From a virus, in the IMG/VR virus record IMGVR_UViG_3300031787_000601, positions 1 through 29,977 of that record: a stretch of DNA of 29,977 nucleotides. The stretch is one strand, 5' to 3'. Of the stretch, positions 1 through 29,977 are shown one piece after another. The stretch's first letter is position 1, and each line of letters begins with the position of its first letter. The position numbers and the translations under genes are program-made. Below the pieces are notes generated by a model that saw only the letters and a list, made by a program, of their open reading frames with translations, ran no database searches and was not told the DNA's origin.

Positions 1-2
1 TA

Positions 3-1031
3 AAAATATTTGTTGAAGATTTTAACAAGATTGTTATATCCAGTCAGTTAAATGGTCCATTAAAAATACGTGTAAAGAACGGTGCTATTAACAATGATGT
101 GGCTATTTTCTCCGAAGCAGGTATGGAGCCCAACACTACTGAAATATATAACTTAGGGTCGTCTGTTAAAAAATGGAGTGCTATACATTCCAAGGACGTA
201 TTTGGTAATGTCATAGGTACATTACAAGGCGATCTACTAGCAGAAGACGATCAAGTAATGTTTGATGCTAGTCTTAAAGAATTTTATGGTACACATGTGG
301 GTATCAATAAAGGCGATATTAGAGCAGCAGATAATTCTTTATGTTTTGATTCTTCTGCTAGAGCGTTTATTGGTGCTTCGGGTACATTTACTAATATAAC
401 TACGGATCTATTAACATTAGTTGACAGGGTTATTGGTGATCTCAAAGGCGACATTTACGCTAGTGATGATACTATTGCCTATAACGCAGGAACAAAAATA
501 TTCACAGGCTCGTTAGTTGGTAACGCAGACACAGCCGCTAAATTACAATCGCCTAAGTATATTAACGGTGTTGCTTTTGACGGATCAGAAAATATTAATG
601 TTGTTGACGAAACTAGAGTAGCTAAATCCGGTGGCATTATGACTGGGTATCTAACCTTAGTAGATGATCCTATTAATGATAAACATGCCGCTACTAAGAA
701 ATATGTTGATGATCAAATAGCAAACAGAACTCTATATTTCAGTTTAGATACTAATGGATTATCGACTACAGGTTCCGGGCCAGGGTCGGTAGCAGGTTTG
801 TTAAATCAATTAGCACCACCATTAAACTTCCGTGTGGGTACAATGGCACATATCGCAAGTACTATACAGAATGTATCAACATCAACATCTGTTTCTAGAG
901 GTAGTTGGATTAGCGTTTCGTTTGTAAGTAACGTTAGTGTAACTACTACAGTTACTAATCCTTCTAGAAATAATTTATTGATATATCGAGTTAACACAAT
1001 ACAGTCGAGTTGGGAATATGTCTCAGGTTAA
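3..1031 (+). CDS. Tail-fibre-like structural protein, 5' truncated by the window edge
   Basis: The frame is open from the first bases, so only the C-terminal ~342 residues are visible; an internal GTG at 99 is probably not the start. The protein has three copies of a ~28-residue module (pattern KGD-x-x-A-x-D, then FD, then F-x-G) encoded at 222-305, 306-389 and 441-524. A segment with the signature GGIMTGYLTL followed by AATKKYVDDQI comes next, which is typical of phage tail-fibre and tail-spike repeats. The end is Ser/Thr/Val-rich. A related module occurs in the 598-aa fibre at 2024. The following gene starts inside its last codons. It is probably a virion distal-tail component; the exact position in the fibre cannot be told. 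Confidence 0.75.
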   Translation, partial: KIFVEDFNKIVISSQLNGPLKIRVKNGAINNDVAIFSEAGMEPNTTEIYNLGSSVKKWSAIHSKDVFGNVIGTLQGDLLAEDDQVMFDASLKEFYGTHVGINKGDIRAADNSLCFDSSARAFIGASGTFTNITTDLLTLVDRVIGDLKGDIYASDDTIAYNAGTKIFTGSLVGNADTAAKLQSPKYINGVAFDGSENINVVDETRVAKSGGIMTGYLTLVDDPINDKHAATKKYVDDQIANRTLYFSLDTNGLSTTGSGPGSVAGLLNQLAPPLNFRVGTMAHIASTIQNVSTSTSVSRGSWISVSFVSNVSVTTTVTNPSRNNLLIYRVNTIQSSWEYVSG

Positions 1032-1515
1032 ATTAGTAAAAAACTATGTTACTAATGTAGATGAAATTATCGAACTAGCTGAAAAGCATAGCGATAAGTT
1101 CTCTAGCCGCACTTCAACCGATACACATAATTTTAAAACATCATACGGTAGTAGTAAATTAAAAAGCCTATTTCACTTTAATATGGATTCTGAATTAAAG
1201 TCTGCTATCACAAAAACACTACCTGATGATGTTAGATTTATAACCAGCATGACTATCAATAGATACGATCCGGGCGATTATCTGCTGCGTCACAGAGACA
1301 GTATCGGGGGATATTGGAAATTTAAATTGATTTTTTTAAGAAGCGATAGACCACATTTCAAATATTATGATGATCAAGGACAAGACCATTTAGTGGATGA
1401 GGAACCGGGTTCCCTTATCGATATGCCTTTACATCTAGAACATGAAGTTACAGAAATTGGATCTACTGAAAAATCCAAATACAGTTTAGTATTAGCTTGG
1501 GGAAGGATAGGATAA
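1018..1515 (+). CDS. 2-oxoglutarate/Fe(II)-dependent oxygenase-like protein
   Basis: This 165-aa protein has the layout of a small prolyl-4-hydroxylase-type dioxygenase. It has NRYDPGDYLLRHRDS, giving an HxD iron-binding pair, then a beta strand, then a distal His in LHLEHEV. A basic residue before KYSLVLAWG could bind the 2-oxoglutarate carboxylate. Such enzymes use O2 and 2-oxoglutarate to hydroxylate protein, nucleic acid or small-molecule substrates. The ATG overlaps the end of the upstream fibre gene by 14 bases, and the stop overlaps the next start as TAATG. Its place between two fibre genes suggests a late gene that modifies a virion protein, but that is inference and the substrate is unknown. 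Confidence 0.72.
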   Translation: MSQVKLVKNYVTNVDEIIELAEKHSDKFSSRTSTDTHNFKTSYGSSKLKSLFHFNMDSELKSAITKTLPDDVRFITSMTINRYDPGDYLLRHRDSIGGYWKFKLIFLRSDRPHFKYYDDQGQDHLVDEEPGSLIDMPLHLEHEVTEIGSTEKSKYSLVLAWGRIG

Positions 1516-1985
1516 TGACAAAAATAGCAAGAGAATTACTTTTTATAAAAAACAGCGGAGTCCTTATTGGAGAAATTACTCCAGAAACTGATAGATCAAC
1601 TTTAAATCTAGACAGCTTTGTTGTTAAGATTGTTGAATTAGATGAGGATGCCGGTGATTACTGGTACGGAGATTATACTACAGGCGAAGTTAGATCTAGA
1701 GCCGATAAGCCTGTAATCACCGAATCATATGTAAAGTATAATACTAACGTATCTATACTCAACGAATATCCTATACATAAACAACTTAATATAATAATTG
1801 ATATGTTAGATAGAAGCGAGATCGCAAAAACGTCTGAATTTACAGCTCTTAAAGAGTTTTTAGAAGCTGCTAAACAGAATCATAGAGAGCAAATTGCGTC
1901 GTATTCGGCAAATGCCGCTGCTTTTACATTTGTTTCTGAAGCCGAAGAGAGAGAAATTATAACAAAAAAGCAGAATTTTGAATAA
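1515..1985 (+). CDS. Possible tail-fibre assembly protein, 156 aa
   Basis: The start is the ATG at 1515, which overlaps the upstream TAA and follows AGGATAGGA. A longer reading from a TTG at 1497 is less likely. The N-terminal half is beta-rich and acidic (DEDAGDYWYGDYTTGEV). The C-terminal half is a long helix with NEYPIHKQLNIIIDMLDR. A YP-x-x-x-QL segment followed by a helical tail is common in phage tail-fibre assembly chaperones. The position directly before a fibre gene fits that role. The resemblance is short, so the function is tentative. Confidence 0.45.
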   Translation: MTKIARELLFIKNSGVLIGEITPETDRSTLNLDSFVVKIVELDEDAGDYWYGDYTTGEVRSRADKPVITESYVKYNTNVSILNEYPIHKQLNIIIDMLDRSEIAKTSEFTALKEFLEAAKQNHREQIASYSANAAAFTFVSEAEEREIITKKQNFE

Positions 1986-1994
1986 ACAGTCTGC

Positions 1995-2002
1995 GATAAA
2001 TA
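1995..2002 (+). promoter_or_regulatory. Late-promoter-like octamer GATAAATA
   Basis: The 38-base gap before the 598-aa fibre gene holds GATAAATA, one base from the T4 late promoter consensus TATAAATA. Its end is 21 bases before the ATG at 2024, so a start about 6-7 bases downstream would leave a short leader. The context (late structural genes, + strand) fits. No -35 element is needed for T4-type late promoters. Evidence is motif plus position only. Confidence 0.45.
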
Positions 2003-2023
2003 CAGTGAATTGGACGAACAACT

Positions 2024-3820
2024 ATGACATACCGCGTAGACAGATATAACGGAACTTTTTTAACGAATGTTGCTGACGGCACCATCGATAATACTACGGA
2101 TTTAAAATTTGTAGGCAGGAACTATACAGGCTACGGCGAAGTACAAAACGAAAATTTTCTTCATTTATTAGAAAATTTTGCTAACACAATACCGCCATCT
2201 AAGCCAATCTTAGGACAGATATGGTTTGATTCTGTTAATAAAAAATTAAAATTCTACGATGGAACAAAATTTAAAGTAGCCAGTGGTGCTGAAATAGCGT
2301 CAACGCCTCCTCCAGGACTAACAGCAGGCGATTTATGGTTTGATACTAATACTAATCAATTATCAGCTTGGAACGGGTCAAGCTTCGTGCTAATTGGACC
2401 TCAGAGTGCTCCAGGATTTGGTACTTCACAGATTGTTACTCAGGTTGTAAAAGATTCCAATAACACCAGTCATGTTATCCTACGTGCTGTAGTTGGCGGA
2501 GTTACCACAGCTATTTTCAGCAATGATGACGATTTTACTTTATCAACTTCAAATAACATAGCAGGTTTTTCAGAAACAGGACGACAAGTTAAAAAAGGTG
2601 TTACTTTAAATTCTGTAAATTCTACAGGTGTAAGTACCGGTCAAGTATTTTGGGGCACAGCTAGTGATGCTCTTAAACTAGGTGGCGTATCTCCGTCTAA
2701 TTATATTCGTTCAGACATTGAAGGCGGATTTAATAACACTATTGGGTTCCAGGCAGGTTTAACTGTTGGAACTAGTACAAGAAAAGACCTTAAAATTTAT
2801 GTAAATTCATCTGTTGGCCAACAACCGATTATTGAAAATCAAATTAATGGTCAAATTTTAGTTAGAATAAGTGCTGGTGGTTCAAACGTCGATAAAGACG
2901 ATATGATGATATTTTCTAGGCAGATATATGACGTTGCCGATCCAGACTCGGAATTTTGTATTTTACCTGGGTCTACATCAAAGTATAATCTAGGTTACAG
3001 TGGTAAAAGATGGAATAAAATTTACGCTAATCATCTATTTGGCGATGTTGAAGGAAATGTAACAGGAAATAGTACTGGTGTACACAAAGGCAGCGTTAGA
3101 GACAATTCAAATGTTATTTCTTTTGATGCTGACACAAGAACATTTTATGGAAGATTCGAAGGCGAATTTGCCGGTCCTATTGTAGGTCAAGCTTCTTCGG
3201 CTATCAGTGCTACTAGATTACAAGTAGGATCTAACATTTATAACCCTAGTGAGTTGGCCCTTCCTGGTTCGGCATCAATACCAATTAGAACTTCAATAGG
3301 AACTATCAGTGCTGTATTGTTTAACGGTACATCAACTAACAGTCAAGCAATCGAAGGAAGATTACCGTCTGTAGAAAAAGATCCTGATACTGTAGTACTT
3401 AGAACAGCAGGAGCGGATATAAATGCTAGATTTTTTAACGGTACGTCTACTAGTTCTAGATACGCTGACTTAGCTGAAAAATACCTCGCAGATAAAGAAT
3501 ACGCTGTAGGCACAGTAGTAGCAGTAGGCGGAGAAGCAGAAGTACGGGAAGCACAATTTGGAGATAGAGCCATAGGCGTTGTTTCAGAAAACCCTGCGTT
3601 CAGAATGAATGAGGATTTAACAAACGGCACATATATAGCATTAAAGGGAAGAGTTCCAGTCAAAGTTACTGGATCCATTAGGAAAGGAGACAGATTGGTA
3701 GCTGCTAATAACGGATGTGCTATTCATGCTAGTTTCCATCAGTACCCAGATGTTTTTGCTATTGCTCTAGAATCTTCAGATGATGTAGGAACAAAAATAG
3801 TAGAAGCTTTAGTATTATAA
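2024..3820 (+). CDS. Tail-fibre protein, 598 aa, modular
   Basis: The N-terminal ~125 residues hold two tandem copies of a G-x-x-WFD-x5-L-x4-G-x-x-F module (around residues 64-89 and 102-126), often seen at the start of marine myovirus fibre proteins. A central segment has TSKYNLGYSGKRWNKIYA (about 318-335), followed by one ~28-residue KGS...FD...F-x-G module like those in the upstream partial gene. NGTSTSS-type linkers then lead to a C-terminal domain (about 478-598) starting YADLAEKY and containing GVVS and KGRVPVKVTGSIRKGDRL. That domain resembles the C-terminal or autoproteolytic-type domains of other phage fibres; cleavage is not shown. A late-promoter-like octamer lies upstream. Likely a structural adhesin or connector. 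Confidence 0.82.
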   Translation: MTYRVDRYNGTFLTNVADGTIDNTTDLKFVGRNYTGYGEVQNENFLHLLENFANTIPPSKPILGQIWFDSVNKKLKFYDGTKFKVASGAEIASTPPPGLTAGDLWFDTNTNQLSAWNGSSFVLIGPQSAPGFGTSQIVTQVVKDSNNTSHVILRAVVGGVTTAIFSNDDDFTLSTSNNIAGFSETGRQVKKGVTLNSVNSTGVSTGQVFWGTASDALKLGGVSPSNYIRSDIEGGFNNTIGFQAGLTVGTSTRKDLKIYVNSSVGQQPIIENQINGQILVRISAGGSNVDKDDMMIFSRQIYDVADPDSEFCILPGSTSKYNLGYSGKRWNKIYANHLFGDVEGNVTGNSTGVHKGSVRDNSNVISFDADTRTFYGRFEGEFAGPIVGQASSAISATRLQVGSNIYNPSELALPGSASIPIRTSIGTISAVLFNGTSTNSQAIEGRLPSVEKDPDTVVLRTAGADINARFFNGTSTSSRYADLAEKYLADKEYAVGTVVAVGGEAEVREAQFGDRAIGVVSENPAFRMNEDLTNGTYIALKGRVPVKVTGSIRKGDRLVAANNGCAIHASFHQYPDVFAIALESSDDVGTKIVEALVL

Positions 3821-3829
3821 GGAAAAAAA

Positions 3830-5065
3830 ATGCCGACAATTACGCCGGGTGTAACACCAATATCGTTTAGCGATTGGGACAATTTATATAACACATTATT
3901 AGGTATTATTGGGCCTATTGCTGTAGATAATACAGGAAAACCATTAAATTCAGCCAAGGGTGTGGGTTACGGATTAACTTCGGCATTCTTAGCTTCGGCA
4001 CCTTACCCTTTTACTAAAATTATTTCTACAATTACTAGAGCTAATCCGGGAGTAGTTACCACATCAACAAACCACGGATTCGCAAACGGTGATATTATAT
4101 TCCTTTCAGGATTACCGGGGCTTTGGGTTAGCGAAGCAGCAGGGCTCGAAGGACAATACTTTGAAGTTACAAGTGCTACATCAAACACTTTTGCTCTTAA
4201 AGACTCACAGTTGACCGGCTTAGGATTGCCAGCGTACCCGTCAAATAACGGAACAGTTACTCAACCTATAGTACATAAAAGCCAATTTGACAGAATCAAA
4301 GTAGATCTTGATGCTGTATATCAACACATTTTTGGAATTAATTCTGGAGCATCATCGCCAACGCGAGCGACCACAATACAGGGAAGTGTATATAATCAAT
4401 ATTATACAGGTATAGATACAGCCTTATCTAAAAAATTAGTTTTAAAAACATATGAATCTGTACTGATAGCTACTAGAAGCCAAACATCCAACTGGGGTGA
4501 CGGTGCCTCTGGTATCGATGCTACGTTTACAGTAACGTGGCCTGATGAGTTGAAATTTTTTCAATATTGGAATACTGGCGGATATTTAAAATTTAGTATT
4601 ATTATTTCTAACCAAACAACCACAGGGGCTCAGAACAATAAGGAAGTGGCATGGACAAGTCTAATAAACAATAACTTTCCTATGTATTATACGGGATTTA
4701 CTAAAGCGGTCATGGGCTACGACTCAACAACTTTTATTGAAAACAGAACATCTGATACAAATAATTTTACAGAAGAAGGAGCATTCACTTCATCTACGGC
4801 TGGATTTACACAAATTTATCTAAAAAATTCAACTACTAGTCCGTATACATCAAACTACATTCGCATGGAACACTTTAGAGTAGTAGGTCAACCAAACGCA
4901 ATTCAATTTAATTTGTTATTACAAGACCAGGTTTCAAATGCTTTTACTTCAGGTGTAACAGCAGATATAACATTCAATATTAATGCTGTCTATACCAAAA
5001 CTCCAATCCCTCTCGGATGGGATCCTTCTACACAGATTACCTGTTCATTCACTAATACCCTATAA
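3830..5065 (+). CDS. Virion structural protein with an FCCH-like module, 411 aa
   Basis: The start is the ATG at 3830 after TAAGGAAAAAAA, 9 bases past the previous stop. The N-terminus (PTITPGVTPISFSDWDNLYN) is followed by a segment at about 70-130 with TTSTNHGFANGDIIFLSG and then YFEVTSATSNTFAL. This pattern is the ~60-residue module often annotated in phage tail proteins as ubiquitin-activating-enzyme FCCH-like; it is a fold resemblance and not an E1 enzyme. The rest is rich in Thr, Ser, Asn and aromatics with beta character, as in tail or baseplate proteins. It is the last gene of the structural block and is followed by an inverted repeat. The exact virion role is unknown. Confidence 0.65.
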   Translation: MPTITPGVTPISFSDWDNLYNTLLGIIGPIAVDNTGKPLNSAKGVGYGLTSAFLASAPYPFTKIISTITRANPGVVTTSTNHGFANGDIIFLSGLPGLWVSEAAGLEGQYFEVTSATSNTFALKDSQLTGLGLPAYPSNNGTVTQPIVHKSQFDRIKVDLDAVYQHIFGINSGASSPTRATTIQGSVYNQYYTGIDTALSKKLVLKTYESVLIATRSQTSNWGDGASGIDATFTVTWPDELKFFQYWNTGGYLKFSIIISNQTTTGAQNNKEVAWTSLINNNFPMYYTGFTKAVMGYDSTTFIENRTSDTNNFTEEGAFTSSTAGFTQIYLKNSTTSPYTSNYIRMEHFRVVGQPNAIQFNLLLQDQVSNAFTSGVTADITFNINAVYTKTPIPLGWDPSTQITCSFTNTL

Positions 5066-5070
5066 TCCAG

Positions 5071-5101
5071 TTAGCTCGGCATATATAATTTGTCGAGCTA
5101 A
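5071..5101 (+). promoter_or_regulatory. Intergenic inverted repeat, 8-bp perfect stem, around a TATAAT-like core
   Basis: TTAGCTCG (5071-5078) pairs exactly with CGAGCTAA (5094-5101), leaving a 15-base AT-rich loop containing TATATAAT. It fills most of the 39-base gap before the ATG at 5105. No T-run follows, so it is a poor intrinsic terminator. It could be an RNA processing site, a start-site hairpin or an operator over a promoter. Confidence 0.45.
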
Positions 5102-5104
5102 ACT

Positions 5105-5428
5105 ATGGAAAAATCTCTTGAACTTATAATTAAAAAATCTGATAGATTATTATCAGCTAAAATCAAACGACAGACTCTTAAGGAGAGGTTTGATGCTGAT
5201 ATTACATTTGGATATAATGGTGGAATTTTTAAAGTTGATCAGCAGCTGATAACTTATACGAATTTCTTATTATCTTTAGACAAACAACATAATGTAATAC
5301 TATTAGATATCAATCAAACACCTATTGTAATAGACGATCTATCTAAATTTCAAAAAGATATTTTAGAAAGATATTTTATGGCACTGGGGCGATACAATGC
5401 CGGATACCAAGATTTAAAAAATGGATAA
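5105..5428 (+). CDS. Unknown protein, 107 aa
   Basis: I do not recognise this protein. It begins with a basic helix (SLELIIKKSDRLLSAKIKRQ), has a short beta region near FGYNGGIFKVDQQLITY, and ends with a helix (LSKFQKDILERYFMALGRYN). No catalytic motif, signal peptide or membrane segment is visible. It opens the glycosyltransferase cassette, 4 bases after the inverted repeat, and its stop overlaps the next ATG by 8 bases, so the two are probably translated together. No strong ribosome-binding site is seen. Confidence 0.6.
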   Translation: MEKSLELIIKKSDRLLSAKIKRQTLKERFDADITFGYNGGIFKVDQQLITYTNFLLSLDKQHNVILLDINQTPIVIDDLSKFQKDILERYFMALGRYNAGYQDLKNG

Positions 5429-6194
5429 AGGTATAGTAATATTTGGTCATAATTCTAAAGATATAGATTATGTTAAATTATCTGATATGGCAGCAGGATA
5501 TGCTGTAAAAAAATTAAATGTTCCTGTAACACTAATTACTGATCATAAATCTGTAACCAATAGTCAATCCAAATTAAAAAATATAGATAATCTTTTAGTT
5601 GTAGACAGGCCACCTAGTGTCAATACAAGACAACTTCTAGGGCAGCATATAGATTTTATCAATACCAACAGACATCTAGCTTTTAAATATTCTCCGTATG
5701 ATCGTACCTTATTAATTGATTCAGATCTTTTTATCCTTACAGATAGATTAAACGCATACTGGAATTCAGATAAAGAATTTTTAATAACCGAAGGAATGAT
5801 TCCGATTGGTGATCGATTATCTTCAGACACTGTAAAATTATCACCAACAACTATAACTATGCGATGGGCGACAGCCATTATGTTTTCTAAAACTGACACG
5901 GTTGAAAATATTTTTAAAGTAGTAGAATATGTTAAAGAAAATTGGTTTTACTTTATTGATCTTTACAATTTGCCCCCTACTAGTTTTAGGAATGATTTTG
6001 CTTTTACCATAGCCAATCATATTGTTTACGGATTCTTGCCCGCAGATAATTTTTTACCAAGTCCTATGATGGCACTAGAAAATTTAAAAGTTAAACAATT
6101 TAATAACGATAATATTGTTATTGACAAATACACTATTGATACTGATGTTCATATTATGGACAAATTTAGTTTACAGGATAGTATATATGAATAA
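5421..6194 (+). CDS. GT-A fold glycosyltransferase-like protein, 257 aa
   Basis: The N-terminus GIVIFGHNSKD, the following VPVTLITD strand and the metal-binding DSD (residues 100-102, in RTLLIDSDLFIL) fit a GT-A nucleotide-sugar transferase of the GT8/nucleotide-diphospho-sugar type. About 50 residues on, TITMRWATAIMFSKT fits an acceptor-side strand, and FRNDFAFTIANHI resembles the ND region of such folds. The donor sugar and acceptor are unknown. It overlaps both neighbours, within a run of four GT-like genes. The late + strand position suggests action on virion proteins or a surface glycan. Confidence 0.65.
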   Translation: MDKGIVIFGHNSKDIDYVKLSDMAAGYAVKKLNVPVTLITDHKSVTNSQSKLKNIDNLLVVDRPPSVNTRQLLGQHIDFINTNRHLAFKYSPYDRTLLIDSDLFILTDRLNAYWNSDKEFLITEGMIPIGDRLSSDTVKLSPTTITMRWATAIMFSKTDTVENIFKVVEYVKENWFYFIDLYNLPPTSFRNDFAFTIANHIVYGFLPADNFLPSPMMALENLKVKQFNNDNIVIDKYTIDTDVHIMDKFSLQDSIYE

Positions 6195-7038
6195 TGATTT
6201 TGGTTATCTAATTATAATTTCTAAAAGTCAAACTCATAGGTACGATCTGATGGCAGTATTATTGGCTCAATCTATAAAACGTACTCAAAAACAGGGATAT
6301 GATAAGATAGCTTTAGTAACAGATGATCAAGATAAATTATCATGGTTTAAAGGTATGCCTTATTTTGATTCTGTAATTTTTTGGGATAAAAAATCACACT
6401 GGGACGGCAGGTCTTATATGGACGAATTGTCACCTTGGAAATTTACAGTATGTTTAGATACTGATATGATTTTTTTCCGCGATACCAGTCACTGGGTTGA
6501 TTATTTTATTAGAGAAAATTATCTATATGTTGCTAATAAAGTTTTACAATATAATGGTGAGCTAATGACTAACGATCATTGTAGAAAAACTTTTACAGAC
6601 AACAATCTTCCTATGCTTTATTCTGGTTATACTTTTTTTGCTAAAAATGAAAAATCTAAAGATTTTTTTGACTTAGGTAGGACAATAATAGAAAATCCTA
6701 AAGAATTTAAGAATTTCTTTCTTTATAATAATATTCCTGAAGTTGTAGGTACAGACGAAGCATTTGCTCTAGCTGCTAAAATTTTAGATATAGACAACGA
6801 TATATCCTATCCTTTAGAATTTCCAAGATTTACCCATTTAAAATCTATATTACAAGATGAAGTCACTGGAACAATTAAAGATGATCTTGGATATTACTTT
6901 AATGAAAAAATTTTTAAAATTGGAATTTTTAATCAAATAGATATTTTACATTATTCTGATAAAGATATTGACATTAGTACTTTAATACAATCTTACCAAG
7001 ATGAATTTTTAAAGAATATGAAGGTCAGTCATGAATAA
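6187..7038 (+). CDS. GT-A fold glycosyltransferase-like protein, 283 aa
   Basis: The ATG at 6187 overlaps the preceding stop by 8 bases. A longer reading from 6115 lies inside the upstream gene and is unlikely. The N-terminus (FGYLIIISKSQTHRYDLMAV) and the DTD motif (residues 91-93, in FTVCLDTDMIFF) resemble the previous gene in layout: beta strand, helix, strand ending in TDD, then the metal site. GTDEAFALAAKI near residue 214 is like the late acidic motif of GT8-type enzymes. It is probably a second sugar transferase acting in the same pathway. No signal peptide or membrane anchor is seen. Confidence 0.65.
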   Translation: MNNDFGYLIIISKSQTHRYDLMAVLLAQSIKRTQKQGYDKIALVTDDQDKLSWFKGMPYFDSVIFWDKKSHWDGRSYMDELSPWKFTVCLDTDMIFFRDTSHWVDYFIRENYLYVANKVLQYNGELMTNDHCRKTFTDNNLPMLYSGYTFFAKNEKSKDFFDLGRTIIENPKEFKNFFLYNNIPEVVGTDEAFALAAKILDIDNDISYPLEFPRFTHLKSILQDEVTGTIKDDLGYYFNEKIFKIGIFNQIDILHYSDKDIDISTLIQSYQDEFLKNMKVSHE

Positions 7039-7603
7039 TCTTTACATTCTTTTTGATATATTATCAGGAACCATTATAAAGGTATCATCTACAGAAATAG
7101 AAAACGATCTTGATTCAAGACAATCTATAAAAGTAGACCAACATATCTTAGATCACTTAAATGAAAGTAACTCTTTTGAAAGGTTATTTACGGATTTTAA
7201 AGCCTTCATAACAGATAAAGGCCTACGTATTGTTGATCAACGTAAAACCACTGCCGATAAAACTTATAATAAATTATTACCTATACCATATATACATAGA
7301 TTACAAGACGCTGTAGCAGATCTTAAACTAGAAATTACCAGTTTAGAAAATAAACCAGTATTAAAAATTAAATTATTAGCAGAAAAAGATATTCGGTTAA
7401 ATCCTTACAAGAATAAAACCTATATACATCTAACAGAAAAAAATGACGTTAATGGTCATTATCAAACTTTTGAAATTGATCTCAATAAGTTTGATGATGA
7501 AATAATTTTTGATATTGATCGTTGCGATTATAAAAAATTATTTGCCAATCAAATTAGTTTTTATCATCGTAAAAAAATGAACATAGTGTATACAATTATA
7601 TGA
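7031..7603 (+). CDS. Unknown protein of the glycosyltransferase cassette, 190 aa
   Basis: The ATG at 7031 follows GAAGGTCAGTC and overlaps the upstream stop; its own TGA overlaps the next ATG. The N-terminus LYILFDILSGTIIKV is beta-rich. The middle has a helical LQDAVADLKLEITSLENK segment, and the C-terminal third alternates charged and hydrophobic residues (KTYIHLTEKNDVNGHYQTF). There is no recognisable catalytic motif. Its tight coupling to GT genes on both sides implies a shared job, perhaps as an accessory factor, but this is only context. Confidence 0.6.
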   Translation: MNNLYILFDILSGTIIKVSSTEIENDLDSRQSIKVDQHILDHLNESNSFERLFTDFKAFITDKGLRIVDQRKTTADKTYNKLLPIPYIHRLQDAVADLKLEITSLENKPVLKIKLLAEKDIRLNPYKNKTYIHLTEKNDVNGHYQTFEIDLNKFDDEIIFDIDRCDYKKLFANQISFYHRKKMNIVYTII

Positions 7604-8517
7604 AAACATCTGATCTAGATATTATTTTTATTTCTTATGACGAACCTAACGGAGATTTTAATTATGCTGATCTCTGTAATAAAGTTCCTTATGCTAAACG
7701 AGTTCACGGAATTAAGGGCAGCGATAACGCTCATAAAGCTGCGGCAGAGTTAGCTGAGTCTGATTGGTTTGTTACAGTCGATGGAGATAACATAGTTGAT
7801 GATAAATTTTTTCATATAGAAATAAATGAAACACCAACTATACAAGTGTACGGCTGGTCTGGAGAAAATATTATTAACAATCTACGCTATGGCAACGGTG
7901 GATTAAAAGTTTGGAAAAAAGATTTTGTTTTGAATATGCGTACCCACGAAGCAGCTATTGAATCTAAAGCACAAGTTGATTTTTGCTGGGAAGAAGGTTA
8001 TTTAAATCATCCTACAGTTTTCAGTAAAACTGTTATAAATTCTACACCATTCCAGGCATGGAGAGCAGGCTTCCGCGAAGGTGTAAAGATGTTGTTGAAA
8101 GACGGAGTAAAGGTCGATAGTACAGCAATTACTAATCAAATATACTGGCACAATCTACATAGATTAAAAATTTGGTCTTGTGTTGGCGACCATGTTGAAA
8201 ATGGTATCTATGCGATGCTTGGTGCTAGAGCAGGAAGCTATATGACTTATTGTACTGATTGGAATCACATAGAAGTTAGAGACTTTGAATGTTTAAAAAA
8301 CATATACGAAGAACAGTATGCTGGCATTGAAGGTAATAGAAATCAAATTTTAGAAAAGTTAGAATTTTTATCTTTTGAAATCCAAGCAGGCATCGGGTTA
8401 CAGTTAACTACTTTTGATGCTGATCAAAGTAGATACTTTACTGATCTGTATGCTGAAACAGTAGCACTAGGGCAGACATACTATAATAAGGATCCTGTGT
8501 GGAAAAGTTCTTTTTAA
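7600..8517 (+). CDS. Glycosyltransferase-like protein (GT-A type), 305 aa, paralogue of the next gene
   Basis: The N-terminus LDIIFISYDEPNGD and the DGD metal motif (residues 61-63, in WFVTVDGDNIVD) fit a GT-A/GT2-like nucleotide-sugar domain. LRYGNGGLKVWKKDF and FQAWRAGFREGVKM follow. The same blocks in the same order occur in the next gene (LSYDDPN, DSD, LEYGHGAIKIFRKSF, FHTWRTAFRECVKL), so the pair arose by duplication. The C-terminal ~90 residues are mostly helical and longer than in the paralogue. It starts at an ATGA overlap. Function beyond probable sugar transfer is unknown. Confidence 0.62.
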   Translation: MKTSDLDIIFISYDEPNGDFNYADLCNKVPYAKRVHGIKGSDNAHKAAAELAESDWFVTVDGDNIVDDKFFHIEINETPTIQVYGWSGENIINNLRYGNGGLKVWKKDFVLNMRTHEAAIESKAQVDFCWEEGYLNHPTVFSKTVINSTPFQAWRAGFREGVKMLLKDGVKVDSTAITNQIYWHNLHRLKIWSCVGDHVENGIYAMLGARAGSYMTYCTDWNHIEVRDFECLKNIYEEQYAGIEGNRNQILEKLEFLSFEIQAGIGLQLTTFDADQSRYFTDLYAETVALGQTYYNKDPVWKSSF

Positions 8518-9182
8518 GTTATGATGATCCTAATCTAGCTGAAAATTTTTTAGTAGCTAGATCTAAAATAAACGATCTTAATCTTTTTACTACAAAAGAG
8601 GGTATAGCTAAATCTCATAAACTCTGCGGTGACCAATCTCTAACAGACATGTTTTTAGTCATAGATTCGGACGCTTATCTGCTTGATAGTTTTAGAATGT
8701 CACAAGTCTACGACAGTATCAATGAACCTAATAAGATGTATATTTTTTCTGCTAGAAATCCCATAAATGATTTAGAATACGGGCACGGTGCTATAAAAAT
8801 ATTTCGAAAATCTTTTTTTACTGATGCAGAAGTCGTTGATTTTTCTACAAGTTTTTTTGGTAAGATCGAACATGTAAACTTAACTTTAAATATACATCGT
8901 TTTAATTCTAGTGAATTTCATACTTGGCGTACAGCATTTAGAGAATGTGTAAAGCTGTCGTCCTCTGTAATTAAAAATAGAAATAAGTATGATGACGAAT
9001 ATAGGTTAGAAACTTGGTGTGAAAAAGCCAACGGAAATGATTTTTCTCAGGAATGTCTAAATGGTGCTCGAGAAGGTAGGGAGTATGGTTACAGATTTAA
9101 ACACAGTGTTGATGATCTAAAAAAGATAAATGATTTTAATTTTTTAAAAGAACAATATGTTTTGGCAACGAGACCCGAATAA
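8499..9182 (+). CDS. Glycosyltransferase-like protein, 227 aa, shorter paralogue, GTG start
   Basis: The start is a GTG at 8499, inside the last codons of the upstream gene (19-base overlap). It is supported because LSYDDPN aligns with the upstream paralogue's start. The DSD motif is at residues 56-58 (FLVIDSDAYLL). It shares the YG-x-G-x-x-K and W-R-x-x-FRE-x-VK blocks with the 305-aa neighbour but lacks the long C-terminal part. The radical SAM gene starts 26 bases before its stop. It may have a different acceptor or be a partner subunit. Confidence 0.6.
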   Translation: MEKFFLSYDDPNLAENFLVARSKINDLNLFTTKEGIAKSHKLCGDQSLTDMFLVIDSDAYLLDSFRMSQVYDSINEPNKMYIFSARNPINDLEYGHGAIKIFRKSFFTDAEVVDFSTSFFGKIEHVNLTLNIHRFNSSEFHTWRTAFRECVKLSSSVIKNRNKYDDEYRLETWCEKANGNDFSQECLNGAREGREYGYRFKHSVDDLKKINDFNFLKEQYVLATRPE

Positions 9183-10542
9183 AAAGTATATTAAGATTGC
9201 TAATCAATTAGACAAAACAGGTAAAGGTTTTTGTCTAGCTAAATGGCACATGGTGACTATTCATCTTCACACAGGTGACAATCACAGTTGTTATCATCCG
9301 TCTATGCATAGAGTTAGTGTTGACGAAGTTAACGATAATCCCGCAGCATTACACAACAGTAATTACAAAAAACAGCAAAGAAAATTAATGTTAGAGGGAG
9401 AACGTCCTTCAGAATGTAGTTATTGTTGGGCGTTAGAAGACCTAGGACAAATTAGCGATAGACATCTAAGAAGTTGGGAATTTGAAAATACTATGCCTAG
9501 CATTAACCAGGTAAAAAATTTACCATGGGATGCTGATGTTTACCCTAGATATATGGAATTAAGTTTTGGATCAGAATGCCAAATGAAGTGTATGTATTGT
9601 GCTCCAACTATTAGCAGTGCGTGGGAAGGTGAGATTAAAAAACATGGAGAATATCCTTTACAATATTTGCCCAACCGCAGACAGTATTCAATAAATCCTA
9701 AAGCAAGAACTGTATATAAAGAGGAAAATAATCCTTACATTGATGCGTTTTGGAAATGGTTTCCCGAATGCTACAAAAATTTAGAGACTCTTAGAGTCAC
9801 TGGTGGCGAACCATTATTAAGCACAAACTTTATAAAGATGCTAGATTATATTGAAAATAATCCAAGGCCAGATTTACAGTTTGCTATTAATAGCAATATG
9901 AGTGTACCCCAACGTAATCTTGATAAATTTATTCATCGTGCTAAATCGTTAAAAGAAAATAAAAAAGTAAAAGAAATAATGCTTTATACTAGTGTTGATA
10001 CTTGGGGCAATCAAGCAGAATATATTAGGAATGGTTTAGATTTAGTTCAGTGGGAAAACAATATTCATAGGTATCTAAACGAAGTTCCAAATAGCAAATT
10101 AGGTTTCATGATAACTGTAAATCTTTTAAGCATTTACAATTTTGAAGAATTATTAGATAAAATATTAGAGTTGCGTAAAAAGTATAACACTCGCTTTAAC
10201 AGAAGAATACAAATTGATACTCCCTATCTTTTAGAACCACCACATTTAAGTCTTCAGATAGCCAATGATGATCAAATTAACCGACTGTATAAAGCTGTTG
10301 AATATATGTCAACACAAGTTGATAATTTAAGTTATAAACAATTTGATAGCACAGAATTATCTAAATTTCAGCGTGTAGCTAAATGGGCAGAAGATAATAG
10401 ATACAGTCAAGATCTATTGCCTACTTTAAGAAAAGATTTTGTTTCTTTTGTCGATGAACATGATAAGAGACGAGGAACGAACTTTTTAAGTACGTTCCCC
10501 GAAATGGAAAGTATTTACAATCAGTGGAAAGTTACTGATTAA
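9157..10542 (+). CDS. Twitch-type radical SAM protein, 461 aa
   Basis: C141-x3-C145-x2-C148 (CQMKCMYC) would hold the SAM-binding [4Fe-4S] cluster, and VTGGEPLL (GGEP at 216-219) is the usual SAM-contact motif. Four more cysteines lie upstream (C26, C45, C87, C90, the last pair as ECSYC). This arrangement, with an N-terminal FC...HLHTG...C segment, is what I know from phage proteins annotated as twitch-domain radical SAM enzymes. They may carry an auxiliary cluster. The reaction is unknown. It ends the GT cassette and overlaps it, so it may modify a sugar, a nucleotide-sugar or a fibre peptide. It ends in a hairpin shared with the convergent thyX gene. Confidence 0.8.
   Translation: MFWQRDPNKKYIKIANQLDKTGKGFCLAKWHMVTIHLHTGDNHSCYHPSMHRVSVDEVNDNPAALHNSNYKKQQRKLMLEGERPSECSYCWALEDLGQISDRHLRSWEFENTMPSINQVKNLPWDADVYPRYMELSFGSECQMKCMYCAPTISSAWEGEIKKHGEYPLQYLPNRRQYSINPKARTVYKEENNPYIDAFWKWFPECYKNLETLRVTGGEPLLSTNFIKMLDYIENNPRPDLQFAINSNMSVPQRNLDKFIHRAKSLKENKKVKEIMLYTSVDTWGNQAEYIRNGLDLVQWENNIHRYLNEVPNSKLGFMITVNLLSIYNFEELLDKILELRKKYNTRFNRRIQIDTPYLLEPPHLSLQIANDDQINRLYKAVEYMSTQVDNLSYKQFDSTELSKFQRVAKWAEDNRYSQDLLPTLRKDFVSFVDEHDKRRGTNFLSTFPEMESIYNQWKVTD
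10519..10540. terminator. Hairpin across the convergent gene ends
   Basis: AATCAGT (10519-10525) and ACTGATT (10534-10540) form a perfect 7-bp stem with an 8-base loop. The stem covers the stop codons of both convergent genes, whose coding ends overlap by 11 bases. There is no strong T-tract on either side, so it is a weak intrinsic terminator at best. It is the only candidate for separating the two transcription units. Confidence 0.4.
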
Positions 10543-11200
10543 TAAAATCTTTAGTTAACGGAAATATTTCAGCAATTACTCTAGCACAAGCAATAGCAAC
10601 TTCTTGATGTTCTAGTTGTGTGCCATTAGCACTACGTAATTCAATAAAGTGAATCCAGCTACGTAGTGTACCATTCATATATAATCGACTTTCTGTAAGG
10701 CCTTCTGGTAGCACAGCACGAGCTTGCTCTTTAGCTATGCCTCGAGCGATAGCCCATTGATAGGCACTTCGGGCGTAGTCAATGACCTGCTGTTGTTGAT
10801 GTTCCCAATCTCTTTGTAGGCGTTCATCATCTGTTTGGATACTATTTTGTCTGTTTTTTGTGTCTTGAAGTCTAGCTTCTCTTGTAACGAACGCCAAATC
10901 TTGAGTTGGGTCAGCATAGCGTTGACTGAACTCTTGGAAACTAAAACTTCTGTGTCGCAAGATTTGTCTTGCGATATCTCTTGTGGTTGTGATTTCAATA
11001 CAGGCTGAGACCATTTCGAGTGGGCTCCAGTGTTGGTGTTTGACCAAGTATCTGATGAGTTTCTCTGATGTTTCGGTGTTAAGTTGGTTGCTGGGATTGC
11101 TGACACGGGCACAATACGCAATGAGTTCCTGTGCATCCGAGATGCCCATGTCTCTAAATTCACCTGTTGGCTGGGAATAGGATAAAAGTTTAACATTCAT
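10532..11200 (-). CDS. thyX: FAD-dependent thymidylate synthase ThyX
   Basis: ThyX makes dTMP from dUMP using methylene-tetrahydrofolate, NADPH and FAD. The signature RHRx7S is present at residues 82-92 (RHRSFSFQEFSQRY). The C-terminal ARAVLPEGLTESRLYMNGTLRSWIHF segment contains the conserved substrate-binding Arg region. At 222 aa it is full length for the family. The ATG at 11200 follows AGGTGAC and overlaps the upstream stop. It ends the - strand run and is convergent with the radical SAM gene. Marine T4-like phages often carry thyX to supply dTMP during replication. Confidence 0.96.
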   Translation of the reverse strand: MNVKLLSYSQPTGEFRDMGISDAQELIAYCARVSNPSNQLNTETSEKLIRYLVKHQHWSPLEMVSACIEITTTRDIARQILRHRSFSFQEFSQRYADPTQDLAFVTREARLQDTKNRQNSIQTDDERLQRDWEHQQQQVIDYARSAYQWAIARGIAKEQARAVLPEGLTESRLYMNGTLRSWIHFIELRSANGTQLEHQEVAIACARVIAEIFPLTKDFINQ

Positions 11201-11511
11201 TTGTCACCTAATATATTTTTTGTTATTTTTAAAACGTCTTGTTTAAGCCTATCAATATCGACCTGAAAATTGATAGTTACGATTTCCTCCTGAAAGTCTT
11301 TTATACCTTCAGAAAGTCTTTCCAAAATATCGTCCTCGTCAACTAAATCTAGTTGTTCCGGAACATCTATTTCCCAAACTCTGCCATCCTGAAATGTTAG
11401 CTCGACGCCATGAATATACTTAATGGGCATTGAGCTCATGTATATCTCTTCAAATACTTCAGGCCATTCTTTTATAACATCTTTTGGTGGCTTAAAGTAT
11501 TTTTTAGGCAC
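11197..11511 (-). CDS. Conserved unknown protein, 104 aa, GTG start
   Basis: I do not recognise a function. The reading starts at a GTG (11511) after AGAAGAAG, overlapping the upstream stop by 8 bases; an internal ATG would shorten it. The N-terminus KKYFKPPKDVIKEWPEVFEE is followed by beta strands (IKYIHGVELTFQDGRVWEID) and an acidic helical C-terminus. It resembles small proteins that I have seen in T4-like marine phages near replication genes. It has no membrane segment. It is coupled to thyX by a short overlap. Confidence 0.65.
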   Translation of the reverse strand: MPKKYFKPPKDVIKEWPEVFEEIYMSSMPIKYIHGVELTFQDGRVWEIDVPEQLDLVDEDDILERLSEGIKDFQEEIVTINFQVDIDRLKQDVLKITKNILGDK

Positions 11512-12124
11512 TAGCTTCTTCTGATACCTTTACTGTCTTTTTCTTTGGCGGATCTAGGTCGTCTGCTTGCTTACGTAGTCTTGCAGCTTCTTTATACATA
11601 GCATCTGCTTGACTTCTGTAAGATTTAGCTAGATCAGTATCAGAAAGCACACCGGCATTGTCTTGTGCTACAGGAGCAGCAGTTTCCATCAAATCTTTTA
11701 CTTTTGCTACTTCTTTAACTTCAGATTTAGCAGGACCGTCAGTAATAGCTAGATCTTCTACCTTAACCCCTCTTTGCTCTGCGATTAGTTTGTTTAACTC
11801 ATCTAAGGGCATTATTGTAGTTGGGTTTGGAGTCATCTCTACATCTTTAGTTGCTACTTTAACTAAATTTCTACCTTGATGTAGGGCTGGTAGCATTGGT
11901 TTACCATCAGCAAAATAACGGATTGAAAGGATCTCTCCAAATTCAAATGTGTCTTGTGCTTGTTGGCTTTCAACTAAGTCGATGATCGAGTTATGATAAC
12001 TATCATCGAGGCCGGAAGTTCCAACTACGAGACAATGATCTGGATCATTAGGTAATGTTTTGAAAACTACAAGGACTTTAGCCTTGTTGGTCTTCATACG
12101 GCCAAGATGTTTTAAATTAACCAT
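11504..12124 (-). CDS. Conserved unknown phage protein, 206 aa
   Basis: The first ~90 residues look like a compact beta/alpha domain (AKVLVVFKTLPNDPDHCLVV ... GEILSIRYFADGKPMLPALH). After that comes a charged helical linker and a C-terminal helix with coiled-coil character (SYRSQADAMYKEAARLRKQA). It ends in a basic patch (PPKKKTVKVSEEASA). No enzyme motif is seen. The ATG at 12124 overlaps the upstream stop by 8 bases. It may be a structural or scaffold-type protein, but nothing proves this. Confidence 0.6.
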   Translation of the reverse strand: MVNLKHLGRMKTNKAKVLVVFKTLPNDPDHCLVVGTSGLDDSYHNSIIDLVESQQAQDTFEFGEILSIRYFADGKPMLPALHQGRNLVKVATKDVEMTPNPTTIMPLDELNKLIAEQRGVKVEDLAITDGPAKSEVKEVAKVKDLMETAAPVAQDNAGVLSDTDLAKSYRSQADAMYKEAARLRKQADDLDPPKKKTVKVSEEASA

Positions 12125-12347
12125 TTTCTTTTTGTCCTTCTGGTTTTGGTGTTACACTGTCTAAGAACGATGCTAATCTGTTATAAACCTTTCCAACAGA
12201 TTCCATCTCTGCTGCTTTAAAAGCACCTCGCTGTGTAGCAACATCAACAATGGTGCGTAACGCACCTAGGTCATTAATAGTAAGCTCTGGAGCTTTGGTC
12301 TCTGGCTGTTGCGGCTGAGCCTGGTCTTGTTTCACTTCTTCTGTCAT
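12117..12347 (-). CDS. Small conserved phage protein, 76 aa
   Basis: Two ATGs lie in tandem (12350 and 12347). AGGAG is 6 bases before the second and 3 before the first, so 12347 is preferred. After a Gln/Pro-rich N-terminus (EVKQDQAQPQQPETKAPE) there is one amphipathic helical domain: LTINDLGALRTIVDVATQRG, then AAEMESVGKVYNRLASFLD. Small proteins of this pattern are common in T4-like marine phages with no known function. It overlaps the genes on both sides. Confidence 0.65.
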   Translation of the reverse strand: MTEEVKQDQAQPQQPETKAPELTINDLGALRTIVDVATQRGAFKAAEMESVGKVYNRLASFLDSVTPKPEGQKENG

Positions 12348-12592
12348 CATATTCTCCTAAAATGCGGACATGCTAACATAAAATAAGTTAGCTCTTTATC
12401 ATCTTCAAATCCTAAGGTAGCACTACTGTTATCCGAATTTTGAACAAAGCAGTATCTTCCTTTTAATTTGTATTTTACCCAATCCTCTAGATCAGTTTCA
12501 AACACCTGATGTTTAACTTTGATCTTGGCAAAATGCGGAGGAATCCAAGTTAATGATCGTTTGTTTAGAACATCTAAGGGATTAAGATTCAT
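12347..12592 (-). CDS. Unknown protein, 81 aa
   Basis: The ATG at 12592 has no clear Shine-Dalgarno sequence, and its last bases overlap the next start (ATGATGA). The protein has aromatic and basic residues (KRSLTWIPPHFAKIKVKHQV, then YKLKGRYCFVQNS) and ends LACPHFRRI. It has two well-separated cysteines but no CxxC pair. No motif is recognised. A 33-base gap separates it from the upstream gene. Confidence 0.55.
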   Translation of the reverse strand: MNLNPLDVLNKRSLTWIPPHFAKIKVKHQVFETDLEDWVKYKLKGRYCFVQNSDNSSATLGFEDDKELTYFMLACPHFRRI

Positions 12593-12625
12593 GATAGTAT
12601 TTACGGGGATGAAATAAAAGCTGAG

Positions 12626-13015
12626 TTATTCTTGGCTCATTCGTTGGCTTAACGCCTTGCCGTAACCCAATTTTCGGATATCACCAGAAAACAAATAAAG
12701 CTCAAACGCAGCTTTTTCGGTTATTACTGTAATATCTTTCTTAGTTATATAATACGGGCTTTCAATGAAATTGTCAAGCCATACAAGTATTTGTGGAGTA
12801 ATTGTAATTTCTTTTGGAAATTTAACTGTGTAAGTTTTGAGTTGAGCGGTTTCGGTAATAAAGTTAAGGCCTTCTTCAGTTAGCCTAAGCCCCCCGCTAT
12901 CTTTATTTCTAGTATTCCACCACCAAATACTTTTTTTAGATTTTACTAAATCTTCGTTGATTTGTTCTTGGGCAGCTTTTAAGAATACTTGAGTATAAAC
13001 GTCTTTGGTTTTCAT
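12626..13015 (-). CDS. Unknown protein, 129 aa
   Basis: Not recognised. It is a mixed alpha/beta protein with a Trp run (SIWWWNTRNKDSGGLRLTEE) and a middle segment (TYTVKFPKEITITPQILVWL) that looks like a strand followed by a helix. The C-terminus is helical and basic (GDIRKLGYGKALSQRM). It starts at the ATG overlapping the upstream TGA. The GLRLTEEG pattern resembles small phage proteins with a winged-helix-like fold, but the match is too weak for a functional call. Confidence 0.55.
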   Translation of the reverse strand: MKTKDVYTQVFLKAAQEQINEDLVKSKKSIWWWNTRNKDSGGLRLTEEGLNFITETAQLKTYTVKFPKEITITPQILVWLDNFIESPYYITKKDITVITEKAAFELYLFSGDIRKLGYGKALSQRMSQE

Positions 13016-13305
13016 TTCATCGACTTAATGATTTCGCCCTGAGTCAATTTAACAACTTGGAAATCTTCTGTCTTGAATAATTTGTTTAGTTTCTTAGCTA
13101 GATTGTATGCGTGACCGGGATTAGAAAAACTTACCTTTTTATATTTAGGTCCAGGGTAACTTGATATAAGACTACCACTTTTTAAATTAAAAGGTTTTCC
13201 TTGATAAAAGACCGCCCATATAGCATCAGACTCAAGAATCTGTTCTACCTTGAAATTTTCTTTGTTAGCATACTCTAACAGTACTTTTGGCTTAGGTCTA
13301 CTCAT
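13012..13305 (-). CDS. Unknown protein, 97 aa
   Basis: A small basic protein with a Lys-rich core (GPKYKKVSFSNPGHAYNLAKKLNKLF is its most conserved-looking region). FSNPGHAYNLAKKLN could be a short loop-helix. No catalytic residues or membrane segment are visible. It starts at the ATG at 13305, after a 38-base gap holding a late-promoter-like octamer. It overlaps the next gene by 4 bases. Confidence 0.55.
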   Translation of the reverse strand: MSRPKPKVLLEYANKENFKVEQILESDAIWAVFYQGKPFNLKSGSLISSYPGPKYKKVSFSNPGHAYNLAKKLNKLFKTEDFQVVKLTQGEIIKSMK

Positions 13306-13332
13306 CTATATCTCTATAATAATACACGCATA

Positions 13333-13340
13333 TATTTATC
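13333..13340 (-). promoter_or_regulatory. Late-promoter-like octamer GATAAATA
   Basis: The 38-base gap between the 82-aa and 97-aa genes holds GATAAATA on the - strand, identical to the octamer before the fibre gene at 2024. It ends 27 bases before the ATG at 13305. It may drive a late or middle transcript through this group of unknown genes. Chance matches are likely in AT-rich DNA, so support is modest. Confidence 0.35.
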
Positions 13341-13343
13341 TCT

Positions 13344-13592
13344 CTAGAAAGTTCCTCCATCCATCTGGACTGATACTTGTTGCTGTTCACCAGTTAGTTT
13401 ATCCAATCTAGCATGTATTTCTTGTATTTGTTTACCCAATTTAGAAGTTAATAGACTAAGATCTGTAACAAGTTCTCGAGCTTCTTGAACTGTGATTCTA
13501 ATCTCTTTTTGATTGGTTTTTTCTGCTGCTATTACTCTTTGGATAAGACGCTCTACACTAGGCATTTGGGTTGATAATTTATCTTGAGACAT
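13344..13592 (-). CDS. Small coiled-coil protein, 82 aa
   Basis: The ATG at 13592 follows AAAGG and overlaps the upstream gene by 14 bases. Residues 10-70 form a continuous amphipathic helix with heptad-like hydrophobics (VERLIQRVIAAEKTNQKE, then LVTDLSLLTSKLGKQIQEIH). The end is Gln/Gly-rich (QMDGGTF). It probably forms a coiled-coil oligomer. No function can be given. A 38-base gap follows it. Confidence 0.6.
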   Translation of the reverse strand: MSQDKLSTQMPSVERLIQRVIAAEKTNQKEIRITVQEARELVTDLSLLTSKLGKQIQEIHARLDKLTGEQQQVSVQMDGGTF

Positions 13593-14055
13593 GTGATAAC
13601 CTTTGACGCATTTCTACTTCTGTTTTAAAAGGGCCTTCGTATTGATAACGTTGTAGAGTTATCAGTTTAGGACAAAATGATTTAACCCAACCTTTGTCAA
13701 ATTTAATAACATAGTAACCAGCACAATACAAACTTTTGCTGTCGCCGCTTTTTGTAAACAGCGGAAGTTTTTTCTGAATGTCGTACATGGCATTATGTGG
13801 ATCGGCACTAGTAGGATATCCATGAACTTCTAATGGAAGAGAATCTCTTGCCTCTTTAAGAATTTTTACAACAAAAAAGTCTTTACCAAATTGGTCAGTT
13901 AAACTTTTTTTTGTTTCGTAAATCTTAACACCGTTGTCATTACTCATAACAAATCGTTCATCTTCGTTTTTTCGAAGTGTGGCTATCTTTTCGCCATTCT
14001 CTTCTACTATCCAAAATTTATTATCGATGATGGGTTTAGCATGTATGTCTGTCAT
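13579..14055 (-). CDS. Conserved unknown phage protein, 158 aa
   Basis: The ATG at 14055 overlaps the upstream TGA (ATGA). It has a beta-rich N-terminus (KFWIVEENGEKIATLRKNED), a middle EVHGYPTSADPHNAMYDIQK segment and a C-terminal SLYCAGYYVIKFDKGWVKSF region with two cysteines. I recall proteins of this pattern beside the 5' nuclease gene in T4-like marine phages, without known function. The HGYP...P-x-N-A-x-Y-D-I-Q-K-K-L-P-L-F order looks like a conserved core. Confidence 0.62.
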   Translation of the reverse strand: MTDIHAKPIIDNKFWIVEENGEKIATLRKNEDERFVMSNDNGVKIYETKKSLTDQFGKDFFVVKILKEARDSLPLEVHGYPTSADPHNAMYDIQKKLPLFTKSGDSKSLYCAGYYVIKFDKGWVKSFCPKLITLQRYQYEGPFKTEVEMRQRLSHVSR

Positions 14056-15038
14056 TGTGTATACCTCGCATTAAGTGGTTCTGAATAACTTTGTGCTTGA
14101 TCAGAAATCTTTTTAAGATCAAACAGATTACAAAATTTCATCAATCTAATACCAACCTGACTGATATTTTTATTAGCAGTAATAGCTGTCTGAATTGTTT
14201 GATTAATAATACCTTTGATATCGTCGGGTTGATGTGCTAGATCAATTAGTCTACGGTTGCGTTCATAATCTTCTAACACACGATGTTCTTTACCTTCGTG
14301 GTCAGTCCATCTCTGAAGCATGAGATTGTTCCACGAATATCCTTTGCTTTTACGATCTTCGAACGCTTCACTAAGACCCACTTTTTTGCTTGTGCCTTTA
14401 GTACGCACACCTGGATATGCCGAGAAGACATTATCACTGGTATCACCACGCATACATTTTTCAAATAAGAGCCACTCTGGATCCGGTGCTGCTTTTTCTT
14501 CGCCTGTTTTTTTGTCTTTAACTTTGTTACCTTTGGCATCAAAATAACCTTCGTGTGTAATAGTAACTTCGCTGACTCCGTTATATTGTTTAACGTTAGG
14601 AGCAATCAATTGTTCAAAGTCGCTATCTGTGGAAATTATTACATGTTTTGATTGTGGGTGATTTTGAATCCAGCCTGCAATAAGATCGTCGGCTTCTAGT
14701 TGAGGATTTTGTAGTACTGTACAATTTGTTTTGTCAGATACAAATTCTTTAAATGTATCAAATGCTTCCCAAAACAATTTATCTTCTTCTTGTTCTTTAG
14801 CAGTTAATGCCGCACGGGCATCGCTGCGATTACGTTTATAAGGACCATAATAGTCTTTACGCCACGAGCGACCTTCTAAACAGAATATAACATGACTGCC
14901 GTTAAAATCCTGCCATGCTTTACGTATGGAATTTAAGGTAATATGAAAAGCCATGCCAATTTTAATGTCAGCGTCGCCGCGGACTACGTGTCTAGCACGA
15001 AAAAACGTGTTAGCAGTATCTACTAGTATATATGTCAT
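14052..15038 (-). CDS. rnh: T4 RNase H-like 5'-3' exonuclease / flap endonuclease
   Basis: A 328-aa FEN/PIN-family nuclease. The acidic metal site is visible as D7 (LVDTANTFFRA), E115-D117-D118 (LEADDLI), D138 and D140 (ISTDSDF), and D199 and D202 (RGDTSDN). These are followed by a helix-hairpin-helix-like region (PGVRTKGTSKK). An aromatic/basic arch segment lies near RSWRKDYYGPYKRNR. The family removes RNA primers and 5' flaps on the lagging strand; T4 RNase H is about 305 aa. The ATG at 15038 overlaps the upstream stop. It would act with the polymerase and clamp at the right end of the window. Confidence 0.92.
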   Translation of the reverse strand: MTYILVDTANTFFRARHVVRGDADIKIGMAFHITLNSIRKAWQDFNGSHVIFCLEGRSWRKDYYGPYKRNRSDARAALTAKEQEEDKLFWEAFDTFKEFVSDKTNCTVLQNPQLEADDLIAGWIQNHPQSKHVIISTDSDFEQLIAPNVKQYNGVSEVTITHEGYFDAKGNKVKDKKTGEEKAAPDPEWLLFEKCMRGDTSDNVFSAYPGVRTKGTSKKVGLSEAFEDRKSKGYSWNNLMLQRWTDHEGKEHRVLEDYERNRRLIDLAHQPDDIKGIINQTIQTAITANKNISQVGIRLMKFCNLFDLKKISDQAQSYSEPLNARYTQ

Positions 15039-15463
15039 GAAACTTCAGACTTTCCTTTAGAAATAGGTGTAACATTAATGTATCCTGCTGGTCTATTAGT
15101 ATCCATACCTTCTTCTGATAACATTTGTCTTACAATGTCTCTAAACCAACGATCTACGATTTCTTCCTCAGGGTCACCGTCAAAACCGTAACCCTCTTGC
15201 TTTAATTTTAACACAAATTGGTCGTTCCAGTCAAGTTCGAAAAAACCATTTCGAATATTATCTGGATTTACTTTGGTATCGAGGACGCTAACCCAAGGCT
15301 CATTTTTATGAGTAGCTCTTTCTTTTGGTGTTAGTTTAGCCTGCTCAGCTTCTTCTTGTGCCCGAACTGTTTCGGCTACGGCTTTATCTCTGGCTGCTTG
15401 TAATGCTTCTTTTTCTGCCTTTAATTTATCGAGGCCAAACACTTTATCTATAATTTTTTTCAT
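15035..15463 (-). CDS. Conserved unknown protein with N-terminal coiled coil, 142 aa
   Basis: The ATG at 15463 overlaps the queE stop as TAATG and follows GGGGAA; a longer start 12 bases upstream is possible. Residues 1-50 are a charged helix (LKAEKEALQAARDKAVAETV) likely to form a coiled coil. The C-terminal part has FELDWNDQFVLKLKQEGYGF and DRWFRDIVRQML, an acidic helical domain. The pattern is familiar from T4-like marine phages, always without function. It sits between queE and the 5' nuclease. Confidence 0.62.
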   Translation of the reverse strand: MKKIIDKVFGLDKLKAEKEALQAARDKAVAETVRAQEEAEQAKLTPKERATHKNEPWVSVLDTKVNPDNIRNGFFELDWNDQFVLKLKQEGYGFDGDPEEEIVDRWFRDIVRQMLSEEGMDTNRPAGYINVTPISKGKSEVS

Positions 15464-16323
15464 TAAGTTCCCCACTCATTTTTAAATAACGGTACCTGTA
15501 GTCTGTCGCTATAACGTAAACCTGCTTTTATTGCTAGTTCAGCCACCCGTCGATTGTTAAGTGTGTAGACACTTTCTACACCTCCCACGGGCATCAAATA
15601 TACAGGACCACTAAAACCTTCAGCACGATAAATGTCTACAGTCTCAATAGCTTCTTCTGCATCTTCTTCTGTAGCTATTACAAATTTAAGATATGTATAA
15701 CCAACTTCTTCGTATTCACACACCACACTTGGTAATATAGCTTCGTGTCTTGACTCTCCTGAACAGCTCAGTTTAGCACTTACACTGAAGGTTAATCTAT
15801 GATAACCTCTATTTTCCATACCCCAGTCTAAAAGATATTTTTTAAATTCTGGAGTGAGCGGTTGAGTACCGTTTGTTTCAAAGGTAATCTCTTTGAGATT
15901 TTTCATCTTAGGATGATCTAACAGTTCGGGGTAAGCACGTTGCCACCCAAGCAGCGGTTCTCCTCCTGTGATGACGAGGTGTTCGTCTCTCCATTCATTG
16001 AACGGTAAAATCTCGCAGATTCTTTCTGCGATGGCGTCGGAAGTAAGCATTGGGCTAAGGTCTTTAAAAGCAGGATGCCAGCTAGCGTAACTATCACAAC
16101 CAGTAGAAACCAATGGAAGTTCTTCATATTTTTGAAATGATTCAATATTTGCGTGTGTATAGGCAATGTCGTCGGCTTCAATGCTTATATCACCTTTAGG
16201 CATACCAAAGCCAGCACATTTAAAGTTACAACCAAATGTGCGTAAGAACACAGAAGGTACGCCCATATAACGTCCTTCTCCTTGTACGCTGTAAAACAGC
16301 TCTGCGATTTTAATTTTGCTCAT
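15463..16323 (-). CDS. queE: QueE-like 7-carboxy-7-deazaguanine synthase (radical SAM), variant cluster motif
   Basis: QueE turns 6-carboxytetrahydropterin into 7-carboxy-7-deazaguanine, a step to preQ0. At 286 aa, the start is FYSVQGEGRYMGVPSVFLR, the classic QueE entry motif. VITGGEPLLGWQRAYPEL (GGEP at 120-123) and FETNGTQ follow. The usual CX3CX2C is altered: C32 and C36 are present (GCNFKCAGFGM), but the third position is Phe, and the next cysteine is C76 in STGCDSYASW. I recall phage QueE-like proteins with the same feature, so it is probably a functional variant. The start overlaps mazG by 14 bases. It fits with folE and queD in this - strand run. Confidence 0.9.
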   Translation of the reverse strand: MSKIKIAELFYSVQGEGRYMGVPSVFLRTFGCNFKCAGFGMPKGDISIEADDIAYTHANIESFQKYEELPLVSTGCDSYASWHPAFKDLSPMLTSDAIAERICEILPFNEWRDEHLVITGGEPLLGWQRAYPELLDHPKMKNLKEITFETNGTQPLTPEFKKYLLDWGMENRGYHRLTFSVSAKLSCSGESRHEAILPSVVCEYEEVGYTYLKFVIATEEDAEEAIETVDIYRAEGFSGPVYLMPVGGVESVYTLNNRRVAELAIKAGLRYSDRLQVPLFKNEWGT

Positions 16324-16588
16324 AGATGTTTGACCATTTTTTTAATTTTTCAAATTTAGCTTTTTTAGCACTTTCCATTTTGTCTTTGGAAATTATACCG
16401 TCTTTTTCTAAAAGATCAACCATAGCTAACAGGTCACCTAGTTCTTCTTCTAGATGCTCTCTGTTTGTCTTGGGCTTTCCTGGTTTGTAATTATCGATTC
16501 CAAAACGATTAATTTTAGAAACTGCTTGTATGACTTCGGAACATTCTTCTTGGAGAATGCTCATAATTTCGTGAGATTTAGTATTCAT
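16310..16588 (-). CDS. mazG: MazG-like nucleotide pyrophosphohydrolase, 92 aa
   Basis: The ATG at 16588 is preferred; a longer reading to 16657 lies inside the AbrB-like gene. The metal-binding EExxE appears as EECSEVIQ and the later ExxD as EELGDLLAMVD, with the helical layout of the all-alpha NTP pyrophosphatase family. These enzymes hydrolyse NTPs or dNTPs to NMPs plus PPi; phage MazG has been linked to dNTP-pool control. It precedes queE with a 14-base overlap. The substrate cannot be told. Confidence 0.85.
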   Translation of the reverse strand: MNTKSHEIMSILQEECSEVIQAVSKINRFGIDNYKPGKPKTNREHLEEELGDLLAMVDLLEKDGIISKDKMESAKKAKFEKLKKWSNIYEQN

Positions 16589-16595
16589 ACTAATA

Positions 16596-16763
16596 TTATA
16601 CACTCTCTTTGTTCTCGTTGTCAAGCTTCTTAGATAACATCCAAGAACCATCGCCATTATCTTTCCAAACTAAAACATCCCCTTCTTTCCAACCATTAGC
16701 TTCTAGGAGATCGGGCGGAAAGGTTATTACTCCGTCATCATCAATAGTTAAAACCCATTTCAT
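16596..16763 (-). CDS. AbrB/MazE-like swapped-hairpin protein, 55 aa
   Basis: Found by reading the gap between mazG and the SGNH gene. The ATG at 16763 lies inside the 3' end of the upstream SGNH gene (23-base overlap), and TAA is at 16596-16598. The pattern WVLTIDDDGVITFPPDLLEA, then GWKEGDVLVWKDNGDGSWML matches the strand-loop-strand of AbrB/SpoVT/MazE domains (ITIPKxLxxxLGxxxGD). These are DNA-binding or antitoxin-type folds. No toxin gene is next to it. It may be a small transcription regulator. AGGAGAAG lies just upstream of the start. Confidence 0.75.
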   Translation of the reverse strand: MKWVLTIDDDGVITFPPDLLEANGWKEGDVLVWKDNGDGSWMLSKKLDNENKESV

Positions 16764-17343
16764 ACAACTTCTCCTTAATTCGTTGAGCTACAATTTTATT
16801 ACCTTCTTCGGTATAATGATTTACTAGTCCTCTATGAAAGGTCCAGTGACTAGTAAAATCCATGTGTAATTCTTCAAAAGCATGATTACAACTAGTTGGT
16901 GTATGATCTATAGCTAGATAAGGCAGCTTAATCAATCTACGAATTTCTCTTCTAACAATATCGTAGATATCTGTTTGATATTGTTCATCATAATGATGTT
17001 TGAACCAATTGTAGGCTGTAACAGTACTTTCATTTTTAGGATCTAGATTAGCTTCTACATCACTAAAGATCAAATCACAGTTAGCGTGTAACTTGCTTTG
17101 ATGTATGGGATTAAGGGTGTGAACTCTAAAAGGACTAGTATGATTTACTATTACTAAATCAAATTTATCTAAATTTTGATTCTTAATCTGATTTAATATT
17201 TTATATTCACCTACTCCGGCCTGAGAAACGTTAGTAATATTATAATCTTTTTTTAATAACTCGGGCCAACCAGACGGACTGTCGGGCCATTTAGCAGAGA
17301 AACTATCACCTGCTAATAAAATTTTTAAATTGTTTTTAGCCAT
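16741..17343 (-). CDS. SGNH/GDSL hydrolase-like protein, 200 aa
   Basis: The N-terminus KILLAGDSFSAKWP gives the GDS block with nucleophile candidate S14. SQAGVGEYKI is a Gly-containing second block, VIVNHTSPFR an Asn-type third block, and a C-terminal His (H176 in GLVNHYTEEGNK) fits block V, though the usual Asp three residues before is Leu. The family includes esterases, acyltransferases and sugar O-deacetylases. It overlaps the upstream SGNH gene by 19 bases. The substrate is unknown; a polysaccharide acetyl group is possible. Confidence 0.7.
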   Translation of the reverse strand: MAKNNLKILLAGDSFSAKWPDSPSGWPELLKKDYNITNVSQAGVGEYKILNQIKNQNLDKFDLVIVNHTSPFRVHTLNPIHQSKLHANCDLIFSDVEANLDPKNESTVTAYNWFKHHYDEQYQTDIYDIVRREIRRLIKLPYLAIDHTPTSCNHAFEELHMDFTSHWTFHRGLVNHYTEEGNKIVAQRIKEKLYEMGFNY

Positions 17344-18143
17344 GGAATAAATTTAGTAGCAATTAAATCGTGAAACGATTTGTTGTAGTGTTCATTGTCG
17401 TCAAGATAATATTTTTTGTGATCAATGAATTTCTTTCTAAAGAACGATTCTACTGTAACAGGTGATATTATAGTAGACTTTAATTTTGTATAAAAATCAA
17501 ACTTTTCCGGAAATTTTACTCTGTCGGTCATATTAAACAGATAGAGTTTACAACCGTGATCTTCACACATTCTATCCATAACAAGTACATCTTTAAAAAA
17601 ATCTCTTTGTTCTAGATGAGTATTTAGATCAAAGAATAATTTTACATCCATGTATGTATCTTTTCGGAGATCTGGTTTTATTAGACCATTTTGATAATCA
17701 AAATTAATATCAGCAATTTTTCCAAAATCTTCAAATGTTGGTTTGTTAAGAAGTTGAAAACGATCGTCTTTAAATATTTGATCATAATACAGATCAACTA
17801 ACGGATTCTTTTTTTCGTGTTTTAATGTAAAAAAATCTGCCGGTAATGTATCTTGCGAAAGAGTTTCGTTAAACGCAAGAACAAATCTATTAAAGCTAGA
17901 TAATAAAACATACACTTCGTCAATGTCGGGGTGTCTATCTAACATAACACGTAACCAATCTGGATATATTCGATTACACACGCCCGGTAACGCATACACC
18001 GATGTTGGCTTAGAAAAAGTTTCAGCGTATGACTCTGCGTAGCTATTATCATTCCACATACTATAACTACCAAAGCCAACCTTGCCGGGAATAGTTACAT
18101 ATCCGCACGTATGACTATCGCCTAAAAATAATGCCCTACTCAT
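17325..18143 (-). CDS. SGNH hydrolase-like protein, 272 aa
   Basis: The N-terminus ALFLGDSHTCGY carries the GDSH variant of the SGNH nucleophile motif (S10). Near the C-terminus, DDNEHYNKSFHDLIA offers the D-x-x-H pair (D249, H252) typical of the catalytic acid and base. The middle has VYVLLSSFNRF, which could hold the oxyanion Asn. It is followed with overlap by a second, shorter SGNH protein. This arrangement suggests a paired or divergent hydrolase. There is no signal peptide, so it probably acts in the host cytoplasm. The substrate is unknown. Confidence 0.65.
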   Translation of the reverse strand: MSRALFLGDSHTCGYVTIPGKVGFGSYSMWNDNSYAESYAETFSKPTSVYALPGVCNRIYPDWLRVMLDRHPDIDEVYVLLSSFNRFVLAFNETLSQDTLPADFFTLKHEKKNPLVDLYYDQIFKDDRFQLLNKPTFEDFGKIADINFDYQNGLIKPDLRKDTYMDVKLFFDLNTHLEQRDFFKDVLVMDRMCEDHGCKLYLFNMTDRVKFPEKFDFYTKLKSTIISPVTVESFFRKKFIDHKKYYLDDNEHYNKSFHDLIATKFIPWLKTI

Positions 18144-18343
18144 GTGGTATACCTGCTGTTATTTTTCTCGTGATATTCTTTTCTTAATCTACGACACTCT
18201 TCTTTAACTTCGATAGGAAAGTCAGGGCTGATTTCAGATATAGTACAATCATAAATTTTAGTCCGCGGGTTTCCTAAGTCAGAAGTTAACATAATGAATA
18301 CACAAAATAGCACTGCTATAATTATGATAATCCTGTCTCTCAT
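18140..18343 (-). CDS. Small single-pass membrane protein, 67 aa
   Basis: The ATG at 18343 is chosen because GAGGAAAT lies just before it and it overlaps the upstream TGA; a TTG at 18370 would add nine residues. The N-terminus is MRDR followed by an Ile-rich segment (IIIIIAVLFCVFIML) long enough to span the membrane. A soluble tail with two cysteines (IYDCTISEISPDF, KEECRRLRKEY) follows. The topology fits an N-in membrane anchor. Function is unknown; many T4-like phages carry such small membrane proteins among early genes. Confidence 0.7.
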   Translation of the reverse strand: MRDRIIIIIAVLFCVFIMLTSDLGNPRTKIYDCTISEISPDFPIEVKEECRRLRKEYHEKNNSRYTT

Positions 18344-18534
18344 ATTTCCTCGCTGATCATTAGCTTGCAAAAGAAAGCATCTTTTTCGTTTTTAAAAAAG
18401 AACTTCATATCGTCAGCAGACACTTCAGTAGTGTATTTGTCCCCTGGCAAACCAAAGTGTTCAAGGATTTTAGCACAAGTTTCGTTCCAAAAAACATTAC
18501 TTTGATTTTTCCAAGGTATCTTAATTTCAGTCAT
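18340..18534 (-). CDS. Unknown protein, 64 aa
   Basis: A compact small protein with two cysteines. NVFWNETCAKILEHFGLPGD is a likely helix-turn, followed by YTTEVSADDMKFFFKNEKDA. I have seen this pattern in other T4-like marine phages as a conserved hypothetical protein. No catalytic motif is present. It overlaps its upstream neighbour by 8 bases and the downstream membrane gene by 4. Confidence 0.6.
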   Translation of the reverse strand: MTEIKIPWKNQSNVFWNETCAKILEHFGLPGDKYTTEVSADDMKFFFKNEKDAFFCKLMISEEI

Positions 18535-18730
18535 TAAAATATTTTTCCATTACTTCAAGTTTATCCATATATTCAGCAATCTGAGCAACTTCTTTTTCAA
18601 TAGCATCCATAAGATCTGTATGATCGTGAATGGCCATAGGATTAGCTAACATAATGTCAACATTCATTTTATGTTTTAGAATGTGTGCTTCGAAATGTTG
18701 CTTTAGTGTTTCGACAATTTGCTTTTTCAT
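18527..18730 (-). CDS. Small helical protein, 67 aa
   Basis: The ATG at 18730 follows TAGGAAATCAAA. It is almost entirely helical: QIVETLKQHFEAHILKHKMN, then LMDAIEKEVAQIAEYMDKLE. It might form a helical hairpin or dimer. It has no known motif and no membrane segment. It overlaps the HIT gene upstream and the 64-aa gene downstream. Confidence 0.6.
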   Translation of the reverse strand: MKKQIVETLKQHFEAHILKHKMNVDIMLANPMAIHDHTDLMDAIEKEVAQIAEYMDKLEVMEKYFND

Positions 18731-19119
18731 TTTGATTTCCTATAATTTCCCTTTTCGGGTATTACATGTCTAACCCCACCTGTGGGATCTTCCATGTCGC
18801 CTTTGCGTCTCGGTATTAGATGAACATGTGGCCATTCAACAGTTTGACCAGCAGCTTTACCATAGTTGAGACCTACGTTAAATCCGTCCCATATACCCTG
18901 CTCTACTTGTAGTTTGCCAAATCGAACAGCATCTTCAATCGAGTCCATCAACACAGCAACGGTGTTGTATTTAGGTACATATAATAGATGGCCTTCAGTT
19001 ACTGGATATTTGTCAGCAAATACCTTAGTATGAAAGTCTTCGCTAATAACAGTTTCCCATGGAGCGTCTGTTGAATCATCAATACACGGAGGTTGACTGT
19101 GTATTACGGTTTGGTTCAT
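18727..19119 (-). CDS. HIT-family nucleotide hydrolase/transferase, 130 aa
   Basis: The family motif appears as GQTVEWPHVHLIPRRKGD, with H98 and H100 as the last two histidines of the triad; the first is replaced by Trp, as I recall from a subgroup of bacterial and phage HIT proteins. The N-terminal part (KYPVTEGHLLYVPKYN) matches the HIT strand with its GH-L-L-V-P pattern. HIT proteins hydrolyse dinucleoside polyphosphates or nucleoside phosphoramidates. Together with MazG and the phosphoribosyltransferase it suggests nucleotide or alarmone handling in infected cells. Confidence 0.85.
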   Translation of the reverse strand: MNQTVIHSQPPCIDDSTDAPWETVISEDFHTKVFADKYPVTEGHLLYVPKYNTVAVLMDSIEDAVRFGKLQVEQGIWDGFNVGLNYGKAAGQTVEWPHVHLIPRRKGDMEDPTGGVRHVIPEKGNYRKSK

Positions 19120-19343
19120 CGTTGAAATTCCTTACGTTCTTGTGGTAGATCGTTTTCTCGAACTACAAATTCACGCCCGCCTAAACTTCCTACAAATGCT
19201 TTGGTACGTTCCATATAGGCCAATCTTAGTTTAATAGTTTGGAATGCTACTTCTAAAAATGCTTTAGGTTTGTATCCTAAAATATGCATATCAAAGTCTT
19301 TGCCTGCGTCTGTACAGTGAACTTTAATTTTTTGATCAATCAT
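19116..19343 (-). CDS. Unknown protein, 75 aa
   Basis: The ATG at 19343 overlaps the upstream TGA and follows GGTGGA; a TTG at 19355 would add four residues. The core is IKVHCTDAGKDFDMHILGYK, then a helix (FLEVAFQTIKLRLAYMERTK) and a strand (GREFVVRENDLP). No known motif is present. It lies between the phosphoribosyltransferase and HIT genes and may be co-translated with them. Confidence 0.6.
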   Translation of the reverse strand: MIDQKIKVHCTDAGKDFDMHILGYKPKAFLEVAFQTIKLRLAYMERTKAFVGSLGGREFVVRENDLPQERKEFQR

Positions 19344-19846
19344 TTCGTCCACCAATCTTCAAAAGGAAAATCAATCCAAACATCTTTTTCTGCTTTGTTT
19401 ATCTCTTCGCCAATATAATCCATTGGCACTTCAGCTTTGCTAGCAAGATTATCAAACACAGTGGCAAATCTTACATTGTCATTCCACACTTCGGCCCATT
19501 TGGAATCGTTAGAAAAACATCCACTAGGCCAGTCATTTAAAATCCAATTAATTGTAGCACCAGTATCGTTGATATCATCAACAATGAGAATCTTCTTGTC
19601 ATTAAACGCATCTTCAGCCATCCACAGATTGCTTTCAGTAGCGTGTTCCCCGCCGTTGTCTCTAAGGCTTACCTTTAATGCTTCACATGGCACATTAAAA
19701 TATTGACTGATCATTACAGCAGGTAATAATCCGCCTCTAGTAATTCCTACTATATAATCAGGACGCCAACTACTTAAACTGATATCTCTACATATTTTTG
19801 CTATCAGGTTTTGGAATTCTATCCAACTAACTTTACGCTTTACCAT
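19340..19846 (-). CDS. Type I phosphoribosyltransferase
   Basis: A 168-aa protein with the PRPP-binding loop ILIVDDINDTGAT (residues 86-98), the key signature of type I PRTases. The upstream PDYIVGITRGGLLPAVMISQ matches the strand-loop seen in xanthine/guanine/hypoxanthine PRTases. The family joins PRPP to a base (or acts as a regulator); the base here is unknown, a purine being the best guess. The ATG follows AAGGAG. It could salvage purines or recycle modified guanines, but the latter is speculation. It overlaps the cupin gene by 14 bases. Confidence 0.88.
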   Translation of the reverse strand: MVKRKVSWIEFQNLIAKICRDISLSSWRPDYIVGITRGGLLPAVMISQYFNVPCEALKVSLRDNGGEHATESNLWMAEDAFNDKKILIVDDINDTGATINWILNDWPSGCFSNDSKWAEVWNDNVRFATVFDNLASKAEVPMDYIGEEINKAEKDVWIDFPFEDWWTK

Positions 19847-20297
19847 TAGACTCCTTACGTTGTGCTATATATTTTTCGTTTTGTATCCATTTGTTGTTAA
19901 CAAGAAATCCCCATTCTCTTTTTTGAGGACCTGGCATGAATAACGTCCAAGCAGTTACTCCTTCTTTTAGCTCAATACGATGATAACTGTTTGGACTACA
20001 AATTCTAAAATGACCAGGGCCACGCCAGTATTTTATTTCGTTAATTTTTTTACCTAGAGTGTTAAACACTGGGACCCATTCGTAGTACCCACCAGCAAGA
20101 ATTAGTGTAGCATACGGCCATGGATGATCATGAACATCATCGGGATCACCTTTTAAGAACTTATGTAAGAATATGTTAAAGGGAAAACGCTCGCGATCTT
20201 TAAGAAAAAGATAGTAGCGTTCTAGATATGGTTCGTTATCTACACGATCCATGATGATACGTTTGCGACCTAGTCGTTCAAGCAGTTTCAACAACAT
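19833..20297 (-). CDS. Cupin-fold protein, 154 aa
   Basis: DDVHDHPWPYATLILAGGYY matches cupin motif 1: H56 and H58, with a Glu at 73. SPNSYHRIELKEG (H106) is motif 2. The four residues would bind a metal such as Fe(II). Similar HDHPW proteins occur in several phages. Cupins include dioxygenases, isomerases and binding proteins, so the reaction is not predictable. It overlaps the HhH glycosylase gene upstream by 20 bases and follows GAGGTAAGAG. Confidence 0.75.
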   Translation of the reverse strand: MLLKLLERLGRKRIIMDRVDNEPYLERYYLFLKDRERFPFNIFLHKFLKGDPDDVHDHPWPYATLILAGGYYEWVPVFNTLGKKINEIKYWRGPGHFRICSPNSYHRIELKEGVTAWTLFMPGPQKREWGFLVNNKWIQNEKYIAQRKESNGKA

Positions 20298-20700
20298 CTC
20301 TTACCTCTTGGTCTAGATAACGGATTAATTCTTTGTCAGTAGGTTCGACAGTATAATTCTGTTTGAAAAAGATCTCATAACTGTCTGAACCATATTTACC
20401 AATGCCATATAATATTGTAGCATCATTTCCGTCCCAGGTCAAATAACCTCTGCTCATTCCGATCAATCTCTTATAACGGACATTAACCATTCCCAAAGGC
20501 TGTATGATGCTTTTGACGAATTCTTCATCAGCGTTTATCAGTGTGATAGGATCGGGAAACCAATATAGGAATTCTGGCAGGCAGGTCTTAACAGGCTTTC
20601 GACTGGTCTGATTAAGCATTATGACACCTACAAAGTGTTCCCATGAGTTCGAGATCTGTTGTTGTACCATTAGGTCGTCACGTAGAGGGTTGAACCACAT
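20278..20700 (-). CDS. HhH-GPD DNA glycosylase resembling the MBD4 catalytic domain
   Basis: At 140 aa the whole protein matches the C-terminal glycosylase domain of MBD4 as I recall it. FVGVIMLNQTSRKPV corresponds to the family's I-x-T-I-F-L-N-R-T-S helix, IIQPLGMVNVRYKRLI to the LLKPLGLYDLRAKTI helix, and YGIGKYGSDSYEIF (residues 98-111) to the helix-hairpin-helix. D122 (VEPTDKELIRYL) aligns with the catalytic Asp. MBD4 removes T or U from G mismatches. There is no methyl-binding domain and no Fe-S cluster cysteine set. AGGAAA lies before the ATG. Its place after folE suggests a link to DNA base metabolism. Confidence 0.86.
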   Translation of the reverse strand: MWFNPLRDDLMVQQQISNSWEHFVGVIMLNQTSRKPVKTCLPEFLYWFPDPITLINADEEFVKSIIQPLGMVNVRYKRLIGMSRGYLTWDGNDATILYGIGKYGSDSYEIFFKQNYTVEPTDKELIRYLDQEVRDVVETA

Positions 20701-20702
20701 GA

Positions 20703-20774
20703 TTATTTCCTAATAAAGATCCATAAGATGACACCAACGACGATTCCAACTATCATACCTAGAGCGAACAGCAT
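20703..20774 (-). CDS. 23-aa single-pass membrane micropeptide
   Basis: Read from the gap between the 72-aa gene and the glycosylase gene. It encodes LFALGMIVGIVVGVILWIF followed by IRK, a Gly/Val/Ile-rich membrane span with a basic C-terminal end. The ATG overlaps the upstream TAA (TAATG), and GAAGGAG lies about 7 bases before it, an excellent ribosome-binding site. The reading frame is intact and fills the gap. Such peptides may regulate membrane enzymes or be lysis-related; nothing further is shown. Confidence 0.6.
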   Translation of the reverse strand: MLFALGMIVGIVVGVILWIFIRK

Positions 20775-20992
20775 TATTCTACTCCTTCGCCAAACCAGTC
20801 ATCGACCTGCTGTTCAGCTTCTTGCTGTGTCATGGCATGTACGAATATTTTAGCAAGTTCACCTTGAGTATGTTGAATATTAAATTTAATAACACCTGCA
20901 GGGATCAAATCCCAGTCTCTTTCAACTACAAATTCTTGTAGATGTTTCATTCTGTGTATTAAATTATCTGTGAGGGCTTTGGCTGTGCTCAT
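20774..20992 (-). CDS. Unknown protein, 72 aa
   Basis: The N-terminal helix (AKALTDNLIHRMKHLQEFVV) is followed by a strand (IPAGVIKFNIQHTQG) and an acidic helical C-terminus (MTQQEAEQQVDDWFGEGVE). No known motif is present. The ATG overlaps the folE TGA (ATGA), and its stop overlaps the micropeptide start. It may be an accessory to its neighbours. Confidence 0.6.
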   Translation of the reverse strand: MSTAKALTDNLIHRMKHLQEFVVERDWDLIPAGVIKFNIQHTQGELAKIFVHAMTQQEAEQQVDDWFGEGVE

Positions 20993-21825
20993 CTTGGGGC
21001 AAACTCCTGTTGTAGTTTAATGTTATCAAAGAATTCTTTCTTAGTATTGCCGTCGTCTTTGAAAGCACCTTTTAATACTGTAGTCTGTGTAAGACTAGAG
21101 TGTGCCATAATACCGCGATTCTCACAGCATCCGTGTACTGCTTGGATGTAGACACCTAGATCTTTGGCTCCTGTGGCACGTTCGATCTCCCTAGCAATGT
21201 CATTACAAAGTTCCTCCTGGAGAGTACCTCGACGGGCACACCACTGAGCGATCCTTGTATACTTGCTAAGTCCGATGAGTTTCTGAGCCGCAATAAGACC
21301 AATATAAGCAACACCAGTAACGGGTTGGTGATGATGGCTGCACATGCTACGAAGCTCACTGCGAACAACCAACATACCTTCATAACGATCCGCTGTGTCG
21401 TTGGGAAATGCTGTTGCGTCTGGTGCTGGTTCATATCTTCCTGCCATTATTTCATTAAAATACATCTTAGCCAGTCTACGTGCTGTACCCTGACTGTTAG
21501 GATCGTTTTCACGATCAATCAGCAAACGATCTAGCACTAGTTCAAATGCTTCTGTTGCTTCGTCGATTAGTTTTTCTTTATCGCCTTCGTGTAAGAAGTC
21601 GCTGATATTATCTCCAGCCCAGAATCGTTTTCCTTCACGCTTCATTTTAAAGCGAAGATGATCACCAAGATATGCTTCTTTGTAGCCACCGTCGCCTGCC
21701 ATTGCGTCAAGTGCTGTTTCTTTTTTAATATAAACCGTTTTACCTAATGGTTCATATTTTTCTTCTTTAAAATCTTTATTCACATCTGCGTGAATTACAG
21801 GATCCGGTGTAAATTTGGTTGTCAA
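20989..21825 (-). CDS. folE: GTP cyclohydrolase I (FolE), with N-terminal extension, TTG start
   Basis: FolE converts GTP to dihydroneopterin triphosphate, the first step to folates and 7-deazaguanines. The zinc and active-site blocks are clear: MCSHHHQPVTGVAYIG (C162, H165), GLSKYTRIAQ and HGCCENRGI (C233). At 278 aa it is longer than most bacterial forms (about 190-220) because of ~85 extra N-terminal residues with no recognised motif. The start is a TTG at 21825 with CGGAGAA about 6 bases upstream; the extension is open, so this start is likely. It follows the GT-B gene in the - strand run and pairs functionally with QueD and QueE. Confidence 0.96.
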   Translation of the reverse strand: MTTKFTPDPVIHADVNKDFKEEKYEPLGKTVYIKKETALDAMAGDGGYKEAYLGDHLRFKMKREGKRFWAGDNISDFLHEGDKEKLIDEATEAFELVLDRLLIDRENDPNSQGTARRLAKMYFNEIMAGRYEPAPDATAFPNDTADRYEGMLVVRSELRSMCSHHHQPVTGVAYIGLIAAQKLIGLSKYTRIAQWCARRGTLQEELCNDIAREIERATGAKDLGVYIQAVHGCCENRGIMAHSSLTQTTVLKGAFKDDGNTKKEFFDNIKLQQEFAPR

Positions 21826-21860
21826 TTATTTTTCTCCGAGTTATTGTCGTGGATGACATA

Positions 21861-22961
21861 TTATTTTAACATCTTTAATAGTTTATCGCAACTAAAGAAA
21901 TCATTCGTTAATATATCGACCTGTTTATTTAGGCTTGGTAAAAACTTTTCATAATTTTCCATGTACTGGATTATCTTATGGCAGACTTCTTTCCTGTGGA
22001 TTTCATATGATTCAAAAGATTCAGTCCATTCGCTAGGATACTTAAATGTATCAAACGCCATTTCGCTGTAGCTTAATCTATCAGGAACCATAGGAATAGC
22101 ATCTACTAACGCACCTTCGTACCAGCTAATGCCTAGTGTTTCTTGTAAATTAACACTGAACACTAACTTTGCCTCTCCTAGCATATTATGATATTCATTT
22201 TTTGTCAACGGGTATTCTTGACAGACTTTGAACTCATATTGAGGAAGATGTTTTTTAAGATCTTCAAAGATTGGCAATTGTTTTTCTGGAGCAATACGAT
22301 GTGGAAATAGTATAAGATTACGTTTAGGCATATTCTTATACATTAACAATGTATCAGACATATATTCCATAGGCCATCCAGAACGAACTACATTTTTCCA
22401 TTCGCCTTTAAGGGCATCTGCTACATCGTCTTCTATCCAAGGATTTTCAAACATTCCGTCATTGATAAGGTTACGGATAAACATCTCAATATGAAAATTT
22501 GTAGCAAAGTAGTTGTGATCAAATGCGTAGAAGAAACTCTTCTCGGCATTTCTAACCCAAGGCTTATTGCCTACAAGACGACCTAGGAAGTCTTGAGGAT
22601 CATAACTGCCAGCATGCCATAATCCGTGTGTTGTTACCGGAATGCCCAGCAGTTCACTCATGTACTTTAAGTTTATGATACCAGGATGCCAAGCATCAGT
22701 AAAAATAAAGTGATCACCGGGATGAACGGCTCCGTTACAAAATAAGCGGCCCATCTGCTCAACCTGATTAGCTTTGTATATATTGGTACCACCAAAATTA
22801 AGAAAGGCACCAGGAGTAGTGGCACTAGGAATATCCTGAGGGCCAGAGATAATTTGAACATCATGTCCCCTTTTTTGTAACAAGGTAGGCAAGTGAGATT
22901 TCCACTGGCCTGTGTACCTTGTTTCTACTGCTTCGAGATCTACAAGAAATACCTTAGCCAT
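21861..22961 (-). CDS. GT-B fold glycosyltransferase (GT4-like), 366 aa
   Basis: The ATG at 22961 overlaps the upstream stop by 8 bases; a longer reading to 23003 lies inside the upstream gene. The N-terminal Rossmann strand (AKVFLVDLEAVETRYTGQWK) starts a donor-free domain. The C-terminal half has FPHRIAPEKQLPIF (Arg/Lys donor contacts) and ETLGISWYE, whose E274 and E282 form the EX7E motif of GT4-type enzymes. Donor and acceptor are unknown. The location between queD and folE, far from the late GT cassette, raises the idea that it glycosylates DNA or a pterin/deazapurine. A host or phage glycan is an alternative. Confidence 0.78.
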   Translation of the reverse strand: MAKVFLVDLEAVETRYTGQWKSHLPTLLQKRGHDVQIISGPQDIPSATTPGAFLNFGGTNIYKANQVEQMGRLFCNGAVHPGDHFIFTDAWHPGIINLKYMSELLGIPVTTHGLWHAGSYDPQDFLGRLVGNKPWVRNAEKSFFYAFDHNYFATNFHIEMFIRNLINDGMFENPWIEDDVADALKGEWKNVVRSGWPMEYMSDTLLMYKNMPKRNLILFPHRIAPEKQLPIFEDLKKHLPQYEFKVCQEYPLTKNEYHNMLGEAKLVFSVNLQETLGISWYEGALVDAIPMVPDRLSYSEMAFDTFKYPSEWTESFESYEIHRKEVCHKIIQYMENYEKFLPSLNKQVDILTNDFFSCDKLLKMLK

Positions 22962-23172
22962 GGCGTTTATTGTATGGCTTGTATCCACGATCCGTGTAGC
23001 CACGATTGTTATCCCAACGTCTTGGAGGACGTTGACTATTTAAAAACGCACGATAATTTTCATTATCTTTATTGTATAAATGTGCGGGATTAAACTCACG
23101 CAACTCGAAACGGCAAAAATCCAAGTAGCGGTCGAGATCGTCAAAGATTTTCTCAACTTGTTGTTTCATCAT
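22954..23172 (-). CDS. Small Arg/Asn/Tyr-rich protein, 72 aa
   Basis: AAGGAAAC lies before two tandem ATGs (23172, 23169). The N-terminal half is an acidic helix (VEKIFDDLDRYLDFCRFELR). The C-terminus is basic and low complexity (RPPRRWDNNRGYTDRGYKPY), as in nucleic-acid-binding or disordered tails. No known motif. It lies between queD and the GT-B gene and overlaps the latter. Confidence 0.6.
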   Translation of the reverse strand: MMKQQVEKIFDDLDRYLDFCRFELREFNPAHLYNKDNENYRAFLNSQRPPRRWDNNRGYTDRGYKPYNKRHG

Positions 23173-23181
23173 GTTTCCTTT

Positions 23182-23577
23182 TTAATATTTGATGAATGAA
23201 CCATTTTCTCCGTCTTCGGAGACCTCAATCCAAACCTCACGGTCTGGGTACTTTGCGTGAATCTGAGCGTATAAATCATCGCTCATCATCTCACAACTCT
23301 TATAGTCTAGCGACAATACACCTTCGTTGCTAGAATACAATTTTTCCAACCATCGTTTGAATTGTATAAATTCCACATCTCTGTCATTGTGGGTGACACT
23401 AAGCCATACCCTAAAATGAAAAATATGGCGATGGGGATTAGCCAAAAACGATACATCATACTCATCTCCTGTTGCTAGGTTAGGATCAGTTGCGGCTGCG
23501 GGATATTTGTGAATACCTTCTTTACGGAAGGTAACCCAAATCATTTTGTGTGGGCGAACGTCTTGCTTAATAATCAT
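23182..23577 (-). CDS. queD: QueD/6-pyruvoyl-tetrahydropterin synthase-like protein, 131 aa
   Basis: The family makes 6-carboxytetrahydropterin (QueD) or pyruvoyl-tetrahydropterin from dihydroneopterin triphosphate. The zinc histidines appear as H23 and the H49-R-H51 pair (NPHRHIFHFRVWLSV), followed by EFIQFKRWLE and LDYKSCEMMSDDL. VSEDGENGS provides a late Glu. The cysteine that normally lies four residues before HGH is absent here (FLANPHRH). I recall this variant in other T4-like marine phages. With FolE and QueE it would feed the deazaguanine route. The ATG overlaps the upstream TGA. Confidence 0.83.
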   Translation of the reverse strand: MIIKQDVRPHKMIWVTFRKEGIHKYPAAATDPNLATGDEYDVSFLANPHRHIFHFRVWLSVTHNDRDVEFIQFKRWLEKLYSSNEGVLSLDYKSCEMMSDDLYAQIHAKYPDREVWIEVSEDGENGSFIKY

Positions 23578-23801
23578 ACTGACATCAATCCGTCTGCGAG
23601 AACTTTAATTTCGTCTCTAGTCATATGAAAGTTATATGTGCTTGAAGAATTAACCTTGCCATCATCATTTAGACATTCTTGAATAATATCTACAGAAAAT
23701 AATCCTTTAGGATTGATAGATTCCCAAGATTCTACACGAACCCTATATGCTGGACTTTCTTTAACAGTGATGTTTTTAATATTTAGATCAGTGTGTCTCA
23801 T
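23574..23801 (-). CDS. Unknown protein, 75 aa
   Basis: A beta-rich small protein (NITVKESPAYRVRVESWESI, then GKVNSSSTYNFHMTRDEIKV) ending in a short helix. No motif or membrane segment. It overlaps the genes on both sides by 4 bases and is probably co-translated with queD. Confidence 0.58.
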   Translation of the reverse strand: MRHTDLNIKNITVKESPAYRVRVESWESINPKGLFSVDIIQECLNDDGKVNSSSTYNFHMTRDEIKVLADGLMSV

Positions 23802-24151
23802 CTTTTTAATGACTCCATCATTACAATTTTACCCAACGCATCACCAAGATCTTGATCTTCAGTGATAACGTGCATGCTATTAAAATTACGATCTTTGTGG
23901 CTATCGTAACTACGAGTTTCTACAACATAGCCGCCACTGGCTTTGTAAATCTGTAGACGCATACCATCACTACAAAGTCTGTCCGATTCTACTACTTGAG
24001 GAATATCTTGTTCATACTCGTCGCTGTTCAACCAATTACGAATACGTTGTCTAAATGTTAGTTTCACTTTCGTTGCCTTTTTTATTTTACGACTGGGTCT
24101 AATTGCTTGATGTTTAGCACCAGATATAGTTGCGTAACCCATAGTTCCCAT
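23798..24151 (-). CDS. Conserved unknown protein, 117 aa
   Basis: The N-terminal ~45 residues are basic (RPSRKIKKATKVKLTFRQRI) and could bind nucleic acid. The C-terminal domain (GMRLQIYKASGGYVVETRSY, then ITEDQDLGDALGKIVMMESL) is a compact alpha/beta fold with no known motif. I recall this C-terminal pattern in T4-like marine phages. The start at 24151 is a first ATG; another at 24142 is possible. Confidence 0.6.
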   Translation of the reverse strand: MGTMGYATISGAKHQAIRPSRKIKKATKVKLTFRQRIRNWLNSDEYEQDIPQVVESDRLCSDGMRLQIYKASGGYVVETRSYDSHKDRNFNSMHVITEDQDLGDALGKIVMMESLKR

Positions 24152-24708
24152 TATTTGATGATCTCATCCTTGCCATATTGGTCCCAATCTGTAAAGCGAT
24201 CTCTTCCCAGAAGGTCCTGTAGGTTATGGCACCATACCCCAGAATTAGTTGCGTTAAAATCTTTGTCGTCAATCTTTAATGTAGCGTTATAACCTAATTG
24301 ATTTAGATAAGGTAATTTTACACTAATTTGCGGAATAAATCTACGTTTTTCGGTAAGACCGCTCTCTAGCAATCCTTCCGTTTCGCGTACATCAAAATCT
24401 AATGTACACCACAGATCATATTCACTATCTAAACATACATAGATCATACTTTCCCAAGGACGCCAAGTTTCCGAATCATTAGTGCCCTTAGTTTTAAAAC
24501 TTTGATTAGCACCAAAGTAGATATGCTTGATATGTTTAGATTCGTCTGTGTAAGATCTACTTTCTTTGACCATTTCTAAAATAATGTAAGGATCATGTAC
24601 ACCTACTACAAATAGAGTTTTCATTCCATAAGCAGGAGTCTTTTCAATCTCTACACCTGTAAAAAATGTAATGTTATCTTTTATACCATCTTTATAATCA
24701 CGTTTCAT
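24151..24708 (-). CDS. Conserved T4-like phage protein, 185 aa, unknown function
   Basis: NITFFTGVEIEKTPAYGMKT and TLFVVGVHDPY open the protein, followed by HIKHIYFGANQSF, LWCTLDFDVRETEGL and VKLPYLNQLGYNATLKIDDK. It ends with NSGVWCHNLQDLL. This block order is familiar from marine T4-like phages as a conserved protein without assigned role. The N-terminus may be a beta-alpha-beta fold; no catalytic site is obvious. It overlaps both neighbours. Confidence 0.68.
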   Translation of the reverse strand: MKRDYKDGIKDNITFFTGVEIEKTPAYGMKTLFVVGVHDPYIILEMVKESRSYTDESKHIKHIYFGANQSFKTKGTNDSETWRPWESMIYVCLDSEYDLWCTLDFDVRETEGLLESGLTEKRRFIPQISVKLPYLNQLGYNATLKIDDKDFNATNSGVWCHNLQDLLGRDRFTDWDQYGKDEIIK

Positions 24709-25205
24709 TCTTCAAACCCCGATGATTTCATTTCACGGCTTCTCATACGTTCTTGATATTCTGCTTCATGCTTGTCGCAAAGTGTGCGGATCCACCCACC
24801 ATTACGAGATTTGCCAGGATCTCCACAAGTTTCGCAAGTCCTAGCCGCCCACGATTCTGCCATACGCACCATACCATGAATCTGTTCATCGCCACCGTCG
24901 TAATAAAAACGCAGCCCGCCAAATTTTTCTTTGACCTGTACAGCGACTACTTGATCAATAGCATCTGGAACTTCTCTTAGTTCCTCTGGTGCGGCCTTGC
25001 TGTTAAATGTAATTGCCCATTGACGTTGTTTTTCTTTCCAATCAATGTGATGTTGAATATTACCGCATAGGCTATCGAGGACGTTATACCAACCATCGCC
25101 GCATTCAAACCCCCAACACATAAGTGTTTCTTTCATGTCTCCATGACGGTTTTTGAAAATTTTTGGATATTTGCTACACAGTGCTTCGTCAAGTTCTTGT
25201 TTCAC
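24705..25205 (-). CDS. Zinc-ribbon-containing unknown protein, 166 aa, GTG start
   Basis: The start is a GTG at 25205, overlapping the upstream TGA. The C-terminal part has C124-x2-C127 (TCETCGDPGKS), GGWIRTLC (C143) and H146, a likely C3H zinc site. The centre has VQVKEKFGGLRFYYDGGDEQ, a striking conserved-looking block, and the N-terminus has a helical region with GDGWYNVLDSLCGNI. I recall this layout in several phage and bacterial proteins of unknown function. Nucleic-acid binding is possible. Confidence 0.65.
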   Translation of the reverse strand: MKQELDEALCSKYPKIFKNRHGDMKETLMCWGFECGDGWYNVLDSLCGNIQHHIDWKEKQRQWAITFNSKAAPEELREVPDAIDQVVAVQVKEKFGGLRFYYDGGDEQIHGMVRMAESWAARTCETCGDPGKSRNGGWIRTLCDKHEAEYQERMRSREMKSSGFEE

Positions 25206-25429
25206 CAGGTGCTCACATCAGTGATATCAACGGTAGTATCGATGTCCTTATCGATATCGTTGAATAGATTGAATTTTACAACAACGGTAGGACCAATTCC
25301 GCTGCTGCTACTTTCTTCTAGAGTGAACCACTCAACTTCTTTAAAGTGAGCGGCCATTTTTGCCAATTTTTCAATTTGACCTCGATTGAGGCAAAACTGA
25401 GCCGGTTGATACTTTTTATCTTTCGTCAT
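25202..25429 (-). CDS. Unknown protein, 75 aa, start uncertain
   Basis: The likely start is the ATG at 25429 (MTKDKKYQPAQF), overlapping the upstream gene by 14 bases; ATGs at 25456 and 25492 would lengthen it. The core is FCLNRGQIEKLAKMAAHFKE followed by a strand pair (EWFTLEESSSSGIGPTVVVK) and an Asp-rich end. The layout, a helix then a two-stranded readout with a Ser/Gly linker, is small and compact. No function recognised. Confidence 0.55.
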   Translation of the reverse strand: MTKDKKYQPAQFCLNRGQIEKLAKMAAHFKEVEWFTLEESSSSGIGPTVVVKFNLFNDIDKDIDTTVDITDVSTW

Positions 25430-25628
25430 CGTCGTAATGGATAGTTTCGTGATCATGTTCCCATTGCTTACGTTTAAGTATAGCAATTTCATCCTTTACT
25501 GTCAACTTATGTTTCTTCAAATCAGTCAATCTTTGGTCAGTAAAGTTGCCAGTTCTTTCCAAAGTTTCAATTTGCTTGTCAAGTGCCCTGTGTGCTTCTT
25601 CCAAATGCTTGATTCTATTTTCATACAT
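25416..25628 (-). CDS. YdcH/DUF465-like coiled-coil protein, 70 aa
   Basis: IKHLEEAHRALDKQIETLER, then a turn and RLTDLKKHKLTVKDEIAILK form the helix-turn-helix pattern of YdcH (DUF465) proteins, with the H-x-x-LD and LKK-x-K-L-x-x-KDEI blocks. These are short helical hairpins of unknown function, often found in bacteria and phages. It ends with an acidic His-rich tail. It overlaps the DpdA-like gene by 8 bases. Confidence 0.68.
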   Translation of the reverse strand: MYENRIKHLEEAHRALDKQIETLERTGNFTDQRLTDLKKHKLTVKDEIAILKRKQWEHDHETIHYDDDER

Positions 25629-27147
25629 TCTGAGCCTCCTGTTCGTAATAAAGTTCTTCCAATTCTTTTAGCTTTTCATCTTCTGGGTCCATAAAATCTT
25701 CTACAGCACCAGTTTTGGCTTCTTCTTCGAATAAACTATTAAATTGATTTTTAGCAACACCGCCTTTAAGACGCATACCCATCATATTATTGAGCATTGG
25801 ACGAGCTTGTTCAATCATCTGCATTGGAGTTTCACTCTTAAACAATTCTTTTACGAATCGATCAAAGTAAAGTATATTTCTAGGCACCCAGTCTGAGTAT
25901 TCATCACTCATGTCTGAGTCTTTGACCTTCTTCCATTCTCTCCAATCCGGATCAAATCTTGCTGTTTCGATATCCATTAAATTATTGGCACGTTGTACTG
26001 CTTTAATATGACAGTAGGTATTATGTGCCATCATTAGAGCATAACCAAAACTGTCCCATGATGTTTTACCTTCTTTACCTACTTTGTTTAACATTCCTGG
26101 TTTATACCAACAAATGTCTCCTTGAGTAAGTCTTCTTCCTATTTCTGATTCGAAAGGGAACGGGATGTTAAAAGCCTGGCTAAGGGCTTTATTGTCGGGG
26201 GCTTTGTCCATGATGACTGACCAACGTTTGTTGGTATGTTGGGCGTTGGTGTAGACAAGTCCGTGGGCTGTTGCGATAAACGGGCTGGCACAATCAAAAG
26301 ATATGGTAAAGTTTTCATTGATATTTTCCCTTACTTGACGTTGAATAGAAGTTAGATAGCAGGACCAATCCAACTGGGCTGTACCTAAGAAGTGCATCCA
26401 GTTCCTATCATCTAAGAGTTTTTCGTCTCTAAGAATAATAAGGCGTTTCAATGCGATTTCCATATCGCACATATTTTTACCACCCATCGCCCAACCTTCA
26501 GTTGGCAGATGTTTAACCGCTTCATACCAAGCCTGTGCTGTTTCCCAATCGCTGCCTTGTAGCACGTTTAAGAACTTGGTTTGCCCTAATCGATTACGAA
26601 TGAAATAATCATTATTGTGTAAAGTTTTATCTAAGCAATCATTAAAACTTTTTAAACCAGTTTTTGGACTATGAATATGATCACACGCCCACGTAGGCAC
26701 GTCTAACAACATCGACCAGTCGGCAGTTAATTCTAACCAGTTAAGGATATTATCTCGAACTTTATTTGCAGCGGCACCTTCAAAGTTTTGCCAATCAAAT
26801 TTAAGAACACCTTTACCAATCTGATAACCACCGGAATCACCTACAATCACTGTATTAGCACGATCTCGATCTTGTATCATAGCATCCTGTGTTATGGTTT
26901 TATTTAGATCTAACTGTGCGTGACCTGCTGAATACAGTCCGTACTTGTAAGTAAAGTATCCTTCTTCCGGATTTAAAAAGTTCATACCTTCGATGCCTCG
27001 ATCAAAGCCTTTGGGAATTCGATCATCTGGAACAAATTTATCAAATCTTTGTTTGCTGACGTAGGTGCTAAAAAAGCAGCTAATGGCTGGCAGATATACT
27101 GCGTAATCTTTTTGTAAAGGTGTTAAATTAACTGGTGGCTGTTTCAT
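25621..27147 (-). CDS. dpdA: DpdA-like DNA guanine transglycosylase (TGT superfamily), 508 aa
   Basis: DpdA enzymes swap guanine in DNA for a 7-deazaguanine such as preQ0. The TGT blocks are visible: VGDSGGYQIG (residues 102-111, D104 as the general acid/base), MLLDVPTW (Asp149), FLNVLQGSDWETAQAW (substrate loop), GWAMGGKN and MHFLGTAQ (near 251-258). ISFDCASPF carries D285, equivalent to the nucleophile of tRNA-guanine transglycosylase. The CxCx2C...H zinc cluster of bacterial TGT is missing. The C-terminal ~150 residues are helical with an acidic end. The gene lies close to the clamp and polymerase genes and overlaps the YdcH-like gene. A tRNA TGT is an alternative, but the context favours DNA. 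Confidence 0.84.
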   Translation of the reverse strand: MKQPPVNLTPLQKDYAVYLPAISCFFSTYVSKQRFDKFVPDDRIPKGFDRGIEGMNFLNPEEGYFTYKYGLYSAGHAQLDLNKTITQDAMIQDRDRANTVIVGDSGGYQIGKGVLKFDWQNFEGAAANKVRDNILNWLELTADWSMLLDVPTWACDHIHSPKTGLKSFNDCLDKTLHNNDYFIRNRLGQTKFLNVLQGSDWETAQAWYEAVKHLPTEGWAMGGKNMCDMEIALKRLIILRDEKLLDDRNWMHFLGTAQLDWSCYLTSIQRQVRENINENFTISFDCASPFIATAHGLVYTNAQHTNKRWSVIMDKAPDNKALSQAFNIPFPFESEIGRRLTQGDICWYKPGMLNKVGKEGKTSWDSFGYALMMAHNTYCHIKAVQRANNLMDIETARFDPDWREWKKVKDSDMSDEYSDWVPRNILYFDRFVKELFKSETPMQMIEQARPMLNNMMGMRLKGGVAKNQFNSLFEEEAKTGAVEDFMDPEDEKLKELEELYYEQEAQNV

Positions 27148-27496
27148 GTTCTCTCGCTAAAATTGTTGTAAGTTCTAATCTAGTCTTTGCCTGTTCTAAT
27201 TGATCTAATGCTATACGAACTGCTTCGTTGCTAGAAGCCAGCTTGTACCATTCATTTTCTTGAGCACGTTTCTTACGTGCCCATTGAACTATATCTAATA
27301 CGTCTTGATCTAGGCCTACAGTAGCATAACTGGTACTCATGTTGATCCATGAGTTGCCGTCAAACACCTGCATATCATTACCCCATACACGGAGCATACC
27401 TTGTATAGGATTGTTGTTGTTTTGATTAATGTACGGCATACTGGTGTTACCACCAGTTACCGTTAACCCGCTAATACCTTGTAGACCTTTAATCAT
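27128..27496 (-). CDS. Unknown protein, 122 aa
   Basis: The N-terminus is Gly/Asn-rich (GLQGISGLTVTGGNTSMPYI), followed by GMLRVWGNDMQVFDGNSWIN, which resembles beta modules in phage fibre or capsid proteins. The C-terminal half is helical with coiled-coil features (AQENEWYKLASSNEAVRIAL, then LEQAKTRLELTTILA). It lies between the clamp gene (TAATG overlap) and the DpdA-like gene (20-base overlap). No function recognised; a minor virion or DNA-binding role is possible. Confidence 0.6.
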   Translation of the reverse strand: MIKGLQGISGLTVTGGNTSMPYINQNNNNPIQGMLRVWGNDMQVFDGNSWINMSTSYATVGLDQDVLDIVQWARKKRAQENEWYKLASSNEAVRIALDQLEQAKTRLELTTILAREHETATS

Positions 27497-28233
27497 TATT
27501 GTTGCTGTGCTGGAATAATGTATTTGTAAGTAGCAAGTCCGCTGTCTAAAGTGATTTGGATAGCACCTTCATTACTTAAAGCCATTTTAGTATTGTTAAC
27601 ATCAGCAGCTTTTAAGATACTTAGAATTGGAAGTACTGGCCATGTCCATCCGCGATCAAGTTTACCTACTACATTCTGTGCGAATACAAATTCGCCGCCG
27701 TGTGTTGAAGCATCGCCAAATATAAACTTTAGATTATTGCCATCTGTTTTTGCCAAGAATGTTGGATGTTCACTATGAGCACCTGCCTGAAAGTTAAAAC
27801 GTGTAACAGAAGCTACACTTGGCTCAAGCTCTACATCCCACTTAACACCACGGAACTTAACTGTTTTCATCTTTTCGTTGATGATTTCTTGATTCATAAA
27901 ACGATAATCGTTCTTAAAGTCGCCATCTTTGTTTTCAAAGTGAATACCAACAGGAATAGTTTCTCCGTTACGTTCTGCTGTAGTAATGTTTATCTTAGCA
28001 TCCTCTTTGTATTCTGGACCGTCTATTAGATATTTTAATTTCTGTAGTTGCGGCATTCCAAATGTACCAATCATATCTGGATATGGATTGTGTGTGCTAG
28101 CTTCCATAATTACTGAACGGTCATCAGCCATTGAGAAGATGCTTGTGCCTTCTTCTGTGCCTGTGACCTTAACTGTGGTTAAGAAGCCTAGGTTTTGCGT
28201 ATGTGATACGATGTCTTGTAAAATATCTTTCAT
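27496..28233 (-). CDS. 45: Probable sliding clamp (gp45-like), 245 aa
   Basis: The protein is beta-rich with clamp-like repeats: SIFSMADDRSVIMEAS, then IGTFGMPQLQKLKYLIDGPE, and a second half ending KMALSNEGAIQITLDSGLAT. Length is near T4 gp45 (228 aa). It sits directly downstream of the polymerase, whose C-terminus carries a clamp-binding peptide, which supports the call. No single diagnostic motif exists for clamps, so it rests on fold-level pattern and position. The ATG follows GGAGACTCT, after a sigma-70-like promoter. It would form the ring that tethers the polymerase and may help late transcription. Confidence 0.68.
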   Translation of the reverse strand: MKDILQDIVSHTQNLGFLTTVKVTGTEEGTSIFSMADDRSVIMEASTHNPYPDMIGTFGMPQLQKLKYLIDGPEYKEDAKINITTAERNGETIPVGIHFENKDGDFKNDYRFMNQEIINEKMKTVKFRGVKWDVELEPSVASVTRFNFQAGAHSEHPTFLAKTDGNNLKFIFGDASTHGGEFVFAQNVVGKLDRGWTWPVLPILSILKAADVNNTKMALSNEGAIQITLDSGLATYKYIIPAQQQ

Positions 28234-28258
28234 TTAGAGAGTCTCCATGTATATTAAG

Positions 28259-28287
28259 ATTATATTTAGATCTTGAGAAAAAATCAA
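28259..28287 (-). promoter_or_regulatory. Sigma-70-like promoter upstream of the clamp gene
   Basis: On the - strand, TTGATT (28287-28282) and TATAAT (28264-28259) are separated by 17 bases, close to the ideal host promoter. It lies in the 62-base gap between the polymerase stop and the clamp ATG, the longest gap in the window. Transcription would start about 28252, leaving a short leader with GGAGAC. It could provide clamp and DpdA operon expression independent of the polymerase transcript. Confidence 0.6.
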
Positions 28288-28295
28288 CCTAGAAA

Positions 28296-29977
28296 TCACT
28301 CAAAATCAAACAATTTGCTGAATGTATTATCCGACCTAGTTGAACTGATGTCCCATTCCAAAACACCAATTAGGTTTTCTAACTTTTCATCGATAACTGT
28401 GGTTTCCATTTCACCGTCGGCGAAAGGCAAGTCTTTGAACCATTGAGGAAGTCTAAGCTCGTCAACAGGATAAGCTACACTAGTATAGCCCATTGGATTA
28501 TCTTTGATCTTACATACAATGACTTTAGCACCATCAGTGATACTCATGCTGTATTTGTCATCATTCATGCGTTTCAAAGTATTCCAATTTAAGCTAGCTC
28601 GAACATGTCCTGGCATGTTTGCTTTGCCTTGTTTCTTTTCTTTGGCCTGATACTCAGTGATATTGTTGGCTCGTTTAGGAGAACCTTTTTCCCAACCCGG
28701 CCGTGTTTTAAATTCAGTTCTAAAATTAGTAATGTATTCTAGGACTTCTTCTTTAGGCACACCGTTTAGGACTTGTTCTAGCACTTGACTTAAGAAATCT
28801 TGAATAACAACTGGAGTGTCTGAACGTTTAAGATCTAGACCCATAGCCTTGATCTTTCCCGGTTTACCATTTACATCTGCTCGTTTACCTTCTTTATCAT
28901 AATAAAGAACAGCATAGCGTTTCTTAGTAATAAACAGACCTTTTGAAGCTACTAGTTCTCTTCCTGCTTTGATAACTTCGCCGCGAGTTTTAGGACAATG
29001 AAACTTATCTTGCATCATTTTAGGAAAGCTGGCATTTACCTCATCTGCTATTTGGTCGTAGAGTTGGACTACAGTTTCTTTATTCCAAGGTAACTGACCG
29101 CTTTCAATTTCTTTTTTCAACACAGGGTAAGCGGAAAAATAACAAGAGTCTGTGTCGCCGTAGATTACAGCTTTTCCTTTGTAATCATATTCGCCTGTGG
29201 CTATTTCATTTATTTTACCAGCCATGTGTCTAACAATCTGTCTACCACTAAGTGTAGTACTTTGACCAATCCTGTTATCAAAGAATCTACAGCCGGGATT
29301 AAGAATAGCACCATACAGGCTGTTTAGGTTAATCTTTTTAACTAATTGACGCTTGTCCCAGTATTCTTCTTCTACTTTATTTCCGGCAGCAATACACTCT
29401 TTGAGTTTGGCCTGCATCTCTTTACGTTCAGCGTACCAGCGTTTTAACAATCCGGGAATAACACCTTCTTTTTCGTAAGTGAAAATTGTACCGTTAGCAG
29501 AAATCATCCAAGGTTGATTACTTTCGAAGATAAGGTCATAGATTTGAGCACCACTTAGGGTATCGCTACCCCCACCTTCCCAATCAATTGTAATTTCTTT
29601 GGCAATATTTCTTTCCATCACGAATTCGTATTCAAGACTACCAAATATACCTTCCCAAGCAGCAGCAAATGATTTTCCCTTGCCCATTTCCTGTTCAATG
29701 TAATTTTTTGTATAGTCTTGACGTAATTGTCCAACAATAGTCTCTGGACCCATATTCAAAGCACGAATCGCTGACGGATACAGCGAGTTAATATCAACTG
29801 AACCGATCCATTCGTGGATACCTTTCTTTGGATACGCAACATACGCACCCGCAGCCGGCTCTGAACCAGGTTCTCTTCGGATCCTATTAGGAACAATCAT
29901 TCCTCTTCGATGAGCTTCGTTAATAATAGCCTGTTCAGTAACAGCTACAGCACCCATAGTTGTCTGTAATAATACAG
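28296..29977 (-). CDS. 43: Family-B DNA polymerase (gp43-like), 5' end cut by the window edge
   Basis: The 559 visible C-terminal residues hold polymerase motif A (SVDINSLYPS), motif B (KKINLNSLYGAILN) and motif C (VIYGDTDS), in the order and spacing of T4-type family-B polymerases. The 3'-5' exonuclease domain lies outside the window. The frame runs on past the ATG at 29957 to the edge, so that Met is internal. The C-terminus SKLFDFE resembles the T4 gp43 clamp-binding tail. It replicates the phage genome with the adjacent clamp. If the DNA carries deazaguanine, the polymerase must copy it. Confidence 0.97.
   Translation of the reverse strand, partial: VLLQTTMGAVAVTEQAIINEAHRRGMIVPNRIRREPGSEPAAGAYVAYPKKGIHEWIGSVDINSLYPSAIRALNMGPETIVGQLRQDYTKNYIEQEMGKGKSFAAAWEGIFGSLEYEFVMERNIAKEITIDWEGGGSDTLSGAQIYDLIFESNQPWMISANGTIFTYEKEGVIPGLLKRWYAERKEMQAKLKECIAAGNKVEEEYWDKRQLVKKINLNSLYGAILNPGCRFFDNRIGQSTTLSGRQIVRHMAGKINEIATGEYDYKGKAVIYGDTDSCYFSAYPVLKKEIESGQLPWNKETVVQLYDQIADEVNASFPKMMQDKFHCPKTRGEVIKAGRELVASKGLFITKKRYAVLYYDKEGKRADVNGKPGKIKAMGLDLKRSDTPVVIQDFLSQVLEQVLNGVPKEEVLEYITNFRTEFKTRPGWEKGSPKRANNITEYQAKEKKQGKANMPGHVRASLNWNTLKRMNDDKYSMSITDGAKVIVCKIKDNPMGYTSVAYPVDELRLPQWFKDLPFADGEMETTVIDEKLENLIGVLEWDISSTRSDNTFSKLFDFE

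Follow-up and report, generated by a model that had tools for sequence, protein, structure and literature searches.

What might a phage make with four predicted glycosyltransferases (GTs) and a radical SAM protein encoded in one block behind its tail genes? Such a block of seven overlapping open reading frames (ORFs) on the + strand, genes A-G, occupies positions 5105-10542, 3' of the tail genes, in a virus record of 29,977 bases, which was analysed over its whole length and is hereafter called the window (Table 1).

The phage and its gene cassette

The window has a G+C content of about 28-40% and no tRNA in its 29,977 bases. Its + strand genes, which reach to about 10.5 kb, are of tail type or belong to the cassette, and - strand genes lie beyond. 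The closest relatives of its DNA polymerase (28.3-29.96 kb) are those of Phosso (49%), Atu_ph07 (46%) and RaK2-type jumbo myoviruses (45%), and one close relative of the window is a contig of 269,730 bases, which makes a jumbo myovirus close to the Polybotosvirus/RaK2 group the most likely identity of the phage.

Table 1. Features of the cassette, its leader and the upstream tail genes (window coordinates).
Feature	Position	Strand	Description
Late-promoter-like box	1995..2003	+	GATAAATAC, upstream of the 598-aa tail gene
598-aa tail-type virion protein	2024..3820	+	PHROG virion and tail-fibre matches; Peptidase_G2-type domain; candidate acceptor or context gene
411-aa variable tail-type protein	3830..5065	+	Partial match to PHROG 584, major tail protein; candidate acceptor
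Leader hairpin	5071..5101	+	Arms 5071-5081 and 5091-5101; box TATATAA at 5082-5088 in the loop
Gene A	5105..5428	+	107 aa, small protein without recognisable family
Gene B	5421..6194	+	257 aa, predicted GT8-type glycosyltransferase
Gene C	6187..7038	+	283 aa, predicted GT8-type glycosyltransferase
Gene D	7031..7603	+	190 aa, fast evolving, without recognisable family
Gene E	7600..8517	+	305 aa, predicted GT-A glycosyltransferase
Gene F	8499..9182	+	227 aa, GTG start, predicted GT-A glycosyltransferase of the family of E
Gene G	9157..10542	+	461 aa, N-terminal-twitch radical SAM protein

Neighbouring genes overlap by 8, 8, 8, 4, 19 and 26 bp, in order from A/B to F/G. The start of gene C was taken as the ATG at 6187, and the TTG at 6115 in the ORF list was set aside. 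The coordinates, overlaps and DxD motifs (DSD, DTD, DGD and DSD) described in an earlier note on this DNA all proved correct. The dN/dS ratios across A-G lie between 0.04 and 0.20 (from comparisons with two close relatives in the case of A-E and with a single one for F and G), which are rough values as dS exceeds 1, and all seven genes look, from these sequence comparisons, to be maintained by purifying selection.

In single-sequence searches, G is the only one of the seven proteins with a significant match to a known family, and A-F of the window gave no significant match in Pfam, NCBIfam or PHROGs. When cultured phages were searched by tblastn, the A-, B-, C-, E- and F-type queries and the G of the window had no match; a divergent radical SAM paralogue used as the query matched Vibrio phages and two other cultured phages.

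Genes B and C encode predicted GT8-type glycosyltransferases

The DxD motif is D100-S-D102 in B and D91-T-D93 in C, with both Asp residues invariant in each family alignment. In B, the invariant residues D100, D102, H244 and K248 are also retained in the joint alignment of B and C; in C, D91, D93, D190, H255 and K259 are invariant. Profile comparison showed that B is homologous to C, and the joint B and C profile matched glycogenin (E 7.6e-6), with the DxD of B and C aligned to that of glycogenin. Moreover, the predicted structure of C (pLDDT 89.6) resembles GT8 structures along its full length, with Z scores of 16.6 for GlyE (over 225 residues), 16.1 for LARGE1 and 14.9 for glycogenin; LPS enzymes such as LgtC and WbbM also have the GT8 fold. 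C is predicted to be of GT8 type by profile and predicted fold, and B by its profile homology to C. Both share the fold, the DxD, the C-terminal His expected to bind metal and the C-terminal Lys with known GT8 enzymes (glycogenin, LARGE1, GlyE, LgtC), but they are only 10-15% identical to these enzymes and are unmatched by the Pfam model Glyco_transf_8; they are therefore called GT8-type here rather than Pfam GT8 members.

Genes E and F represent a predicted GT-A family outside Pfam

E and F are homologous to each other (hhalign, 3.3e-41), and their DxD motifs, D61-G-D63 in E and D56-S-D58 in F, again have both Asp residues invariant in each family alignment. The model of E (pLDDT 88) consists of an N-terminal GT-A domain and a helical C-terminal part, and matches many GT-A enzymes over residues 1-147 with Z scores of 9-11 (at most 11.1). 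Because nucleotidyltransferases score alike, with Z near that of the GTs, such an identity was considered for E; a GT is preferred because the DxD is invariant. Thus E, by its model, and F, by profile homology to E, are putative GT-A enzymes predicted to transfer sugars. The E family has no match in Pfam, NCBIfam or PHROGs, and a sequence relationship between E and C is not detectable.

Homologues of F are present in bacteria, including Photorhabdus, in which the gene adjoins one with a GT4 domain, and Streptomyces, in which a neighbouring GT4 suspected by eye was not confirmed on checking. The F homologue of a Bacteriovoracaceae MAG adjoins a G homologue, which scored 577 bits, and that of an Oligoflexia MAG is fused to a radical SAM domain (654-aa frame, PF04055 above cut-off). 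The F-type GT is thus linked with radical SAM proteins beyond the phage cassette as well.

Genes G, A and D

G matched the N_Twi_rSAM model NF033640 with 322 bits, far above the cut-off of 170, and fits it over its whole length (profile positions 2-398 of 398). Its seven cluster cysteines, the N-terminal C26, C45, C87 and C90 and those of C141-x3-C145-x2-C148, are invariant in 21 sequences. The best match among solved structures is MoaA, which covers only part of G. Different from the NF033640 family generally, G is linked to four GTs; we know of no member of this family with a known substrate. The profiles, the models of C and E and the NF033640 match agree with the earlier assignment of four GT-A-like proteins and a twitch-type radical SAM enzyme.

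For A (alignment of 30 rows), no family was found in Pfam, NCBIfam or PHROGs and nothing in a PDB sequence search; D likewise has no family found and an empty PDB sequence search. D is nonetheless present in 76/76 loci despite identity down to about 15%. We infer that A and D may be small accessory proteins.

The cassette is strictly ordered and varies at its 3' end

Loci were fetched with E alone, and the contigs that reach far enough served as denominators. These loci keep the gene order. C and D were each present in 76/76, F in 71/71, B in 62/62, A in 50/50 and G in 55/57; the counts are not independent because the profiles were built from members of the set and some contigs are near-identical. 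Tail genes lie directly 5' of the cassette wherever a contig extends that far, as the earlier note had described for the window, and the scattering of homologues without linkage that it had allowed for was not seen, the linkage in the E-selected loci being strict. Marine-MAG contigs, phage-like by gene order, retain A-B-C-E with G-type genes.

Variation lies 3' of F, where up to four matches to the G profile and other radical SAM types occur. The 3' region of relatives also encodes UDP-glucose/GDP-mannose dehydrogenase and, in the relative L085, a carbamoyltransferase; proteins resembling SGNH hydrolases and a sulfotransferase were noted there by eye.

Elsewhere in the 269-kb relative, ADP-heptose-type matches were found (rfaE domains I and II and a heptose-epimerase), all below the equivalog cut-offs. 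In a second block of this contig, genes for two PF01501 glycosyltransferases are accompanied by an epimerase gene and an rfaE-like one. A third block combines radical SAM genes with those for an aminotransferase and a member of the tryptophan-halogenase family. No PF00483-type sugar-phosphate nucleotidyltransferase was found in six relatives, five of which are contigs of less than 83 kb. Judged by the 269-kb relative, it is plausible that ADP-heptose-type genes supply the nucleotide sugar. The earlier proposal that the cassette itself builds an unusual sugar gained no support, as none of A-G resembles a nucleotide-sugar maker, and the fibre that it named as the target is one candidate acceptor beside a host envelope glycan.

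Gene content of this kind has been described in the host recognition clusters (HRCs) of pelagimyophages, in which radical SAM cassettes and GT8s accompany the tail fibres; rfaE and UDP-glucose dehydrogenase are known from these phages as well (PMC7029224). Compared by its published description, the HRC is alike in that its tail-fibre genes share one variable island, within the structural region, with GT8 and radical SAM genes (PMC7029224). In the present phages, however, the A-F(G) core is strictly ordered over many contigs and varies at the 3' end only, and the phage is a probable jumbo myovirus near Polybotosvirus/RaK2. As a position between vrlC and gp14 in a T4-like marine myophage is part of what defines an HRC, we say that the cassette resembles an HRC and do not file it as one. 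The earlier statement that no described system has this exact set stands within the collections searched, although the kind of system had already been described in the pelagimyophage HRC (PMC7029224): the HRC-like mix of tail fibres, GT8s and radical SAM genes is known, and the strictly ordered variant is new.

A late-type leader precedes gene A

The T4 late-box core TAAATA lies within 60 nt of the start of A in 22 of 30 non-redundant leaders, compared to a mean of 2.9 (maximum 8) over 500 mononucleotide shuffles. Of 55 matches of the 598-aa tail gene family, 38 likewise have it in the 60 nt preceding the gene. Upstream of the other cassette genes it is rare (B, 0/74; C, 1/83; E, 0/84; G, 4/67), suggesting that A opens a unit that runs through G. 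The overlapping genes had been read earlier as co-translated, that is, as one operon, and this distribution of boxes supports that reading; from these sequence signals, A-G are probably one operon that would be expressed late.

In the window, a hairpin with an 11-bp stem (-15.8 kcal/mol) ends 3 nt before the ATG of A (5105), and this stem is kept in 5/5 members of the close clade. A box-enclosing stem length of 10-12 was found in the clade of the window and in the relatives L021, L025, L024, L034 and L085, and the stem is at chance level in several other relatives. In the T4 genes e, soc, 49 and I-TevI, a hairpin layout keeps read-through transcripts untranslated until the late promoters fire; the hairpin is able to hide the translation start, and its 5' arm contains or follows the late box (PMC3014915). 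The layout in the window may be comparable, but the box is TATATAA in the clade of the window and TATAAATA in T4, and the window leader is known from sequence.

The same slot in cultured phages holds other radical SAM genes

Of the two tail-type genes upstream, the 411-aa one is among the faster evolving genes here, with identities of 70-79% between members of the close clade. The homologue of the 598-aa protein in PA5oct was found by ESI-MS/MS according to its record annotation; PA5oct has the tail genes, with no cassette within the stretch examined. In Phosso and Atu_ph07, the orthologue of the 598-aa gene is followed 3' by a block that encodes a cupin protein together with several radical SAM proteins; PF04055 matched four proteins in Phosso and, in Atu_ph07, the single protein that was scanned. 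The block also encodes a tail-like protein with CHTSCHASCHSSRSRR or CHSSCHASCHNSRSRR at its C-terminus, where the pattern CHxSCHASCHxSRSRR is conserved. A collection scan for the CHxSCHASCH-type motif matched 10 stretches. These cassettes are in the same place after an orthologous tail gene and hold several radical SAM genes, as here, but differ in their radical SAM types, the cupin protein and the CHxSCHASCHxSRSRR tail-like protein; homologues of A-F in this slot were none above noise. Such a radical SAM block accompanied by the CHxSCHASCHxSRSRR protein suggests tail modification for this slot, which by analogy may be a site for tail-modification genes that differ between lineages.

Possible functions of the cassette

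Starting from the gene content, order and families, the model folds of C and E, the linkage and the late-type boxes, we propose the following course for the reactions, the radical chemistry, the parts played by A and D, the acceptor and the timing. A late promoter just 5' of A would start transcription of A-G; in the clade of the window, read-through transcripts would fold the leader hairpin over the start of A, so that A-G would be translated mainly from their own late transcripts. B and C, as GT8-type enzymes, and E and F, as GT-A enzymes, would act successively on nucleotide sugars to form a short glycan, G would carry out radical chemistry on either this glycan or the acceptor residue, and A and D may assist. 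The most likely acceptor would be the product of a tail or tail-fibre gene immediately 5' of the cassette. We give about even chances to the reading that a tail protein is modified late, with a glycan tailored by the radical SAM protein. That the cassette serves late virion glycosylation, the radical SAM protein tailoring the glycan or a priming residue, and stems from a lineage-variable slot for radical SAM cassettes is a tentative proposal, which we hold to be possible but rather doubtful. Counted against the tail reading, no acceptor is recognisable among the operon genes, and a search of the clade of the window for a Cys-rich core peptide found none.

As the main alternative, the cassette could remodel a polysaccharide of the host surface (O-antigen or capsule), which might block superinfection, for instance, or keep progeny from sticking to debris; the tail-gene neighbourhood of the cassette would then be a host-recognition island swapped as a unit. 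This possibility, to which we attach roughly the same modest likelihood as to the tentative proposal above, gains from the GT8 fold, which covers the LPS enzymes LgtC and WbbM, from the dehydrogenase and carbamoyltransferase genes in the variable 3' end of relatives, and from the GT4 beside the Photorhabdus F homologues. Similar clusters have also been read in this way: sets of GT8 with rfaE and UDP-glucose dehydrogenase in marine myophages were interpreted as modifying the O-chain (PMC7029224), and GT clusters of jumbo phages as outer-polysaccharide systems (PMC7824862). However, the boxes are late-type rather than early, no membrane protein, flippase or polymerase is evident in A-G, and the linkage to tail genes is fixed. 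We favour the virion over a host glycan in view of the late-type boxes and the Phosso/Atu_ph07 slot, and because no export or membrane protein is evident in A-G.

That slot, with its several radical SAM proteins and CHxSCHASCHxSRSRR tail-like protein, would also suit a peptide-first order, in which G matures a RiPP-like peptide on a tail protein and the GTs then glycosylate that peptide; the twitch-type N-terminal region of NF033640, which we take to be like that of peptide maturases, also counts in its favour. We consider it unlikely, since the tail genes and available ORFs of the window's clade gave no support for a Cys-rich or repetitive core peptide of the kind seen in the Phosso/Atu_ph07 tail-like protein, and MoaA is the best solved-structure match of G, over partial length. 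Decoration of modified phage DNA by the GTs was also weighed, as DNA is a possible substrate of phage GTs and some window genes, judged by eye, resemble those of 7-deazaguanine DNA modification (QueE-, FolE- and DpdA-like). It is very improbable in our view: the cassette sits in the tail module with late-type boxes, away from the replication and base-modification genes, and the T4 DNA glucosyltransferases are GT-B enzymes.

Irrespective of the acceptor, E and F would represent a type of glycosyltransferase without a Pfam match that has members in Photorhabdus and Streptomyces. Tail modification by the cassette is a testable question thanks to its fixed order, its late-type leader and the cultured phages with another cassette in the slot. 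If the acceptor is the virion, phages would make tailored glycans or residues on their tails, which would add a chemical layer to host recognition.

Radical SAM and sugar genes in the compared loci

In the cultured phages Phosso and Atu_ph07, the radical-SAM cassette includes a tail-like protein whose C-terminus, CHxSCHASCHxSRSRR, is conserved between the two phages, and this protein looks like a virion peptide modified by a radical SAM enzyme. Its DNA motif matched 10 IMG/VR stretches, one of which carries seven copies of it (L144, 5624-5905). In an Oligoflexia MAG, further radical SAM genes adjoin a gene in which a radical SAM domain is fused to a homologue of the gene F glycosyltransferase.

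The natural-product-like block of the 269-kb relative encodes a tryptophan-halogenase family protein (PF04820, 281 bits), an aminotransferase and several radical SAM proteins, some of them members of NF033640, the family of gene G. By eye, 2OG oxygenase-like proteins and an amidinotransferase-like protein were also seen in this block. The ADP-heptose-type genes of the same relative match rfaE I/II and a heptose epimerase. In its second sugar block, an epimerase accompanies two proteins of the GT8 family and a fusion that resembles rfaE-II/mannose-phosphate isomerase.

Features of the window and the compared loci
Feature	Locus	Position	Strand	Remark
2OG-Fe(II) oxygenase-like protein, 165 aa	window	1018-1515	+	HxD...H pattern; among tail genes
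Late-type box in hairpin loop	window	5071-5101		immediately 5' of gene A
QueE-, FolE-, DpdA-like genes	window	15463-16323, 20989-21825, 25621-27147	- (all)	by eye
Two overlapping SGNH hydrolase-like genes	window	16741-18143	-	resemblance
GT-B glycosyltransferase-like protein, 380 aa	window	21861-23003	-	resemblance
Radical SAM domain fused to F-type GT domain	L109	8804-10711		Oligoflexia MAG
Tail-like protein, CHxSCHASCHxSRSRR end	L134	17679-18599		Phosso; in radical-SAM cassette after tail gene
Tail-like protein, CHxSCHASCHxSRSRR end	L136	20449-21339		Atu_ph07; in radical-SAM cassette after tail gene
Natural-product-like block	L151	contig 12000-31900		269-kb relative
ADP-heptose-type genes and second sugar block	L152 and L153	3254-6116 and 5000-10097		269-kb relative

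Further features of the window

Between the leader hairpin and the ATG of gene A, no clear Shine-Dalgarno sequence was found in the window's clade. The QueE-, FolE- and DpdA-like genes suggest 7-deazaguanine DNA modification; the last of the three matched nothing in PHROG or Pfam. PHROG likewise returned nothing for either SGNH hydrolase-like gene or the GT-B-like protein, and Pfam nothing for the latter. The oxygenase-like protein gave no Pfam match; a tail residue hydroxylated by it could be a possible sugar acceptor.
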